Below are positions 1 to 64,000 of a stretch of DNA of 64,000 bases, in pieces (the first letter of the stretch is position 1; every line of letters begins with the position of its first letter). The DNA lies in the NCBI RefSeq assembly GCF_002798405.1, contig NZ_PGGV01000037.1:186001-250000 (forward strand), written 5' to 3'. The translations under genes and the position numbers were made by a program. Origin of the DNA: Glycomyces xiaoerkulensis. Lineage in GTDB: Bacteria; Actinomycetota; Actinomycetes; Mycobacteriales; Micromonosporaceae. Under the pieces are notes generated by a model. That model was not told where the DNA came from. It worked only from the letters and a program-made list of their open reading frames with translations, and made no database searches.

Positions 1-897
1 GACGTCACCTTCGACACGATCGCCCGCCGCACGCCCGGCTTCTCCGGCGCCGACCTCGAGAACGTCGTCAACGAGGCCGCGCTGCTGACCGCCCGCCGCA
101 ACGAGCAGGCCATCTCGATGGACGCGCTCGAGGAGGCCATCGACCGCGTCATCGCCGGGCCCGAGCGCAAGGGCCGGGTCATGGGCGACGAGGAGAAGAA
201 GATGACCGCCTACCACGAGAGCGGCCACGCGCTCGTGGCGTTCGCGCTGCCCCACGCCGCGCCGGTCCACAAGCTCACCATCCTGCCGCGCGGCCGCAGC
301 CTCGGGCACACCCTGGTGCTGCCGACCGAGGACAAGTACTCGCAGGCGCGCTCGGAGATGATCGACACCCTGGCCTACGCCCTGGGCGGGCGGGCCGCCG
401 AGGAACTGGTCTACCACGACCCGACCACCGGGGCCCAGAACGACATCGAGAAGGCCAGCAAGGTCGCCCGCGCCATGGTCACCGAGTACGGCATGTCCGC
501 CAAGCTCGGCGCCGTGAAGTACGGCTCCTCGAGCTCGGAGCCGTTCCTCGGCAAGGACTACGGCCACCAGCGCGACTACTCCGACGAGGTCGCCGCCGCG
601 ATCGACGCCGAGGTGCGCGCGCTCATCGAGATCGCCCACGACGAGGCCTACGCGATCCTCACCGAGTACCGCGACGTGCTCGACCAGATCGTGATCGAAC
701 TGCTCGAGAAGGAGACGCTCAACCAGGAGGAACTGTCGCGGATCGCCACGCGGGTCGAGAAGCGGCCGCCGATGGCGCCGTACAACGGCACCTCCAGCCG
801 CAAGCCGTCGAACAAGCCGCCGATCTCCACGCCCAACGGGTCGAAGCCGTCGAACTCGGCCGACGACCCCGCCGAGGACGTCGGCAACGGCTCGTAA
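1..897 (+). CDS. ftsH: ATP-dependent zinc metalloprotease FtsH, C-terminal part (5' end outside window)
   Basis: The reading frame is open from the first base and ends at TAA 895-897, giving about 298 residues. The start is the end of the AAA+ module (second region of homology, [17 protein letters not shown]). It is followed by the M41 peptidase domain with the zinc-binding HESGH motif at bases 214-228, and by the FtsH hallmark region around [10 protein letters not shown]. The last 50 residues are a hydrophilic Pro/Ser/Asn tail, common in actinobacterial FtsH. The enzyme is a membrane-anchored hexamer that degrades misfolded membrane proteins and some regulators; the transmembrane N-terminus lies outside the window. 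folE follows after 9 bases, so the two are probably cotranscribed. Confidence 0.97.
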
Positions 898-906
898 GCT
901 TGTGCG

Positions 907-1545
907 ATGGCTGAACTCGACAACCTCGCGGCCCGGCTGCTCGACGGCCGCATCAACGGCAGCCCCGTCGAGGACGCGGTGGACCTGCCCCGGATCGAGG
1001 CCGCCGTCCGCGAGATCCTCGAGGCGATCGGCGAGGACCCCGATCGGCCGGGCCTCAAGGAGACCCCGAGGCGGGTCGCCCGCGCCTACGCCGAGCTGTT
1101 CGCCGGCCTCCGCATCGACCCCGAGCAGGTGCTGAAGAGCTCGTTCGACGAGGACCACAACGAACTGATCCTGGTGCGCGACATCGAGGTGCAGTCGTTC
1201 TGCGAGCACCACCTGATGCCGTTCACCGGCGTCGCCCACGTCGGCTACATCCCCGGAGAGGGCGGCCAGGTCGCCGGGCTCTCGAAGCTGGCGAGGCTGG
1301 TGGAGGTCTACTCCCGCCGCCCGCAGGTGCAGGAGCGCCTCACCAGCCAGATCGCCGACCAGCTCTACAAGTCGCTGCAGTCCCGCGGCGTGATCGTGGT
1401 CATCGAATGCGAGCACACCTGCATGTCGATGCGCGGCATCCGCAAGCAGGGCTCGACGACGGTGACCTCGGCGGTGCGGGGCCTCCTGCAGTCGGACGCC
1501 CGGACCCGAGCCGAGGCGATGGCACTCGTCCGCGGCACCGGATGA
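907..1545 (+). CDS. folE: GTP cyclohydrolase I
   Basis: The 212-residue product matches the usual length of FolE, which converts GTP to 7,8-dihydroneopterin triphosphate at the head of the folate pathway. Visible signatures are CEHHLMPF at residues 99-106 (a zinc-ligand Cys and catalytic His pair), the [21 protein letters not shown] segment split over bases 1279-1341, and [16 protein letters not shown] near residue 170 with the second zinc Cys. The start is the ATG 9 bases after the ftsH stop. No clear Shine-Dalgarno precedes it, which suggests readthrough translation from ftsH. A strong hairpin follows the gene. Confidence 0.97.
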
Positions 1546-1567
1546 CCGGCCCGCCGGCAAGGAGAAC

Positions 1568-1592
1568 GGCCGGATGCGCATCGCATCCGGCC
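1568..1592 (+). terminator. Hairpin after folE
   Basis: A 10-bp perfect inverted repeat, GGCCGGATGC (1568-1577) and GCATCCGGCC (1583-1592), has a 5-base loop and is followed by TTCTC. It lies 23 bases after the folE stop and probably ends the ftsH-folE transcript. There is no long T tract. Confidence 0.65.
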
Positions 1593-1692
1593 TTCTCGGT
1601 TCCTTCTCGGTTATCAGCGAGTCCCGGGTCGGTCCCCTGGTCACGGACGACACCTGTGGAGCCGCGGACGGCTCGGCACCCTGGCGTCGCGG

Positions 1693-2340
1693 TCAGAGCG
1701 TGTTGCCGGAGCCGGGCTGGATGTTGCCGTCGGTGCCGGAGGGCGCGTTCGGGTCGCCCGGGTTCGGGTCGTAGCCCTCGGGGTAGGTCTCCACGTTGTC
1801 GAGGAAGCCGTCCCCGGTGGTGTCGGTCATGACGGTGTTGGAGTAGCCGTCGGCATCGGAGTCGATGCTCACGTAGTCGGCGTATCCGTCGCCGTCGGTG
1901 TCCGACACGATGGTGTCGGCGTATCCGTCGCCGGTGGTGTCGGAGGACACCGTGTCGACGTAGCCGTCGTTGTCGGTGTCCGACATGACCTGGTCGACCA
2001 CGCCGTCGCCGGAGGTGTCCGAGGCGAGGGTGTCGATGTAGCCGTCGGAGTTGGTGTCCATGGCCTCGGTCTCGAAGGTGCCGTCGCCGTCGGTGTCCAT
2101 GTGGAGCTCGTCGGAGACGCCGTCGCCGTCGGTGTCCAGGGCGACCCCGTCGGCCACGCCGTCGCCGTCGGAGTCGATGTAGGTGTTGCCGTCGGCCTGG
2201 AAGGTGTCGTCCTCCCAGCCGTCACCGTCGATGTCGTAGGTCTCGGTGGTGCCCGAGGAGTAGTCGGTGGTGTCGTCCTCGGTGTAGTCGTCGGTGGCGA
2301 CGTCCTCTTCCATGCCGGTGGTGTCGTCGAATTCGCTCAT
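1693..2340 (-). CDS. Asp-rich protein with ten 13-residue EF-hand-loop-like repeats
   Basis: This 215-residue, extremely acidic protein has three parts. Residues 1-55 are an Asp/Thr-rich head. Residues 56-185 are ten consecutive 13-residue units of the form D-T/S-D-G-D-G-Y/V-x-D-x-V-x-S, with no spacer or length change. Residues 186-215 are a Pro/Gly/Asn tail. The DxDxDG core resembles the calcium-binding loops of EF-hands, dockerins and thrombospondin type-3 repeats, so cooperative Ca2+ binding is the best guess. The N-terminus has no signal peptide or membrane segment, unlike most proteins with such repeats. It stands alone, divergent from the next gene. Start is ATG 2340; the reverse complement of 2341-2355 carries an AGAGATGG ribosome-binding region. 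Function unknown. Confidence 0.85.
   Translation of the reverse strand: MSEFDDTTGMEEDVATDDYTEDDTTDYSSGTTETYDIDGDGWEDDTFQADGNTYIDSDGDGVADGVALDTDGDGVSDELHMDTDGDGTFETEAMDTNSDGYIDTLASDTSGDGVVDQVMSDTDNDGYVDTVSSDTTGDGYADTIVSDTDGDGYADYVSIDSDADGYSNTVMTDTTGDGFLDNVETYPEGYDPNPGDPNAPSGTDGNIQPGSGNTL
1786..2175 (-). repeat. Ten tandem 39-bp units encoding 13-residue Asp repeats
   Basis: Translation on the minus strand gives units such as DSDGDGVADGVAL, DTDGDGVSDELHM, DTDNDGYVDTVSS and DTTGDGYADTIVS in unbroken succession. All ten are exactly 13 residues. The DNA is similar but not identical between units, so the array is old or under selection for the protein pattern. Confidence 0.9.
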
Positions 2341-2485
2341 TGCGCCATCTCTTTCGTGATGAAGTGTTCCGTGCTTGTGATCATGACTCTATGGCAGCTC
2401 GCGGGGCCGTGAATCCCCAGAGTGTGCCAACCGCTTATCCTCTCTTCAGCCCCGTTCGCGGGGGTACAGCCCCAGGTCGTCTGAA
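2341..2485. promoter_or_regulatory. Divergent intergenic region
   Basis: This 145-bp gap separates the minus-strand repeat protein from the plus-strand hypothetical gene and must hold both promoters. It is visibly less GC-rich than its flanks around 2355-2400. No operator or promoter hexamers stand out with confidence. Confidence 0.35.
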
Positions 2486-3085
2486 ATGTCAGGAGTTCCG
2501 GTGGGTCCTGCCGACAATGCCTTCGACGTCCCCGAGCCGCCGCCGGTGCTGGTGCCGGTCCCGGCGGTGCGCGTGTTCGACCTGCACTCCCGCCGGGTGG
2601 TGTGCGGCGCGGCGGGTTCGGGCTGGCGGTTCGACCTTCGGGCCGACGACCCGGTCGACCGCGACGGCGCGATGCTGGTGCCGGTGATCTCCGAGGCCGA
2701 CTACTACCGGGCCGTCGACGGCGACGGCGATGCCTACGGGACGCTGGTACACGCCGACGAGGTGTGGGTGCAGCGGGCCGACCCGAACCCCGCCCCGTCC
2801 ACGCCCCCGCCCGGCTACCTGATCGACCGGCTGTCCGATCCGGACGCGCCGCCGGTGCGCAGGCCGCTCGCGGCCTCGGACGTGCCGGACCTGATGGGGC
2901 GGCGGGTCTGGTACTGGACCGGCCGGGAGTTCCGGGACGACTTCCGCTGCGTCTCGGAGCCGTTCGAGACCTCGGGGGACTTCTGCGTGCGGGTCGCCGA
3001 GGAGGCCGGATGGTACCGGTGGCAGCGCACCGGGCGGCCGCCCAAGCCGGTCGACGCTTTCATCCAGCACCTGTGGACGCAGTGA
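2486..3085 (+). CDS. Hypothetical protein, 199 residues
   Basis: I do not recognise a family. The protein is soluble, with a Pro-rich start (EPPPVLVPVPAVRVFDL), no signal peptide and no membrane helix. It has many aromatic residues in the second half (RRVWYWTGREFRDDFR, EAGWYRWQRTGRPPKP), which looks like a small beta-rich fold. GC usage is like its neighbours. It converges on holB with a gap of 9 bases. The ATG at 2486 has only a weak upstream Shine-Dalgarno. Codon bias and full-length openness support a real gene. Confidence 0.7.
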   Translation: MSGVPVGPADNAFDVPEPPPVLVPVPAVRVFDLHSRRVVCGAAGSGWRFDLRADDPVDRDGAMLVPVISEADYYRAVDGDGDAYGTLVHADEVWVQRADPNPAPSTPPPGYLIDRLSDPDAPPVRRPLAASDVPDLMGRRVWYWTGREFRDDFRCVSEPFETSGDFCVRVAEEAGWYRWQRTGRPPKPVDAFIQHLWTQ

Positions 3086-3094
3086 CCGGCCCGC

Positions 3095-4258
3095 TCAGGC
3101 CTGCCACAGGCGCGTCATCATCGCCTCCACGGCGATGCGCGGGCGCACGTTCGCCTCGATGGCCTTGCGGCAGGCCAGAATCGCGTCGATGCGGCGCAGC
3201 AGCGACTCGGCGCTGAGCTTGGAGGCGGCGGCCCGGGTGGTGTCGGCCATGTCCGGGTGGATCGGGTCGACGCGCGCGCCGAAGCCGGCGGCGAGGGCGT
3301 CGCGGTAGAACGCGGCCAGGTCCACCAGGGCCCGGTCGAGCGAGTCGCGCTGGGCGCGCGTGTCGCGGGTCTTCTGCCGCTTCTCGAGCTCCTTGAGCGC
3401 GGCGGCCGAGCCCCGCGCGGCCTTCGTGGCGCCCTTGCCGGTGCCGCCCTTGCCGAGCGCGGTCTCCAGGGCCTCCCGCTCCGCGGCCGACTGCTCGGTG
3501 TAGGTGCCGGACGCCTCGGACTCGGCCGCCTCGATGAGTTCGACCGCGGCGGTGAAGCAGGCGCCCAGGCCGGTCAGTCGGCGGGGGATCCGGAGGACGT
3601 CGTGCCGCTTGGCGCGGGCGTCGGGGTCGGTGGCCAGGCGCCGGGCCCGGCCGACGTGGCCCTGGGCGGCGGCGGCGAACAGTTCGGCCTCGTGCCGGTC
3701 GAGCCCGTCCCGGGCTACCAGGAGGTCGGCGATCGCCTCGGGCGGCGGCTGGCGCAGCACCAGCACGCGGCTGCGGGAGCGGATGGTCACCGCGATCTCG
3801 GCGGGGTTGGTCGAGGGCGCGCACAGCAGGAACGCCGTCCGCTCCGGCGGTTCCTCGACGGCCTTGAGCAGGGCGTTCGCGGCGGCCTCGGTGAGGCGGT
3901 CGGCGTCCTCGATGAGGAGGATCTGCCAGCGGCCCGAGGTCGGGGCGCGGGAGGCGTCGAGGATGAGCCGGCGGACCTGGTCGACCCCGAGCGACAGGCC
4001 CTCGGGGATGACGCGGGTGAGGTCGGGGTGGGTGCCCGCCAGGGTGGTGCGGCAGGCGTGGCATTCGCCGCAGCCGCCGTCGGCGCACTGGAGCGCGGCG
4101 GCGAACGCGACCGCGGCGGTCGAGCGGCCCGAGCCCGGCGGCCCGGTGAACAGCCAGGCGTGCGTCATGCCGTTCCCGCGGGCGGCCTCGGACAGGATCC
4201 GCCGGGCCTCGTCCTGGCCGACGAGCTCATCGAAGACGCTGGGCACGGGCTGGTTCAC
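3095..4258 (-). CDS. holB: DNA polymerase III subunit delta'
   Basis: The clamp-loader subunit is 387 residues from the GTG at 4258. It starts NQPVPSVFDELVGQDEARRIL, carries a degenerate Walker A (TGPPGSGRST), a four-Cys zinc module (CADGGCGECHACRT) and the sensor-1-like region LIEDADRLTEAAANALLKA, all typical of delta'/gamma AAA+ subunits. It loads the beta clamp at the replication fork. The GTG overlaps the TGA stop of the preceding tmk gene as GTGA, so translation is coupled. A longer frame back to 4291 is open but would overlap tmk by 37 bases. tmk-holB adjacency is a conserved bacterial arrangement. Confidence 0.95.
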   Translation of the reverse strand: MNQPVPSVFDELVGQDEARRILSEAARGNGMTHAWLFTGPPGSGRSTAAVAFAAALQCADGGCGECHACRTTLAGTHPDLTRVIPEGLSLGVDQVRRLILDASRAPTSGRWQILLIEDADRLTEAAANALLKAVEEPPERTAFLLCAPSTNPAEIAVTIRSRSRVLVLRQPPPEAIADLLVARDGLDRHEAELFAAAAQGHVGRARRLATDPDARAKRHDVLRIPRRLTGLGACFTAAVELIEAAESEASGTYTEQSAAEREALETALGKGGTGKGATKAARGSAAALKELEKRQKTRDTRAQRDSLDRALVDLAAFYRDALAAGFGARVDPIHPDMADTTRAAASKLSAESLLRRIDAILACRKAIEANVRPRIAVEAMMTRLWQA

Positions 4259-6369
4259 GGCCGTCCGGCCTCCTCGGCGACGCTGTCCCAACGGCTCTCG
4301 CCGCCGGTGTCGAGATCGGGCCAGGCGGTCTCGGTCCGGGCGGCCTCGGTGCGGATGTCGAGCCGCTCGGCGACGGCCTCGCGCACGGCCACGGCGACCT
4401 GCTCGGGTCCGCCGTCGGCGGGGACCACCAGGTAGCGCTTGGGTTCGGCCGCGGCCAGGTCCAGGAACGACTGGCGGACCCGCTCATGGAAGTCCAGCTC
4501 CTCGCGTTCGAGCCGGTCGCCGTTGCCGCCGGCCTTGGCACGCTGGACGCCGACCGCCGGGTCGACGTCGAGCACGACGGTCAGGTCGGGTTTGAGGCCC
4601 CCGGTGGCCCAGCCCGAGACCCAGCCGACCTCGCTCCGGCCGAGGCTGCGGCCCGCCCCCTGGTAGGCGATCGAGGAGTCGACATAGCGGTCGGAGACCA
4701 CGATGGCGCCGCGCTCCAGGGCGGGCCGGATGATCTTCTCGACGTGCTGGGCGCGGTCGGCGGCGTACAGGAGGGCCTCGGCGCGGGCGGAGGGCGCGAC
4801 GTCGCCGCCGGAGTCGAGCACGAGGGCGCGGATGCGCATGCCGATGTCGGTGGCGCCGGGCTCGCGGGTGAGGACGGCCTCGTAACCGCGGAGCTTGAGC
4901 CACGCGGCGAGCTTGACCGACTGGGTCGACTTGCCGGCACCCTCGCCGCCCTCGAACACCACGAAGAAGCCGCGATTGTCAGTGGTGACCAGCGCCGACA
5001 GGGGGCGGCCGCGCAGGGACGACCACAGGTCGGCGAAGACCGGCACGCCCGGCTTGTCGTCCATGTTGCGGAAGGCCGCGACCCCGAGCCACACCACCAG
5101 GACCGCGGCGACGAACAGCAGCACGCGGCTCATGGAGACCTCTACGGAGGTGACCCCGAGGTCGAGGCGGCGGGCGGCCTGCCAGCCGGCCAGCGGCGCG
5201 GCGACCGACATCGACACCATGAGGATCACGCGGGCGCTGACGCCGATGAAGGCGAACATGCGGCCGCGGAAGTCGTCGCCGACCTCCCGCTGGAGGAGGG
5301 TGATGCCGGCCAGGAACGCCATGCCGGCGCCCAGGCCGATCACGACCGAGCCGCACAGGGCGACCCACAGCCAGGGCGCCACCGAGTCGACCGCCAGGCC
5401 GGCCCCGGCCAGGACGATGCTCATGCCGAACCAGCGCAGCCGGGAGAGCTCGCGGATGAATTTGGGCCCCAGGGCGATGCCCGCGCCCAGGCCGAGGAAG
5501 AGGAACACCGCCAGCAGGTAGAAGGCGGCGTCGCCGGCGTCGAGGGTGCCCGCGTAGATGGTGCCGACCCCGACCAGGATGCCCGCGCCGCTGAAGGCGC
5601 CGAGCATGCCCAGGACCAGGCCGCGGACGCGTTCGCGGCCGCGCAGGTAGGAGAAGCCGTCCACGAAGTCCGACCACATCGTGCCGGCCTTGGGGTGTAC
5701 GCGCCCGTCGCGGCCGGAGATCTGGGGGATGAAGAACAGGACCGTCACCGCGAGCAGGCCGAACATGGCCGCGTCGATGTAGAGGGCCAGGACCATCGGC
5801 TCGGCCCAGGTGCCGAGGTTGGACCACACGTTCGCGCCGCGCTCCAGGACGGCCAGGACCCCGAAGGCCAGCGGCGGGGCGAGGCCGTAGGTGGTGGCGA
5901 GGGTCAACTGGTTCGCGGTCTCGTACTTCGAGGCCGGCAGGAGGTTGGGGACCGCGGCCTCCTTGGCGGGCATCCAGATCATCACCGCGATCTCGATCAG
6001 GACCTGGGCGACCGCGAGCCAGGCGACGGTGATCGGCACCGATCCGGTGGTGAGGTAGACGGTGGGCACGCTGGCGAGCAGCCCGAATCGGGCGAAGTCG
6101 CAGCAGGCCATCGTCTTGCGCCGGTCGAAGCGGTCGGCGAAGACCCCGGCGACGGCGCCGAACAGCAGCGACGGCAGCAGCCGGATGACGATGACGCCGG
6201 CGAAGACCGCGCCCTTGGCGGCGAGGTTGTCGAACAGGGACTGCGCGAACCCGGCGGTGGCGAACAGGGCGAGCCAGTCGCCGAACGAGGCCAGCCCCAG
6301 CACGGTCCACAGGCGCCGGAACGGACGGATCCGCAGCACCGTCTTCAGATCGGCGGTCGTATTGGCCAT
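4255..6369 (-). CDS. tmk: Fusion of MFS-type membrane domain and thymidylate kinase
   Basis: The protein is 704 residues. Residues 1 to about 420 form a 10-12 helix membrane domain of major-facilitator type (RPFRRLWTVLGLASFGDW start, AGVFADRFDRRKTMA loop motif). From about residue 465 it is a complete dTMP kinase: P-loop FEGGEGAGKST, LTREPGATDIG, the DRYVDSSIAYQGAGR nucleoside loop and RAKAGGNGDRLEREELDFH. The kinase makes dTDP for DNA synthesis. Membrane-fused Tmk proteins are known from several actinobacteria, so this is a lineage trait rather than an assembly artefact. The role of the transporter half is unclear. Start is ATG 6369 with AGGAGCTGA upstream. It is coupled to holB. Confidence 0.93.
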   Translation of the reverse strand: MANTTADLKTVLRIRPFRRLWTVLGLASFGDWLALFATAGFAQSLFDNLAAKGAVFAGVIVIRLLPSLLFGAVAGVFADRFDRRKTMACCDFARFGLLASVPTVYLTTGSVPITVAWLAVAQVLIEIAVMIWMPAKEAAVPNLLPASKYETANQLTLATTYGLAPPLAFGVLAVLERGANVWSNLGTWAEPMVLALYIDAAMFGLLAVTVLFFIPQISGRDGRVHPKAGTMWSDFVDGFSYLRGRERVRGLVLGMLGAFSGAGILVGVGTIYAGTLDAGDAAFYLLAVFLFLGLGAGIALGPKFIRELSRLRWFGMSIVLAGAGLAVDSVAPWLWVALCGSVVIGLGAGMAFLAGITLLQREVGDDFRGRMFAFIGVSARVILMVSMSVAAPLAGWQAARRLDLGVTSVEVSMSRVLLFVAAVLVVWLGVAAFRNMDDKPGVPVFADLWSSLRGRPLSALVTTDNRGFFVVFEGGEGAGKSTQSVKLAAWLKLRGYEAVLTREPGATDIGMRIRALVLDSGGDVAPSARAEALLYAADRAQHVEKIIRPALERGAIVVSDRYVDSSIAYQGAGRSLGRSEVGWVSGWATGGLKPDLTVVLDVDPAVGVQRAKAGGNGDRLEREELDFHERVRQSFLDLAAAEPKRYLVVPADGGPEQVAVAVREAVAERLDIRTEAARTETAWPDLDTGGESRWDSVAEEAGRP

Positions 6370-6440
6370 TCAGCTCCTCGAAGGTCCGGGGCCGCACCGG
6401 CTCGGCCGGCGGGACGGTTCCTGCGGCCCAGGCGGAAAAC

Positions 6441-6490
6441 CGCGGCCGCACCGGCTCGACTATGAGACTAGTCGGCCCGGTGCGGCCGCG
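6441..6490 (-). terminator. Long hairpin between tetR and tmk
   Basis: CGCGGCCGCACCGG (6441-6454) pairs perfectly with CCGGTGCGGCCGCG (6477-6490). Inside it CGACTA (6457-6462) pairs with TAGTCG (6469-6474). The result is a 20-bp stem broken by one small internal loop. It lies 27 bases past the TetR stop and 70 bases before the tmk start, so it probably ends the tetR transcript. Confidence 0.65.
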
Positions 6491-6517
6491 GGCGACGGCG
6501 CAGTCGGAATGAGTGCT

Positions 6518-7189
6518 CTACGACAAGCGGCGGGCCAGGCACTCGCAGACGACGCGGCGCGCCTCCGCCAGTACCGCGGCGTCGCCCTCCGGCCGACGGC
6601 GGAACGCGAGCCTGACCAGCGCCTGGCCGGTCTCCACCGCCGCGGTGGCCACCTCTATCAGCCGCTGGTCGGGCTTGATGCCGAACCGCTGCTCGACGCC
6701 CCCCAGCAACTGCTGGGCGATCCGGTCCCCGCCCGAGGGGATCGGCCCGGTGCCGGCCGGATCGATGGCGTCGGCCAGGTGGAGCACTCGGAAGCCCGGA
6801 GCCGTGCGGTACATGTGCACGTACTCGGCGATGGCGGCCTCGACCCCGGTGCGCCAGTCGGGCGGCTGATCGGCGTCGAAGCGCGCCACCAACCGCTCGA
6901 CGAACTGGTCGATGTAGCGCTGGCTGAGCGCTTCGGCGAGCGACCGCTTGTCGCCGAAGAACTGGTAGACCGATCCGATGGCGACGTCGGCGCGCTGGGC
7001 GATGGCCGTGGTCGAGAGCCGGTCGTAGCCGACCTCCTCGATCAGGTCGGCGGCGGCGTCGAGCATCCGGCGGACGCGGGCGGCACTGCGCTCCTGGACT
7101 GGCAGGCGCCGCAGCGTCTGGGCGTTGCCGAGCTTGGGCGTCGGCGACATGGTGGGCTGCCTGGCGGCTGGCACGGTGGCCGTGCTCAT
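6518..7189 (-). CDS. TetR-family transcriptional regulator
   Basis: The product is 223 residues from the ATG at 7189, which has the ribosome-binding site GAGGGGGGAG 8 bases upstream; the frame is open further but the extra residues are not needed. The TetR N-terminal helix-turn-helix is clear: RRMLDAAADLIEEVGYDRL, then STTAIAQRADVAIGSVYQFF and GDKRSLAEAL. The C-terminal ligand domain is not recognisable. It is transcribed away from mshA across a 246-bp gap and could control itself or mshA. Ligand unknown. Confidence 0.93.
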   Translation of the reverse strand: MSTATVPAARQPTMSPTPKLGNAQTLRRLPVQERSAARVRRMLDAAADLIEEVGYDRLSTTAIAQRADVAIGSVYQFFGDKRSLAEALSQRYIDQFVERLVARFDADQPPDWRTGVEAAIAEYVHMYRTAPGFRVLHLADAIDPAGTGPIPSGGDRIAQQLLGGVEQRFGIKPDQRLIEVATAAVETGQALVRLAFRRRPEGDAAVLAEARRVVCECLARRLS

Positions 7190-7435
7190 GGTGTTGTCTC
7201 CCCCCTCGTGATGACAAGTATCCCCATCATGGCCGACTTGACCGGATTTGAGGCCGATTCCGCACCGTGTCGCGAACAAATTTCTGGCTTCTCACCCGCC
7301 GGTGGTAGCGCGCGGACGCTGCGGATTTCGTCACTTACCACCGGACGCCGCTTGCCGCTCGCCGCTCTCCGACGGAAGGATTGCTAGGGCTTCGCGCGTT
7401 GTCCCCAGGAAGGCACCGCTGGAGAGGACGAGTCA
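7190..7435. promoter_or_regulatory. Divergent tetR / mshA region
   Basis: The 246-bp gap carries the promoters of the TetR gene and mshA. A loose TGATG/CATCA inverted pair near 7208-7230 is too weak to call as an operator. Immediately before mshA, GGAGAGG (7421-7427) is a good ribosome-binding site. Confidence 0.35.
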
Positions 7436-9337
7436 TTGAACAACAGGAGAACCCCGGCATTCCGCCCCCACTGTCGGCAGCGCCGCATCAGACGGATCGC
7501 CATGGTGTCGGTCCACACTTCTCCGCTCGCCCAACCCGGCGCCGGTGACGCCGGCGGCATGAACGTGTACGTCCTCAACACCGCCCGCGAGCTGGCGCGC
7601 GGCGGCGTCGAGGTCGAGATCTTCACCCGCGCCACCTGCTCGGAGGAGCCGGCCACGACCGAGGCGGCCCCGGGCGTGCTCGTCCACAACGTCCCGGCCG
7701 GCCCCTTCGAGGGCCTGACCAAGAACGACCTGCCCACGCAACTGTGCGCCTTCACCGGCGGACTGCTGCGGGCCGAGGCGCACCGCCCCGCCGGGCACTA
7801 CGACCTCATCCACGCCCACTACTGGCTGTCCGGGCAGGCCGGGTGGGTCGCCTCCGAGCGGTGGGGGGTGCCGCTGGTGCAGACCTTCCACACCCTCGCC
7901 AAGGTCAAGAACGCCCGCCTGGCCGAAGGCGACGACCCCGAGCCGCACACGCGCGTGATCGGCGAGGAGCAGGTCGCCTCCGAGTCCGACCTCCTCATCG
8001 CCAACACCGGAGCCGAGGCCTCCGAGCTGCGCGACCACTACCGCGCCGACCCGCGGCGGGTCGAGGTCGTCCACCCCGGCGTGGACCTGGACGTCTTCTC
8101 CCCCGGCGACCGGAACCGGGCCCGGGAGGCGCTCGACCTGCCGCAGGAGGCCCTCGTGGTCGCGTTCGTGGGCCGGATACAGCCGGCCAAGGCCCCCGAC
8201 GTGCTGCTGCGGGGCCTGGCGCGGCTGCGGAGGACCGACCCGGAACTCGCCCGCCGCATCGTGCCGGTGTTCGTGGGCGGGCCGTCGAACACCGACCTGT
8301 ACTGGCTGCCCAAGCTCGCCGCCGAGCTGGGCCTGTCCGATCAGGTGCAGTGGAGGGCCCCGCGGGCCGGGGAGGCGCTGGCGCAGGTGTACCGGGCCGC
8401 CGACGTGGTGGCGGTGCCGAGCCACAACGAATCGTTCGGCCTGGTCGCGCTCGAGGCGCAGGCCACCGGGACGCCCGTGGTCGCCGCCCGCGTCGGCGGC
8501 CTGCCGACCGCGGTCGCCGAGGGCAGGTCCGGGCTGCTGGTCGACACGCACTCGCCCGACGACTGGGCGGCGGCGCTGCGCACCGTGTTCGAGAACGCCG
8601 AACTGCGCGAGCGGCTGGCCCGCGGCGCCCGCGCACACGCCGAGGAGTTCTCGTGGGGCGCGACCGCTTCGGGCATCCGCGCGGCGTACTGCCGCGCCGC
8701 CGAGCTCCATCGGGCGGCGGCGCCCGCCGCCCACCGCTTAGGCTGGAGCGGTGATCGGGACACTCACCTCCGCGCTCGACCGGATCGGCGTCGAGTACCG
8801 GACCTCCGGCGACCGCGCGGTCGACCTCGAACTCCCCGGCAGCAAGAAGCTGTCGACGCCGTGCTCGCTGATCGTGGAGGACCACGCCCTGCGCGTGGAG
8901 GCGTTCGTCTCCCGACGCCCCGAGGAGAACCGCGAGGCGGTCTGGGCCGAGCTGCTGCGCCGCAACGGGAGGCTCTACGCGGTCGGCTTCGCACTCGACG
9001 AGACCGGCGACATCCACCTGGTCGGGCGGCTCCCGCTGGACTCGGTCAACCCCCTCGAACTCGACCGCGTCCTCGGGTCGGCCCTGGAAGCGGCCGACGA
9101 CACCTTCAACGTGATCCTCGAGATCGGCTTCGCCTCCTCGATCCGCGAGGAATGGCGGTGGCGCCTGTCCCGCGGCGAATCCACCCGGAACCTCGCCGCA
9201 TTCGAACACCTCCGCCCCGGCGACTGACCGAGACCGACGGTGGCCGCTTAGGTCCGCCAAGCATTGAGAATCTCATCGGGACCCCATACCAGCGAAAGGC
9301 GATCGCGGTCGATCCGCTCGGAGGTTCCCGATCGTGA
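7436..9337 (+). CDS. mshA: D-inositol-3-phosphate glycosyltransferase MshA, frame without a normal stop
   Basis: Residues 1 to about 430 are a full GT4 glycosyltransferase. Hallmarks are VSVHTSPLAQPGAGDAGGMN near the N-terminus, GPFEGLTKNDLPTQLCAF, HYWLSGQAGW, VVHPGVDLDVFSPGDR, FVGRIQPAKAPDVL and the donor-site ESFGLVALEAQATGTPVVA. MshA joins GlcNAc to inositol 3-phosphate in mycothiol synthesis. The frame does not stop at the expected end near 8740. It runs another ~200 residues through ybjN in a different frame, giving an Arg/Pro-rich tail with no family likeness. Stops exist in the two other frames just after 8740, so a small indel (real or sequencing) near 8690-8745 is likely. Start is TTG 7436 behind GGAGAGG. 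Confidence 0.88.
   Translation: MNNRRTPAFRPHCRQRRIRRIAMVSVHTSPLAQPGAGDAGGMNVYVLNTARELARGGVEVEIFTRATCSEEPATTEAAPGVLVHNVPAGPFEGLTKNDLPTQLCAFTGGLLRAEAHRPAGHYDLIHAHYWLSGQAGWVASERWGVPLVQTFHTLAKVKNARLAEGDDPEPHTRVIGEEQVASESDLLIANTGAEASELRDHYRADPRRVEVVHPGVDLDVFSPGDRNRAREALDLPQEALVVAFVGRIQPAKAPDVLLRGLARLRRTDPELARRIVPVFVGGPSNTDLYWLPKLAAELGLSDQVQWRAPRAGEALAQVYRAADVVAVPSHNESFGLVALEAQATGTPVVAARVGGLPTAVAEGRSGLLVDTHSPDDWAAALRTVFENAELRERLARGARAHAEEFSWGATASGIRAAYCRAAELHRAAAPAAHRLGWSGDRDTHLRARPDRRRVPDLRRPRGRPRTPRQQEAVDAVLADRGGPRPARGGVRLPTPRGEPRGGLGRAAAPQREALRGRLRTRRDRRHPPGRAAPAGLGQPPRTRPRPRVGPGSGRRHLQRDPRDRLRLLDPRGMAVAPVPRRIHPEPRRIRTPPPRRLTETDGGRLGPPSIENLIGTPYQRKAIAVDPLGGSRS
8751..9227 (+). CDS. YbjN-domain protein
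   Basis: The 158-residue protein belongs to the YbjN/type III-chaperone-like fold family. It is a small alpha/beta protein with a hydrophobic core pattern (LIVEDHALRVEAFVSRRPEEN, LYAVGFALDETGDIHLVGRLPL). The GTG at 8751 sits just after the expected mshA end. A YbjN gene directly downstream of mshA is conserved in actinobacteria including Mycobacterium tuberculosis (Rv0486-Rv0487), which supports the call. Biochemical role unknown; perhaps a chaperone-like partner. Confidence 0.85.
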   Translation: MIGTLTSALDRIGVEYRTSGDRAVDLELPGSKKLSTPCSLIVEDHALRVEAFVSRRPEENREAVWAELLRRNGRLYAVGFALDETGDIHLVGRLPLDSVNPLELDRVLGSALEAADDTFNVILEIGFASSIREEWRWRLSRGESTRNLAAFEHLRPGD

Positions 9338-10687
9338 GACCGCCACCAGGCCCGACTCCTCGGGCTCGAAGCCTGGGATAGCGGGAGCGGAACGCTCCAG
9401 CGCCGCCAGATCCCGACCATCGAACGGCCCCTGCAGCCATTTGATCGATCCTGCGAAGTAGATCTTCCGGGCCACCGGAGGGCGGTCGGCGCCCACCAGG
9501 TCGATCTCGGGATCGAACCGGCGGTTCCACCAGCCTCCGACGGACTCGACCTCCGTCCACGGAAGCCGCCCCTCCACCGCGGCCATCTCCAGAGACTCAC
9601 GCACCAGCGGCTCCACGGCCTTGCCGCACCAAGCGGACCATCGGCGCTCGATCAGTCGGCGAGCCTGTTCGCCCCGACCGCGCCGGGCCGACTCCTGCGC
9701 GTCGCGGCCCATCGTCAGGTACCAGCGCAGATTCGAGTCCGCGACATGGAACAGGGTCGGCTTGCCCGGTCTGGTCGACAGTGGCTCCTCTCGCTGGATC
9801 ACACGTTTGACCGTCCCCAGTTGGTCCAGGACCGGCGCGAGCGTGCCACTCGCCATCCCTCCGGCAGTGGCTCCGATGCGTCCTTGCGTACGGTCGCCGG
9901 CTCCGATCGCCTCCAGGACGCGGCGTTTCGTGTCTGGCGAAGGGAACTCCGCGAACAGCGCCGCCTCGGGAATGCCGACCACCGGCTCGGCCGGTTCCGC
10001 CGCTTTGCGGCGGAGGTACTCCAGGGGCGGCGTTCCGCTCGGCCAGCGCGAGACGACCCCGGGCAATCCTCCCGAGAGCAGTTGGGCCTCAATGGCGTCC
10101 GCACCGTCCAGCCCGGTGAACTCCGCGGTTTCTGCCGGATTGAGGGGCCGCAGCTCCATGTTGTCGGAGCGGCCGTAGAACGGGCGATCGTAGGAAGTGA
10201 GGCGTTCCATCATGTGCAGATCGCTGCCGAGCAGGCACAGCAGTACTGGTTTGCGCCCCAGGTACCGGTCCCAGGCGAGCTGGAGCGCGCCGTCGAAGGT
10301 CTCGTCCTGCTCGGCCAGCCACGGGACCTCGTCGAGGACTATGACGACGGGCTCATCTGAGACGAGGTCGTCGATCGCCCTGAACAGGCCGACCCAGTTC
10401 TCGGCGGGGACCGTCCCGGCGGCGCTGCTCGCCTGGCGGAGGCTGGACTCGTCGATCTCGGTGAGGAACCGCTGGATCGTTTCGACCGCAGAGGCGCCCT
10501 TGACGGCGGTCAGGTAGAGGTACGGCAGCCCCGAGCGGTCGCAGAACTCCTGGATCAGTCGGGACTTGCCGACTTGCCGCCGCCCCCTCAGGGTCACGGC
10601 GATGCCCGAGCCGCGCTCTCGGATCGCGTCCAGGCGCTCTGCCAACCGGGCGAGTTCGCGCGTTCTTCCCACGAATGCGTCAGCCAT
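9248..10687 (-). CDS. AAA ATPase of the archaeal-ATPase/DUF234 type
   Basis: The 479-residue protein starts at ATG 10687 (MADAFVGRTRELARLAERLD). It has a Walker A at LRGRRQVGKSRLIQEFC, a Walker B at VVIVLDEVPWLAEQDE, a winged-helix-like middle and a C-terminal DUF234-type nuclease-fold region with a D-x-E-I-D pattern (RRFDPEIDLVGADRPP). Such proteins are common in archaea and scattered, often mobile, in bacteria; cellular role unsettled. The gene is inserted between ybjN and gpmA, which are normally close. Its first codons lie beside a 19-bp-arm inverted repeat that may be its own operator. The frame is open upstream to 10786 through that palindrome, but those residues do not look native. Confidence 0.85.
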   Translation of the reverse strand: MADAFVGRTRELARLAERLDAIRERGSGIAVTLRGRRQVGKSRLIQEFCDRSGLPYLYLTAVKGASAVETIQRFLTEIDESSLRQASSAAGTVPAENWVGLFRAIDDLVSDEPVVIVLDEVPWLAEQDETFDGALQLAWDRYLGRKPVLLCLLGSDLHMMERLTSYDRPFYGRSDNMELRPLNPAETAEFTGLDGADAIEAQLLSGGLPGVVSRWPSGTPPLEYLRRKAAEPAEPVVGIPEAALFAEFPSPDTKRRVLEAIGAGDRTQGRIGATAGGMASGTLAPVLDQLGTVKRVIQREEPLSTRPGKPTLFHVADSNLRWYLTMGRDAQESARRGRGEQARRLIERRWSAWCGKAVEPLVRESLEMAAVEGRLPWTEVESVGGWWNRRFDPEIDLVGADRPPVARKIYFAGSIKWLQGPFDGRDLAALERSAPAIPGFEPEESGLVAVSRSGTSERIDRDRLSLVWGPDEILNAWRT

Positions 10688-10688
10688 G

Positions 10689-10759
10689 GTCACCCAACTA
10701 TCTAGATACAATCTTGCTAGATCCAATCTACCAAGATCAGATCTAGATAGTTGGGTGAC
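10689..10759. promoter_or_regulatory. Perfect 19-bp inverted repeat at the ATPase start
   Basis: GTCACCCAACTATCTAGAT at 10689-10707 is repeated as its exact reverse complement at 10741-10759. The 33-base spacer contains a second pair, ATCTTG (10711-10716) and CAAGAT (10732-10737). The AT-rich cruciform-capable structure starts one base upstream of the ATPase start codon. It could be an autoregulatory operator, a two-site promoter switch or the relic of an element end. Confidence 0.8.
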
Positions 10760-10861
10760 TGTGAGCCGTGTGTTGCGAATCGGCATTCGCCCCGGTGCGC
10801 ATAGTCACTTCAGGAAACCGACGGCGTACGATCGGTATCACGTGATCTGCCTGGTTTCGGA

Positions 10862-11191
10862 GTTGTTGTCACGAGCACGAGGATCACCGTCGTGATCGCA
10901 GAGGAGCTGCTCGGAGAGACCGGGAAACATGCCCGTGCGGAGGGAACGACGCTGCGCACGATGATCGAGGAGGGCCTGCGCACGGTGCCGCCCCAATCCG
11001 AGGTCAGTGAGTCCGGGTTCAAGCTGCCGGACGGCAGCTTCCGCGGAGACGGCCTACGCCCCGATGCCCAGGAGTCGAGCTGGGAGGAAATCCGGTCCCT
11101 CTCCTACGGAGACCTGATCCCGACCTCAAGCGTCACCGCTGGTCACGCAGCAAACCTCCCCCGCACTTGGGACCCAGGTCGCTTTCGGTGA
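10862..11191 (+). pseudogene. VapB-like antitoxin remnant lacking a good start and a toxin
   Basis: Translation from 10862 gives a ribbon-helix-helix antitoxin pattern: a beta strand TRITVVIAEELL, then GETGKHARAEGTTLRTMIEEGLRTV. It continues with the family's second conserved part FKLPDGSFRGDGLRPDAQESSWEEIRSLSYGD in pieces at 11018-11112. No ATG, GTG or TTG precedes the strand after the in-frame TAG at 10802. The first usable start is GTG 10892, which would cut the DNA-binding strand. After SYGDL the frame runs on with unrelated residues to TGA 11191, and no PIN-type toxin follows. I read this as a decayed antitoxin from a lost toxin-antitoxin pair. Confidence 0.6.
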
Positions 11192-11913
11192 GACTGCCGT
11201 CTCGGATGGCGACTACGCGTTCGGCGCGGTCGGCCACCTCGCGGTCGTGGGTGATCACCAGAACCGTCAGACGCTGGGCATGTAGGTCATCGATCGTGGC
11301 CCGCACCGCATCTGCGGTCGACGAATCCAGATTTCCAGTCGGCTCGTCGCACAACAGAGCGAGGGCTCGGCCGCGAAGCCCGCGCGATCGCCACCCGCTG
11401 GCGCCCCGCACCCGAGAGCGTCGTCGGCACTGCTTCCAGCCGGTGGCCGAGCCCGACCAGTTCGAGCTTCGCACGTGCGATGGCCTTGCGGCGGCCGTGT
11501 GGGACGCCCTGGCACACCAGCGACATCGCCACGTTCTCGGTCGCCGAGCGGTGCGCCATGAGATGGAAGGCTTGGAAGATGAAGCCGATCTTCTCGGCCC
11601 GCAGCCGGGTCCGAGCCGACTCCTTGAGCGTGGAGGTGTCGTGCCCGTCCAGCAGATAGGTCCCCGAAGTAGGCGCGCCGAGCATGCCCAGGAGGTTCAG
11701 CAGCGTCGACTTGCCCGAACCCGAAGGTCCGACGATCGCCACATACTCGCCGACCCGCACTCGCAGGTCGACCGGCTTCAACACCTCGACTGGCGGCGGA
11801 CCGGGATAGGTCATGGCCAGTCCTCGCAGCTCGATCAGCTCGGGTACTGCGGCCCGCTCGGCCTCGATCCGCGGCAGATTCAGCGTCGGGTCGTCCACCA
11901 TGCGCACCTCCAA
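11133..11913 (-). pseudogene. MacB/LolD-type ABC transporter ATPase, frameshifted
   Basis: The first frame starts near 11913 and gives ELIELRGLAMTYPGPPPVEV, Walker A GPSGSGKSTLLNLLG, the Q-loop FIFQAFHLM and a signature LSGAGRQRVAIARA. The sequence then leaves frame near 11375. The rest of the ATPase (LLCDEPTGNLDSSTADAV with Walker B, then LTVLVITHDREVADRA with the H-loop) is in the next frame and ends at 11133. The signature LSGAGRQRV also departs from the usual LSGGxxQR. Two frames carrying consecutive parts of one domain show an inactivating indel unless the sequence is wrong. Confidence 0.8.
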
Positions 11914-11934
11914 TCGATTGTGGGCGAGCCGGGA

Positions 11935-12256
11935 TCAGGATCGGAGCGTGACCGCCGACGGGATTCGGGAGGCTCGCCAGGCCGGGTAGGCCCCGGCGAC
12001 GATCCCGACCACCGCCCCGACCGCCGGACCGGCCGCAAGCAGGACCGGATCGAATACGGTCTGCCAGTCCCGAGTTTGCGACACGATCGCAACAATGCTC
12101 ACGCCCAGGACTGTCCCCCACCAGGCCGCCGATCGGCCCGATCAGGGTCGACTCCCATACGAACTGCATCGCCACCGCCCGCCGCAACCCAATTGCGTCA
12201 TAGCCGCTCCCAGGCAGCAGGTCGCCGCCGAATGGCTCGGTTGTTCGAGTAAGCAT
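11935..12256 (-). pseudogene. FtsX/MacB-type permease, 3' fragment with frameshift
   Basis: Reading the minus strand from 12256, AIGLRRAV..MQFVWESTLIGPIGGLVG is the cytoplasmic loop and last helices of an FtsX-like permease. A GATRG-like stretch is missing. At a run of five C (12115-12119, plus strand) the frame shifts. The next frame continues VGTVLGVSIVAIVSQTRDW, then a last helix AAGPAVGAVVGIVAGAYPAW and RASRIPSAVTLRS, stopping at 11935. Most of the N-terminal protein is gone. It belongs with the frameshifted ATPase just downstream and shows that the whole transporter is dead. Confidence 0.7.
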
Positions 12257-12385
12257 CTACGACACCCCTTGAAGCCCCTCCGCGACAAGCTCCACGTCGA
12301 AACCAATGACCAACTGATCGTCTTGGCATCGGTCAAGGGCTGGATCGAACCCGGCAAAGTGCTGCCGTTCGGCGGACGCTACTGA
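12243..12385 (+). pseudogene. LuxR/NarL-type HTH C-terminal remnant
   Basis: A short plus-strand frame encodes KHLRHPLKPLRDKLHVETND followed by [20 protein letters not shown] and ends at TGA 12385. This resembles the recognition-helix end of LuxR/NarL-type DNA-binding domains, where RLRDKLGV-x-T-x2-QLI is common. No receiver or start codon is joined to it; the upstream DNA is the antisense of the permease fragment. Evidence is limited to about 45 residues. Confidence 0.4.
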
Positions 12386-12458
12386 GACATGGCGACCTCG
12401 GCCACATCGTGTGGGCGAGGCTACGGCGCGCTCACCCGCGGCGCGGCAGGATGGAAGC

Positions 12459-13211
12459 ATGACCGCTACTCTCGTGCTGCTTCGCCACGGCGAAAGCGAA
12501 TGGAACGCCAAGAACCTTTTCACCGGCTGGGTCGACGTCAAGCTCTCGGCCGCCGGCGAGGAAGAGGCCGTCCGCGGCGGGCGCCTGCTGGCCGAGGCCG
12601 AACTGCTGCCCGACGTCGTCCACACCTCGGTGCTGCGCCGGGCCATCAACACCGCCGAGATCTCCCTGTCCGAGGCCGGCCGCTCCTGGATTCCCGTCAA
12701 GCGCCACTGGCGCCTCAACGAGCGCCACTACGGCGCCCTCCAGGGCAAGAACAAGGCCGAGACGCTCGCCGAGTTCGGCGAGGAGCAGTTCATGACCTGG
12801 CGCCGCTCCTACGACACCCCGCCGCCCGAGATCGAGCCCGGCAGCGAGTTCTCCCAGGACGCCGACCCCCGCTACGCCGACCTCGCCCCCGAGGTGCGGC
12901 CGGCCACCGAGTGCCTCAAGGACGTGCTGGAGCGGATGCTCCCGTACTGGTACGACGGCATCGTCCCCGACCTCAAGGCCGGCAGGACCGTGCTCGTGGC
13001 CGCCCACGGGAACTCCCTGCGCGCCCTGGTCAAGCACCTCGACGGCATCTCCGACGAGGAGATCGTCGGACTCAACATCCCCACCGGCATGCCCCTGCGC
13101 TACGAGCTCGACCCCGACACGCTCAAGCCGACCGTGCCCGGCGGGGAGTACCTCGACCCGGAGGCCGCCGCCGAGGCGGCCGCGGCGGTCGCCTCCCAGG
13201 GCAAGAAGTAG
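12459..13211 (+). CDS. gpmA: 2,3-bisphosphoglycerate-dependent phosphoglycerate mutase
   Basis: This 250-residue enzyme interconverts 3- and 2-phosphoglycerate in glycolysis. The phospho-acceptor motif [12 protein letters not shown] (His10) lies at the start. [14 protein letters not shown] and [15 protein letters not shown] follow, and [14 protein letters not shown] carries the second catalytic His. The ATG at 12459 is chosen because it places RHG at the family position; the frame is open to 12411. It is syntenic with Rv0489 (gpm1) upstream of senX3-regX3 in mycobacteria. Confidence 0.97.
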
Positions 13212-13240
13212 AGCTCCGAAGGTTAACGGAGAGTGACGAC

Positions 13241-13273
13241 GGGACGGCCCGGTGCTCGACACCGGGCCGTCCC
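13241..13273 (+). terminator. Perfect hairpin after gpmA
   Basis: GGGACGGCCCGGTG (13241-13254) pairs without mismatch with CACCGGGCCGTCCC (13260-13273) around a CTCGA loop. It lies 30 bases after the gpmA stop and 18 bases before the senX3 start, so it separates the two transcripts. There is no T tract, as is usual in high-GC actinobacteria. Confidence 0.7.
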
Positions 13274-13291
13274 CGCGCATAGGCTGGAACC

Positions 13292-14530
13292 GTGCCGAAG
13301 CATCGTTCGACCCGTTCCCGCCTGCCGAAGACCGCCGGGCGCGCGCTGGCGGGACTGTTCACCGGCGCCGCCTTCGGCGCCGTCTCCGCCACCGTCGCGC
13401 TCACGCGGACCCGCAGGGGTCCGCGGCCGCACGGCGGCCACCTCCCGCCTGACCGGCGGCCTTGGGCGGCAGCGGTCGACCTGCTGCGTACCGGCGTCTG
13501 CCTGGTCAACGACTCCAACCGCGTCCTCTACGCGAACAGCGCCGCCCGCGACCTGGGCCTGGTCGACGAGGACGAGATCACCTCGCTGACGCTGCGGGCG
13601 CTGCTGGCGCAGGCCCGGCGGTCGGGGCGCTTCCGCACCTCCGACATCGAGGTCCCATCCCCCGGCATGGGCGAGACCAGCGCGGTGAGCGTCCGGATCA
13701 CGCCCCTGCCCGACGGCGTGTCGGTCGCCGAGTTCCAGGACATCTCCGAGCTGCACCGCGTGGAGCGGGTGCGGCGCGACTTCGTGGCGAACATCAGCCA
13801 CGAGCTGAAGACCCCGGTCGGGGCCATGCAGATCCTCGCCGAGGCGCTCAAGGACGCCGTCGAGGACCCCGACGCGGCCGAGCGGTTCGCCGATCGGATC
13901 CAGGAGGAGTCCTCCCGGATGAACCACCTGGTCAGCGACCTGCTCGAACTCTCGCGCCTCCAAGGGGCCGAGAAGCTCCCCGACCCCGAGCCGGTGTCGG
14001 TCGACCGGATCATCGGCGAGGCGTTCGACCAGACCCACATCAACGCCGAGAAGAAGGGCATCCGGCTCAAGACCACCGGAGTCGCGGGGCTCGAAGTGCT
14101 CGGCTCGGAGTCCCAGTTGGTGATGGCGGTCAAGAACCTCGTGGACAACGCCATCGCGTATTCACCCGAGGAGACCAGCGTCGAGGTGACCACCTCGACG
14201 TGCCGCCCGAGCGGTTCGGTGGCCCGGTCGCGGACCGTCTGCATCGGGGTGCGGGACGAGGGGATCGGCATCCCCTCAGAGGAAGTGGGCCGGATCTTCG
14301 AACGGTTCTACCGGGTCGACACGGCCCGCTCGCGCTCCACCGGCGGGACCGGCCTCGGCTTGGCCATTGTCAAACACGTTGCGGTGAATCACGGGGGTCG
14401 GGTCGAAGTGTCCAGCATGCCCGAATCCGGATCAATGTTTACCTTGATGTTGCCTGCGCGTTCCCTGCCGGCCGACGCGACGGCACCGAAGTCGGATGAA
14501 ATCGACAGACCAGATGGCAGTGCTTGCTAG
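13292..14530 (+). CDS. senX3: Sensor histidine kinase SenX3 (phosphate two-component system)
   Basis: The 412-residue kinase has one N-terminal hydrophobic segment (about residues 18-37, LAGLFTGAAFGAVSATVALT) and a PAS-like region (residues 60-150). The dimerisation/phosphoacceptor helix has FVANISHELKTPVG (His170). The ATPase domain shows NLVDNAIAYSPE, DEGIGIPSEEVGRIFERFYR and GGTGLGLAIVKHV. M. tuberculosis SenX3 pairs with RegX3 to sense phosphate limitation together with the Pst system. The start is GTG 13292, a few bases after a TAGGCT hexamer, so the mRNA may be nearly leaderless. regX3 starts 14 bases after its stop. Confidence 0.95.
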   Translation: MPKHRSTRSRLPKTAGRALAGLFTGAAFGAVSATVALTRTRRGPRPHGGHLPPDRRPWAAAVDLLRTGVCLVNDSNRVLYANSAARDLGLVDEDEITSLTLRALLAQARRSGRFRTSDIEVPSPGMGETSAVSVRITPLPDGVSVAEFQDISELHRVERVRRDFVANISHELKTPVGAMQILAEALKDAVEDPDAAERFADRIQEESSRMNHLVSDLLELSRLQGAEKLPDPEPVSVDRIIGEAFDQTHINAEKKGIRLKTTGVAGLEVLGSESQLVMAVKNLVDNAIAYSPEETSVEVTTSTCRPSGSVARSRTVCIGVRDEGIGIPSEEVGRIFERFYRVDTARSRSTGGTGLGLAIVKHVAVNHGGRVEVSSMPESGSMFTLMLPARSLPADATAPKSDEIDRPDGSAC

Positions 14531-14543
14531 GGAAGGTTGATCC

Positions 14544-15230
14544 GTGACCCGCGTTCTCGTAGTCGAAGACGAGGAATCGTTCTCCGACGCCCTGTCCTAC
14601 ATGCTCCGCAAGGAGGGCTTCGAAGTGTCCGTCGCCGCCGACGGCGACGCCGCCATCAAGGAGTACGAGCGCACCGGCGCCGACGTGGTTCTGCTCGATC
14701 TGATGCTTCCCGAGAAGTCCGGCACCGAGGTGTGCCGTGAACTGCGGGCGAACTCGAACATCCCCATCATCATGGTCACCGCCCGCGACTCCGAGGTCGA
14801 CAAGGTGGTGGGCCTGGAACTGGGCGCCGACGACTACATCACCAAGCCCTACTCCTCCCGCGAGCTGGTCGCCCGGATCCGCGCGGTGCTGCGCCGCTCG
14901 GCCGAGCCGGACGACCCGATCGTGACCGTCCTGGAGGCCGGGCCGGTCCGCATGGACGTCGACCGGCACACCGTCTCGGTCGGCGCCGACGACGTCCAGC
15001 TCCCGCTCAAGGAGTTCGAGCTGCTCGAAATGCTGCTGCGCAACGCAGGTCGGGTGCTCACCCGCGGCCAATTGATCGACCGGGTCTGGGGCGCCAACTA
15101 CGTCGGCGACACCAAGACCCTGGACGTGCACGTCAAGCGCCTCCGCTCCAAGATCGAGCCCGAGCCGGGCAAGCCGCGCCACCTGGTGACCGTCCGCGGC
15201 CTGGGCTACAAGTTCGACCCGCACGCATAG
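14544..15230 (+). CDS. regX3: Response regulator RegX3, OmpR family
   Basis: The 228-residue protein has a receiver domain with VVEDE, the phosphorylated Asp52 in VLLDLMLPEKSG and the KPY switch lysine. It is followed by an OmpR/PhoB winged helix (LKEFELLEMLLRNAGRVL, TLDVHVKRLRSKIEPEPGKP, VTVRGLGYKFDP). It controls phosphate-starvation genes at PHO-box-like repeats. The start is GTG 14544 (TRVLVVEDEESFSD). It is cotranscribed with senX3. A PHO-box-like repeat lies 60-90 bases downstream, before arsR. Confidence 0.96.
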   Translation: MTRVLVVEDEESFSDALSYMLRKEGFEVSVAADGDAAIKEYERTGADVVLLDLMLPEKSGTEVCRELRANSNIPIIMVTARDSEVDKVVGLELGADDYITKPYSSRELVARIRAVLRRSAEPDDPIVTVLEAGPVRMDVDRHTVSVGADDVQLPLKEFELLEMLLRNAGRVLTRGQLIDRVWGANYVGDTKTLDVHVKRLRSKIEPEPGKPRHLVTVRGLGYKFDPHA

Positions 15231-15289
15231 CCGCACTGTCCCGCGAGGTCGGTTACGTTCCAGGCCGACCACCGCCGAGAATTTCAGGC

Positions 15290-15320
15290 GATGTTCCTCC
15301 GATGTTCACGGCGGGCGTTC
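15290..15320 (+). promoter_or_regulatory. PHO-box-like direct repeat before the ars operon
   Basis: GATGTTC occurs at 15290-15296 and again at 15301-15307, an 11-bp period, followed by GGGCGTTC at 15313-15320. Streptomyces PhoP PHO boxes are 11-bp direct repeats around GTTCACC, and the second unit here reads GATGTTCACG. A candidate -10 hexamer TAGATT lies at 15342-15347. This is a pattern match only. Confidence 0.35.
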
Positions 15321-15353
15321 GCGGCCCGGCCCGGCGGCCGCTAGATTAGACGG

Positions 15354-15728
15354 ATGTCGAATCAAGACCCGCGGCGCTCGCTGCCGCTCCGGGAGGACGA
15401 CTGCGCAGTGCCGCTGGTCCGCGAGCCGGTCGGCTCCGCGGCCGCGACCGAACTGTCGGCCGCCTTCAAGGCCCTCGGCGACCCGGTGCGGCTGCGGCTG
15501 CTCTCGCTCATCGCCTCCCGCGACGGCGGCGAGGCGTGCGTGTGCGAACTGACCGACTCCTTCGACCTGTCCGCGCCGACGATCTCGCACCACCTCAGGG
15601 TGCTGCGCGAAGCGGGCCTGGTCGGTTCCGAACGGCGCGGCACCTGGGTCCACTACCGGGCCGAGCCGACGCTCCTGCGCCGGCTCTCCGAACTGCTGGC
15701 CGTGCCCGCCGCCGGGTCCGTCGCATGA
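15354..15728 (+). CDS. arsR: ArsR-family arsenic-responsive repressor
   Basis: The 124-residue winged-helix repressor shows FKALGDPVRLRLLSLIASRD. Next come a thiol metalloid site ACVCELTDSFDLSAPTISHH and the recognition helix HLRVLREAGLVGSERRG. The paired cysteines in CVC fit an As(III)/Sb(III)-sensing ArsR, and the next genes are an arsenite pump and an arsenate reductase. It should repress the operon until arsenite binds. The stop overlaps the acr3 start (ATGA, 15725-15728). Confidence 0.93.
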   Translation: MSNQDPRRSLPLREDDCAVPLVREPVGSAAATELSAAFKALGDPVRLRLLSLIASRDGGEACVCELTDSFDLSAPTISHHLRVLREAGLVGSERRGTWVHYRAEPTLLRRLSELLAVPAAGSVA

Positions 15729-16828
15729 GCGCCGGTACCGAGACGCGAGAGGCCGGGCCGGTCGCCGGACTGTCGGCCCTCGACCGGTTCCTGCCGTTGT
15801 GGATCGGCGGCGCCATGCTCACCGGGCTCGGCCTGGGCCGGTGGGCACCGGGCGTCGGCGCGGCGCTCGACGCCGTCCAGGTCGGCGGGATCTCGCTCCC
15901 CATCGCCGCCGGACTGCTGCTGATGATGTACCCGGTGCTGGCGAAGGTCCGCTACGACCGGCTCGACTCGGTCACCGCCGACCGGCGGCTGCTGGCCGCG
16001 TCGATCGCGCTCAACTGGCTTGTCGGGCCGCTGCTGATGTTCGCCCTGGCGTGGACGTTCCTGCCCGACCTGCCCGAGTTCCGCACCGGCCTGATCATCG
16101 TCGGGCTGGCCCGGTGCATCGCCATGGTCATCATCTGGAACGACCTGGCCTGCGGCGACCGCGAGGCCGCCGCCGTGCTGGTGGCCCTCAACTCGGTGTT
16201 CCAAGTGATCGCATTCGGTGCGCTCGGCTGGTTCTACCTCGACGCACTGCCGCGCCTGCTGGGCCTGGACGGTGCGGGCCTGGAGGTCTCCGGCTGGGAG
16301 ATCGCCCTCAACGTCGCGGTCTTCCTCGGCGTCCCGCTCGCCGCCGGATACCTGACCCGGCGCATCGGCGAGCGCCGGAAGGGCCGGAGCTGGTACGAAT
16401 CCAGGTTCCTGCCCAGGATCGGGCCGTTCGCGCTGTGGGGCCTGCTGTTCACGATCGTGGTCCTGTTCGCCCTGCAAGGCGAGTCGATCATCGCCCGGCC
16501 CGGCGACGTCGCCCGCATCGCGCTGCCGCTGCTGGCCTACTTCGCGATCATGTGGGCGGGGTCCTTCGCGCTCGGCAAGGGCATCGGCCTCGACTACCCG
16601 CGCAGCACCACCCTGGCTTTCACAGCCGCGGGCAACAACTTCGAGCTGGCCATCGCCGTCGCGATCGCGACCTTCGGCGCGGCCTCCGGCCAGGCCCTCG
16701 CCGGTGTGGTCGGACCGCTCATCGAGGTCCCGGTCCTGGTCGGCCTCGTCTACGTCAGCCTCCGGGCACGCGCGCTGTTCGAATCCGGGCGCCCGGAACC
16801 GTCCGCACCGGGAAGGGAGACCGCGTGA
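15725..16828 (+). CDS. acr3: Arsenite efflux permease ACR3
   Basis: The 367-residue membrane protein has ten predicted helices and the ACR3 core pattern, including GLARCIAMVIIWNDLACGDREAA with the conserved Cys in helix 4, TLAFTAAGNNFELAIAVAI, and FGAASGQALAGVVGPLIEVPVL. It exports As(OH)3/arsenite driven by the proton gradient. The start ATG 15725 overlaps the arsR stop. The longer open frame upstream is antisense to nothing and only shadows arsR. The 3' end overlaps arsC by GTGA. Confidence 0.96.
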   Translation: MSAGTETREAGPVAGLSALDRFLPLWIGGAMLTGLGLGRWAPGVGAALDAVQVGGISLPIAAGLLLMMYPVLAKVRYDRLDSVTADRRLLAASIALNWLVGPLLMFALAWTFLPDLPEFRTGLIIVGLARCIAMVIIWNDLACGDREAAAVLVALNSVFQVIAFGALGWFYLDALPRLLGLDGAGLEVSGWEIALNVAVFLGVPLAAGYLTRRIGERRKGRSWYESRFLPRIGPFALWGLLFTIVVLFALQGESIIARPGDVARIALPLLAYFAIMWAGSFALGKGIGLDYPRSTTLAFTAAGNNFELAIAVAIATFGAASGQALAGVVGPLIEVPVLVGLVYVSLRARALFESGRPEPSAPGRETA

Positions 16829-17232
16829 AGCACCGGCCCGAGGTCCTGTTCGTCTGCGTCCACAACGCCGGCCGGTCCCAAATGGCCGCCGCACTGCTCG
16901 AGCACCACGCCGCCGGCCGGGTGGTGGTGCGCTCGGCCGGGTCGGCCCCGGCCGACTCGATCAACCCCGCCGCGGTCGAGGCGCTCGAGGAGATCGGCCT
17001 CGACATCGGCAAGGCGTTCCCCAAGCCGCTCACCGACGAGGCCGTGCGGGCCTCGGACGTGGTCATCACCATGGGCTGCGGCGACGCCTGCCCGGTCTAC
17101 CCGGGCAAGCGGTACCTGGACTGGGAGCTGGACGACCCGGCCGGGCAGGGCGTGGAGGCCGTCCGCGGCATCCGCGACGACATCGACCGGCGCGTCCGGG
17201 ACCTGCTCCGGGAACTACTGCCGGATGAATGA
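16825..17232 (+). CDS. arsC: Arsenate reductase, low-molecular-weight phosphatase type
   Basis: The 135-residue enzyme carries the CX5R phosphatase loop VCVHNAGRSQMA (Cys11, Arg17) at the N-terminus. It continues with RSAGSAPADSINPAAVEALEEIGL in pieces and the second redox pair MGCGDACPVYPG, as in thioredoxin- or mycothiol-linked ArsC. It reduces arsenate to arsenite for export by ACR3. The start is GTG 16825, overlapping the acr3 TGA; the larger frame in the track of this strand is only upstream readthrough. The stop at 17230-17232 overlaps a possible corA start. Confidence 0.95.
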   Translation: MKHRPEVLFVCVHNAGRSQMAAALLEHHAAGRVVVRSAGSAPADSINPAAVEALEEIGLDIGKAFPKPLTDEAVRASDVVITMGCGDACPVYPGKRYLDWELDDPAGQGVEAVRGIRDDIDRRVRDLLRELLPDE

Positions 17233-17285
17233 CCGCAGAGAGGTTACGGTCGCTGGGACGGCGCAATGAGTGGGAGGCGACACCG

Positions 17286-18407
17286 ATGGCCCGATTCGAC
17301 TGGCTCACCGGCCGGCGTCGCGCACCGAGCGAGGCCCCGCGCCGACGGCGGCCCGAGACCGAGAGCGAACCGCCCCGGACCGATCCGTCGGGCGGACCGC
17401 TCATCGACTCCGCCGTCTACGCCGACGGCAGGCGGATCGAGCCGGGCTCGCTCGAACGCACCTACGAAATGGTGCGGGAGGGCCGCGGCATGGGCTGGAT
17501 CGGGCTCTACCGACCCGAACGGCAGGTCATCGACTCGATCGCGGCCGAGTTCGGCCTGCACGAGCTGGCCGTGGAGGACGCGCTGGAGGCGCACCAGCGA
17601 CCCAAACTCGAACGCTACGGCGAAACCCTGTTCGTGGTCCTGCGCCCGGCCCGCTACGTCGACACCCAGGAGGTCGTCGACATCGGCGAGCTCCACGTGT
17701 TCGTCGGCCCGGACTTCGTGGTCACCATCCGCCACTCCGAGGCCCCCGACCTGCGCGCGGTCCGCCGCCGCCTCGAATCGGCCCCGGAGCTGCTGAGCCT
17801 GGGGCCGGAGGCGGTGCTGTACGCGATCATGGACCGGATCGTCGACGACTACACGCCGGTCCTGCGCGGGGTCTCCAACGACATCGACGAGATCGAGATC
17901 CAGGTCTTCGAGGAGGACGTGGAGGTCTCGCGGCGGATCTACCAGCTCGGCCGCGAAGTCATCGAGTTCCACCGGGCCGTCGAGCCGCTGATCGACCTGT
18001 TCGCCTCGCTGCGCTCGGGCTTCGAGAAGTACCGGGTGGATCTGGAGATGCAGCGGCTGCTGCGCGACGTCGAGGACCACGCGGTGCGCGCGATCGAGCG
18101 GATCGAGGCGTTCCGGGAGCTGCTGAACAACATGCTGACGGTCAACGCCGCCGTGGTCTCCCAGCGCCAGAACGCCGAGATGCAGCGCCTGACCGAGTCC
18201 AGCCTGGTCCAGAACGAGGAGGTCAAGAAGATCTCGTCCTGGGCGGCGATCGTGTTCGCCCCGACCCTGGTCGGGACCGTCTACGGCATGAACTTCGACG
18301 ACATGCCCGAGCTGCACTGGGCGTGGGGCTACCCGTTCTCCCTGGTGCTCATGGCGGCGGTGTCGATCACGCTGTACGCGGTCTTCAAATGGCGGCGCTG
18401 GCTCTGA
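17286..18407 (+). CDS. corA: CorA-family magnesium/cobalt transporter
   Basis: The 373-residue protein (from ATG 17286, with GGGAGG 8 bases upstream) has a large cytoplasmic domain (RQVIDSIAAEFGLHELAVED, RPKLERYGETLFVVLRPARY). It has a long coiled helix around EDVEVSRRIYQLGREVIEFH and two C-terminal transmembrane helices with the signature YGMNF before the second. It forms pentameric Mg2+ channels in the membrane. An alternative start at ATG 17229 overlaps the arsC stop as ATGA and would add 19 residues. That option lacks a ribosome-binding site but would extend the overlap pattern of the ars operon. Confidence 0.92.
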   Translation: MARFDWLTGRRRAPSEAPRRRRPETESEPPRTDPSGGPLIDSAVYADGRRIEPGSLERTYEMVREGRGMGWIGLYRPERQVIDSIAAEFGLHELAVEDALEAHQRPKLERYGETLFVVLRPARYVDTQEVVDIGELHVFVGPDFVVTIRHSEAPDLRAVRRRLESAPELLSLGPEAVLYAIMDRIVDDYTPVLRGVSNDIDEIEIQVFEEDVEVSRRIYQLGREVIEFHRAVEPLIDLFASLRSGFEKYRVDLEMQRLLRDVEDHAVRAIERIEAFRELLNNMLTVNAAVVSQRQNAEMQRLTESSLVQNEEVKKISSWAAIVFAPTLVGTVYGMNFDDMPELHWAWGYPFSLVLMAAVSITLYAVFKWRRWL

Positions 18408-18417
18408 CGCGCCTACA

Positions 18418-19323
18418 GTGTCCCTCGTGGGGTTCGGCGAAGCAGAGGGCGTCGTGGTCGCCGACGGCGGCCTGGCCACCGAGTTGGCCGAGCGCGGCCA
18501 CGACCTGAGCGACGCGCTGTGGTCGGCGCGGCTGCTGGCCGACGCGCCGGAGGCGATCGAGGCGGCGCACCTGGCGTTCTTCCGGGCCGGGGCCCGGATC
18601 GCGACGACCGCGAGCTACCAGGCGTCGTTCGAGGGGTTCGCCGCCCGCGGCGTGGGCCGGGAGGAGGCGGTGCGGCTGCTGCGGCGAAGCGTCGAGCTGG
18701 CGCGCCGGGCCCGCGAGGCGGCGCCGGACGACGGCCGGGAGCGCTGGGTGGCGGCCTCGGTCGGCCCGTACGGGGCGTCCCTGGCCGACGGATCGGAGTA
18801 CCGGGGCCGGTACGGGCTGAGCGTGCGGGAGCTGGCCGCCTGGCACCGGCCGCGCCTGGAGGTACTGGCCGAGGCGGGCGCGGACGTGCTGGCGCTGGAG
18901 ACGGTCCCGGACGTCGACGAGGCCGAGGCGCTGCTGGGCGAGGTCGACCGGCTGGGGGTGCCCGCGTGGCTCAGCTACACCGTCGAAGGCGGCCGGACTC
19001 GGGCCGGGCAGCCGCTGGCCGAGGCGTTCGCGGTCGCCGCGGAGGTCCCGGCGGTCGCGGCGGTGGGCGTCAACTGCTGCGCGCCGTCCGAGGTGCCGGA
19101 GGCGGTCGCGGTGGCGCGTGCGGCGACCGGCAAACCGGTGATCGCCTACCCGAACAGCGGCGAGGGCTGGGACGCCGAGCGCCGGGGCTGGACGGGGCCG
19201 CGGCGTTTCGACGCCGCCGGAGCCCGGGCGTGGGCCGAGGCGGGCGCGGCGGTCGTGGGCGGCTGCTGCCGGGTGCGGCCGGACGACATCGCGCGGGTGG
19301 CGCGGGCGGTCGGCCGGATGTGA
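18418..19323 (+). CDS. mmuM: Homocysteine S-methyltransferase
   Basis: The 301-residue protein matches MmuM-type enzymes that methylate homocysteine with S-methylmethionine or S-adenosylmethionine. It shows VVADGGLATELAERGHDL at the start, TTASYQASFEGFAARGV, VALSVGPYGASLADGSEY-like text around residues 115-130, GVNCCAPSEVPEAV with the first zinc Cys and GGCCRVRPDDIARVA with the Cys pair near the C-terminus. The GTG at 18418 follows corA by 10 bases, so cotranscription is possible. A strong hairpin follows. Confidence 0.92.
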   Translation: MSLVGFGEAEGVVVADGGLATELAERGHDLSDALWSARLLADAPEAIEAAHLAFFRAGARIATTASYQASFEGFAARGVGREEAVRLLRRSVELARRAREAAPDDGRERWVAASVGPYGASLADGSEYRGRYGLSVRELAAWHRPRLEVLAEAGADVLALETVPDVDEAEALLGEVDRLGVPAWLSYTVEGGRTRAGQPLAEAFAVAAEVPAVAAVGVNCCAPSEVPEAVAVARAATGKPVIAYPNSGEGWDAERRGWTGPRRFDAAGARAWAEAGAAVVGGCCRVRPDDIARVARAVGRM

Positions 19324-19377
19324 TGTGTCCGGCGGGCCGTCCGGTCGGGCGGTCTCGCGGACTCGCCGGTGCAGAAG

Positions 19378-19411
19378 CCGGCCCGCCGGGCTGTCGGCGC
19401 CGGCGGGCCGG
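19378..19411. terminator. Hairpin between convergent mmuM and chitinase genes
   Basis: CCGGCCCGCCGG (19378-19389) pairs perfectly with CCGGCGGGCCGG (19400-19411) around a 10-base loop. It sits between the two convergent stops and can serve both strands. Confidence 0.6.
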
Positions 19412-19425
19412 TGGGGGGTGCCGGT

Positions 19426-20349
19426 CTAGCAGCCGAGGCCGCCTCCGGGGTCGACGCCGAGGATCTGGGTGAACTGCCGGTACTTGTCGATGCGGTTCTG
19501 CACCTGGGCGGGGTTGCCGCCGTCGCATTCGAGCGCGCCGTTGATCGAGCGGATGGACTCGCCGAATCCGGCGCCGGTGGTCATGGCGGTGTGGCCGCTC
19601 ATGGTGCCCGGTCCGCTCTGGGTGTTCCAGTACCACAGGGCCGTCTGCCAGGCGACGGTCGCGTCCTGCTCGACCAGCCACGGGTCGGTCAGGAGCGGCA
19701 GGCCGAGGGCGTCGCCGGCGGCGTTGTAGTTGAAGTTCCAGCTCAATTGCATCGGACCGCGACCGTAGTAGGCGGCCTGGCCGGCGGGGCAGCCGTAGGG
19801 CTGTCCGCTGTCGCAGTAGTGCGGGTAGTTGCCGGTGTTCTGTTCGACGATGTGGACGAGCCCGCCGGTCTCGTGTCCGATGTTGGCGAGGAATGCGGCG
19901 GCCTCGCGTTTCTCGACGGCGGCACCGCCGGTGTTGGTGAACGCGGGGTAGGAGGCGGTGGCCTCGACGAGGCCCTGGTAGGTGTAGAAGGAGTTCCGGC
20001 CCGGGAACATCTGGTCGAACTGTGACTCGGCGACGATGAAGCCCGACGGGTCTCCCGGATCGGTGGGGTCGCTCGGGTCGTCGGAGCCGCCGCAGGGGAC
20101 CGCGTCCCGCCAGACGCCCCACTGGCCGGTGGTGCCGGGTGTTTCGCCCACGGTCCACCACTGGGCGGTCCAGTTCCGGCCGTCGTGCGAGGCGACGTCG
20201 CCGCCGGTGTAGACGGTGCCGGGGTCCCAGGGAGCCGCGCAGGGCGCCTGGGCGTCGGCGGTGACAGCGGGCAGGCCGATGGCAAGGGCAGCCGTGGTGA
20301 ACAGTGCGCTCACCAGGGCCAGCGCTCGTTGACGTGGTCGTCGGAGCAT
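19426..20349 (-). CDS. Secreted GH19 chitinase with N-terminal chitin-binding domain
   Basis: The 307-residue precursor has a Tat/Sec-like signal peptide (MLRRPRQRALALVSALFTTA, cleavage near ADA-QA). A CBM5/12 module follows (APWDPGTVYTGGDVASHDGR, WWTVGETPGTTGQWGVW), then a DPSDPTDPGDPS linker. The GH19 domain has catalytic Glu in FLANIGHETGG, YYGRGPMQLSWNFNY and INGALECDGGNPAQV. It hydrolyses chitin with inversion outside the cell. ATG 20349 is chosen because GAGGTG lies 5 bases upstream; TTG 20361 is also in frame. The upstream region is AT-rich. Confidence 0.95.
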   Translation of the reverse strand: MLRRPRQRALALVSALFTTAALAIGLPAVTADAQAPCAAPWDPGTVYTGGDVASHDGRNWTAQWWTVGETPGTTGQWGVWRDAVPCGGSDDPSDPTDPGDPSGFIVAESQFDQMFPGRNSFYTYQGLVEATASYPAFTNTGGAAVEKREAAAFLANIGHETGGLVHIVEQNTGNYPHYCDSGQPYGCPAGQAAYYGRGPMQLSWNFNYNAAGDALGLPLLTDPWLVEQDATVAWQTALWYWNTQSGPGTMSGHTAMTTGAGFGESIRSINGALECDGGNPAQVQNRIDKYRQFTQILGVDPGGGLGC

Positions 20350-20619
20350 GTAGCACCTCAATTCATAAATAAACCTTCCTTATAGATAAATCTAACTATT
20401 CACCAAGACCGGCACAAGCCCCCATCCGGAGAAATCGGTCGGTGGGGACGCGGTCACCGTCCGGGACCCGGCAGGTCCCGGCCCGAACGGACGCGTTCGC
20501 AGACGGCTCCCGGGAAACGGGGCAGAATGGTGAAAGCACCCCGCAACGGGGCCGAGTTCGCGGCCGCCGGAGCCGAGCGGCCGCCTCCCGCAAGGCACCA
20601 CTACAAGGGGAGAAGGTCA
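20350..20619. promoter_or_regulatory. Divergent chitinase / DoxX promoter region
   Basis: 270 bp separate the chitinase and the DoxX gene. The chitinase side (20355-20400) is unusually AT-rich for this genome, with TTTATCTATAAGG on the minus strand, and probably holds its promoter. I do not see a DasR-type ACTGGTCTAGACCAGT site. Just before the DoxX start AAGGGGAGAAGG (20606-20617) is a strong ribosome-binding site. Confidence 0.4.
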
Positions 20620-20991
20620 ATGAACGTGTTCCTCTGGATCCTGCAGATCGTCCTGGCCGCGATGTTCCTCATGGCGGGCGTGATGAAGCTGGCGCAGCCC
20701 AGGGAGAAACTGCTCGGATCGATGCCGGTGTTCGAGACCTATTCGCCCGGCACGATCAAGTTCATCGGCATCGCCGAGATCGCCGCGGCCGCGGGCCTGA
20801 TCCTGCCGCCGCTGATCGGCCTCGCGTCGGTACTCGCTCCGCTGGCGGCGCTGGGGATCGTAGTGCTGATGATCCTCGCGGCCATGGCGCACGGCCGCCG
20901 CAAGGAGACCCCGATGATCACCGGGAACATCGTGATCCTGGTCCTCGCCGCGATCGTCGCCTGGGGACGGCTCGGGCCGAACCCGTTCTGA
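20620..20991 (+). CDS. DoxX-family membrane protein
   Basis: The 123-residue protein has four predicted transmembrane helices (VFLWILQIVLAAMFLMAGVM, IGIAEIAAAAGLILPPLIG, VLAPLAALGIVVLMILAAMA, MITGNIVILVLAAIVAW) and the DoxX pattern MAGVMKLAQPREKL after helix 1. DoxX proteins sit in the membrane, some linked to redox or thiol stress; no precise function can be given. The ATG 20620 follows AAGGGGAGAAGG. It converges on a methyltransferase gene with a 5-base gap. Confidence 0.85.
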   Translation: MNVFLWILQIVLAAMFLMAGVMKLAQPREKLLGSMPVFETYSPGTIKFIGIAEIAAAAGLILPPLIGLASVLAPLAALGIVVLMILAAMAHGRRKETPMITGNIVILVLAAIVAWGRLGPNPF

Positions 20992-20996
20992 GAGCT

Positions 20997-21806
20997 TCAG
21001 GCGGGGCCGCCGGGCAGGCGGCCCCAGCACGAGACCAGCGGGTAGGAGCCGATCTCGAAGGCGGGGTCGTCCAGCAGGTCCCAGAACCGCTTGAGGTCGT
21101 CCTCGGCGACCCCGGCCGCCTGGATCTCCTCGGCGAGCTGGGCGGTGTTGGCCCGGTGCAGGGTGATGCCCTCCTCGCCGCCGGGCCACGGCTCGGAGAA
21201 GGTGTCGGTGTCCAGATCAACCAGGCCGGCCTCGGCCAGGGCCGCCCCGGCCCGCTCGGCCCACACCGGGTCGGCGCCGTGATCGGCGATCACGTCCATG
21301 AGCGCGGCGTGGACGGCCCGGAACAGGGAGATCGCGTCGGCGTTCGGGGCTCGTCGGATCGGGATCCGCGAGCAGTCGAAGTCCTCCACCAGCAGTCGGC
21401 CGCCGGGCCGCAGGGCGGCGACCATGTTCGCCAGCGCCGTGCGGCGCTCGGCCACGTGCAGCAGGACCAGGCGGGCGTGGACGAGGTCGAAGTGGCCCCG
21501 CGGCAGTTCGTCGCGGACGATGTCGTGGCGCAGGACCGTGAGGTTGTCGATGTCGGGCAGGCTCTGCATGCGGTGCGGGTTGATGTCGGTGGCCAGCACC
21601 GAGCCGGTGGGGCCGACCCGCTCCGCCGTCCAGGCGGCCACCGAGCCGCCGCCTCCTCCGACTTCGAGGCAGCGCATGCCGGGTGCCAGCCCGGCGCGTT
21701 CGAGGCAGTCGCGGGTGTGGGGGTCGTAGCGGCGCGCCAGGACGTCGAAGCGGGCCCGGGCCTGTTCGGCGTCGTTGTCGAGCGTGTACCGGTCGGGTGC
21801 CTTCAT
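20997..21806 (-). CDS. SAM-dependent class I methyltransferase
   Basis: The 269-residue protein carries motif I CLEVGGGGGSVAAWTAERVG, the acidic end of strand 2 ATDINPHRM, LRHDIVRDELPRGHFDLVHA (motif II/III) and LLLVEDFDC-like text after RPGGR (residues 130-140). It resembles UbiE/Methyltransf_25 enzymes acting on small molecules; substrate unknown. ATG 21806 is chosen because the in-frame ATG 12 bases upstream carries GGAGGG, an ideal ribosome-binding site for 21806. It is divergent from the ABC operon. Confidence 0.85.
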   Translation of the reverse strand: MKAPDRYTLDNDAEQARARFDVLARRYDPHTRDCLERAGLAPGMRCLEVGGGGGSVAAWTAERVGPTGSVLATDINPHRMQSLPDIDNLTVLRHDIVRDELPRGHFDLVHARLVLLHVAERRTALANMVAALRPGGRLLVEDFDCSRIPIRRAPNADAISLFRAVHAALMDVIADHGADPVWAERAGAALAEAGLVDLDTDTFSEPWPGGEEGITLHRANTAQLAEEIQAAGVAEDDLKRFWDLLDDPAFEIGSYPLVSCWGRLPGGPA

Positions 21807-22113
21807 GGTGCCCTCCATCCAGATCCGCCGACGATCAGGTCACGTTCGGTGAACGGTCCCCGGTCACATGGTAGGGATCAACATGTGGCGACGTGGACAG
21901 AAATCCGACACTCTGCTTGTACCGCATAGGTATTGACGCCGGACGGCCGCGGCCGTCGGCTGCCGCGCCGACCGTGTCGGCACCGTTCTGCTCCCGGTGA
22001 CGTATCGCCTGGCAGCACCGCAGACTCGAGTCGTACTCGGGTAGGAGGCGGCCGGGCGGGGAATCGTTCCCGCGGGGGACGCTGGTACCGGCGGGTCACT
22101 TTAGGGTGAAGGC
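21807..22113. promoter_or_regulatory. Divergent methyltransferase / ABC exporter region with 16-bp palindrome
   Basis: The 307-bp gap contains the perfect palindrome GACGGCCGCGGCCGTC at 21952-21967, a possible operator or short hairpin. A TTGTAC (21927-21932) and a TTGACG (21943-21948) lie nearby but no convincing spaced promoter pair follows. No gene is apparent. Confidence 0.4.
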
Positions 22114-22983
22114 ATGCTCGAAATCAAAGACCTTCGCAAGCGGTTCGGCGAGACCGTGGCCCTCGACGGGGTGTCCCTGTCCGCCCGCCCCGGAGAGGTG
22201 ATCGGCTTCGTCGGCGCCAACGGCGCCGGCAAGACCACCGCCATGCGGATCGCCATGGGCGTCCTCGCCGCCGACGCCGGCGAGGTCGTCTACAACGGTT
22301 CGCCGTTGGGAGCCAGCCAGCGCCGCCGCTTCGGATACATGCCCGAGGAGCGCGGACTCTACCCGAAGATGAAGACCGGCGAGCAGGTCGCGTACTTCGG
22401 GGAGCTGCACGGGATGAGCCGCGCCGAGGCGAAGCGCGCCACCGCGGAGCTGCTGGCGCAGCTCGACCTCACCGACCGGGCCGGCGACCACGTCCAGGAA
22501 CTGTCGCTGGGCAACCAGCAGCGGGTGCAGTTGGCGGTCTCGCTGGTGCACCGGCCCGAACTGCTCATTCTCGACGAGCCGTTCTCGGGGCTCGACCCGA
22601 TCGCGGTCGACGTCATGGGCACGGCACTCAAGGAGCGGGCCGCCGGCGGCGTCCCGGTGATCTTCTCCAGCCACCAGCTCGAACTGATCGAGCGGCTGTG
22701 CGACTCGGTGGCCATCATCTCCGCCGGCCGCATCATCGCGGCCGGCTCGGTCGAGGAGCTCAAGGCCCGCGAGACCCGGCGGCTGCGCCTGCGGGTCGCG
22801 ACCGCCGAGGACCTGAGCGGCCGCCTGCCCGGCACGGTCACCCGCGACGGCGAGGACTACCTGGTCGAAGGCGGCGACGACCAGGAGGTCCTGCGGATCG
22901 CGGCCGACGCCGGCCCGGTGAGCCACTTCGCCTACGACCAGCCGACCATCGCCGAGATCTTCCGAGAGGCGGTCGCCCAATGA
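22114..22983 (+). CDS. ABC transporter ATP-binding protein, NatA/CcmA-like
   Basis: The 289-residue ATPase has Walker A GFVGANGAGKTTAMR, the Q-loop region YMPEERGLYPKMKTGEQ, the signature LSLGNQQRVQLAVSL, Walker B LLILDEPFSGLDPIAVD and the switch His in VIFSSHQLELIERL. A C-terminal extension (about residues 225-289) resembles the regulatory domain of NatA/DrrA-type ATPases. It energises the permease encoded next, overlapping it by ATGA. The pair resembles Na+ or drug exporters of the NatAB group; cargo unknown. Confidence 0.93.
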   Translation: MLEIKDLRKRFGETVALDGVSLSARPGEVIGFVGANGAGKTTAMRIAMGVLAADAGEVVYNGSPLGASQRRRFGYMPEERGLYPKMKTGEQVAYFGELHGMSRAEAKRATAELLAQLDLTDRAGDHVQELSLGNQQRVQLAVSLVHRPELLILDEPFSGLDPIAVDVMGTALKERAAGGVPVIFSSHQLELIERLCDSVAIISAGRIIAAGSVEELKARETRRLRLRVATAEDLSGRLPGTVTRDGEDYLVEGGDDQEVLRIAADAGPVSHFAYDQPTIAEIFREAVAQ

Positions 22984-24161
22984 GCACCCAGAACTCCGAG
23001 ACGTCCAACCTGCGCGGGCTCTGGCTGGTGGCCTCCCGCGAGATCCGCGTGCGCGGGCTGTCCCGCGCCAACCTCGTCAGCCTCGCGGTCACCGTGCTCA
23101 TCGTCGGGGTCCTGGCGGCGCTGCCGACGCTGCTCTCGGGCGAGGACACCACCCGGATCGGTCTCGCCGGCGAGGAGGCCGCGGCGATCGAGCGGCAGTT
23201 GGCGCCCAACGAGGACTACGAGGTTACCGTCTACGGCTCGGTCGGCGAGGCCGAGCGGGCCGTCGAGGACGGCGAGGTCGAGGCCGCCGTCGCCGAAGGC
23301 GCCCTCTACACCGAGAACCGCGTGGACACCGAACTGCGTACCGTCCTGGATTCGGCCTGGCGGGCCGCGAGCGTCCAGTCGGGCCTGGAGGCGGCCGGTC
23401 TCGAGCCGTCCGAGATCGAGCAGGCCCTGGCGACCGAACCGCTGGAGACGGTCTCGCTGTCCGAGGGCGGGGTGAGCGGCCCCCTCGACTACTTCACCGG
23501 CCTGATCATCTCGATCGTCATGTTCTTCATGCTGATGATGCCGGTGCAGTACATCGCGATGGGCGTGGTCGAGGAGAAGTCCAGCCGGATCGTGGAGATC
23601 CTGCTGACCAGCCTCAAGCCGTGGCAGCTCCTCGGCGGGAAGGTGATCGGACTCGGCGTGGTGGCGCTGGTGAACCTCGTCGCGATCATCGCCGTCGGCC
23701 TCGGGGTGTCGGCGGCGACCGGACTGCTGCCCGACCTGCCGGAGGGCACCGCCGCCGCGGCGCTGTCGACGATGGGCTGGTGGATCCTGGCGTTCGCGCT
23801 CTACGGCACGCTCGCCGGCGGCGTCGGTTCCCTGGTCTCGCGCCAGGAGGAGGCCGGCTCGGTGCTCGCGCCGATCACCACCGCCCTGACCATCGCCTAC
23901 GTCGGGTCGATCTTCCTGCTGAACGCCCCCGACAGCGTGCTGGGGCGGGTGCTGTCGCTGGTGCCGCCGTTCTCGGCGATCGCGATGCCGACCAGGATGT
24001 CGATCACCGCCGTCCCGGCCTGGGAGGTGGCGCTGTCGATCGGGCTGCTGGCACTGTCGGCGGTCGGCGCGCTCCTGCTCGGCGCCCTGCTCTACAAGCG
24101 CAGCGTCCTGCACACCGGTTCGCGGCTGAAGCTGCGCGAGGTGCTGCGGCGCGCCGCCTGA
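22980..24161 (+). CDS. ABC-2 type permease, NatB-like
   Basis: The 393-residue protein has one N-terminal helix (LVSLAVTVLIVGVLAALPTL), a large extracytoplasmic domain rich in Glu/Ala (residues 50-165) and five or more C-terminal helices (GLIISIVMFFMLMMPVQYIA, GGKVIGLGVVALVNLVAIIA and others). The motif GVVEEKSSRIVEILLTSLKP is typical of NatB/ABC2_membrane_3 proteins. It starts at ATG 22980 inside the stop of the ATPase gene. It works with that ATPase as an exporter. Confidence 0.92.
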   Translation: MSTQNSETSNLRGLWLVASREIRVRGLSRANLVSLAVTVLIVGVLAALPTLLSGEDTTRIGLAGEEAAAIERQLAPNEDYEVTVYGSVGEAERAVEDGEVEAAVAEGALYTENRVDTELRTVLDSAWRAASVQSGLEAAGLEPSEIEQALATEPLETVSLSEGGVSGPLDYFTGLIISIVMFFMLMMPVQYIAMGVVEEKSSRIVEILLTSLKPWQLLGGKVIGLGVVALVNLVAIIAVGLGVSAATGLLPDLPEGTAAAALSTMGWWILAFALYGTLAGGVGSLVSRQEEAGSVLAPITTALTIAYVGSIFLLNAPDSVLGRVLSLVPPFSAIAMPTRMSITAVPAWEVALSIGLLALSAVGALLLGALLYKRSVLHTGSRLKLREVLRRAA

Positions 24162-24172
24162 ACGGAGCGCCT

Positions 24173-24205
24173 GACGGCCCGGCTCCGGTGCGGAGCCGGG
24201 CCGTC
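24173..24205. terminator. Perfect 15-bp hairpin between convergent genes
   Basis: GACGGCCCGGCTCCG (24173-24187) pairs with CGGAGCCGGGCCGTC (24191-24205) around a 3-base loop. It lies 12 bases after the permease stop and 14 bases beyond the purine permease stop, so it can terminate both. Confidence 0.75.
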
Positions 24206-24218
24206 GCGCGTCCGAGGG

Positions 24219-25586
24219 CTATTCGACCAGGAGGAAGAAGTATCCGATGAAGATCACCATGAGGCCGTAGCCGATCGGGTGGACCTCCCGCCAGCGTCCT
24301 CTGGCGATCATGGTGATGGGGAAGAACAGCAGGCCGAGCGCGATCCCGTTGGCGATCGAGTAGGTCAGCGGCATCGCCGCGATGGTGATGAACGCCGGGA
24401 GGGCGTACTCGAGCCTGCCCCATTCGATCCCGCCGAGCTGCCTGGCCATGAGGACGCCGACGACGATGAGCGCCGGGGCGGTCACCTCGCCGTAGTTGGC
24501 CACGAGTGTGAACAGCGGGAAGGCGACCAGTGAGACCAGGAACCAGAGCGCGGTGGTGACCGAGGTCAGTCCGGTGCGGCCGCCGACCGAGACGCCCGCG
24601 GACGACTCGATGTAGGAGGTCGTGGTGGAGGTGCCGAGGACGGCGCCGCCCATGGTGGCGACCGAGTCGGCCGCCAGGGCGCGCCCGGCGCGGGGAAGCT
24701 TGCCGTCCTTGAGCATCCCGGCCTGCCCGGCGACCGCGAACAGCGTGCCGGCGGTGTCGAAGAAGTCCACGAACAGCATCGTGAGGACGACGATGATCAT
24801 CTGCGTGGTGAAGGCGTCGTCGATGCCGGTGAAAGCCGCGCCGAAGGCGTCCAGGTTGGGCGAGGAGGAGTCCGCGATCTCGAGCGGAATGTGCCCGGTG
24901 ACCACGCCGAGCACCAGGGTGGCGAGCATCCCGTAGAGGACCCCGCCCTTCCAGCCCAGGACCAGGAAGACGGCGGTGGCGGCCAGGCCGAACAGGGTGA
25001 GCAGCGCGGGCGCGGCGGTGAAGTCGCCGAGGGTGACCAGGGTGTCGGGGTGGGAGGCGACCAGGCCACCGCCCTGGAGGCCGATGAAGGCGATGAACAG
25101 GCCGATGCCGGCGCCGGTGGCGAGCTTCATCTGCGTGGGGATGGCGTTGATGATCGTCTCGCGGATGCCGGTGACGGCCAGGACGAAGAAGATGACGCCG
25201 GAGGCGAGCGTGCCGGTCAGGGCGGTCTGCCAGGGGATGCCCATGCCGACGACGACGCTGAAGGCGAAGAAGGCGTTCAGTCCCATGCCCGGGGCGAGTG
25301 CGATCGGGTACCGGGCCCACAGGCCCATGACGAGGCAGCCGAGAGCCGCGGCCAGGGCGGTGGCGGTGAAGATCGCTCCGGGGTCGGGGGCGTTGCCGGC
25401 GCCGAGGGCGTCGGCGATCCCGAAGCTGAGGATGCCGGGGTTGACGGCCAGGATGTAGGCCATCGCGAGGAAGGTCGTGGTGCCGGCGAGCAGTTCACGG
25501 GCGACGCCGGTCTTGTTCTCCGACAAGCGGAAGTAGCGGTCGAGCGGTCGCTTCACGGCGGGAGGCAGTTTCAAGGCGTTGGCCAT
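24219..25586 (-). CDS. AzgA/NCS2-family purine (guanine/hypoxanthine) permease
   Basis: The 455-residue protein has about 12 helices and the AzgA-type pattern: RELLAGTTTFLAMAYILAVN near the N-terminus, APGMGLNAFFAFSVVVGMG, LFVDFFDTAGTLFAVAGQAG, and ALGTSTTTSYIESSAGVSVG-like text (GTSTTTSYIESSAGVSVGGRTG). It imports purine bases by proton symport. ATG 25586 has AGGAG 7 bases upstream; the open frame extends to 25625 without such a site. Its leader of more than 130 bases holds a terminator-like hairpin, so transcription attenuation is possible. Confidence 0.92.
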   Translation of the reverse strand: MANALKLPPAVKRPLDRYFRLSENKTGVARELLAGTTTFLAMAYILAVNPGILSFGIADALGAGNAPDPGAIFTATALAAALGCLVMGLWARYPIALAPGMGLNAFFAFSVVVGMGIPWQTALTGTLASGVIFFVLAVTGIRETIINAIPTQMKLATGAGIGLFIAFIGLQGGGLVASHPDTLVTLGDFTAAPALLTLFGLAATAVFLVLGWKGGVLYGMLATLVLGVVTGHIPLEIADSSSPNLDAFGAAFTGIDDAFTTQMIIVVLTMLFVDFFDTAGTLFAVAGQAGMLKDGKLPRAGRALAADSVATMGGAVLGTSTTTSYIESSAGVSVGGRTGLTSVTTALWFLVSLVAFPLFTLVANYGEVTAPALIVVGVLMARQLGGIEWGRLEYALPAFITIAAMPLTYSIANGIALGLLFFPITMIARGRWREVHPIGYGLMVIFIGYFFLLVE

Positions 25587-25721
25587 TCGGGCATCTCCTG
25601 TGACGGGCGCGTCGGGGCCGGGCAATGGTTCCCCTGGGGACGCGGAGCAATCGGATTCGGCTCTGAACCTGTCGGTAATCTACCGTGCCCGAGGCGGCAT
25701 GGCGAGTGGAGCCGCGCACAG

Positions 25722-25759
25722 AAAAACGCCCCGGAACCAAGGGGGAAGGTTCCGGGGCG
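25722..25759 (-). terminator. Intrinsic terminator-like hairpin in the purine permease leader
   Basis: On the minus strand CGCCCCGGAACC (25759-25748) pairs perfectly with GGTTCCGGGGCG (25738-25727), loop of 9, followed at once by TTTTTC. This 12-bp stem plus T5 is the best intrinsic terminator in the window. It lies about 170 bases past the LPXTG gene stop and 136 bases before the purine permease ATG. It could end the former or act as an attenuator for the latter. Confidence 0.75.
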
Positions 25760-25763
25760 GTGA

Positions 25764-25900
25764 AGGCCGCACCCCCGGTGGCAGGAATCCGGGGGCGCGA
25801 CAAGGACCGCACCGTCAAGCAGCGGGCGGTAGTTCCGAGGATCCGACCCCTGAGACAACTGCTAAACGCGGGAGCGCTTCACGAGGTTGCATAACGTTTT
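25764..25900 (-). promoter_or_regulatory. Structured leader upstream of the purine permease (possible riboswitch or attenuator)
   Basis: Upstream of the terminator, on the minus strand, two more stems form: ACCGCCCG against CGGTGCGGT (25830-25806) and GCGCCCCCGG against CCGGGGGTGC (25798-25769). Three successive stems, the last a terminator, in front of a purine transporter look like a cis-regulatory RNA. The purine-riboswitch core (three-way junction with the conserved UAUA and CUACC-type loops) is not present apart from a lone CTACC, so the class cannot be named. Confidence 0.4.
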
Positions 25901-25929
25901 AATAACGCACTCAGGGGCGTGCTCGACCG

Positions 25930-26676
25930 CTACCAGCTCTCGGTGGCCCGGCGGCGGCGCATCACGAAGAACAGCGCGGCACCGGTGGCGGCCAGCGCGG
26001 CGGCCGAAACCAGCGCGACGGTCAGCGGGGCGCCGGTGGTCGGCAGCTCGTCGCCGGCCGGGGAGGTCGAAGCCTCACCGGGGCTGGTCGTCTCCTCGCC
26101 GGGGGTCGTCTCGTCGCCCCCGGGAGGCGTGGACTGGTCGTCACCCGGAGGGGTGGAGCCGTCATCACCGGGGGGCGTGCTCTGGTCGTCGTCGGGCACA
26201 CCGTCGGCCGGGCAGGCGTGGGTGACATTGAAGACCGGCTCATCCTTCTTGGCACCGGTGATCTCGGCTTTGGCGGTCTTCAGCTTCCATCCTTCGGGCG
26301 TGCCGACGTAGGCGTGCTTCTCTTGGCCGCTCTCGCCCGGAGAGACGACGGTGGCCTCAAGCTCGCTGGTGTCCCCGCCCGGCTCCTCGAACGTGGCGAT
26401 CACCGACTCGAAAGTCTCGCCTTGGCTGTTGGGCAGCAGGAAGACCCAGCCGTCGTAGTCATCGGGCTTCTCGTCCGGGATGTGCTCGCTCTCGCCGCAG
26501 ATCTGCGGAAACTCGTCGGAGTCGACGTACGTATCCTGGTGCGCGGACTTCAGCTCCGCGGGGTCGGTGTGGTCGTTGGCCTGGCCCGGAGCCGCAAAGG
26601 CCAGGGCGCCCGCCACGCCGACCGCTCCTGCCGCGGCCAGCGCCCCGAGCCTGTTCAGAGGTTGCTTGAGTTCCAC
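25930..26676 (-). CDS. LPXTG-anchored secreted protein
   Basis: The 248-residue precursor starts at GTG 26676 behind GGAGAG. It has a signal peptide (RLGALAAAGAVGVAGALAFA, cleavage near GQA-ND), a ~130-residue ectodomain with two Cys (PQICGES, THACPADG), an acidic STPPGDD/STPPGGD repeat spacer, and a complete sorting signal. That signal is LPTTG, a 20-residue hydrophobic helix and the basic tail MRRRRATESW. It should be linked to peptidoglycan by a sortase (none encoded here). The ectodomain is not recognised; it could be an adhesin or a wall-linked partner of surface layers. Confidence 0.88.
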   Translation of the reverse strand: MELKQPLNRLGALAAAGAVGVAGALAFAAPGQANDHTDPAELKSAHQDTYVDSDEFPQICGESEHIPDEKPDDYDGWVFLLPNSQGETFESVIATFEEPGGDTSELEATVVSPGESGQEKHAYVGTPEGWKLKTAKAEITGAKKDEPVFNVTHACPADGVPDDDQSTPPGDDGSTPPGDDQSTPPGGDETTPGEETTSPGEASTSPAGDELPTTGAPLTVALVSAAALAATGAALFFVMRRRRATESW

Positions 26677-26911
26677 TTATTACTCTCCGTGATGAGATGA
26701 ATATAGGGATCGAATGTGCCGGATTCGAACTGGGCAATAGCTGAACGCGCGAGCGGTCCGCAAGGTTGCATCGCAATTTGATGTCTTCCCAGGCAGGAGG
26801 CCACTTGCGTGGATTCGCCCCGCTTCGTCCCCGGAGTCGGCGGGCTCCCGGCGGCGGCCGGGCCGCGCTCCCGGATCCGGAGAGGCGGCCTCGTAGTGGG
26901 ATCCTGTCCCC
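26677..26911. promoter_or_regulatory. Divergent LPXTG gene / GH95 gene region
   Basis: The 235-bp gap contains both promoters. The LPXTG side (26690-26790) is AT-richer than average. No clear operator is seen. Confidence 0.3.
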
Positions 26912-29194
26912 ATGGCGGAGGACTTGAAATTGACCTACGACCGCGCGCCCGAGGCCTGGCACGAGGGGCTGCCGATCGGCAACGGCCGCATCGGGGCGAT
27001 GATCGGCGCGGGCCTCATCACCCTCAACGAGGACGGGTTCTGGTCCGGAGACGGCCTCTGGCAGGTGCCCGAGGGCGTCGAGGGAGTCGTCGACGAGGCG
27101 GCCGAAGCGATCCGGCGCGGCGAGCACCACGCCGCTGACCGGCTCCTCAGCGGCCTGCAGGGCGACGGCACGCAGGCCTACCAGCTGGCCGGGACGCTGC
27201 GTTCGGCGCACTCCGACGACGCCGAGTCCGAGCGGCGCGAGCTGGACCTGCGCGACGGGCTGGCGACCGTGGAGCGGGGCCGCGTCCGGCAGGAGGCGCT
27301 CGTCTCGGCCCATTTTGGGGTGCTGGCGGTGCGCTGGATCGCCGAGGAGCCGTTCGAGCTCTCGCTGGACTTCGAATGGCCTCACCGGCACGGCTCGACG
27401 CTGGCCGACTTCGACGAGCTGACCTTCACCGGTTACGCCCCCAAGAACGTTCCGCCCAAGACCGAGCCCGGCGAGATCGATTACTCCGGCATCGACGGCG
27501 TGCGCGGCATCTGCCTGAACGCGCAACTGCGGTGCGACGGCGACCTGGCCCCGCGCGACGGCGGCTTCCAATTCACCGACTGCCGCGAAGCCGTGGTATT
27601 CCTGGCGATGCGCAGCGGTGCCGACCCCAACGAGCTGCTGCCGCAGGTCAAGCGGGAGTCGCGGCACGCCGCGGCCAACGGCTGGAAGACCCTGGCCGAA
27701 CGTCACGTGGCCGAGCACCGGGAGGTCATGGACCGGGTCCGGCTCGAGATCGGCGGCGAGCGCCCGGAGGCGCCGGTCGACGAGCGGCTGCGCCGCCGGG
27801 CGGCCCGGGAGTCCGACGAACAACTGCCGGTGCTGGCGTTCCAGTTCGGCCGCTACCTGCTGGCCGCCTCCTCGCGCCCCGGCACCCAGGCGGCGAATCT
27901 CCAGGGGATCTGGAACGACCGGGTCGACCCGCCCTGGCACTGCGACTACACCACCAACATCAACGTCGAGATGAACTACTGGCCGGCCGAGACCTGCGCG
28001 ATGCCCGATCTCCACGGGCCGCTGTTCGACCTCGTCGACGACCTGTCGCGCAGCGGGACCGAGACCGCCCGGAAGCTGTACGGCGCCGGCGGGTGGTGCT
28101 GCCACCACAACACCGACCTCTGGCGGCTGACCACCCCGTGCGACGGGAACCCCGCCTGGCAGAACTGGCCGATGGCGGGTCTGTGGCTGAGCATGCACCT
28201 GGCCGAGCACTGGAGGTTCACCCGCGACGAGGAATTCCTGGCCGATCGGCTGCCGACCGTGCTGGGGGCGGCGCGGTTCGCGCTCGACCGGTTGAGCGCG
28301 AACCGGGACGGCAAGCTGGTCACCAATCCCGCCACCAGCCCGGAGAACCGGTTCACGACGCCCGAGGGCGAGGCGGCGGTCGACGAGACGACGGCGATGG
28401 ACGCCGCGCTCGTGCGGGAACTGTTCGAGTTCGTGCTGGAGGCCGCCGACATCGTCGCCGAGACCGTCCACGGGGAGCACCTGGCGGTGGTCACCGCCGT
28501 CAGGGAGGCGCTGCCGCGCTTGGCCGGGCCGGGGATCGGGTCGGACGGCCGGATCCTGGAGTGGGCCGGCGAACGCGAGGAGGCCGAGGTCCACCACCGG
28601 CACCTCTCGCACCTCTACGGGGTCTTCCCGGGATCGTCGTTCACCGCCTCGCCGGAGTTGATGGAGGCCGCGCGGCGGAGCCTCGAGGTGCGCGGGGACG
28701 CGGGCACCGGCTGGTCGCTGGCGTGGAAGACCGCGCTGTGGGCGCGGCTGCGCGACGGCGACCGGGCCCACAAACTGCTCGGCGAGTTCCTCACTCCGGT
28801 CGGATTCCGCCGGTCGGAGACCGAGTACGCCGACGGAGGGGTCTACGACTCGCTGCTGTGCGCGCACCCGCCGTTCCAGATCGACGGGAACTTCGGCACC
28901 ACCGCCGCGATCGCCGAGATGCTGGTGCAGTCGCACCGCACCCGGGATGAGGTGCCGGTCGTCGAGCTCCTTCCCGCGCTGCCGGGCGCCTGGTCCGAGG
29001 GTGAGGTCGAAGGGCTCCGGGCCCGCGGGGGCGTGATCGTGGAGCGCCTGGCCTGGCGCGGCGGCAAGGTCGTCGAATGCACGCTGAGGGCGACCATCGA
29101 CACCGGGTTCCATCTGGAGATGCCCGGCGCCGGGGGCGACCGGAAGCATGCGCTCGCGGCCGGGGAATCGTGGAGGCTCGAGAACGGGCGGTGA
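26912..29194 (+). CDS. GH95-family glycoside hydrolase (alpha-L-fucosidase/galactosidase type)
   Basis: The 760-residue protein follows GH95 organisation: an N-terminal beta-sandwich starting YDRAPEAWHEGLPIGNGRIG, an (alpha/alpha)6 barrel and a C-terminal beta domain. Conserved sites are NLQGIWNDRVDPPWHCDY followed by TNINVEMNYWPAE (the paired Asn that assist the base), HHRHLSHLYGVFPGS and PPFQIDGNFGTTAAIAEM with the catalytic Asp. Characterised members invert alpha-1,2-L-fucosides or alpha-L-galactosides. No signal peptide is present, so it probably acts on imported oligosaccharides. The ATG 26912 is clear. It stands alone, with no sugar transporter nearby. Confidence 0.9.
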   Translation: MAEDLKLTYDRAPEAWHEGLPIGNGRIGAMIGAGLITLNEDGFWSGDGLWQVPEGVEGVVDEAAEAIRRGEHHAADRLLSGLQGDGTQAYQLAGTLRSAHSDDAESERRELDLRDGLATVERGRVRQEALVSAHFGVLAVRWIAEEPFELSLDFEWPHRHGSTLADFDELTFTGYAPKNVPPKTEPGEIDYSGIDGVRGICLNAQLRCDGDLAPRDGGFQFTDCREAVVFLAMRSGADPNELLPQVKRESRHAAANGWKTLAERHVAEHREVMDRVRLEIGGERPEAPVDERLRRRAARESDEQLPVLAFQFGRYLLAASSRPGTQAANLQGIWNDRVDPPWHCDYTTNINVEMNYWPAETCAMPDLHGPLFDLVDDLSRSGTETARKLYGAGGWCCHHNTDLWRLTTPCDGNPAWQNWPMAGLWLSMHLAEHWRFTRDEEFLADRLPTVLGAARFALDRLSANRDGKLVTNPATSPENRFTTPEGEAAVDETTAMDAALVRELFEFVLEAADIVAETVHGEHLAVVTAVREALPRLAGPGIGSDGRILEWAGEREEAEVHHRHLSHLYGVFPGSSFTASPELMEAARRSLEVRGDAGTGWSLAWKTALWARLRDGDRAHKLLGEFLTPVGFRRSETEYADGGVYDSLLCAHPPFQIDGNFGTTAAIAEMLVQSHRTRDEVPVVELLPALPGAWSEGEVEGLRARGGVIVERLAWRGGKVVECTLRATIDTGFHLEMPGAGGDRKHALAAGESWRLENGR

Positions 29195-29263
29195 ACGGGG
29201 CGGCCGGAGCCCTGTGCGGGCCCCGGCCGTTGGGTATGAACGGTATGAAGGTGAAGGTCCGCG

Positions 29264-29770
29264 TCAGCAGTCCGAGCCGATGACGTTCCCCAGCACTGTT
29301 ATCCCGCAGACGCTCCAGTCGAGCGCCCCGGTGGCGTCGATGTTCACCAGCGGGACCCCGCGGTCCGGTCGGACCGGTTCGTCCTCACCGGTGTTCGAGT
29401 CGTCGCATTCGACCTCCCCGGTCTCGGACGCCACGGCGACCCCGCAGACTTCCCATTTGGCGAAGTCGCGGAGGTCGACGTCGGCCGCCGACAGGGAGGC
29501 GTGGCCGGCGGGCTCGGGCGCCTCGGGCAACCGCCGGCCGACCGCCTCGGCGGCCCCGGCCGCATCGGTACCGAAGGTGCTCTGACAGGCGGAATCGAGT
29601 GCCGTTCCGGCGGACTGCTCTCCGCACACGAACGGCACCAGCGACCGCTCACCGGTCTGAACCGAGGCCAGAGTCAGCCAGTCCGGTGTGGTCGGCCATG
29701 CCGCGCCGCTCGGGATCGCCGCCGCGGCGGCGGCGACGGCCGAAGCCGCCACAATGGTCCTGTAACGCAT
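29264..29770 (-). CDS. Secreted protein, divergent member of the chaplin-like set
   Basis: The 168-residue precursor has a signal peptide (MRYRTIVAASAVAAAAAAIP, cleavage near GAA-WP). The C-terminal half contains two units related to those of the next two genes: DVDLRDFAKWEVCGVAVASE and LVNIDATGALDWSVCGITVLGNVIG. The remaining N-terminal half has two further Cys and no known domain. It lies 60 bases downstream of a paralogue in the same orientation. Function is inferred only from family likeness: a small surface-active or wall-surface protein. Confidence 0.7.
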   Translation of the reverse strand: MRYRTIVAASAVAAAAAAIPSGAAWPTTPDWLTLASVQTGERSLVPFVCGEQSAGTALDSACQSTFGTDAAGAAEAVGRRLPEAPEPAGHASLSAADVDLRDFAKWEVCGVAVASETGEVECDDSNTGEDEPVRPDRGVPLVNIDATGALDWSVCGITVLGNVIGSDC

Positions 29771-29830
29771 AGCTTCCTTCGATGTCCGCCTACGAGCGTC
29801 TTCACGATGCGGGCCGGGGCCCGACGGCTC

Positions 29831-30241
29831 CTACCAGTCGCCCTGGTCGGCGCCCTTCGCCTTGTGGTCGCCGCCCTCGCTGACGTGGTCCTGGTTAAGG
29901 CACTGCTGGTCGAGCGACGGCGAGACGGCGATGTTCTGGCCGCAGATCTGCCAGTGCAGCGCGCTCGAGGCGTCGGCGTTGATCGCCGAGACGTCCCCGG
30001 CGGTCACGCCGGACTGCGGGCCCTCACCGATGTGGTCGCGGTTGTCGCAGACCTGGCCGAACGACTGGGCCAGTACGTTCTGACCGCAGATCTGCCAGTG
30101 GGCCAGGCTCGAAGCGTCCAGGTTGACCAGGGACGTGTCCCCGGCGGACACGCCGGAGTTCTGCGCCATCGCGGGCGCGGCGGCTCCGGCGGCGGCCATG
30201 CCTGCCGCGGCGAACGCGGCGAAGGCGGTGGTCTTGCGCAT
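29831..30241 (-). CDS. Chaplin-like secreted protein with two repeats (copy 1)
   Basis: The 136-residue precursor has a signal peptide (TTAFAAFAAAGMAAAGAAAP, cleavage near AMA-QN). Two ~40-residue repeats follow: SGVSAGDTSLVNLDASSLAH / WQICGQNVLAQSFGQVCDN and SGVTAGDVSAINADASSALH / WQICGQNIAVSPSLDQQCLN. The spacing SGV-x-AG-D ... C-G-x-N-V ... F-G-x2-C-x-N parallels the chaplin domain (two Cys, Gly/Asn/Val-rich) of Streptomyces surface proteins, but the HWQICGQN core is different. The last 20 residues are hydrophilic. It is nearly identical over much of its length to the next gene. Chaplin-type assembly on aerial hyphae is inferred. Confidence 0.75.
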   Translation of the reverse strand: MRKTTAFAAFAAAGMAAAGAAAPAMAQNSGVSAGDTSLVNLDASSLAHWQICGQNVLAQSFGQVCDNRDHIGEGPQSGVTAGDVSAINADASSALHWQICGQNIAVSPSLDQQCLNQDHVSEGGDHKAKGADQGDW

Positions 30242-30600
30242 GGTGTTGAAGTTCCTTTCTCGAAGTGCAGGGGCGGGTCCGTGTGAGCTCGCCCCCGGGT
30301 CCCGCTGTCGGGTCTATTCGGACACGTGGTCCTGGTTGAGGCACTGCTGGTCGAGCGACGGCGAGACGGCGACGTTCTGGCCGCAGATCTGCCAGTGGGC
30401 GGCGCTGGAGGCGTCCACGTTCGCCAGGGACACGTCCCCGGCGGTGACGCCCGACTGCGGGCCCTCACCGATGTGGTCGCGGTTGTCGCAGACCTGGCCG
30501 AACGACTGGGCCAGCAAGTTCTGGCCGCAGATCTGCCAGTGCAGGGCGTCGGAGGCGTCCAGGTTGATCAGCGAGACGTCCCCGGCGGCCACGCCCGAGT
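29887..30600 (-). repeat. Tandem duplication of a chaplin-like gene (about 275 bp per copy)
   Basis: DNA 29887-30160 and 30328-30600 are near-identical over long stretches, for example the shared text GGTCGAGCGACGGCGAGACG and CGGTTGTCGCAGACCTGGCC. Each copy also contains an internal duplication of the 40-codon unit. The high DNA identity implies a recent duplication or gene conversion. Confidence 0.85.
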
Positions 30601-30685
30601 TGTTGCCGGTCGCCGTGGCGGGGGCGGCGGCGCCGATGGCGGCGACGCCGGCGGCAGCGGCTGCGACGGTAAGAACCTTGCGCAT
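30314..30685 (-). CDS. Chaplin-like secreted protein with two repeats (copy 2)
   Basis: The 123-residue precursor starts at ATG 30685 (MRKVLTVAAAAAGVAAIGAA, cleavage near ATA-TG). It has the same two-repeat build as its neighbour: SGVAAGDVSLINLDASDALH with WQICGQNLLAQSFGQVCDN, then SGVTAGDVSLANVDASSAAH with WQICGQNVAVSPSLDQQCLN. It ends at HVSE without the hydrophilic tail. The open frame upstream to 30877 is not part of the protein. The pair arose by tandem duplication. Copy 2 lies first in the transcription direction. Confidence 0.78.
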   Translation of the reverse strand: MRKVLTVAAAAAGVAAIGAAAPATATGNNSGVAAGDVSLINLDASDALHWQICGQNLLAQSFGQVCDNRDHIGEGPQSGVTAGDVSLANVDASSAAHWQICGQNVAVSPSLDQQCLNQDHVSE

Positions 30686-30899
30686 GATGCTTTTCGTTTC
30701 CTTCTTGGTTGTGCGCCCGATGGCTCGGGCGGCTTCCTTTGGATTCGGCCGGTCTTCTCGAGAAGGCGGCCGGTGTGGGCCGGGCCGCGCGTCGGCGCGC
30801 CGGACAGCGCCGAGGGACGGACCTCGGGCGTTGCAACCGGTGGGATCGGGCGCACTGCGGCAAATGCGCTGAGACAACCCGCGCCGACGCGCGGGGGCG

Positions 30900-31910
30900 C
30901 TAATCAGGGGCGACGGACAGCTCGGCGGCGCGGTCCACGGGCCGCCCCAATTCCCCGATCACCGCGCAGTCGAGCGACACCTGCTCGTCGGCGGTGCAGG
31001 GGGAGACGTCGACGGCGGATTTGCCACCGTCCACACTGATACCGGCGGTTGAGCCAGCGGCTCCACCGGGGATGACGCTCAGGTGCTGCAGTGCGAGCCC
31101 GTCTGCGGGCTCGGGCTGCTCGGCGTCGGCGATCGGCGACCGCATCCGGTCGGGTGCGATCGGGTCCGCCTCCGCCGCGCCGGTTTCGGCGGCGGAGCGC
31201 TCGAGGTCGGCGGCCGACCGGTCGTTGTGCACTCTCGCGAGTGCCGCCGCCACCTCGACGGGGACCGTGTCCGGTTGGAGGGCGGTGAAGCTCGCCTGTC
31301 CTCGGCCGTCGGCGAGGACGCCCCCGGGCGGCGTCGCATCGCTCGTCGTCGCGAGGCCATCGGTCACCAGTCGCGCCACCACGTCGACCTCATCGGTCAC
31401 GGGCGCGACGGTCTCGTAGACCCCGGACACCGCGTCGGCCGGGTCGTGCGCCACCGCGGACGCATCGTCGACCAGGGTTCCCAACAGCGGTGTCACCACT
31501 CCATCGGCACTGTCCTCGCTGGACTTGCCATTCGCATCGCCGGACGACGCTTCGCTCCGCAGCACGTCCGACACGGACTCGACCGGCTCTTCCACCAGCG
31601 AACCCGCCGTCTCGGTCAGGCCCGACACCAGCCCCGGCGCCGATCCCTCGTCCGCGGATGCTTCATGTCCCTGCTGGTCTTGCGGGACCAGTCGCGCGGC
31701 CAGACGCGACGGATCGAGCACCTCTGCGGTGAGCGAGTCGGTCACCGCGGCAAGGCCCTGTGCCTCGGCGGTTTCGTCCGATGCCCAAGCGGTCGCCGTG
31801 CCGAAGGCCCCCAACAACAGGAAGCCGAACACTGCGAACACGGCGCCGAGGAGGAGCCGAGGCACGCCGAGCCGGCGGGTGTTGCCGCCGCTTCGCTCGA
31901 TGCTCGCCAT
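30900..31910 (-). CDS. Secreted or membrane-anchored protein of unknown function
   Basis: The 336-residue protein starts at ATG 31910 with GGAGGAG 6 bases upstream; the frame is open to 32042 but those residues are not native. One hydrophobic segment (LLLGAVFAVFGFLLLGAFGT, residues 18-37, ending AWA) is a signal peptide or anchor. The rest is acidic, Ala/Val/Asp-rich and weakly amphipathic, with several short similar blocks (GLVSGLTETAGSLVEEPVES, PLLGTLVDDASAVAHDPADA). It ends in a globular-looking part with one Cys pair (SPCTADEQVSLDCAVIG). It lies upstream of the chaplin-like genes in the same orientation, so a role in the hyphal or spore surface is possible but unproved. Confidence 0.75.
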   Translation of the reverse strand: MASIERSGGNTRRLGVPRLLLGAVFAVFGFLLLGAFGTATAWASDETAEAQGLAAVTDSLTAEVLDPSRLAARLVPQDQQGHEASADEGSAPGLVSGLTETAGSLVEEPVESVSDVLRSEASSGDANGKSSEDSADGVVTPLLGTLVDDASAVAHDPADAVSGVYETVAPVTDEVDVVARLVTDGLATTSDATPPGGVLADGRGQASFTALQPDTVPVEVAAALARVHNDRSAADLERSAAETGAAEADPIAPDRMRSPIADAEQPEPADGLALQHLSVIPGGAAGSTAGISVDGGKSAVDVSPCTADEQVSLDCAVIGELGRPVDRAAELSVAPD

Positions 31911-32071
31911 GGGTCTCCTCCGACGTCCTGAACCTGAGCGCGAGCACTTCGTGCGCTCGCACCCAGAAGAACGAAACGACCTGAAGCCCGGATACGGGGC
32001 GAAGGAGATTTTCTGGTGCAAATTTGGTAGAAGAGCACTCACTTAACACCCCGAGCCCCACTGGTGGCCGG

Positions 32072-32088
32072 TTTACAGAGCTTTTACA
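32072..32088 (+). promoter_or_regulatory. GlnR-like direct repeat upstream of glnII
   Basis: TTTACA at 32072-32077 recurs at 32083-32088, an 11-bp period, 112 bases before the glnII start. Actinobacterial GlnR sites are gTnAC-n6-GnAAC with the same period, so this is a plausible but imperfect nitrogen-control site. It is a pattern match only. Confidence 0.3.
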
Positions 32089-32199
32089 CGTGATCAACGA
32101 ACGGGTAATTGCTTCTTGCGAGCGTGTCCTGACAGACCGATCGCCGCGCGAGCGCCGACGTGCCCCCACCGGCGCCACCACGAGAAGGGCTCCTACCTG

Positions 32200-33213
32200 A
32201 TGGCAATCAAGGCCGAGTACATCTGGCTCGACGGCACCGAGCCGACCGCCAAGCTGCGTTCCAAGACCAAGATCCTCGCCGAAGGCGCGGAGCCGCCGCT
32301 CTGGGGCTTCGACGGCTCGAGCACGAACCAGGCCGAGGGCAACTCCTCCGACTGCGTGCTCCGTCCTGTCAAGACGGTGCCCGATCCGATCCGGGGCGGC
32401 GAGAACCTCCTGGTCCTCTCCGAGGTCCTGGACACCGACCTCACCCCGCATCCCTCGAACACCCGCGCCGCGACGGCGGAGGTCGCCGAGAAGTTCGCCT
32501 CGCAGGACTCCTGGTTCGGCATCGAGCAGGAGTACACCTTCATGGTCGGTTCCCGCCCGCTCGGCTTCCCCGAGGGCGGTTACCCGGCCCCGCAGGGCGG
32601 CTACTACTGCGGCGTCGGCGCCGACGAGATCTTCGGCCGGGAGATCGTGGAGAAGCACCTCGACAACTGCCTGGCCGCCGGACTGCCGATCTCGGGCATC
32701 AACGCCGAGGTCATGCCCGGCCAATGGGAGTTCCAGGTCGGCCCCGCCTCGGCCCTGGACGTGTCGGACTCGCTGTGGCTGGCCCGCTGGCTGCTCTACC
32801 GCACCGCTGAAGAGTTCGGCGTCTCGGCCACCATCTACCCCAAACCCGCCAAGGGCGACTGGAACGGCGCCGGCTGCCACACCAACTTCTCCACCAAAGC
32901 CATGCGCGAGGGCTACGAACCCATCCTCGCCGCCTGCGAAGCCCTCGGCACCAAAACCGACGAGCACATCGCCGGCTACGGCCACGGCATCGACGAACGC
33001 CTCACCGGCCAGCACGAAACCGCCCACTACACCCAGTTCTCCTACGGCGTCTCCGACCGCGGCGCCTCCATCCGCATCCCCTGGCAGGTCGAGAAGGACA
33101 AGAAGGGCTACCTCGAAGACCGCCGCCCCAACGCCAACATGGACCCCTACATCGTCACCCGCCTCATGGTCGACACCGTCTGCACCGCCCTCGAAAAGAA
33201 GGGCCTGGTCTAA
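32200..33213 (+). CDS. glnII: Glutamine synthetase, eukaryotic-like type II (GSII)
   Basis: The 337-residue enzyme is the short GSII form: AIKAEYIWLDGTEPTAKLRS at the start, LWGFDGSSTNQAEGNSSDC, the catalytic FGIEQEYTFM and PEGGYPAPQGGYYCGVGAD region, NAEVMPGQWEFQVGP and the NGAGCHTNFSTKAMR loop. It condenses ammonia and glutamate with ATP. Streptomyces and Frankia carry a GSII beside the main GlnA. ATG 32200 is chosen because MAIKAEYIWLDG is the usual N-terminus. The last third is unusually rich in C-ending codons. A hairpin follows. Confidence 0.96.
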   Translation: MAIKAEYIWLDGTEPTAKLRSKTKILAEGAEPPLWGFDGSSTNQAEGNSSDCVLRPVKTVPDPIRGGENLLVLSEVLDTDLTPHPSNTRAATAEVAEKFASQDSWFGIEQEYTFMVGSRPLGFPEGGYPAPQGGYYCGVGADEIFGREIVEKHLDNCLAAGLPISGINAEVMPGQWEFQVGPASALDVSDSLWLARWLLYRTAEEFGVSATIYPKPAKGDWNGAGCHTNFSTKAMREGYEPILAACEALGTKTDEHIAGYGHGIDERLTGQHETAHYTQFSYGVSDRGASIRIPWQVEKDKKGYLEDRRPNANMDPYIVTRLMVDTVCTALEKKGLV

Positions 33214-33240
33214 ACCACCACCAAATGAGCCACACGAATC

Positions 33241-33277
33241 GGAGGGGCGGAGCGCCGCAACGGCGCCCCACCCCTCC
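33241..33277 (+). terminator. Hairpin after glnII
   Basis: GGAGGGG (33241-33247) and CCCCTCC (33271-33277) flank an inner stem GCGCCG/CGGCGC (33252-33257, 33261-33266) with a CAA loop. It lies 28 bases past the stop. It also marks the end of very GC-rich DNA; the next 1.5 kb has clearly lower GC. Confidence 0.65.
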
Positions 33278-33500
33278 GAATTGCGTCAACATACTGGCCG
33301 ATGGTCTTACGGTAGACACGAATCAGACCCGCGGAGATCTCAGAATGCGATTCGAAGGCTGTGATTGTGTGATGCAGCAAGGCGTAAGCCCCTTGGGCGA
33401 TAACCTGTTTAAAGATTCTTGTTGCACCAGAGGCTTCCTTGTTGCCCTCTAAAGGATCTCAGCTATGACGACAACTGTTCAAGAATATGCTTGCGTAGAT
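33278..33500. other. Low-GC intergenic DNA, no gene seen
   Basis: About 220 bases between the glnII hairpin and the small membrane protein are AT-richer than the rest of the window. A 75-codon plus-strand frame spans glnII's hairpin and this DNA, but it has no ribosome-binding site and no protein-like composition. The DNA looks acquired together with the RHS tail and its neighbour. Confidence 0.45.
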
Positions 33501-33860
33501 TCAATCTCGATAGGGTAGCTCAAGGTTGAGTAGGTCCTTCCAAGCCATTGAAACGGCAGTCCTTGTCATCGCCAGTGGCGAGACGTCAACATTATGACTG
33601 TTCAAGAATCTCTTCAGGTCTAGCAGTCCCAAGACGAACCAACCACACCCAAGCAGAAGATTAAGCCCTACTGGAATCATCACTTCGAGCCAGGTAGGCC
33701 CTAGACTGAACGCTCCACCAGTCGCTAGGGCTTCGAGTAGAGCCCAAAAGAGTACAGCCAGAACGGGCGATGCGACCAACCACCTCAGACCCCATAGCAA
33801 CAAGCGATACCCTGGACCCCTTCGGAATCGTCTGACAATTAGGGAAGATGATTCATTCAC
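33501..33860 (-). CDS. Small two-helix membrane protein, candidate immunity protein for the RHS toxin
   Basis: The 119-residue protein starts at ATG 33860 with GAGGT 8 bases upstream. Two or three transmembrane helices are visible (LLLWGLRWLVASPVLAVLFW and IPVGLNLLLGCGWFVLGLLD), flanked by a basic N-terminus and a soluble 35-residue C-terminus (FLNSHNVDVSPLAMTRTAVS). It starts 41 bases after the stop of the giant RHS gene on the same strand and shares its low GC. In RHS polymorphic toxin systems this is the position of the immunity gene. No family recognised, so the role is inferred from context. Confidence 0.6.
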   Translation of the reverse strand: MNESSSLIVRRFRRGPGYRLLLWGLRWLVASPVLAVLFWALLEALATGGAFSLGPTWLEVMIPVGLNLLLGCGWFVLGLLDLKRFLNSHNVDVSPLAMTRTAVSMAWKDLLNLELPYRD

Positions 33861-33901
33861 AGATACCTCACAGAATTATTGATGACTGATCAGTCCTCCT
33901 A

Positions 33902-36900
33902 TTAGTCTATCGCATTGGTCTCCCCCACTCCGGCTGAAATCCGGCAAGAACTTCCAACGGGACACCCCGTGGCTCCAACTCCGAAATAGCCGGTCAGAGT
34001 CCACTCCCCTCCAAAGGAAACCGATGACTCAAGACCTCCGACTAGTCCTTGACCAAGACTGACCTCGGCAAAGTAGTCATTCCCTACAAGTTCGCTCTCA
34101 GAACTGGAACTTGAAATCATTATGGCACCGACCTTTTCAGCTCCCGCAGATGGACCCAGGCCCCCAGACCAACGTTCTGTCGTGACCCATCCATCCTCAC
34201 GGGTAAAGATCTTGCACCGGTCATATGAAACCGACAATGCCACCTGCAAGGTCCACGTGCTACAGAGCCCGATACTTCCCGCCCCATATGCCTCCCACAA
34301 TTTAGGCAGGCTGTCCTCAATTACTTGCGTCGCCAAATTAACTAGAACATCCGGTATATCCAATTCCCGCATATCCTCCCATAGCAGCGAGACTGCGGAG
34401 AGCAACTCATCTTCGAAATCCTGAGACAATATCTCGTCACCAGTCGGAACTCCAGGAGGATTTGGATTCCCCTCACCAGCACCGCATTCAGCCTGCGTGT
34501 ATGGCCCATTGCAGCTAGGAGGTTGTGGTCCACATTCCCATGAGGTGTATGGGCCATTACAACCGCCGTTGGTATCTTTGGAAGAAGAGCATGAGTTCCG
34601 TCTACATTGATCGGTTCCGCAGCCGGTCTTCTTGCATTCGTCCTTGGTCTTGAGACTGCCGTCATTGTTGTGATAAGAGCAGTCGCCATCTATGCACGAC
34701 CAGTCGAGTCCAGTGGGATCGGTTCTGATAATCGGATTGTTACCTGTGTAGGCGTACCCGTTGATCTGCTGGGAGTCAGTGAATCTCTGGATGGGATCTC
34801 GGGAGATGAATCTGCCGACGGTGGGGTCGTAGAATCGTGCGCCCATTGACACGAGTCCGGTGGGGTCTTCGGTGCCGGTGTGGAAGCCCTGTTGGGTGGC
34901 TGTCCAGTCGACGGTTTCGCCCCTGGTTTTGCCGAACGGATCTTGGCGCCGGTAGGTGAGCACCATGGTCGCCGCCGAGACGGCCCAGGCGGCGGTGCCC
35001 TGGTGGGTGGTGCCGATCCAGGTCAGGCCCTCGTCGGTCGAGCGGGTGGCGATCATTTCCCCATTGTGGCTGTAGGTCCGCGTGGCGTGTACGACGCCCT
35101 GGGGGTCGACCGAGATCTCGTGGCCGGCGACGAACAGGTTCTGCGTCCCGTCCGGGTCCAGGCGTCCGATGCGGTTGCCCTCGCCGTCATAGACCATTCC
35201 GGTGGTGCCCTCGTCGGAGGTGATCGAGGCCAGCTTGCCGCGCGGATCCCATTCCAGGGTCTCGGTCTGGCCGTCGACGGTCCTTTCGGTGAGGTTGCCG
35301 GACTCGTCCCAGGCGTAGTCGTCGACCGCCGTACCGGTGGTGACGGTGTCGACCAGGTGGGCCTCGGTGTCGGTGTAGTCGTAGGCGGCGGTCTCGGCCG
35401 TGCCGTCGGTGCCGTGCTCGGTGACGGTGGTGCGGTTGCCGGTCACGTCGTAGGCGTACTCGGTCCAGTAGGCGCCGGGCCCGCCGATGTCGGACGCGTC
35501 GAGGTCGGACTCGTCCGCGCATTCGCCGGTTCCGGCCTGTGCCCAGGCATCGGTCAGCCGCTGCAGGTAGTCGTAGACGAAGCACTGCCGCTCCGGCTCG
35601 CCGGGCGAGTCGGTGACGCTGTCGGCGATGGACAGGATGTTGCCGGCCTGGTCGTACTCGTAGGAAAGGTGCGCAACCATCGAGCTGGAGACCGAGTCGC
35701 GCGACAACCGGTGCTCGTCGACTCGGCGGGTGCCGTCCTGGAACGTCCAGGTCTGGTGGACCTGTTCGCCGGTCGTCCCGCCGAGGACGCGCTGAGCCAG
35801 CTCGCCCCAGGCGGTGTAGGACGCCTCGGACACGTAGTCGGTGGTGTCGGTGCCGTCCGAGAAGTCGCCGAAGACGCGCGTGGCCTGCCCCAGGTCGTTG
35901 TAGTGGTAGGCGACCGTTTCCTTGCCGAGGCCGGAGATCTGCGGCAGGTTGGTGTTCGACACCGACCCGTCGGGCAGGTAGAACTGCTGGACGTTGTAGG
36001 ACCCGGCCAGGTCCTCGAATCCCGGCAGCTCGGGGAGCCACTGCGTGACCGAGGTCGGACGGCCCGCATCGTCGTAGTTGCGGACCTGGGTGATGATGTT
36101 CTGCCCGTCGACGATGGACACCGACAGGTACGGCAGGCCGACGCCGTTGTTGGCGTTGTCGTAGCGCCAGGCGCCGATCCATTCACCGGTCGCTTCGTCA
36201 CCGGCGTACAGGTCCGTCTTGCGTCCGAGGTCGTCGTAGACGGTCGTCAGCGTCTGGCCGCGGGCGTCGGTCGTTTGGACCAGTTGCCCGGCCTCGTCGT
36301 AGGCGGCGGTGGTGGTGCCGGTGTCGGGGTCGGTCGCGCTGACCTGGCGGCCCCGCAGATCGTAGGAGTACGACCATTCGTTCCCGGCCGGATCGGTCAC
36401 CGTCTCCAGGTTGCCGCGCTTGGTGTAGTCGTAGACCGTCGCATCGTGGACCCCGGTGGCGGTGTCGCCGTGGTAATCGCGCTTCTCCACCATTTCGCCC
36501 CGGGCGTTGGTGATCGTCGCGGTCGGCGTCGCCCCCTCCGGCGGATTGGTCGCGACCATCCAGCCTTCGGTGGAGCCGCCGTACACGGTCTCGGTCGCGT
36601 GGAGGATCTCCTGGTGGGACATGAACTCCTCCAGCACCACCCGGCCGGCGCCGTCGTAGGAGTAGAAGGTGCGCGCCTGGTCCTCGCCTTGGGAGACCGC
36701 GACCAGATCCGTGCCCGGGCCGGTCTCGGCCTCCCAGTTCGGCCCCGACTCCCACAGCCGCAGCCCGCGGCTGTCGTACTCGACGCCGGTCACCAGGCGC
36801 CCGCCGACCGGGGTCGGGACCTGCTTCTGGGCCTCGCGCAGCAGCGAGTCGTACAAGGCCACATTGTCGAGCCGCTGAGTGCCGCTCGGGGTGACCGCAT

Positions 36901-39748
36901 AGGTCGTCACCGCCGACGGCTCGGTGTTCGAGACCTTGTACTCGTAGGCGGCGGTCGGCACCTCCGGATGCTCGGTTCGGTCCCAGCCCGGCCCCCACGC
37001 CGCGGTGGTGCGGCCGAGCGGGTCGTAGGCGATCTCGGTTACCCCGCCGTTGGCGTCCACGGTCTTGACCGGCTGCCCGCGGTGCCGGTCGGCGTGCACG
37101 GTGGCGGTGTGGCCCAGCGGGTTCTCAGTGGTCACCGACTCGACCGGCCCACCGGCCGCCGGCGTATAGGCGGTCGTGGTGGTCCGGTCCAGTGCGTCGG
37201 AGGCCGACAGCACCCGGCCGAGGGCGTCATAGGTCGCTTTGACCTTCGCCACCCACACCGGGGAACCGTTCTCGTAACGGTCGACCACCTCGGTCCTGGT
37301 CGCCAGGCCACGGGTGGGGGCCGCGGTGTCGTCGGTGCTGCCGTCGTAGAAGTAGCGGGACTCGTCCACCAGGTCGGTCGGCAGCGATGCGGTCTGGTCG
37401 CATGCGGTCGCGACCGTCTGACTGCGGCGCGGGAACCGGTACAGGTTCTCGGCGGGATTGTCGGCGTACCAGGTCCGAGTGCACCGCTCGTCGTCGTCCA
37501 CCGACAGGTCGCCCAGGTCCGAGACCTCGATCTCACGACCGCGGTCGTCGAATTCGGTGAGCCGACGGGTGCGTTGCCAAGTGCCGGTGGCCTCGTCGAG
37601 CAGTTTCCTCCCGTCGCTACGGGACTCGCCGACGTGCCACGCCTTCAGGCTGCCGCCGTCGTGGGACCGCTCGGCGGCCAGACTCGTCCAGTACCGCGAC
37701 ACAATCGAGGAGATCAGATGCGCCCCGTCGTAGGAGGCGGCCTCGAACACCGCGCCGGGCAAGGCCTCGTGGTCGGTTGCGGTGTCGCCCTCGTCGTCGG
37801 CGACGACCACGTCGATGCTTCCGGACCCGTCGGCATTGGCCGGCTGGCCGTCCATACCGCGGTAGTAGCGGGTCCGCTCCTTCAACTGAGTGCCGGAGTT
37901 CGGGGTGCCGGTCCTGGTGGTCACCTGGGCGTAGCCGCGCCACTGGTTGAACGTGCGGTTCGCATCGGCGGTGTGCTCGGCGTCGTTCCAGGCCCACAGG
38001 CGCTCGGTCCCGCCGCCGGAGATCGAGTAGTCGTAGTAGGTGCGCACCGGCACTTGCCCGGCGGTGGTGTCGAACTCGGCGACCTGGGTGACCACGTACT
38101 TGTGGAACCACTCCTCGCTCTCCCCGTCCTCGGACAGGACGGGGTAGCAGCGCCGGTCGTTCTCGAGCGGGCCGGGCAGGTCGTCCCAGGCGCAGTCGGG
38201 TGCCGAGTACCAGACGCCGGTCACCGACCCGGTCTCGGAGACGATCGCGGTCAGGCGGGTCCGCCACATCGACGGCGTACCCTCCGAATGCTCGACCCGG
38301 TTGGGGAAGGCGATGCCGGTGAACGTCACCGGCGGGGTCGACTCGGTCCCGCCGACATGGCCGGTGTGCTGCACCGATTTGAGCCACAGGACCGTGTCCT
38401 CGCCGTCGCCGTAGTCGAGGAATTCCTGGACCAGCTCCCAGGAGTCGACCTTCGAGAACCCGCCGGAGCCGTCGGGCACGTAGGTGGCCACCGAGGCAAG
38501 ACGCTTCGAGGAGAAGAACGCCGGAGACAAACTGTCGGTGCAGGGAGATGCATCGCAGTCCTGGTCCCACGGCGTCTCGGGCCAATTGTCGGCCTGCGGG
38601 TCCCCATCGGCGTCGTAGCAGTCCGCCTCGCACCGGTCGGTGTAGGAGAAGTCAACCTGTCCGGCCTGCACCGACGCGTCGTCGGTGCGCAGTCCGTAGT
38701 CGATGCGGTCCAGCCGCACCGAACGATCGAACGCCGACCGGTTCTCCTCATCGGCCGCCGCCCCGTAGTGGCCGGTCTCGGCCGACCAGTCGAACTCGGT
38801 CCGGTTGCCGTGCACGTCGGTGACCGAATCGAGCATCCACCGATACGCCTGCGAGCACTCCGAAGCGGCGAAGTCATCGGCCGTGTGGCACGGCTCCCCG
38901 GAATGATTGCCGAACACCGGCACTTGCAACCGCGAGTCGGTCGACCCGGCCCGGTCGGCGAAGGTGTACACGGTCCCGTCGGCGGCGGTGATCCGCCACC
39001 GCTCGGTCGAGGCCGACGAGCCGTCGGCGGGCGAACCGAGCTGCTCGACCTTCCAGTTCGGATCGGAGGCCGCGGTCCACTCGCCGGTGTCGTCGTCGAG
39101 CACCAGCGGGGCGTTCACCCCGTCAAGCACCAGCGTCACCGAAGGTGACTCGCCGTCCCAGCAGCGGTCGGCCGTCGCGTCCGGGGTGTTGCCGCCGTCC
39201 TCTGCCGCACAGGAGGCGTAGGTCCGCTCGACATAGCCCGGCGTATACGACCAGCCGTCCCCGATCAGGCCGGACTGGTTGTTCGACGAGACCGTGTGGC
39301 CGTCCACCGCCTGCGACGAGTACGAGAGCCCCACCTGCGGGACCGGCCCCTCCCCCGGCGGCAACTGGAACCCGTAGGTGTAGTTGAAGCCGCCGGTCGA
39401 GCCCCCTTGCGACCATGAACCCGCGTGCGACAGATCGGTCGCCGACCAATCCCCGGTCGCGTCCGAGCCGCCCGAACCGCCGGCCGAGGGCACCTCGATC
39501 TTCCCCGACTCGGTCGCCAGCCCCTGCTCGATCAGGTCAACCGGTTCGCCGACCACCGGATCGGTCGACACCGGGGTCCCCGGATCCGGCTCGGTCGCGC
39601 CCGACTGCGCCTCTGCCGGGGTCTGGTAGGCGAACAACGCGGCCGCGGCGGCCATCGCCGAGGCGGTGAACATCCGCGCGGCGGCGACTCCTCGCCGCCG
39701 CCGGGGCGACGCAACATCATGCGAGGTCGACAGAGAACCGGGGTACAT
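33902..39748 (-). CDS. Secreted RHS/YD-repeat protein with Cys-rich variable C-terminus
   Basis: The 1948-residue protein starts near ATG 39748 (MYPGSLSTSHDVASPRRRRG) with a signal peptide at residues 24-46 (ARMFTASAMAAAAALFAYQT). A SpvB/TcdB-like N-terminal region (GGFNYTYGFQLPPGEGPVPQ, VGLSYSSQAVDGHT) is followed by many YD repeats (YDPLGRTTAAWG, YDLRGRQVSATDPDTG, YDEAGQLVQTTDARG). The RHS core end is GARFYDPTVGRFISRDPI near residue 1635 and GNNPIIRTDPTGL near 1677. The last ~270 residues are unrelated to the core: first ten Cys in ~80 residues including CNGPYTSWECG and CNGPYTQAECG, then a Gly/Ser-rich beta-like domain. RHS shells enclose C-terminal toxins; this one is probably a contact- or secretion-delivered effector. 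DNA for the tail is lower in GC. Confidence 0.9.
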   Translation of the reverse strand: MYPGSLSTSHDVASPRRRRGVAAARMFTASAMAAAAALFAYQTPAEAQSGATEPDPGTPVSTDPVVGEPVDLIEQGLATESGKIEVPSAGGSGGSDATGDWSATDLSHAGSWSQGGSTGGFNYTYGFQLPPGEGPVPQVGLSYSSQAVDGHTVSSNNQSGLIGDGWSYTPGYVERTYASCAAEDGGNTPDATADRCWDGESPSVTLVLDGVNAPLVLDDDTGEWTAASDPNWKVEQLGSPADGSSASTERWRITAADGTVYTFADRAGSTDSRLQVPVFGNHSGEPCHTADDFAASECSQAYRWMLDSVTDVHGNRTEFDWSAETGHYGAAADEENRSAFDRSVRLDRIDYGLRTDDASVQAGQVDFSYTDRCEADCYDADGDPQADNWPETPWDQDCDASPCTDSLSPAFFSSKRLASVATYVPDGSGGFSKVDSWELVQEFLDYGDGEDTVLWLKSVQHTGHVGGTESTPPVTFTGIAFPNRVEHSEGTPSMWRTRLTAIVSETGSVTGVWYSAPDCAWDDLPGPLENDRRCYPVLSEDGESEEWFHKYVVTQVAEFDTTAGQVPVRTYYDYSISGGGTERLWAWNDAEHTADANRTFNQWRGYAQVTTRTGTPNSGTQLKERTRYYRGMDGQPANADGSGSIDVVVADDEGDTATDHEALPGAVFEAASYDGAHLISSIVSRYWTSLAAERSHDGGSLKAWHVGESRSDGRKLLDEATGTWQRTRRLTEFDDRGREIEVSDLGDLSVDDDERCTRTWYADNPAENLYRFPRRSQTVATACDQTASLPTDLVDESRYFYDGSTDDTAAPTRGLATRTEVVDRYENGSPVWVAKVKATYDALGRVLSASDALDRTTTTAYTPAAGGPVESVTTENPLGHTATVHADRHRGQPVKTVDANGGVTEIAYDPLGRTTAAWGPGWDRTEHPEVPTAAYEYKVSNTEPSAVTTYAVTPSGTQRLDNVALYDSLLREAQKQVPTPVGGRLVTGVEYDSRGLRLWESGPNWEAETGPGTDLVAVSQGEDQARTFYSYDGAGRVVLEEFMSHQEILHATETVYGGSTEGWMVATNPPEGATPTATITNARGEMVEKRDYHGDTATGVHDATVYDYTKRGNLETVTDPAGNEWSYSYDLRGRQVSATDPDTGTTTAAYDEAGQLVQTTDARGQTLTTVYDDLGRKTDLYAGDEATGEWIGAWRYDNANNGVGLPYLSVSIVDGQNIITQVRNYDDAGRPTSVTQWLPELPGFEDLAGSYNVQQFYLPDGSVSNTNLPQISGLGKETVAYHYNDLGQATRVFGDFSDGTDTTDYVSEASYTAWGELAQRVLGGTTGEQVHQTWTFQDGTRRVDEHRLSRDSVSSSMVAHLSYEYDQAGNILSIADSVTDSPGEPERQCFVYDYLQRLTDAWAQAGTGECADESDLDASDIGGPGAYWTEYAYDVTGNRTTVTEHGTDGTAETAAYDYTDTEAHLVDTVTTGTAVDDYAWDESGNLTERTVDGQTETLEWDPRGKLASITSDEGTTGMVYDGEGNRIGRLDPDGTQNLFVAGHEISVDPQGVVHATRTYSHNGEMIATRSTDEGLTWIGTTHQGTAAWAVSAATMVLTYRRQDPFGKTRGETVDWTATQQGFHTGTEDPTGLVSMGARFYDPTVGRFISRDPIQRFTDSQQINGYAYTGNNPIIRTDPTGLDWSCIDGDCSYHNNDGSLKTKDECKKTGCGTDQCRRNSCSSSKDTNGGCNGPYTSWECGPQPPSCNGPYTQAECGAGEGNPNPPGVPTGDEILSQDFEDELLSAVSLLWEDMRELDIPDVLVNLATQVIEDSLPKLWEAYGAGSIGLCSTWTLQVALSVSYDRCKIFTREDGWVTTERWSGGLGPSAGAEKVGAIMISSSSSESELVGNDYFAEVSLGQGLVGGLESSVSFGGEWTLTGYFGVGATGCPVGSSCRISAGVGETNAID

Positions 39749-39840
39749 CAAAGGGGGCCTTCCATCAATCCAGTCGGGGGTTCGCAGGGGGCAGCGTGCC
39801 GGTCGGCGGGGGGGGAGTTCCCGCCGACCGAACGGCAACG

Positions 39841-42800
39841 TCACAACGGGGGCGGCTCCTCGGAATCGGAGCAGTCGGCATCGTCCGGATCCTGCTCGAA
39901 CTGGGGACGATCCGCCGCCAGGGCCTGGATCGACAATTCGTCCAGCACTCCCGACCAGGTCCGGACGCTGTCGATGGCGCCGACCATCTGATTGGTCATC
40001 TCGCCCTGCTGCTCGGCCGCACCGATCGTCAACGGACCCGTCGCCTTCCACGGCGAGGCCACCACCGGGGCCTCATCCTGCAGCTCGCCATCGACATACA
40101 GCCGAATCACACCCGCGCCCAGATCGACCTGGCCGACCAGGTGGTACCACTTGCCGACCCCGGTCGACTCATCGATCTCGGGAGGATCCTCGGCGTACGC
40201 GAGTGTCCAGGGACCGTCCCCAGAGCCGGCCGAAGGCATCGACAACTGGAATCGGCCGGCAACCGGGCTGTAAACCAGATTGAACGCACCGAACTCGTCG
40301 CCGGTCTGCGAAACTATCGTGCGGTAGTCATCGAGATCATCGACTCGCGCCCAACCGGCTACCGTGAACGACTCGTCAGTGGTGATCACGGGGCCTGTCG
40401 TCTCGGCCCAGCCAGTACCGCCGAGCGCGAGTCCATAGGCCGCCCAGCAATCGTTGTACCGGTCGACCTCCCACGAATACTCGCCATTGAGCGTCAGGTC
40501 ATCGGCGCCCCACAGATCGACGCCAAGCTCGTCCCGGCCCAACTCCCAATGCGACAACCGTTCGGTATGAGCGGCAGCGACCTCGTCGGCATCAAGCGCC
40601 CCACGCCACAAACGAACATCCGAAATGGATCCTTCCCACTCCGTCCAACGCGAGCCGTCTTCTACGCCGCCACAGCCGATCACGAACTCCCCGGCGCGCC
40701 AAGGCTCCCAATCCATTGCGATAGTGCCGGTATCGGACAGCTCCCCATCGATGAACAGTTGCAGCAGGGCATTGTCCGGATCGACAGTGACGGCAAAATG
40801 GGTCCACTTCTCCTTCACTGCGGCCTCGGCACTGACGGCACCGTCGCCCCAGTCCGCATCAGCGCTGTCCTGACTGGTCACCCCCACCGTCCAGGTGTCG
40901 GAATTGGCGCTGTACTTCGTCATAACCGAGAAGTACTGTGCGCCGTTGAAGCTGAACAGACGCGGATGCCCACTCGTATGTTCTGCATCCAGCCAAGCCC
41001 ATGCCGATACTGTGAATGCCTCATCGGTACGCACTGGGACCGTGTCAGCGGTCGGACAGGTGGATCCGTCGAACTGCAAAGCGCTCTGAGCGCGGCCATA
41101 CTGATCGGGTCCCCACGTAGGTGCGGTTGGCATCGCGGTCAGGTCGGTACCCCTGCCCGAAACGTCGGCCCCATCTCCGCGCAGCGGGTACCACGCTTGC
41201 ACGGCGGACGGCATGCCATTGCCGTCCATGAGCTCGCTGAGTTGCTCACCGGTCAAGATGTCGTTGAACACCACCGCGTCGTCGACCGATCCGGTCATCG
41301 GATGGAAGGTCGCGCCGTTCCCCTTTGCGCCGCAACCGACCGCGAACCGTCCCGTCGGCGCCCACGGGTCGAACGGTACCGGATCCGAAGCGACCAGTTG
41401 GCCGTTCACATACAACCGCAGTCGTTCGGCCGGAGCGTCATAGGCCGCGGCGACATGGGTCCAGGAACTGAACTCGGTGTTCGAGGACTCGGCGAAGACG
41501 GTGACCGCGGTGACGTCGGCCGTATCGGACGAGTACATGGAAGCACCCCAAGCGTTCGTCGAGGACATGAACAGCTTCAGGTTGCTCCTGCTCTGACCGG
41601 TCGCGCCCATGACCACGGGCGAACCCGACGATGGTGGCGCTTCGATGTAGGCCCAAGCGGCGACCGTGAACGAGTCGCTCGCGTTGACGATGGGCTCATC
41701 GGCGACCATGCAGGTGTCGCTGGCGCCGTCGAAGACGGCCGCCGCGTCCGTGCGGCCCTCGCGGTCCGGACCGTAGACGGCCGACTCCAATGCTGACAGC
41801 GAACTGTCCGCAGCGTCGTCGAGTCCGTCCCCGTCGAATCGCCAAGCGCCGATCGCTTCGGCCGGTTGGGTTTCGACGGTGGTGAACCAGTATGTCGTCG
41901 GACTCGAGGTGTTTCCCGCCGAGTCGACCGCCCAGACCTGGATCGCGTGGTCGACCGAACCGGTGGACGGCGTGACCGATACCTTCGTCTGACCGTCCGC
42001 CGCCGAAACCGCCTGCTTGGTTTCGCCTTCCAAGGCGTACTCGAACCCGGTCACATCGTCACCGCCGACGAACTCGAACTCGACCGGATCTCCCGGGAGC
42101 GGATTCGCGGTCACCCTCGCCACATCAGGTGGCTCAGGCGCGGTCGTATCGATGCGCACGTAGCAGAACTCGCTCTTACTGCTGTGGGTGAATGCATCGA
42201 ACGTCTGGGCACGCCACCTGTACAGCCCATCTTCGGTCACCACGCCAGAGGCCAGTCGGGACGGCGTCGACTGTCCGGCCTGCGCGTCGACGTACCAGTT
42301 CTCGATGTTCGAGCCGGACGGCTTGTAGAAGAGATACCGCAACTCGACCGCGCCGCCGTCAGGGTCCCGCGGGGCTGCGGCCAGCTTCGGAGTACGGGTG
42401 GTCACCAGCGTCGGATCCGACTCGGTGCCACAACCTTGGCCTTCAGTCGACTGCGCGGTCGGGGCCTCCGGAAGTGAGTTCACCGTGAAGTAGCAGTACG
42501 AGGAGAATTGCCCATAGCGCGACGATTCCGCGTCAGAGTCCCGGGCTCGCACGTTCCACCGGTAGGTCCGGCCGCGTTCGAGCTTTCCGGAGGCCACCGA
42601 CACCCGTAGGACCTGACCGTCGGCTACATCATGGGTGTCGATCTGTTCGAGCATGCTCGGATGCGACTTGTCGCGCTCGTAGAGGTAGAACGAGACCCGA
42701 TTGTCCGGTTCGAGACTCTTCGGCGCGGTCGCCTTAAAGGTCGGAGTCAGGTCATTGATGGTCGGTCCTGGTGCCGAAGTCGAGCACGCGTCGCCGTCCG

Positions 42801-44256
42801 TGTACAGGTTCGTGGCCTTGAGCGGAGCGTGCCAGACGATCATCTTCGCCGAGGATGGGTCGAGCTTGCGCCAGTAGTCCCTGTGCTCCTCCTGGTCCCA
42901 GTTGGCTCCGGAGAGTGCCGCGAATACCGCGGTGTTGTTCCCGCGATCGACCAGTTCCTGAATCCGATCGGCGGTCCTGTCGTCGGCCCATCTGATCTCC
43001 TGGTCCGGCTCGTCGGCTCCAGTGTGGGAGGTCGGAACGGAATCGCGGGCCACTTCTCCGACTATCTGGTCGTTGAAATCGTCCCAGGTGATGTCGCTGG
43101 ACATGTCGAACCAGTCCATCGCCGCCAGCCGCACCTTCTGCGTCGAGCCCGCGTCACCGGTGTGGGTCTGAGTGATCCATACGGTCGTCTGCTGCACTTC
43201 ACGGTCGGCGATCGCCTGCAGGCCGTTGAACTTCATCGCCGATCGCCACGCACCGTAGGTAGAATCGCTTGCCCAGGTCTGTCGACCGGTGCACATCTCT
43301 GAGCCGGTGCCGCAGGTGATGCCGGTCGTCCGTGAGTAGGCGTTGGCGAAATTGGCGCCCTCGTCGCGGAACTTGGGGTCGATATAGATGGGGAACTCTG
43401 CCTCGGGGTCGCTCAGCAGGTCCTGGTCCGGGATCACCGTCAGCGAGTCGTCGTCCATCTCCAGCTCCATCGGAGCCGCATGTTCGGGAATGCCTGCGTC
43501 GGTGGCTGAGGAATCCCACATCCACGGGCTCTCGACGGTGAACGCCGGTCGTCCGGACTTGTCGGCGAGCGAGGCGGTGTCGGCGGCGTTATCGGAGGCG
43601 ACCGACAAACCGTGGGATTTGAACCCGAGCTCGACGCGCTTCAGCGCGGGATTCGTTGCGGCTTCGGGGGTCTTGACCACCAACGCGTAGGAGAACCCGG
43701 TCACCTCGGCATGGGCTTGCAGGTCGATCTCCGGCAGCACCTCGGGGTAAGTGATGGTGTCACCGTCGATGACCGGTTCAGGCAGCGGCTCGCCCCAGCT
43801 CAGCGTTACCGCCTCACCCTCGCGGTTGGTTGCGGTAACGAATTCGGACTCACCGCCCGACCCGAACGCGAGGTCCGAGACGGTGGCTTTGGACCGGATC
43901 GTGCCGTTCTCGTCGACTTCGAGGGTGGTGTCGGCGTCGACCCATTCGCCGGCTTGGTCGGGGACCCACTGCGGCTCTACGGTGAAGGCGGTGCTCACCG
44001 AACCGTCGGGCTGGGCGTACGAGCTGGTGGTGTAGCCGACTGAGTCGCGGATGAGTACTTCCGCACTGCATTCCGCGGCCAGTGACAGTGCGCTGGACTC
44101 GCTACGCTCCTGCAGGTCAGTGGATTCGCTACAGGTCGATTCATCGATGTCTTGGGCGGAGGCAGGGGTGTCGATGAGCAGCGCCGCACCGATCACGGCT
44201 GTCAAGCCGAGGCCCAAACCACGATGGACGAATCCAGGGGCGTGGGGTCGCTTCAC
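39841..44256 (-). CDS. Secreted LamG-repeat protein, partner of the RHS protein
   Basis: The 1471-residue protein begins with a signal peptide (HRGLGLGLTAVIGAALLIDT, cleavage near ASA-QD). It has an N-terminal Asp/Glu-rich region and a DNRLRE-like domain (about 290-460; YIDPKFRDEGANFANAYSR). Two fibronectin-like segments follow, then three LamG/concanavalin-type domains at about 800-1000, 1018-1230 and 1233-1440. Each of these has the patterns SFTVAAWAYIE, AFTVSAWAWLD and SFTVAGWARVD. Such proteins precede RHS genes in many actinobacteria and may aid secretion or surface binding. GTG 44256 lies 9 bases after GGAAA; GTG 44265 is also in frame. The gap to the RHS gene is 92 bases. Confidence 0.9.
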   Translation of the reverse strand: MKRPHAPGFVHRGLGLGLTAVIGAALLIDTPASAQDIDESTCSESTDLQERSESSALSLAAECSAEVLIRDSVGYTTSSYAQPDGSVSTAFTVEPQWVPDQAGEWVDADTTLEVDENGTIRSKATVSDLAFGSGGESEFVTATNREGEAVTLSWGEPLPEPVIDGDTITYPEVLPEIDLQAHAEVTGFSYALVVKTPEAATNPALKRVELGFKSHGLSVASDNAADTASLADKSGRPAFTVESPWMWDSSATDAGIPEHAAPMELEMDDDSLTVIPDQDLLSDPEAEFPIYIDPKFRDEGANFANAYSRTTGITCGTGSEMCTGRQTWASDSTYGAWRSAMKFNGLQAIADREVQQTTVWITQTHTGDAGSTQKVRLAAMDWFDMSSDITWDDFNDQIVGEVARDSVPTSHTGADEPDQEIRWADDRTADRIQELVDRGNNTAVFAALSGANWDQEEHRDYWRKLDPSSAKMIVWHAPLKATNLYTDGDACSTSAPGPTINDLTPTFKATAPKSLEPDNRVSFYLYERDKSHPSMLEQIDTHDVADGQVLRVSVASGKLERGRTYRWNVRARDSDAESSRYGQFSSYCYFTVNSLPEAPTAQSTEGQGCGTESDPTLVTTRTPKLAAAPRDPDGGAVELRYLFYKPSGSNIENWYVDAQAGQSTPSRLASGVVTEDGLYRWRAQTFDAFTHSSKSEFCYVRIDTTAPEPPDVARVTANPLPGDPVEFEFVGGDDVTGFEYALEGETKQAVSAADGQTKVSVTPSTGSVDHAIQVWAVDSAGNTSSPTTYWFTTVETQPAEAIGAWRFDGDGLDDAADSSLSALESAVYGPDREGRTDAAAVFDGASDTCMVADEPIVNASDSFTVAAWAYIEAPPSSGSPVVMGATGQSRSNLKLFMSSTNAWGASMYSSDTADVTAVTVFAESSNTEFSSWTHVAAAYDAPAERLRLYVNGQLVASDPVPFDPWAPTGRFAVGCGAKGNGATFHPMTGSVDDAVVFNDILTGEQLSELMDGNGMPSAVQAWYPLRGDGADVSGRGTDLTAMPTAPTWGPDQYGRAQSALQFDGSTCPTADTVPVRTDEAFTVSAWAWLDAEHTSGHPRLFSFNGAQYFSVMTKYSANSDTWTVGVTSQDSADADWGDGAVSAEAAVKEKWTHFAVTVDPDNALLQLFIDGELSDTGTIAMDWEPWRAGEFVIGCGGVEDGSRWTEWEGSISDVRLWRGALDADEVAAAHTERLSHWELGRDELGVDLWGADDLTLNGEYSWEVDRYNDCWAAYGLALGGTGWAETTGPVITTDESFTVAGWARVDDLDDYRTIVSQTGDEFGAFNLVYSPVAGRFQLSMPSAGSGDGPWTLAYAEDPPEIDESTGVGKWYHLVGQVDLGAGVIRLYVDGELQDEAPVVASPWKATGPLTIGAAEQQGEMTNQMVGAIDSVRTWSGVLDELSIQALAADRPQFEQDPDDADCSDSEEPPPL

Positions 44257-44616
44257 TTGGGGCACTTTCCTATTGGGGGTAGTGGAGATGATGAGGCATG
44301 TAAGGCCGACACTGGCTGTGACCGGAACCGCCGAAAACGTTAGCAGCGATCGCCTGAGCCCGCAGCACGAGCGACGGACTCTCTGTTAGCAAATCAGGAC
44401 CTGATATCCACAGATGTTGCCCCAAGCTGGCAATATAACGATTCGGCTTCAATGGCGACCTCAGGCTCGACCCACCATCCACAGAAGCACAGTTGATCCG
44501 ATATTCACTGTCCATACACCCCAACATTCCACTGTGATTCGCCTCAGGTCTCTCCGCCGTTGCGGCGCTCCGCCCACGGCTGTTCGCCGTCGGACCTGGA
44601 ACGTTACGATCGGTCC
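44257..44616. other. Divergent intergenic region between toxin locus and glycan cluster
   Basis: 360 bases with no credible gene. It holds the promoter of the LamG-RHS unit (minus) and probably that of the glycan genes (plus). It is moderately AT-rich at 44380-44520. No operator or repeat is recognised. Confidence 0.4.
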
Positions 44617-45324
44617 GTGTCCGCCCCCACTCACGCCCGAATCGACTCGCTGCGTGTGCAGATCGTGGTCGATGCGAGCCGGTCCAAGAGCAAGGTCGGG
44701 CCCGCCGTCTACAGTGCCCTCGGCACCTCCCGGACATCGGCACGGGTGGCGGTGCTGGTGCCCGACGAGCGCCGCGCTGAGCGGCTGCGCCGTCGCTTCG
44801 CCGACGAACCGCGAATCACCTGCGCCGACGAAGCTCCCGACACCGCCGCGCCGTACCGGCTGTGTATGCCACCCGACCTCGTGCTCCGAGTCGGCGCCCT
44901 GGACCGCATGGTCCGCGAGATCGAACGGGACCAGCTGGGCATCATCTTCCTGGCCTGCGTCAAGAACAGCGACATGCACTTCGCCCGCCTGGAGCGGCGC
45001 GAAGCGGTCGAGGCCGCGGCCCGCGCGCACCCCGGCGACAGTCGCTTCGACGCCGTCGACCGCCGTGATGGCACCCGGTGGATCGACGGGTCCGCGTGGG
45101 CCTTCGACTGGACCGACGAGTTGCCCGAGTCGCCGGACGTCACCGGGCTACACCGCGAGCTGGCCCTGCTCCGCGCCGCCCTCGGCGAGCGCGACGCGAA
45201 GCTCGCCGAGACACGAGAGCAAGCCCGGCACTGGCGGTCTCTGGCGACCGAACCACTGCGCCGACGCCTGCGGCGCGGGATGAAGCGACGCCTCGTCCGC
45301 ATTCTGCGAGGAGGTTCCCGGTGA
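44617..45324 (+). CDS. Hypothetical protein with C-terminal coiled coil and basic tail
   Basis: The 235-residue product starts at GTG 44617 (SAPTHARIDSLRVQIVVDAS); a TTG at 44560 is also in frame. I do not recognise the N-terminal alpha/beta domain (RVAVLVPDERRAERLRRRFA, RLCMPPDLVLRVGALDRMVR, GIIFLACVKNSDMHFARLER). Residues 175-215 form a coiled coil (LHRELALLRAALGERDAKLA), and the end is strongly basic (RRRLRRGMKRRLVRILRGG), like the tails of the glycosyltransferases in this cluster. The stop overlaps the Asn-synthetase-like start by GTGA, so the two are coupled. Probably a partner in glycan assembly. Confidence 0.75.
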   Translation: MSAPTHARIDSLRVQIVVDASRSKSKVGPAVYSALGTSRTSARVAVLVPDERRAERLRRRFADEPRITCADEAPDTAAPYRLCMPPDLVLRVGALDRMVREIERDQLGIIFLACVKNSDMHFARLERREAVEAAARAHPGDSRFDAVDRRDGTRWIDGSAWAFDWTDELPESPDVTGLHRELALLRAALGERDAKLAETREQARHWRSLATEPLRRRLRRGMKRRLVRILRGGSR

Positions 45325-46967
45325 ACGACGAACCGATCGCGTACCGCGCCGGGCAGTACTGGTGCGGCGCGCTCGGCCGCTGGAGCCGGGAGCGGCTCGA
45401 ACGCCTGCGGCGCGACGCGCCCGACGGCCTCTCGACCGCCGTCGAAGGCCCGACCGCGGTCCTCTGCACCACCGGAACGACCGACTCCTGGTCGTCCGGG
45501 TCCCGCCGCGGCCGGTATTGGGACCCGTTCGCCTCAGGCTCCGAACCGACACGATGGCAGGACGCCGCCGAATCGCGCCTGGCCGCCGGGCTCCAGACCG
45601 AACCGGTCGCGGCCCTGCACACCGACGCCCTCGGCCTGCACGACCTCTACTACCGTGAGATCGACGGCGCGGTCTACTTCGCCTCGCGCATCGAAGGGCT
45701 GCTCGACCTCGGCGACGCTCCACTCCACATCGGATGGGACGCCTGGGCCGCTATCCTCGCCTTCCACGCCCCCGCGGCCGACGACACGCCGTTCCGGGAG
45801 ATCCGCCGACTGCGTGCGGCCACTGCGCTTGCCGTCGATGACGGCCGCCTGTCGCGTGACTCGTTCGAACCCGGCTGGCTCCAGGAGACCGAGGACGCGA
45901 AGACCACGCCGACCGACGTCGTCGACACCGTGACCGAGGCGATCGTCCCGGCCTCCGAGGCGGCGATGACCCTCAGCGGCGGCTGGGACTCGCGGCTGCT
46001 CGGCATCCTCGCGCGCCGCCGCATCGGCGCCATCACAGCCTGGACCACCAGCGGCGACGACGGCCACGACCGGGACGTGGCGTACGCGGGCCCAGTCGCC
46101 GAAGCCCTCGGCATGGAGCACCGCACTCTGATCCCGGGCCCGGAGGCCTGGGTAGAGGAGCACGCGGCCGTGCGGGAGCGCCTGGAGTTCCAGACCCACC
46201 TCCACACCTGGATCATGCCGGTCGCCCGCAGCCTCCACGACCGGGAAAGGACCGTCATCGACGGTCTGGCCGGCGACATCCTGTTCAAGAGTGCCCTGGT
46301 CGGCAAATCCCTCGCGACCGAGACCGACGCCAGACGACGCGAACACCGGCTCTGGAAGACCTTGGAGCAGCGCCGCCTACGCGCCAACCGGATGCTGCGT
46401 CCGGCCGTGGCCGACCTCTTCACCGAGACCACGGGCGACCGGCTCCACGCCGCCGTCGCCCCCTTCATCGGCCACCGGGCCGGCGCCATGCTGGGTGTGC
46501 TGCACCTCCGCACGGCTCGGGCCATCGGCCTCTCGGGACGGTGGCTGCTCGGACCGGAGCTCGACGTCCGGACCCCGTTCGCGCACCCCGAGGTCCTTCG
46601 CGCCGCGATCCGCGTGCCGGCCGAGGAGAAGCTCGGCGGCGCGTTCTACCGGCGCATGCTCCACACCGCCGACCCCCACGTCGCAGCCCTGCCGTCCACG
46701 AACGACGGCAGACCCCTCGGCGCGCGGCGCGGCCGCAGGCAGGCGAGCCCCGAAAGCCTTCGGATACTCGGGCGCCACGTCCGCGAGGCGGAGCCGATAA
46801 TGGCCCTGCTCACGCCGACCGCGCGCCGCGCCGTGAAGGACCCCGACGCTCTGGCACTGCTCGGATCCGGCATGGGCGGCATGCGGACGCTGGCATGGGC
46901 CGGGCTCTTCGGCAACTGGCTGGAACGGCACCGAGCCCGGCTCGCGATCGACGGCTGCGGCGCCTGA
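45321..46967 (+). CDS. Asparagine-synthetase-like ATP-dependent ligase without Cys2 glutaminase nucleophile
   Basis: The 548-residue protein has a degenerate N-terminal Ntn-like domain (LHDLYYREIDGAVYFASRIE) that begins VNDEPIAYRAG and lacks the Cys2 nucleophile of glutamine-dependent asparagine synthetases. The C-terminal synthetase domain has the PP-loop SGGWDS at residues 219-224, TAWTTSGDDGHDRDVAYAGP, VIDGLAGDILF and LDVRTPFAHPEV. It should activate a carboxylate as an adenylate and join it to ammonia or another amine. Relatives include beta-lactam and lasso-peptide cyclases, but no precursor gene lies nearby. It sits in a glycan cluster, so amidation of a uronic acid or amino-acid substituent is the best inference. 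GTG 45321 overlaps the previous stop. Confidence 0.85.
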   Translation: MNDEPIAYRAGQYWCGALGRWSRERLERLRRDAPDGLSTAVEGPTAVLCTTGTTDSWSSGSRRGRYWDPFASGSEPTRWQDAAESRLAAGLQTEPVAALHTDALGLHDLYYREIDGAVYFASRIEGLLDLGDAPLHIGWDAWAAILAFHAPAADDTPFREIRRLRAATALAVDDGRLSRDSFEPGWLQETEDAKTTPTDVVDTVTEAIVPASEAAMTLSGGWDSRLLGILARRRIGAITAWTTSGDDGHDRDVAYAGPVAEALGMEHRTLIPGPEAWVEEHAAVRERLEFQTHLHTWIMPVARSLHDRERTVIDGLAGDILFKSALVGKSLATETDARRREHRLWKTLEQRRLRANRMLRPAVADLFTETTGDRLHAAVAPFIGHRAGAMLGVLHLRTARAIGLSGRWLLGPELDVRTPFAHPEVLRAAIRVPAEEKLGGAFYRRMLHTADPHVAALPSTNDGRPLGARRGRRQASPESLRILGRHVREAEPIMALLTPTARRAVKDPDALALLGSGMGGMRTLAWAGLFGNWLERHRARLAIDGCGA

Positions 46968-46976
46968 CCGCACCGC

Positions 46977-49925
46977 TCAGCGCCGCAGCATGCGCTTGAC
47001 CTTCGCCTTGAGCCGGGAGAGCACCCACGTCGGCGAGAACTTGACGTGCCAGGCCAGGTGATCGGCGCGGGACTTGTCCAGCTCGACCAGTTCCAACAGC
47101 TCCTCACGCCTGCGCCATTCGCCGCGCGAAGCCGGCAGCGGCGCCTCCTCGGGACGGGCGACCGACGACGGGGCGGACATCCGGACGATCGACGACAGGC
47201 GCTCGACATGCCGGTCGAGATCGAAGCTCTTGGCGCCGAACCACACGGCCCTGGCGAATATCGAACGCCGCTCCAGGCGCATCCGATCCTCGCCGTGGCG
47301 CGCCACCACGAGCCCGGACTGCCCGCGGTTCGCGACCTCCAGCAGACTTCCGATCGTGTATGGCGTGGTCGGAATGCGCGGGGAGAGCACCAGCCGCCAC
47401 GGCACCGACGGGTCGGCGCGGCCGTACTCCCAGTTGGTGAAGCGGACGCGGCGGTCGGCGCGCAGGGCCTCATGGACCAGCTTGAGATCGAGCCTTGGGT
47501 GATCCAATGTGGCCTCGCGGCCGGTCGTCGGCTCCGGCCACGAACCGACCAGCGTCACCCGGATGTCGCGGCAGAAGCCGTCCAGCAGCGGCATGACCGA
47601 GTCGACGACCTCCTCGAAGGAGGCGTCCTCGACGTCGACGACCACGTCGACCAGTGGCACCGTCCACGACCGGCCGCCGTTGTCCTTCCGGTGGATCGAC
47701 TCGGGGATGCGCTGGCCGTTGAGGGCCTTGCGGACCCGCTTTCCGCGGTCGCGGTTGCGCCAGCCCTCGGGGATGCCCAGGTGCCAGACCGACTCGCCGT
47801 CGTCGGGGACGAACACCCCGCCGGCCAGCCCCACCCGGTAGGCGAACTCGACGTCCTGACCGCGCACCATCTCGACGTCCATCCCGCCGGCCGCGACGAA
47901 CAGGCTCCGGTGGGTCGAGACCGTGATGCCCTCCATGACCGAGTGCAGGCGGCTCCAGTGCGCGGTGCGGAGCCGGTCGGAGCCCGCGAGGAACTTGACG
48001 TTCTTGGCCTCGAGCGCGGCATCGACGTCGAACAGTCCGTCCGCTCGGCCCGCGGCGACCTCGCGCGCCACCTGGTCCGGGCTCAGCGTACCGGTCTCGT
48101 ACTCGACGAATCGTTTGTGGCCCAACACCATCAGATTGTCGACGAGGTGATGCCAACGCAGGTGCGACTCGATATGGGCCCTGAAGGGGACCGTGTCGGC
48201 GTCGAGCCGGACGATCACCTCCCCGCTGCTGGCCGACGCCCCGACGGCCACGGCGTTCCCCGCGCCCCAGGCCTCGCCGGTGGTGCGGACGATGCGGGTC
48301 GAGGCCGGCCGCCGCTCCGGCAGCCGCAGAGGCGGGTCGCTCCGGTCGTCGACGACGACGACCTCGGTGAGCTCGGCCGGGTAGGACTGCTCGGCCAGAC
48401 CGGCGAGCACGAGGTCGAGCTTCTCCTGGCCGCCGTAGGCGGGCACCACGACCGAGACGGTCAGTCGCGGCTCGAGCCGGCCGATTTCGGCCGGCCGCAG
48501 ACTCGACCAGTCGTTGCGGGGCAGGGCTTCGCCGTCGTGCCGACCCGCGACTCCGGGCCGGTAGGGCCGGAAGTCGGGGCGGACCCCCCGCCGTTTGCCG
48601 ACGACCGAACCGTGGCGCGTGAGCCGTTCGATGAACGCCGCCGACTCGCTCCAGGTTCGGCGGAACGCGGCCTCCGCCTTGACGTCCCAGGATTCGACCG
48701 CCACGATGTCCTCGTCGGTCATGGCCTTGACGTAAACGGCGATCCGCTGCGCGACGCCGTCGCGGTAGCGGTCGTCGAGCAGATCGAGCGCGGGCGTGTA
48801 GTGACGCGCCATCCAGTCGGCCCGGCGGTCCTCCCGGCAGACCCGGTCGCGCAGGAGCCGCAGCAGCAGGTCACGGCCGTCGTAGCGGCCCATGGAGAAC
48901 ACCAGTGAGCACTCGAGCGGCATCGGGACGGCAGTGAGGTCGGCGAGCGCCTGAGGGCTGCGCAGCATGGCGTCGACGCGCTCCGGCTCGGGCCAGCGGC
49001 CACTGAGCGCGGAGTCGACCAGCGTCTTGCGGAAGCAGTTGCGGCACGAGCCGCAGGGAATCCCGGCGCCGCCGACGTGGCAAGACTGGGCGAGAACCTC
49101 TCCTCGCCAGGCCTGGTCGACCACGACGGGGGTCGAGGCCTCGGTGAGCCCGGCGGCGACCGGCTGGAACGGGAGCCCGGCCGCGGCGGTGACCGGCTGC
49201 CAGACTCGGAACGCGTGGTCGGGTCCCGGGGCGCTGAAGCGGCCGCCGCTGAGCCCGTAGACGCTGGAGGCCAGGATGCCGGTGACCAGGGCGTCGAGGC
49301 CGTCGAAGTCGGCGCAGAGCACCGCCGGGAGCGCGAACGACAGGTCGGTCGGCAGGTTTACCGGGACGCCGGTGGGGCGGCGCAGATATTCGACGTCGCA
49401 AGGGACGCGGCGCACGAGGTGGCCCTTGCGCTCGATGTCGTCGCAGGAGGCGTGCGCGGCCGCCTTGTTGATGGCGCCCTTGCCATCCTCGCGGATGACG
49501 CGATCGAGGTAATACAGGTGCGGTTCACCGGGCAGCAGAGCCACCGCGGCGACCGAGTCGACGCCGCCGGAGTATGCGACGCCGGGTCGCGGCCCGGCGG
49601 GCCGGACACGGGGTGGCAGGTCCGGATCGGCCGGTTCGAGCTCGAGGTCGAGGTGTTCGGCGACGGCGGCGGCAAAGGGTTCGCTGACGGGTCGGTCCAG
49701 GAGGAGGCGGCGACCGGCCCAGGGCCGGCACGACAGCAGCGCGGCCAGCGCCAGGACGTCGGGGTGGGTGGCGTCGAGGTCGAACCCTCCGGGCAGCCGG
49801 GCGCTCGCGGTTCGGCCGATCATGGCCTCGCCGGGGATCTCGGTCCGGTCGTCGGATTCGGGTTCGAAGTGGAGCCGGACGGCGACGGCGTCGGTCTCGG
49901 GGACGGCGGTGATAGTGGTCTTCAT
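46977..49925 (-). CDS. Fusion protein: QueC-like PP-loop ATPase domain plus GT2 glycosyltransferase
   Basis: The 982-residue protein starts at ATG 49925, overlapping the previous stop as ATGA. Residues 1-430 contain the PP-loop GVAYSGGVDSVAAVALL (SGGVDS 119-124). They also have a Cys cluster SCHVGGAGIPCGSCRNCFRK (Cys282, 291, 294, 297), much like the zinc site of QueC/ExsB enzymes. Residues 488-720 are a GT2 domain (LTVSVVVPAYGGQEKLDLVL, metal-binding DAD at 575-577, MDVEMVRGQDVEFAYRVGLA). The C-terminus has a second degenerate domain and a basic tail HVKFSPTWVLSRLKAKVKRM. The combination of an adenylating N-transferase fold with a glycosyltransferase is unfamiliar to me. It may couple an amidation-like step to sugar transfer. 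The frame is open further upstream only as an antisense-like shadow of the neighbouring gene. Confidence 0.85.
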   Translation of the reverse strand: MKTTITAVPETDAVAVRLHFEPESDDRTEIPGEAMIGRTASARLPGGFDLDATHPDVLALAALLSCRPWAGRRLLLDRPVSEPFAAAVAEHLDLELEPADPDLPPRVRPAGPRPGVAYSGGVDSVAAVALLPGEPHLYYLDRVIREDGKGAINKAAAHASCDDIERKGHLVRRVPCDVEYLRRPTGVPVNLPTDLSFALPAVLCADFDGLDALVTGILASSVYGLSGGRFSAPGPDHAFRVWQPVTAAAGLPFQPVAAGLTEASTPVVVDQAWRGEVLAQSCHVGGAGIPCGSCRNCFRKTLVDSALSGRWPEPERVDAMLRSPQALADLTAVPMPLECSLVFSMGRYDGRDLLLRLLRDRVCREDRRADWMARHYTPALDLLDDRYRDGVAQRIAVYVKAMTDEDIVAVESWDVKAEAAFRRTWSESAAFIERLTRHGSVVGKRRGVRPDFRPYRPGVAGRHDGEALPRNDWSSLRPAEIGRLEPRLTVSVVVPAYGGQEKLDLVLAGLAEQSYPAELTEVVVVDDRSDPPLRLPERRPASTRIVRTTGEAWGAGNAVAVGASASSGEVIVRLDADTVPFRAHIESHLRWHHLVDNLMVLGHKRFVEYETGTLSPDQVAREVAAGRADGLFDVDAALEAKNVKFLAGSDRLRTAHWSRLHSVMEGITVSTHRSLFVAAGGMDVEMVRGQDVEFAYRVGLAGGVFVPDDGESVWHLGIPEGWRNRDRGKRVRKALNGQRIPESIHRKDNGGRSWTVPLVDVVVDVEDASFEEVVDSVMPLLDGFCRDIRVTLVGSWPEPTTGREATLDHPRLDLKLVHEALRADRRVRFTNWEYGRADPSVPWRLVLSPRIPTTPYTIGSLLEVANRGQSGLVVARHGEDRMRLERRSIFARAVWFGAKSFDLDRHVERLSSIVRMSAPSSVARPEEAPLPASRGEWRRREELLELVELDKSRADHLAWHVKFSPTWVLSRLKAKVKRMLRR

Positions 49926-51445
49926 CTGCGGGCCATGTGTCGAAGGCAGTGGAGGAGCCACGTGGGCGAATATCGGACGTGCCGGGAGAGCCTGGCGACA
50001 CGGCGCGGCTGCCACCGCCGCTCGTTGTAGGCCCTGGCGAGGCGGCCGACCTCGTTGGGGCGGCGGCGGGACTTCGGGGCCTCGGCCTCCGGCGCGAGCC
50101 GCGCCGACTCGGCGACCTCGTCCACCGGCACGCCGAGGTGGTCGGCGCGGGCGGCGGCGGAGCGCCGGACGAGCCGGGCGGTGCCGTCGGGCGAGGGCAG
50201 TTCGACGGTGCCGACGTTGTGTTTCTCGGCGGCGCCGGTGAGCCGGGAAACGGTGTGGGTGGTGGCAGGGTAGGCCAGCGGGAGTTCGAGGCGGAAGGGC
50301 GTCGAGTGGTGGGCGGGGGGCGTCTCGGCGGCGAAGGCGACGCGCGCTTCGCCGCCGTAGTAGGCCTGGACGACCTTGGCTTCGAGCTCGTCGTCGGCGA
50401 CGACGGCGCGCTGGAGCGAGGGGTCGGGCCAGGGGGCCACGAGGGTGATGCGGATGTCGGAGCGGGCGCCGTCGAGCAGAGGGCGGACGCGGGAGTCTAT
50501 GCGTTCGAGGTCGAACTCGTCGACGTCGATGACGATGTCGACCGAGGGGACGTCGAACTGGACGCGGGGGGCCTGGCGGCGGCTGCGGTGCTCGGGCAGG
50601 CGCTGGAGGAAGAATGCGCTGCGGTATCGGTTGCCGTCGGCGGTGCGGGCCTTGATCTCGGGGACGCCGAGGTGCCAACTCGAGGTGTCGTCGTCGGGGA
50701 CGAACGCGGCGCCGGCCTGGACGAGGCGGTGCCCGAAGTCGGTGTCGCTGCCCAGGGGCATCGAGGAGTCGAAGCCGCCGGCCCGCTCGAAGAGGGTCCG
50801 GGGGAAAGAGGCCGAGGCGCCTACGAAGACGTTGGCGACGTTGCGCCAGCGGGCGCGTTTGAGGCCATCGGTGCGTTCGATGACGCTTTCGATCCACTGG
50901 GGCTTGGCTTCGGCCGGGTCGAACAGGCCGGCGGCCTCGCCCGAGGCGACCGCGTAGTGGACTTGTTCGGGTGTGTACTGGCCGGGCCGGTAGTCGACGA
51001 AGCGCTTGTGCCCGAGCACGACGAGGTAGTCGGCCAGATGGTGCCACCGCATCTGGGATTCGATGTGCTCGCGCCAGACCAGCATGTCGGCGTCGAGCCG
51101 GAGGATCACCTGGCCGTCCGAGGCGGCGACGCCGGCGTTGGTTCCGGCGGCCGAGCCCCACACCTCGTCGGGGGTGGTGATGACGCGGCAGTGCTCCGGG
51201 CGGATCTCGGGTAGGCGCAGCGGCGGGTCGCTGCCGTCGTCGGCCACGACGACCTCCAGGAGCGACTGGGGGTAGCTCTGCACCGACAAAGCGGCGAGCG
51301 CGTGGTCGAGCTTCTCCTGGGCACCGTACGCGGGCATGACTACGCTGACACTCTGCCACGGCTCCCATTCTCCAAGCCGGGGAACGGCGAACGACGAATA
51401 GTCATTGTCGGAGAGAACCGAGTGACGGGAGGTGCGAGGTGCCAT
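49922..51445 (-). CDS. GT2-family glycosyltransferase
   Basis: The 507-residue protein has a GT2 domain from about residue 30 (QSVSVVMPAYGAQEKLDHAL, VVADDGSDPPLRLPE, the DAD motif at 118-120 in LRLDADMLVWREH, and SDTDFGHRLVQAGAAF). A second, unassigned domain follows (residues 270-430; VDIVIDVDEFDLERIDSRVR). It ends with ARLSRHVRYSPTWLLHCLRH, similar to the tail of the fusion protein encoded next. It is a paralogue of that protein's GT2 part and of the plus-strand gene at 54273. No membrane helix. It should add a sugar to a lipid- or membrane-linked acceptor. It is coupled to the fusion gene through ATGA. Confidence 0.9.
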   Translation of the reverse strand: MAPRTSRHSVLSDNDYSSFAVPRLGEWEPWQSVSVVMPAYGAQEKLDHALAALSVQSYPQSLLEVVVADDGSDPPLRLPEIRPEHCRVITTPDEVWGSAAGTNAGVAASDGQVILRLDADMLVWREHIESQMRWHHLADYLVVLGHKRFVDYRPGQYTPEQVHYAVASGEAAGLFDPAEAKPQWIESVIERTDGLKRARWRNVANVFVGASASFPRTLFERAGGFDSSMPLGSDTDFGHRLVQAGAAFVPDDDTSSWHLGVPEIKARTADGNRYRSAFFLQRLPEHRSRRQAPRVQFDVPSVDIVIDVDEFDLERIDSRVRPLLDGARSDIRITLVAPWPDPSLQRAVVADDELEAKVVQAYYGGEARVAFAAETPPAHHSTPFRLELPLAYPATTHTVSRLTGAAEKHNVGTVELPSPDGTARLVRRSAAARADHLGVPVDEVAESARLAPEAEAPKSRRRPNEVGRLARAYNERRWQPRRVARLSRHVRYSPTWLLHCLRHMARR

Positions 51446-52334
51446 ATCGCAGTCATCTTATCCACATCGATTGCGAGGCGGAGCGTAGCCGCCGCCGGCG
51501 TAGGCGAGGTGGATGGGCTGATGCCGTGCGCTACCCCGTCGGCGCAGCCCCTGTGCTGGCGTCGCACACCAGCGGTGGCCATACCGCCCGGTTCAGCAGA
51601 CGCCGCACCGCGGCCGGGCCGACGTCACCTATCCATTCAGCGGTCGACCAGCCATTGCCGTTCGGCCAAGCCGGACGTGACCGCGCGCAGGTACTGCCCG
51701 GCCTTCAGCCGCGGCCCGACCCGGGCGAAACAGCCATCGACCTGAGCCAACAGCACCCGCAGCAGCCCATCACACATCTCGCTCCCTACGCTGGGATCTG
51801 CAGCCGCTCCTTGTTTCCTTCGTGTCACGACAAAGAAGACGCCGAGCGGCGCCTCTCTGCTGCAGGCCAACAGCATCAGACAAGACCCGACACCCCTGCA
51901 TCGCCGCAGGTCGACACCGGCCGCCCGCCCAAACACGGCCGTGCCTTCCGCATGACTGAACTGGTCATGAACGCGAGCGCAATACTGGTTTATGCGAGGA
52001 AGCGGCCAGCGGTGTGATCTCACCTACTGTAGACTCTCGACCTCTGGTGCCCCGTTCAGTACGGAACCACGCCCTACCGGACTTCCAGGCGAACGACGGC
52101 GGTCGCCGAGGCGTCACCATCGCGGAGGGTCAGGCGATACCGCTCGCTACCTGCAGTTCTTACCGCCCGGCCGCGGCTGGCTATACTGCGGACAACATCT
52201 CTTACCACATGTTATGCGCTGCTCCTCCCTACCACGTCATTCGAGACGCCGGACTCCCGCAGCGCAGGGCCCGACAAGAATAGCCTGTGACTCCGTTTCA
52301 GGAGCATCACCGCCGAGCTGAACAGAGAGGCACC
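51446..52334. other. 889-bp divergent gap with transposon debris
   Basis: Apart from the transposase remnant at 51540-51783, no gene can be supported. Frames at 51439-52017 (plus) and 51783-52023 (minus) are open but have compositions unlike the genome's proteins. Promoters for both glycosyltransferase arms should lie near the ends of the gap. The ribosome-binding site AGAGAGG at 52324-52330 serves the next gene. Confidence 0.5.
51540..51783 (-). pseudogene. IS701-like transposase N-terminal remnant
   Basis: On the minus strand CDGLLRVLLAQVDGCFARVG and PRLKAGQYLRAVTSGLAERQ are followed, after a frame change near 51640, by GDVGPAAVRRLLNRAVW. This matches the N-terminal pattern of IS701/IS4-group transposases (FARVEPR ... 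YLRGLLS ... ERKN ... AGDATPxxxQRLLNRAVWD). The rest of the transposase and the element ends are not visible. It marks an old insertion between the two arms of the glycan cluster. Confidence 0.55.
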
Positions 52335-54251
52335 ATGACTACCGATCCCCTCGCGGGCTTCCTCGCACGGGAGAGCGCTCTGGTGGCGACTATCGGATTC
52401 CACTCGGGGAACGGGCCCGCCAACGCCCTGGCGGCCGTCGAGGCACGGCCTGAGGTGATCGACCTGGACGATCTGGACGTCGGTGTGCGGCCCTCTGGTG
52501 AGTACCGCCGTCTGGCCGTGGTGGCGCGGACGATGACGGACCTGCATCGGGCAGTCGCCGTTTCGGGCCTGCTTCCCCAGGTTCGCCAGTGCCTGGTCGT
52601 CATCACCGAGATGGCCGCTGTGAACCGCCCCGTACAGGTCAGACTCCCGGCCTACTGGACCGCTCAGTCTCTGCTGAAGCTCGAGGTCAGGTTCGACGAC
52701 CCGCACCGCTGGTCGTGCGAGTTCGCCGTCAGGCAGCCTCTGGCGGCGGTCCATTACGTCCGGGCCGTCATCGCCACCACCACGGAGAGCCCGCGCCCGA
52801 TGTCGCCTCGCTTCGCCCTGCACGGGCCGGGTTCCGGACACTGGAGCCCTGGCGCCCCAACAAGTCCGAGACCACCGCTGCCGGTGGAGAATTCGCCGAA
52901 CGTACCGTTCTATGACGTGATGCTTCACACCGGCCCCCTCGAGAAGGTCTCCGGTGATGACCGGGTGCGTTTCCTCGAGGTCCGCGACCCCAGACCGGTG
53001 CGACGGGGAATCTTCGGTGGGAGCGGAGACCCGGTCCACGACTCCGTCGATCCGGGCATCCTGCCCCCGATCGACGAGTTCACGGTTAACCGGATGGGAT
53101 TCGACAATCGCCCCAAGGAGAGCGACGCCGATCTCGTATTCGCCGATCATGCCTGGCAGGTACGATTCAAGGACGGTAGGCGGATGCGACTCGATCCGTC
53201 GGGAGCGGTCACCGACTTCGACCTCGAGCGGTTGCGCGAACTCCGGTCGGTGCGAGTCCACTGGGACGGGCACCCCGGCAGCATCGGAGGACTCCGCACC
53301 GTCGCCGGACTGGCGTGCGGGGGTGTTCCCCTGGTGAGCCGTGATCGGAGCCCGCTCTGGGCGGGGGCACTCAACGGCACCGTAACCTCTCGAATGGATA
53401 TGTACGCTTCTGAGGAACTCTCGGATGCACTGCGCCGCGAGTCCCACTCGGTCGCACTGTCGCGAGCAGCGCTGCGAGAGCACTCTTCGGCTGCGCACAC
53501 CCAACGCGTGCGTGCGGCCAGCGGCCTGCCCCCGGAGGAAGCACCGTCCGTTTCAGTGCTTCTGTGCACTATGCGGCCCGACTTCCTCGTCCCGGCGATT
53601 CGCCAGATCAGCGCCCAGGACCACCCCCGCATCGAAATCGTATTGGTCCTGCATGGGCTCGCGGCCGACGTCCCCGAAGTCAAGCAGGCCATCGCCGATT
53701 GTCCCCTCCCGATCACCGTGGTCGAGGTCGACGGCGACGAGATATTCGGCGGAGCGCTCAACCTCGGTGCGCAAGCGGCGTCGGGCGAGTTCATCACCAA
53801 ATTCGACGATGACGACTGGTACAGCCCCCATCACGTCAGCGACCTGGTGCGGGCTTCGCACTATTCGGGCGCCGTTCTCGTCGGATGCGGCGCCGAGCTG
53901 GTCTACCTCGAGGAGTTCGATCTGACAGTCCAGCGTTTCGGAGGACACAGCGAACGGCGCAGTCTGCACGTTGCGGGAGGCACGATACTGATCCGCCTCT
54001 CAACGTTCCGCGAGCTGGGAGGATACCGTCGGGTCCGCACCGCCGAAGACCGCGAACTCCTTGCGGCCGTAGCCGAGGCCGGCGGAACCATCTATCGGAT
54101 GCACGGAATCGGCTACGTGCTCGCCCGCCGCGCGAGCGGCCACACCTGGAACCGGCCGTCGGCCGCCTTCTTGAGAGGCACCGAGCGCCAGATGCGGGGC
54201 GTCAATCTGGGGGATTTCGTCACCGCCGGCAACCTCGAAGCAGCCCTATAG
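52335..54251 (+). CDS. Glycosyltransferase family 2 protein with large N-terminal domain
   Basis: The 638-residue protein starts at ATG 52335 behind AGAGAGG. Residues 1 to ~400 form a domain I cannot name (GFHSGNGPANALAAVEARPE, DVMLHTGPLEKVSGDDRVRF). The region about 150-350 appears beta-rich. A GT2 domain runs from about 404 (SVSVLLCTMRPDFLVPAIRQ, EIFGGALNLGAQAASGEFIT, the metal motif KFDDDDWYSPHHVSDL and GGTILIRLSTFRELGGYR). The TMRPxFL start of the GT2 is typical of transferases in teichoic-acid and capsule clusters. The next gene follows after 21 bases. Confidence 0.87.
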   Translation: MTTDPLAGFLARESALVATIGFHSGNGPANALAAVEARPEVIDLDDLDVGVRPSGEYRRLAVVARTMTDLHRAVAVSGLLPQVRQCLVVITEMAAVNRPVQVRLPAYWTAQSLLKLEVRFDDPHRWSCEFAVRQPLAAVHYVRAVIATTTESPRPMSPRFALHGPGSGHWSPGAPTSPRPPLPVENSPNVPFYDVMLHTGPLEKVSGDDRVRFLEVRDPRPVRRGIFGGSGDPVHDSVDPGILPPIDEFTVNRMGFDNRPKESDADLVFADHAWQVRFKDGRRMRLDPSGAVTDFDLERLRELRSVRVHWDGHPGSIGGLRTVAGLACGGVPLVSRDRSPLWAGALNGTVTSRMDMYASEELSDALRRESHSVALSRAALREHSSAAHTQRVRAASGLPPEEAPSVSVLLCTMRPDFLVPAIRQISAQDHPRIEIVLVLHGLAADVPEVKQAIADCPLPITVVEVDGDEIFGGALNLGAQAASGEFITKFDDDDWYSPHHVSDLVRASHYSGAVLVGCGAELVYLEEFDLTVQRFGGHSERRSLHVAGGTILIRLSTFRELGGYRRVRTAEDRELLAAVAEAGGTIYRMHGIGYVLARRASGHTWNRPSAAFLRGTERQMRGVNLGDFVTAGNLEAAL

Positions 54252-54272
54252 AAAGGAACGATCCCTCCGACC

Positions 54273-55949
54273 ATGCCCACCTCCGCAGCTTCGCCGAGCC
54301 AGCAACCGCGCATCCGGCGCAACGACCACGGTGTCCTGTCGCCTCCGGATCTGGGCGCCTGGATGCCTGACACGCTCGTCAGCGTCGTCATTCCCGCATA
54401 CGGCTCTCAGGACAAACTCGATGTGGCACTGGCGGCCCTGGCGGCCCAAAGCTATCCTTCCGAACTGCTCGAAGTGATCGTTGTCGACGATCAAAGCGAA
54501 CCTGAGCTGCAACTGCCGCAACTGGCGCCGGACAAGACCAAGATCGTCAGGGTCAGCGGCCCCCACTGGGGCAGCGCCAACGCGGTTCACATCGGGATCC
54601 AGGCCGCCTCGGGCGACGTCGTCCTGCGGCTCGACGCCGATATCCTCACTTCTCATCGGCATGTCGAGGCACACGCTCGCTGGCACCACCAGTGCGATTA
54701 CCTCGCGGTCGTCGGCCGCATCGCCTTCGCCGACATCGGGCCCGAACGGCTGCCGCCCCAACAGGTGCACTCGGCGGTCGCCGCCGACCTGGCCGACACT
54801 CTGTTCGAAGGGTTGGACATCAACCCCAGCTGGGAATACAACATGGTCGAAAAGTACGACCAGTTGCGCACGCTCGACGACCGAGCCTGGCACGTGGCGA
54901 ACGGAGCCACTATCTCCTTCTCCCGGCGGCTCTACGAGGCTTGCGGCGGCATGGATACCGCCATGATCCTGGGCGGCGACACCGAATTCGGCTACCGGAT
55001 GGCCCAGGCCGGGGCCGTCCTCGTCCCCGACGGTGGGGCCGTCGCCTGGCACCTGGGCATGTCGCAGATGAAGTCTCGCCGTGAGGAGGGACGCCGATAC
55101 CGCGAGCCGTTCTTCGCGAACAGCATCCCCATGATGCGGCACCTGCGCAATTCAAGCCACGTCGTATGGGAAGTGCCATATGTCGAAGTCGTCATCGACG
55201 TGCGCGATGCGTCCTTTGAGGATGTTTCCTCGAGCTGTGTCTCCGTCCTGAACAGCACGGTGACCGATGTCGGACTCCGTCTCCTCGGCCCCTGGTCCGA
55301 GCTGACAGACGAGCGACGATCCCCGCTGGACGAGCCGCTCGTTGACCTGAGGCTGATCGCCGAGACTTTCCGTGCCGATCCTCGGGTCGAGTTCGCGGAG
55401 GATCTCGATCAGCCTTCCAGAAACGTGCCATTCAGACTCACAATGCCCGTCGGTCTCCTCGTCGCCCCAAACGCGGTCTCCGAAGTGGTCCGTGTCGCGA
55501 ACACCCGGCGTGTCGGCAAGGTCAATTGCGCCGTCACCGGCTTCGAGGCGCTCGCCGCGGTCACACTGGAACGCACCGCCGCCCTCAGCCGCGCCCTCCA
55601 TCTGCGGGCGGAGGGTGAAACGCTGGAGGACGTGATCGACGAGATCTGGGGCGTCTGGTGGGAAGACGGCGACGACTGGTTCGGCACCGAACCGCCCGGT
55701 TCCGGAGAAGCCCCGAGCGCCCAGGCGATCCCGTACGGAATAGTCGAGGAACTCAAGGACAAGCTGGCTAAACAGCGGAAACGTGCAGAATGGTGGAAAC
55801 AGCACGCCGGCAAGAAGGCCGAGTCACTCGACAAGTGGCGGTCGAGGGCCAAGCAACTCCAATCCGAATCCTCCAGAGCCGCACGGCCGTGGTGGCGCTC
55901 GGTCGCCGGCCGGGCGCGGGCGAAACTGCGACGGATGCTGCGGTCGTAA
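54273..55949 (+). CDS. GT2-family glycosyltransferase with C-terminal coiled coil
   Basis: The 558-residue protein contains a GT2 domain from residue 32 (TLVSVVIPAYGSQDKLDVAL, VIVVDDQSEPELQLP, LRLDADILTSHRHVEAHARW, GGDTEFGYRMAQAGAVLVPD). A second domain shares layout with the paralogues (YVEVVIDVRDASFEDVSSSC). Residues 490-545 form a coiled coil (IVEELKDKLAKQRKRAEWWK) ending in the basic tail GRARAKLRRMLRS. It is a paralogue of the minus-strand transferases at 49922 and 46977. It lies between two other glycosyltransferase genes on the same strand. Acceptor unknown. Confidence 0.9.
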   Translation: MPTSAASPSQQPRIRRNDHGVLSPPDLGAWMPDTLVSVVIPAYGSQDKLDVALAALAAQSYPSELLEVIVVDDQSEPELQLPQLAPDKTKIVRVSGPHWGSANAVHIGIQAASGDVVLRLDADILTSHRHVEAHARWHHQCDYLAVVGRIAFADIGPERLPPQQVHSAVAADLADTLFEGLDINPSWEYNMVEKYDQLRTLDDRAWHVANGATISFSRRLYEACGGMDTAMILGGDTEFGYRMAQAGAVLVPDGGAVAWHLGMSQMKSRREEGRRYREPFFANSIPMMRHLRNSSHVVWEVPYVEVVIDVRDASFEDVSSSCVSVLNSTVTDVGLRLLGPWSELTDERRSPLDEPLVDLRLIAETFRADPRVEFAEDLDQPSRNVPFRLTMPVGLLVAPNAVSEVVRVANTRRVGKVNCAVTGFEALAAVTLERTAALSRALHLRAEGETLEDVIDEIWGVWWEDGDDWFGTEPPGSGEAPSAQAIPYGIVEELKDKLAKQRKRAEWWKQHAGKKAESLDKWRSRAKQLQSESSRAARPWWRSVAGRARAKLRRMLRS

Positions 55950-56001
55950 CGACCGCAGTGGCCCGGCATCACACCTTCCGCCACGAGGAGAAATCGGGTT
56001 C

Positions 56002-58542
56002 ATGGCAGCAGAATCCACGCCGTCGCAGCCCATCCGGATCCTGCGAGATTACAGCGCTATCAGCCGACGACGCGACGCTGCGTCATTGTCGAACACTGCC
56101 ATCCGGCTCCGCAGTCGTAACGCACGTGAACTGATCGCCTACGACGCGCTCAATGGCCGCGGCGGCACGGCGGAGCTCGAGCGACTTGGCCGGGGAGAGG
56201 ACTTCGCGGCAGTCGGCGTGCCTTTTAAGGATCTCCTGCCGAAGCGATTGGCGACCTACGCGCGCACGATCGCGCTGCAGCAACTCGAGTCCTCCGATTC
56301 GGAGGTCGCCCTCGGGCTATTGGAACGAATCGGCCGCACGTGGAATCCAGGCTGGCTCCAGCCGTCGCAGCAGGCGCTGCACGCGCAACTGCTCTGGAAC
56401 CGACGCGAACTGAGCAGACTGCGGCGACTGCTGAAGCGATACCGACGGATCGACCCGGCCTCGCGCGCCGCGCTCGAACTCAATCTCACGCATCCGGACG
56501 AGACCGGAGAGCGGGACTGGAACCGTTGGCTGGATCGCCTCGGCCGCTGGATGCCGCCCGCCGAGTGGTCGCTCACCGCGGATTCCGAGACGATCCCGTT
56601 CGACAGACTCCGTGCCACCGCGCCCGCCCGAACCGCGGACCAACGGGTCACGGTGGCCGTGACCTGCTTCCGGCCGGACCGGAGCCTGATCACCGCGCTG
56701 CGGTCGCTCATTTCGCAGTCCTGGGAGCGACTGGAGATCCTCCTGCTCGACGACGGTTCGGGCCGAGAGTACAGAGAGCTGCTCGACGAAGCCGCCGAGC
56801 TCGACGACCGGGTACGCCTGGTCTGTCTCGAGTCCAACGTTGGCACCTATGCGGCCCGCAACGTCGCCCTGGACATGGCGTCCGGGAGCTTGCTGACGTT
56901 CCAGGACGCCGACGACTGGAGCCATCCCGACCGCATCGCCATGCAGGTGGAAGCTCTGAACTCGGTGCCTGGCGCCGTGGCCACGGTCGCCGACGGCATC
57001 AAGATGCGAGCCGACCTCACCATCGACCGCATCGGTCGGCCGGTGACGGGAATCAGCATGCCCTCGACGATGGTCCGGTCGGCAGAGGTCATATCCCGGG
57101 TCGGATACTTCCACAACCTCAGAAAATCGGCCGACGGCGAATATCTCGCGAGGTTGGAGGCGGTGTTCGGCGAGGACGCGATCGTCTACGATCCCAGACT
57201 GCTCCAGATGCTCAGACAGGGCGACGATTCATTGTCACGCTCAGATTTCGGAGCCGGTGGTGCCGTCCATCCGGCCCGCGAGGCGTACCGCTCGGCCTAC
57301 GCGCTGTGGCACGAGCAGGTCCAGGCGGGCGCTGCGGACCCGTTCATCGATGCCGACGACCCCGTCCCCGTGCCGACCGACATCCACCTGCACCACAACC
57401 TCCCTCTTCAACCTGATCGAGCCGAGTACGACTACGTGTTCGCTACCGACTGGAGACCGTACGGAGCACCGGCGAAGTCTACGTTGGAGGAGATCTCCGC
57501 TCTCCTCCCGACAGGCGCCTCCATCGGAGTTCTCCAGATGGATTCCTACCGATACGCCTCTGCGCCCGTGCGGCCCCTGTGCGGACCGGTCCAGGATCTC
57601 ATCAATCGAGGCCTGGTCGGGCGCGTCCTATCCAACAATCCGACGCACGCGCGCACTCTCTTCGTCCGCTATCCGCCCGTACTGCAGTTCGATCTCGCTG
57701 CACCTCCGCAGCTGTCGGCCGATCGAGTGTACGTCATCGCGAATCAGGCGCCACGTGAACGCGACGGGAGCGACGTCAGGTACACCTCTGCCATCTGCTC
57801 AGCGAACGCCGAAGCCTGGTTCGGCGTACCACCTGTCTGGGTCCCGCAGGGTGTGGAGACACGGCGGGCTCTCGAAGACGAAGGCGAACTACACCAAGAC
57901 CAGATCAGCGACGTCACGCTCCCGTCGGTGATCGAACCCGAGCGGTGGGCGATGCCGCGGAACCGGTTCCGGTCGGATATCCCGGTGATCGGCCGTCATT
58001 CCCGCGACTACTACACCAAATGGCCCGATTCCCCAGAATCGCTGCTCTGCGCCTACCCTGACGCCCCGTCTCTCGATGTACGGGTGATGGGCGGAGCCGA
58101 GGTGCCGAGGCGACTGCTCAACGGCAGGCTGCCGCTCAACTGGACGGCATACGACTACAACGAGGTCAGCGTGAAATCGTTCCTCTACCAGCTGGACTTC
58201 TGGGTGTACTTCCACCACCCGGTCCTGGTGGAGTCGTTCGGCCGGGCCACGCTGGAGGCGATGGCCACAGGCTGCGTAGTTATTCTGCCGCATCACTTCT
58301 CCGCGACTTTCGGGGACGGGGCCGTTTACTGCCGTATCGACCAGGTCCAGCAGACGATCGAAGGCATGTGGAAGGACTTTGACGCGTTCCGGGAGCAGAG
58401 TGAACGCGGCATGCGTTATGTGCGCGAACACTTCAGCCACGAGAGCCACCTCGTCCGCGTCCGATCGCTCGACGAAGCCGGGATCGGGCTTCCCGGGCAA
58501 CGCTGCGCTAGCATCGATACGTCCAGCATCACCACTTCTTAG
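56002..58542 (+). CDS. Two-domain glycosyltransferase (GT2 plus GT4-like)
   Basis: The 846-residue protein starts at ATG 56002 with GAGGAG 10 bases upstream. After a helical N-terminus (~210 residues) there is a GT2 domain (VTVAVTCFRPDRSLITALRS, EILLLDDGSGREY, NVALDMASGSLLTFQDADDW; residues 215-400). The C-terminal part (about 540-840) has a GT4-type donor site: IPVIGRHSRDYYTKWPDSPE and VLVESFGRATLEAMATGCVV. A protein able to add two sugars fits assembly of a repeating or linkage unit in a wall polymer. It ends 15 bases before a lipoprotein gene. Confidence 0.88.
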   Translation: MAAESTPSQPIRILRDYSAISRRRDAASLSNTAIRLRSRNARELIAYDALNGRGGTAELERLGRGEDFAAVGVPFKDLLPKRLATYARTIALQQLESSDSEVALGLLERIGRTWNPGWLQPSQQALHAQLLWNRRELSRLRRLLKRYRRIDPASRAALELNLTHPDETGERDWNRWLDRLGRWMPPAEWSLTADSETIPFDRLRATAPARTADQRVTVAVTCFRPDRSLITALRSLISQSWERLEILLLDDGSGREYRELLDEAAELDDRVRLVCLESNVGTYAARNVALDMASGSLLTFQDADDWSHPDRIAMQVEALNSVPGAVATVADGIKMRADLTIDRIGRPVTGISMPSTMVRSAEVISRVGYFHNLRKSADGEYLARLEAVFGEDAIVYDPRLLQMLRQGDDSLSRSDFGAGGAVHPAREAYRSAYALWHEQVQAGAADPFIDADDPVPVPTDIHLHHNLPLQPDRAEYDYVFATDWRPYGAPAKSTLEEISALLPTGASIGVLQMDSYRYASAPVRPLCGPVQDLINRGLVGRVLSNNPTHARTLFVRYPPVLQFDLAAPPQLSADRVYVIANQAPRERDGSDVRYTSAICSANAEAWFGVPPVWVPQGVETRRALEDEGELHQDQISDVTLPSVIEPERWAMPRNRFRSDIPVIGRHSRDYYTKWPDSPESLLCAYPDAPSLDVRVMGGAEVPRRLLNGRLPLNWTAYDYNEVSVKSFLYQLDFWVYFHHPVLVESFGRATLEAMATGCVVILPHHFSATFGDGAVYCRIDQVQQTIEGMWKDFDAFREQSERGMRYVREHFSHESHLVRVRSLDEAGIGLPGQRCASIDTSSITTS

Positions 58543-58557
58543 CCCCGGAGCCCAACC

Positions 58558-59175
58558 ATGCGATCTCTCCTCTCGATGGTCTCGGTTCTCGTGCTCGGAG
58601 CGTTGGCCGCCGGCTGCGGGACCGGGTCCGCAGGAGACCAAGAAGACCCCGCGACCTCGTCCAATGAGCCGTCCACCGAGGCCCCCGCGCCGGAAGCACC
58701 CGCCGAAGTGAACATCGCGGTCCCCGACGGCTTCGAGCTCGACTCCGAGGGCGGAGCGCAGTACATACTCTCCTACCCCAGCTCGGACGTGCTCTACCGC
58801 CCGCTAGAAGACCCTGAGAGCACGCATCGCATCTATGTCGTCTCCTATCTGCTGCCCGAAGAGTACGCGGACAGCGGCCCCGAGGAGCGCGAAGCGCTGG
58901 TGGACGAGTACGACGAACTCAGCGCCAACACCGCCGCGCCGAGCGAGGCGAGTCCCGCGCTCACCGGCGGCTACGAGGGCATCTACCGGTACGCCGAGGT
59001 GCTCGACTGGTGGGAGGAGTCGGTTGAGCAGCATAACTTCTTCGCCTTCGACGGTCGGCTGATGGTGCAGGTCATCTGCCAGTGGAAGGACGATCCGGGC
59101 GGGCTGTTGGAAGCCTGCCACGAGGCCGTGGCCGACCTCGAGCTCACGACGCCCGGCGAAGGCGGCGAAGAATGA
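58558..59175 (+). CDS. Lipoprotein of unknown function
   Basis: The 205-residue precursor has a lipobox (MRSLLSMVSVLVLGALAAGC, Cys20) and an acidic Ser/Glu/Pro linker. A ~130-residue domain follows (VPDGFELDSEGGAQYILSYP, YVVSYLLPEEYADSGPEERE, GRLMVQVICQWKDDPGGLLE). A Cys pair (VICQW, EACHE) may form a disulfide. It would be anchored outside the cytoplasmic membrane. The next gene overlaps it by ATGA. It sits at the end of the plus-strand glycan operon, so it may assist polymer assembly or anchoring. Confidence 0.82.
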   Translation: MRSLLSMVSVLVLGALAAGCGTGSAGDQEDPATSSNEPSTEAPAPEAPAEVNIAVPDGFELDSEGGAQYILSYPSSDVLYRPLEDPESTHRIYVVSYLLPEEYADSGPEEREALVDEYDELSANTAAPSEASPALTGGYEGIYRYAEVLDWWEESVEQHNFFAFDGRLMVQVICQWKDDPGGLLEACHEAVADLELTTPGEGGEE

Positions 59176-59540
59176 GTCGGTTCAGGAACCTGATTGAAAA
59201 GGTCAGGAGCATCAGCATGCTCGACCTTTTGCCGTTCTTGGCGGTGGCGGCGCTGACCGCCTGCGGGGCCGCCCTCCTACTGACCGACCGCACCAACGCC
59301 GGCATCGCGGTCGGCTCCCTAGCCGCGATCGCGCTTTCCGGCCAGGTGGTGCTGGCCGCCCACCGGGCCTCACGTCGCTACCGCGCGCTCTCCGATGCCA
59401 TCCGCCAACGCGGCGACGAGTCGCTCGGGAGCACTGAAGTCGAGCGGATCGAGTTCCTGCAGCGTCGGATCCTCGCCGCTTTCGAGAGCGAACGGATGGA
59501 GACCGCGGAGCGCTTCCAGCAGCTGCGATCCGGCGGCTGA
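59172..59540 (+). CDS. Small membrane protein with cytoplasmic helical tail
   Basis: The 122-residue protein has two helices in the N-terminal half (MLDLLPFLAVAALTACGAAL and AGIAVGSLAAIALSGQVVLA). The C-terminal helical region is charged (RIEFLQRRILAAFESERMET). No family recognised. ATG 59172 overlaps the lipoprotein stop. A scaffold or accessory role in glycan assembly is possible from context only. Confidence 0.75.
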   Translation: MSRFRNLIEKVRSISMLDLLPFLAVAALTACGAALLLTDRTNAGIAVGSLAAIALSGQVVLAAHRASRRYRALSDAIRQRGDESLGSTEVERIEFLQRRILAAFESERMETAERFQQLRSGG

Positions 59541-59559
59541 CCAATGGAGCCCGTTGTAC

Positions 59560-61800
59560 CTACAGCTCCGGCAACCTCTGATGCAGCAGAGTCGCCAACG
59601 ATTTCGAGTACGGCGTGCTGATGTGGTGGGTGTCACGATAGATCAGTAGATTGTCGGCGATCAGTGGGCAACGACTGTCCAAACAGAACCAGTCGACGAC
59701 GTCGATCACGGTGGCGCCGTGCGATTCCTGGATCTCGATTCCGATCTCCCGGCGTTCCAGATCCTTTATCGAGTACGGATCGGTTTCAATGCATTGCGAG
59801 GGAGATTCGAGATGGAGCGAGATGCACTCGGGGGCCGCCATTCCGGTGGTGCGAGGGGTGTCGGTGAGCGTGGTGACGTGTTCCGCCGCTGAAGTCAGCC
59901 GCTGGAGCGTGGTCGTCCAGCCGTTCTCCCAGTTCCGATTGCTTGAGTCCAGTGTCGGAGCGCCGTCAGAGGCGCTGACGACCACCAGTGTGGGCCGTAC
60001 CTTATCGAGCTCGTCGTACACGCGATGGCGCCATTCCTCGCATTCTGTGTACTCGCGCTGCAACTGCGAATTCTCCACTGCGACGTCCACTGGGGTGCAT
60101 GCGCTCTTAGTGCGTGGCACCAGCCGCCAGTCGTGTTCAGCCGCGAGTGAATCGAGCGCGGGAAACCACTGTGCAGCATGTGAGTCGCCGAACAGCACCA
60201 CGGTCGTGTCCGACTCGGCGTCGCCGAAAACGCACTGGTCCGGCGGTGCGATCTCTTCGAATTCGAGGTGGCAGTCGCTGTCATAGATCAGCGGTTTGTC
60301 GTCCCCGACATTCGTCAGCGACGGCGTCAGGTCGTGGGGAGCTTTGTCGATCTCCAGGCCCTCACTGAGGCTCCGCTCGAGCTCCTCGGAGGACTCGGTC
60401 TCCTCAATAGTGGCCAGGTCGGTGTCGATGCCGTCGTCGGAGGCCCTGGAGAAGCCGAGAGTGAGCGTGAGGACCATGGCGATGCTGAGGATTGAGCAGA
60501 GGACACCGGTAGCGATGCCGTAGAAGTGGTGAGTGCGGAGGAGCCCGGCGTTTCTGATCGGGGTCTCGATGTACTCGTAGGAGAGCTGCGCGATTGCGAA
60601 TGTACAGGCCAGCAGGATCACGTTGAGCAGGTTCGAGGACTCGACGCCGAGCCCTAGTGGCGCGAGGATCAGGATCGGCCAGTGCCACAAATAGAGGCTG
60701 TAAGAGATCTTGCCGACGAACTGGAACGACCCGGTCGCGAGCAGAGTGGAGACCGCATTCGCACCTCGGCCAGTGCCGGCGACTATGAGCATCATAGTGC
60801 CCAGCACCGGAAGCAGCGCGGCGTAACCGGGGAAAGAGGTCGACTCGTCGTAGAGGAGGGCCGCGCCGATCACGGCGGCCAGGCCCGCCAGACCGAGGAT
60901 GAGGGCGAGGGCCTGATGCACCGTGCGCCATACGGGAAGAGTCAGTGCTATTAGAGCGCCGCCGGCCAGCTCCCAGACGCGGGTGTGGGTGGCGTAGTAG
61001 GCGGTCGGCTGGGAAGACTCGGTGACGAGGACCGAAGTGATGAGGGAGAGCACGAAGACTACGGCGATGACGCCGATGGCGAGATTGAGTGCCTGGCGCG
61101 GTATGCGCTTCGCCAGTAGGAGCACACCGAGTAGCAACAGCGGCCAGACGAGGTAGAACTGCTCCTCGACGGCGAGCGACCAGTACTGCTGGAACGGCGT
61201 GGGCATTGCGTCGGCGTTGAGATACTCGGTGTTCTCGACGACGAAGCGATAGTTGACCGCGTAGACGATCACGGTGAACGCATCCCGCATCACCTCCTCG
61301 AAGCGGGTGATCGGGAACCAGAGCCAAGCACCGATGACGGTCGCGATGGTGACCACGGTGGCGGCAGGGAGGATGCGGCGGGCGCGGCGGGAGAAGAAGC
61401 CGACCAGCGAGATCGTGCCGGTGTCGAAAACCTCCTTGATCAGCAGGGAGGTGATCAGAAACCCGGAGATCACGAAGAAGACGTCGACGCCCACGTATCC
61501 GCCGGAGGCGAAACCGAAGCCGGCGTGGGACAGCAGGACCAGCATCACCGCGATCGCGCGCATGCCCTGGACGTCGGGGCGGAAGCCGGTGCCCTCCCAG
61601 CGCTCCGGCAGCGGCGGGCCTCCCGCCGACGGTGGTGGCGGGGGCTGGAACGGGGGGCGCTCAGGGTAAGGGCCGGGCATGGCCCGGCGGGAGCCCGAGG
61701 CCGGTTCTGGGGCGGCCAGAGGGAGATGCACCGTGTCCTCGTCGAGCCCGGCCCCCGTGGACGCCCTGCCATGGGGCCTCGGAGACTGGGGCGAGGTCAT
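59560..61800 (-). CDS. Membrane O-acyltransferase with SGNH domain (OafA/YrhL type)
   Basis: The 746-residue protein starts at ATG 61800 behind GGAGAGAG. A Pro-rich cytoplasmic head (residues 1-65) precedes an acyltransferase-3 domain of 10-11 helices (RPDVQGMRAIAVMLVLLSHA, GGYVGVDVFFVISGFLITSL, SRRARRILPAATVV, YWSLAVEEQFYLVWPLLLLG). The C-terminal SGNH domain (from residue ~510) carries VVLFGDSHAAQWFPALD and the Asp/His pair DTHHISTPYSKS. Such enzymes take acetyl from the cytoplasm and transfer it to surface polysaccharides. This one probably O-acetylates the polymer made by this cluster. Confidence 0.93.
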   Translation of the reverse strand: MTSPQSPRPHGRASTGAGLDEDTVHLPLAAPEPASGSRRAMPGPYPERPPFQPPPPPSAGGPPLPERWEGTGFRPDVQGMRAIAVMLVLLSHAGFGFASGGYVGVDVFFVISGFLITSLLIKEVFDTGTISLVGFFSRRARRILPAATVVTIATVIGAWLWFPITRFEEVMRDAFTVIVYAVNYRFVVENTEYLNADAMPTPFQQYWSLAVEEQFYLVWPLLLLGVLLLAKRIPRQALNLAIGVIAVVFVLSLITSVLVTESSQPTAYYATHTRVWELAGGALIALTLPVWRTVHQALALILGLAGLAAVIGAALLYDESTSFPGYAALLPVLGTMMLIVAGTGRGANAVSTLLATGSFQFVGKISYSLYLWHWPILILAPLGLGVESSNLLNVILLACTFAIAQLSYEYIETPIRNAGLLRTHHFYGIATGVLCSILSIAMVLTLTLGFSRASDDGIDTDLATIEETESSEELERSLSEGLEIDKAPHDLTPSLTNVGDDKPLIYDSDCHLEFEEIAPPDQCVFGDAESDTTVVLFGDSHAAQWFPALDSLAAEHDWRLVPRTKSACTPVDVAVENSQLQREYTECEEWRHRVYDELDKVRPTLVVVSASDGAPTLDSSNRNWENGWTTTLQRLTSAAEHVTTLTDTPRTTGMAAPECISLHLESPSQCIETDPYSIKDLERREIGIEIQESHGATVIDVVDWFCLDSRCPLIADNLLIYRDTHHISTPYSKSLATLLHQRLPEL

Positions 61801-62000
61801 AAGGCTGCTCTCTCCATCTACGGGGCGGAATGCCGGGTGACGGCGATCCGGTCCGGCACGGCCGGGAGGGTACCGGAGTCCGGGTGCGACGCGGCCTGGG
61901 ACGCAAGTCGAGTCGTGTTCACCATCGTACAAAGCTTGCGCCGGTCAGACATGCTCCGGCCCGCGACGGTGGCCGGAGCCCGGCTGCCTGACCAGACCCT
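61801..62000 (-). other. Gap between exporter permease and acyltransferase genes
   Basis: 200 bases of non-coding DNA separate two minus-strand genes. No operator or clear terminator is seen. It may contain a promoter for the acyltransferase. Confidence 0.3.
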
Positions 62001-63278
62001 TTAGAGGGCCTTGAGAACCCGCGGTTCGAGTCGGTAGAAGATCCAGCGGCCGAAGAACATCAGGAAGACCGAGAACCCGAACGCCCCACCGATCTGATCC
62101 CAGCCTGGGGTCAGGCCCGGGATCCAGACCGCCCGGTGCAACTGGAACAGCACCACCAGCGGGTTGTAGGTGAAGATGGTATAGGCCAATTCGAGTTCGT
62201 GGTGTTCCAGCGCCTTCTCGACGCGGCTGAGCGGGTAGATGATGGCCGAGCTGTAGAACAGCACCCGCACGAACAGGGAAAGGAACCGCTGCACGTCCTT
62301 GTACAGCACATTCCCGGCCGCGAGCATGAACACGACGCCCGAGAGCATGATCGCCTGGATCAGGATCGCGGGCAGCAGCCAGAAGAGGTTCCATCCGAAG
62401 ATGCCGCCGAAGAAGACGGCGACGCCCACCAGGATCGGGAAGCCGACGACGTACTCGGCGAACCGCGCGAAGACCTTCGAGATCGGGAAGACCTCCCGGG
62501 GGACCTTCATCACGGTGATCAGATTGGACTGCCCGCCCAGGGATCTGGCGCCCTCGTTCATGGCCGAGGTGAACCACTGCCAGGCGAAGATGCCCGCGAC
62601 GATGTACAGCGCGTAGCCGGCATCGCCGGGGATGTCGGCGGAGCGGCCGAGGACCACCCCGAAGACCAGCCAGTAGATCAGCGCCAGGCCCAGCGGCTCG
62701 ATCAGGGACCAGATGTAGCCCATGAACGTCGACTGGTACTTGACCGCCAGGTCGCGCCGGATCAGGACCGACAGGGAGTGGCGGTGGCGCAGGAGCGCCG
62801 TGAACCCGGTCGTGAGCGGGAACTTGCGGATCCTCCCGCCGCGATCGGGCGGCCGCGCGCCGCCGTTCGGGCTCTCGTCGCTCATCGCCGAATCGAGGAA
62901 CGCCGGCAGCTCGGCGGTGTCGTCGAGGTTGCGTCGGATCGGCGATCGGCCGGCCATCGGCATGTCGCGGTCGAAGTCGGAGCCGTACGGGGCCGGCGGC
63001 GGCCCCTGGGGCGGCTGCGGAGGCGGTTGGCCGTGCGGGCTCTGGGCCTGCTGTCCGTACGGGACGCCGTGGCCGGCCTGGCCCTGCGCCGGTGGGTATC
63101 CGGGGCCTCCGTACTGCTGGGGACCACCCGGCGGCGGGCTCGCGAATGCCGCGGAGCCCGAGCTCGTCGACCCGGGCTGATTGCCGCCCTGCGGATTCGG
63201 AGCGTCGGGGTTCGTCCCGTCGCGATCCCCGGGATTGTTGCCGGAGACTCCGTCGGGGTACGGGCTAAACGAGCTCAT
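62001..63278 (-). CDS. ABC-2 permease for polysaccharide/teichoic-acid export (TagG/Wzm type)
   Basis: The 425-residue protein has an unusual ~150-residue Pro/Gly/Gln-rich cytoplasmic N-terminus (PPPGGPQQYGGPGYPPAQGQ). The ABC2 transporter core follows (LIRRDLAVKYQSTFMGYIWS, LIYWLVFGVVLGRSADIPGD, six helices, the loop GQSNLITVMKVPREVFPISK). TagG/Wzm proteins export lipid-linked teichoic acids or O-antigens with a TagH/Wzt ATPase; no ATPase gene is in this window. ATG 63278 overlaps the preceding gene by 14 bases. Confidence 0.92.
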   Translation of the reverse strand: MSSFSPYPDGVSGNNPGDRDGTNPDAPNPQGGNQPGSTSSGSAAFASPPPGGPQQYGGPGYPPAQGQAGHGVPYGQQAQSPHGQPPPQPPQGPPPAPYGSDFDRDMPMAGRSPIRRNLDDTAELPAFLDSAMSDESPNGGARPPDRGGRIRKFPLTTGFTALLRHRHSLSVLIRRDLAVKYQSTFMGYIWSLIEPLGLALIYWLVFGVVLGRSADIPGDAGYALYIVAGIFAWQWFTSAMNEGARSLGGQSNLITVMKVPREVFPISKVFARFAEYVVGFPILVGVAVFFGGIFGWNLFWLLPAILIQAIMLSGVVFMLAAGNVLYKDVQRFLSLFVRVLFYSSAIIYPLSRVEKALEHHELELAYTIFTYNPLVVLFQLHRAVWIPGLTPGWDQIGGAFGFSVFLMFFGRWIFYRLEPRVLKAL

Positions 63279-64000
63279 GCATCATCTCCGTGAGGTGACG
63301 GCTGATCGCCACCGAATCCAGTTCACGATGTTCGAGAATCGTATAACGGCCCGGCCGTGTCCTCGGAGCGTACTCGATCGCGGCGGTGAGTTCGTCCAAG
63401 GTGAGGCCGAGTTCGCCGGGTGTCCGGGCGAGCCCGTGCCGGTCCATGGCCGCGGCCAGTTCGGCGAACAGCGCTCTGTCGCCGCGCAGCCAGGTGCAGA
63501 ACAGCGCGCCGATCGCGCCCTGCTCGCCGTGGCCGACCAGGCCCGGGTGCCGGGCCTGGAGGGCGTGGGCGATCTCGTGGCAGCCGCCCGAGCAGGGGCG
63601 CGAGGAGCCGGCCATGCCCATCGCCAGGCCGCCCTGGACGAGGGCGTTCGCGAGCGTGGACAGGAAGCCGTCGTCGGCGACGGTGCCGGGGTGGCGCAGC
63701 ACCGCTTCGGCGCCGGTGCGGGCGATCGCCAGCGCGAGCCCGTCGACGGCCTCGCCGTTGACCTCGTGGGACAACTGCCAGTCGGCGGTGGCCGAGAGGT
63801 TGGTGAGGGCGTCGCCGACGCCCGAGCGCAGTTGGGCCCGGGGGGCGCGGCGGATGTAGTCGAGGTCGGCCAGGACCGCCAGGGGCGTGTGGACGCCGTA
63901 GGAGATGGTGGCGTTCTCGCGTTCGAGGGACGCCACCGGCGAGGCGATCCCGTCGTGGGCGAGGCTGGTGGCCACCGCGACCATCGGCAGGCCCAGTTCG
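63265..64000 (-). CDS. Glycerol-1-phosphate-dehydrogenase-like enzyme, 5' end outside window
   Basis: The minus-strand frame is open to the window edge (ELGLPMVAVATSLAHDG at its start), giving about 244 residues. Features match the metal-dependent G1PDH/AraM branch of the iron-containing alcohol dehydrogenase superfamily: SLAHDGIASPVASLE with the first metal Asp, RSGVGDALTNLSATADWQLS, GCHEIAHALQARHPGLVGHG with His ligands and GEQGAIGA. The branch reduces dihydroxyacetone phosphate to sn-glycerol-1-phosphate or handles similar substrates. Next to a TagG-like permease it may supply glycerol phosphate for the polymer; a related 3-dehydroquinate-synthase-like role is possible. It is cotranscribed with the permease by a 14-base overlap. 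Confidence 0.85.
   Translation of the reverse strand, partial: ELGLPMVAVATSLAHDGIASPVASLERENATISYGVHTPLAVLADLDYIRRAPRAQLRSGVGDALTNLSATADWQLSHEVNGEAVDGLALAIARTGAEAVLRHPGTVADDGFLSTLANALVQGGLAMGMAGSSRPCSGGCHEIAHALQARHPGLVGHGEQGAIGALFCTWLRGDRALFAELAAAMDRHGLARTPGELGLTLDELTAAIEYAPRTRPGRYTILEHRELDSVAISRHLTEMMHELV

Follow-up and report, generated by a model that had tools for sequence, protein, structure and literature searches.

What would a QueC-like PP-loop domain do on the same polypeptide as a GT2 glycosyltransferase? This question is raised by one gene in the window, by which we mean the whole stretch of 64,000 nucleotides of Glycomyces xiaoerkulensis DNA that was analysed. The gene lies on the minus strand (46977..49925), from an ATG at 49925 to a stop ending at 46977 as read from the open reading frame, and encodes 982 amino acids. 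The preliminary description had seen in this single frame a PP-loop, four cysteines and a GT2 domain with a DAD motif, and the frame, the Pfam matches and the residue positions confirm all of these elements. The N-terminal half belongs to the DUF6395 family (PF19932; residues 242–414, 127.5 bits against a cut-off of 25 in Pfam); the Pfam model represents only part of the domain, and columns that are invariant in alignments of 9 to 25 members span residues 54–413. With boundaries that we have set ourselves, the domain comprises an N-terminal extension (residues 1–110, 49596..49925) with an invariant H54-P55-D56 triplet and S81, a QueC-like core delimited by hhalign comparison with QueC (residues 111–310, 48996..49595), and a C-terminal extension (residues 311–435, 48621..48995) with an invariant M402 and W413. 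Within the core are found the PP-loop SGGVDS (residues 119–124, 49554..49571) and the cluster C282, C291, C294 and C297 (49035..49082), which is kept in all 25 DUF6395 members aligned. A linker (residues 436–482, 48480..48620), at 57% identity to the Glycomyces salinus protein the least conserved segment, leads to the GT2 domain called by Pfam (Glycos_transf_2, residues 491–617, 48075..48455, 49.7 bits against a cut-off of 23.3), whose DAD motif (D575-A-D577, 48195–48203) is present in an alignment of the three fusions found (3/3).

The relationship of the N-terminal half to QueC was examined with an alignment of 25 DUF6395 members, from which one protein (L072) was excluded because the start of its frame is uncertain. 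GGxDS is kept in every member and SGGxDS in 21 of the 25, and besides the H54-P55-D56 triplet the invariant columns include G216, W242, E262 and T265. When this alignment was compared by hhalign with 27 QueC proteins, E values of 3.3e-11, 7e-12 and 3.6e-8 were obtained under three settings, with the match spanning the core from the PP-loop to the cysteine cluster, whereas E was 0.15 for the reversed QueC alignment and no lower than 0.05 in 60 column shuffles. For other PP-loop families, single E. coli proteins rather than alignments served as controls, and eight of these gave E values of 0.033–0.95, compared with 0.0012 for E. coli QueC; MnmA, at 0.033, did not align over the core, and TtcA gave 0.43. 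Under another setting, E values ranged from 4e-7 to 0.026 for the 27 QueC proteins taken singly (0.0072 for E. coli QueC) and from 5e-4 to 0.52 for five QatC-type proteins, four of which score below the NCBIfam cut-off. HMM scans with nine members returned, beside DUF6395 itself, only weak PP-loop matches, with single members matching tRNA_Me_trans (E 0.025) and TilS (E 0.061), and a PDB sequence search gave weak matches (E at least 0.11) to a mixture of GMP synthase, Cap9, QueC, TilS, NAD synthase and unrelated proteins. By profile match DUF6395 groups with QueC, and a PP-loop fold is predicted for it on this basis.

DUF6395 is nevertheless not QueC itself, since the three substrate motifs given for QueC in PMC13329287, YxQxHxxE, VPxRN and YPDC, are each missing from all 25 members, compared with their presence in 16, 22 and 20 of the 27 QueC proteins. 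Canonical QueC was rejected on this ground and for want of a match to the QueC model TIGR00364, which finds nothing in the genome of the window at E 0.001; the QueC Pfam family PF06508 has likewise no match in nine DUF6395 members at E up to 5. The cysteine pattern of the fusion, C282-x8-C291-x2-C294-x2-C297, agrees with the QueC zinc motif C(x)8CxxCxxC. The first spacing is x8 in 13 members and x7 in the other 12, and it is exactly x8 in only 4 of the 27 QueC proteins; cysteine spacing alone does not discriminate for QueC. Membership of the QatC family was also considered, QatC having N- and C-terminal extensions around its core (PMC13279940) and a zinc pattern of C(x)19CGxCxxRR (PMC13329287). 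This pattern is absent from the 25 members, all of which have the x7 or x8 spacing, the QatC model NF041925 has no match in the genome of the window, and the profile match between DUF6395 and QatC is weak (E 0.0035), that between QueC and QatC being 1e-16. By eye the N-terminal extension aligns well with that of QatC, but 15 of 100 shuffles align equally well; the likeness was therefore dropped as evidence of homology, and with it the assignment to QatC. As regards a role in defence, PADLOC gave no match for nine DUF6395 members or for the fusion. One member of the f103 type described below, from another actinobacterial family, has a weak SAVED2 match (E 0.048).

The fusion is not a chance or assembly join, because it recurs in G. 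salinus and in a further genome (G400) and because its codons are constrained. DUF6395 was found in 3 of 22 Glycomyces genomes, in each case in a single open frame with a GT2 domain; the G. salinus protein is about 74–75% identical to that of the window and the G400 protein 41–43%, depending on whether alignment or search is used. Between the window and G. salinus, dN/dS is 0.34 overall and, in six segments from the N to the C terminus with the linker included, 0.38, 0.38, 0.36, 0.49, 0.26 and 0.33, values that indicate that purifying selection acts on both halves. In a whole-protein search of 61 genomes, none of the further matches listed touches the first 420 residues. All fused copies fall into a single clade in a tree of the GT2 half (95/89; 42 rows, long branches flagged) and again, with a Priestia protein as sister, in a tree of the DUF6395 half (99/96; 25 rows, long branches flagged). 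As each half groups as a single clade, one fusion event is likely and is the simplest reading of the trees. The preliminary description had named homologues that are always separate proteins as the sign of a merely local fusion, and this is nearly what was found: every copy detected outside Glycomyces is unfused. The fusion is for this reason local to Glycomyces and probably of single origin.

Judged by the predicted products of its neighbours, the fusion is located in a surface-glycan locus. Directly upstream is a GT2 gene (49922..51445, minus strand) whose stop overlaps the start of the fusion and of which a 71% identical copy occupies the same place in G. salinus. It is followed by a GT2 of a second type (52287..54251, plus strand), a paralogue of the fused GT2 found by Pfam and search (54273..55949, plus strand), an acyltransferase with an SGNH domain identified by domain scan (59560..61932, minus strand) and a permease resembling ABC-2 type polysaccharide exporters (62001..63278, minus strand; Pfam, with an NCBIfam match below the cut-off); the window also contains part of a gene resembling glycerol-1-phosphate dehydrogenase. 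The view of a QueC-like PP-loop domain joined to an intact GT2 is thus upheld, by the profile–profile match and by Pfam, in a setting of this kind. A search for nucleotide-sugar dehydrogenases in the window, in its right flank, in the contig of G. salinus and in two stretches with unfused DUF6395 (G331 and G956) found none. About 150 kb from the fusion the genome encodes two such enzymes that score over the model cut-off; they stand beside two paralogues of the fused GT2, a TagH-like ATPase and a CDP-alcohol phosphotransferase-like protein, the last two of which score below their cut-offs.

On its other side the fusion faces a convergent gene resembling asparagine synthase (45321..46967, plus strand, start codon predicted), whose reading frame ends 10 bp from the stop of the fusion. 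The preliminary description had placed a second ATP-dependent amide-forming gene in this position, and the gene there matches Asn_synthase in Pfam (E 3e-11). It is overlapped by a gene matching no Pfam or NCBIfam family (44560..45324, plus strand), which has a 62% identical counterpart in the corresponding position of the G. salinus locus. The asparagine-synthase-like gene is not a general companion of the domain in the loci covered, as it adjoins only two of the three fusion loci, those of the window and G. salinus, and has no match in 23 stretches around DUF6395 elsewhere. One of these is the 6.5-kb G400 contig, where a DUF6270 gene occupies its place, and an obligate association of DUF6395 with this neighbour is not supported. 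Glutamine-dependent AsnB enzymes use an N-terminal cysteine as the glutaminase nucleophile. Since no cysteine follows the predicted start codon in the window or in G. salinus, the neighbour may not use glutamine. Its match to the model eps_aminotran_1 is weak (18.5 bits, cut-off 816.9).

DUF6395 was detected in 2 of 396 and 1 of 60 genomes in two phylum samples, in 16 of 394 genomes sampled from a class (15 of them above the cut-off, of which 14 fall in a single family, f103, which we take to be Streptosporangiaceae because the gene order matches that of Nonomuraea gerenzanensis) and in 5 of 198 genomes of the class of G331 (four over the cut-off); these samples overlap. Matches below the cut-off were seen in two genomes, G688 and G955. 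A plasmid collection contained two matching records, from Priestia megaterium and Nonomuraea, and no relative was seen in phage records or in viral contigs, the viral scans being run with single proteins and detecting close relatives only.

The neighbourhoods of the unfused copies suggest that the link between the domain and these glycosyltransferases extends beyond Glycomyces. A polysaccharide locus of G331 carries four tandem DUF6395 copies, spread over no more than 6 kb, together with genes for a GT2 and for a methyltransferase-glycosyltransferase protein, and here homologues are found of both the fused GT2 (L027:9549-10796, 31% identity, 8e-37) and the second-type GT2 at 52287 (L027:8779-9480, 39%, 6e-43). 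In G956, a 1000-residue protein containing both GT2 types (28%, 2e-20 to the fused GT2; 39%, 4e-42 to that at 52287) starts about 110 bp after DUF6395. In the G956 sister genomes G910 and G942 no such GT2 match was found near DUF6395. The Priestia locus encodes two nucleotide-sugar dehydrogenases, GalU, a pyruvyl transferase, glycosyltransferases, a GXM-type protein and spore-coat proteins. The fusion and the GT2s recurring near unfused copies in two lineages point to a role of DUF6395 in surface-glycan synthesis, in which they would place it in some lineages. It need not be a glycan family throughout, since the 15 f103-type loci, the type most often found, gave no such GT2 match.

What, then, might the fusion do? 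Like the preliminary description, we infer that a sugar is amidated, thiolated or N-modified, and we tentatively favour a domain that forms amides at the expense of ATP and so modifies a sugar of the wall glycan on which the fused GT2 acts, a reading to which we give somewhat less than an even chance. Residues 1–435 would fold as a PP-loop domain of the QueC superfamily whose four cysteines probably bind zinc; this domain would activate a carboxylate with ATP as an acyl-adenylate and join it to ammonia or an amine, giving an amide. The carboxylate would most likely belong to a uronic acid, or to some other acid, in a glycan precursor, which the GT2 half (residues 466–982) may then extend or transfer. 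ATP use, zinc, adenylation, the amide product, the substrate and the coupling of the two halves are here all inferred, and a precedent for the chemistry comes from QueC and Cap9, which are described as making amides from an acid and ATP (PMC13329287, PMC13279940). Because the domain lacks the three QueC substrate motifs, its residues do not predict the acid. As a target, a uronate or some other acid of the wall polymer seems most plausible, in view of the nucleotide-sugar dehydrogenases that stand beside paralogues of the fused GT2 and in the Priestia locus; it counts against this that the stretches around the fusion and in G331 and G956 contain no such dehydrogenase and that the f103-type loci lack these GT2s.

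Several other explanations have to be weighed against this amide-forming reading. The N-terminal domain could have lost all glycan chemistry and be left with a binding or regulatory function, as a module by which the GT2 is positioned or controlled. This would agree with the loss of the QueC substrate motifs and with the restriction of the fusion to 3 of 22 Glycomyces genomes, in which GT2 paralogues without the domain are common; however, none of the three fused copies, and none of the 25 members, has lost the PP-loop or the four cysteines, and with a dN/dS of 0.38 in the core we consider such a module unlikely. A little less probable again is that DUF6395 modifies a protein, as has been shown for Cap9 and proposed for QatC, in which case the Glycomyces substrate would be the GT2 half or a partner. 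In each of the 15 f103-type loci the gene immediately upstream of DUF6395 encodes a small coiled-coil protein; six of the 15 had gone into the model used for this search, which also finds a homologue inside the G331 array, on the opposite strand (E 6.5e-17). With a model of nine such proteins, 10 of 296 genomes match, all of them f103 and nine of the ten with DUF6395, while a genome (G689) in which the match covers positions 3–62 only has no DUF6395, the flanking genes remaining. The DUF6395 extensions, moreover, flank the core as in QatC (PMC13279940). Against this, the best partner match in the window and the Glycomyces stretches has an E value of 0.92, the coiled-coil proteins do not begin with Met-Gly, and the likeness of the extensions is no better than in 15 of the 100 shuffles mentioned above.

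Three further alternatives were weighed. Conversion of a sugar N-acetyl group into an amidine, as proposed for WbpG-type amidotransferases, would have a superfamily precedent in a polysaccharide pathway (PMC13329287) and would suit a GT2 half whose top PDB sequence match is chondroitin synthase (2z86, 2z87; residues 490–795, E 2.5e-7), but the motif given for these enzymes, CxxC(x)6CxC (PMC13329287), differs from the C-x8-C-x2-C-x2-C of the fusion, and the NCBIfam models for N-acetyl sugar amidotransferases have no match in nine members at E up to 5, which makes this conversion quite improbable. Sulfur transfer to an activated carbon, as by LarE- or thiouridylase-type PP-loop enzymes, we regard as very unlikely: the weak tRNA_Me_trans and TilS matches show only the PP-loop superfamily, and the best profile match is QueC, not MnmA or TtcA. 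Hardly credible at all is the conjugation of 7-deazaguanine to a glycan or protein. Membership of the QueC superfamily would allow it; yet the Tyr and Asp that recognise the base in Cap9, and that QueC shares (PMC13279940), lie at the site of the YPDC motif, which is absent from all 25 members, and the genome of the window has no QueC match.

Extending the amide-forming reading to the whole family, DUF6395 might be a so far overlooked line within the QueC superfamily, one that forms amide bonds, independently of AsnB-type amidotransferases, on the carboxylates either of surface glycans or of a dedicated partner protein. In Glycomyces it would have been joined to the glycosyltransferase that takes up its product, so that one chain both amidates and transfers. 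We put this wider proposal forward as speculative and rather doubtful as a whole. The fusion hints at an uncharacterised chemical tailoring of surface sugars in a few actinobacteria, on a QueC scaffold for which a second use, the modification of proteins in phage defence, has recently come to light. DUF6395 does not match PF06508, the family mapped by a 2026 survey, yet keeps the PP-loop and the four cysteines, and its pairing with a coiled-coil protein in another actinobacterial family offers a second, independent handle on the chemistry. Our literature search found no paper on DUF6395, none, judged by title, on a QueC-like or PP-loop domain joined to a glycosyltransferase, and nothing on a PP-loop amidotransferase in capsular polysaccharide.

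The fusion can be set beside several known systems. Its GT2 half is like that of chondroitin synthase in sequence, but chondroitin synthase has no PP-loop domain; its N-terminal half is a member of DUF6395 (PF19932), whose copies found outside Glycomyces all stand unfused. A known route to a sugar amide is provided by the WbpS-type uronamide synthases of the AsnB family (PMC7468200), a family different from DUF6395, and it is the convergent neighbour that shares the asparagine-synthase superfamily with them. The WbpG-type sugar amidotransferases, placed in the QueC superfamily and compared here by their published motif and models, share superfamily and polysaccharide context with the fusion and differ in the cysteine pattern. 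QueC shares with DUF6395 the PP-loop, the four-cysteine cluster and a core that can be aligned from loop to cluster, whereas DUF6395 has extensions on both sides of the core and lacks the QueC motifs. QatC and Cap9, finally, illustrate how a QueC-type core can be turned to protein modification, as shown for Cap9 and proposed for QatC, and QatC, like DUF6395, has extensions on both sides of its core, with a zinc pattern of its own.

To the left of the fusion gene, the window contains a very long repeat-rich frame, which we take to be RHS-like, together with a Laminin_G_3 protein (33902-44265). On the Glycomyces salinus contig no counterpart of either was found, and the genes that border this segment directly adjoin each other. 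The Asn-synthase-like gene and the gene of unknown family that overlaps it (44560-46967) are retained together in G. salinus. The fusion, the GT2 gene upstream of it and the Asn-synthase-like gene have GC3 values of 0.90-0.92, compared with 0.78-0.79 for two further GT2 genes (52287-55949), which may represent a cassette acquired later.

A wall-glycan export pathway of this genome appears to be divided between two sites about 150 kb apart (window 59560-63984, L073, and L132 at G000:C31:66000-85000), with a permease and a glycerol-1-phosphate-dehydrogenase-like gene in the window and a TagH-like ATPase and two nucleotide-sugar dehydrogenases at the second site.

In all 15 Streptosporangiaceae-type loci (L033, with the gene at 14480-14878, and L056-L069), unfused DUF6395 is immediately preceded by a gene for a small coiled-coil protein with the conserved end HRLAxE...LQxE...WQxxD. 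A copy (L027:14665-15036) is also enclosed by the four tandem unfused DUF6395 genes (L027:12066-17690) in a single polysaccharide locus of the distant actinobacterium G331. A divergent branch of DUF6395 is carried by three further stretches (L070, L071 and L072), where the adjoining genes are presumably of hydantoinase, aldehyde-dehydrogenase and aminotransferase type; among these three, a double GT2 and a Fic-domain protein lie nearby in genome G956 only.
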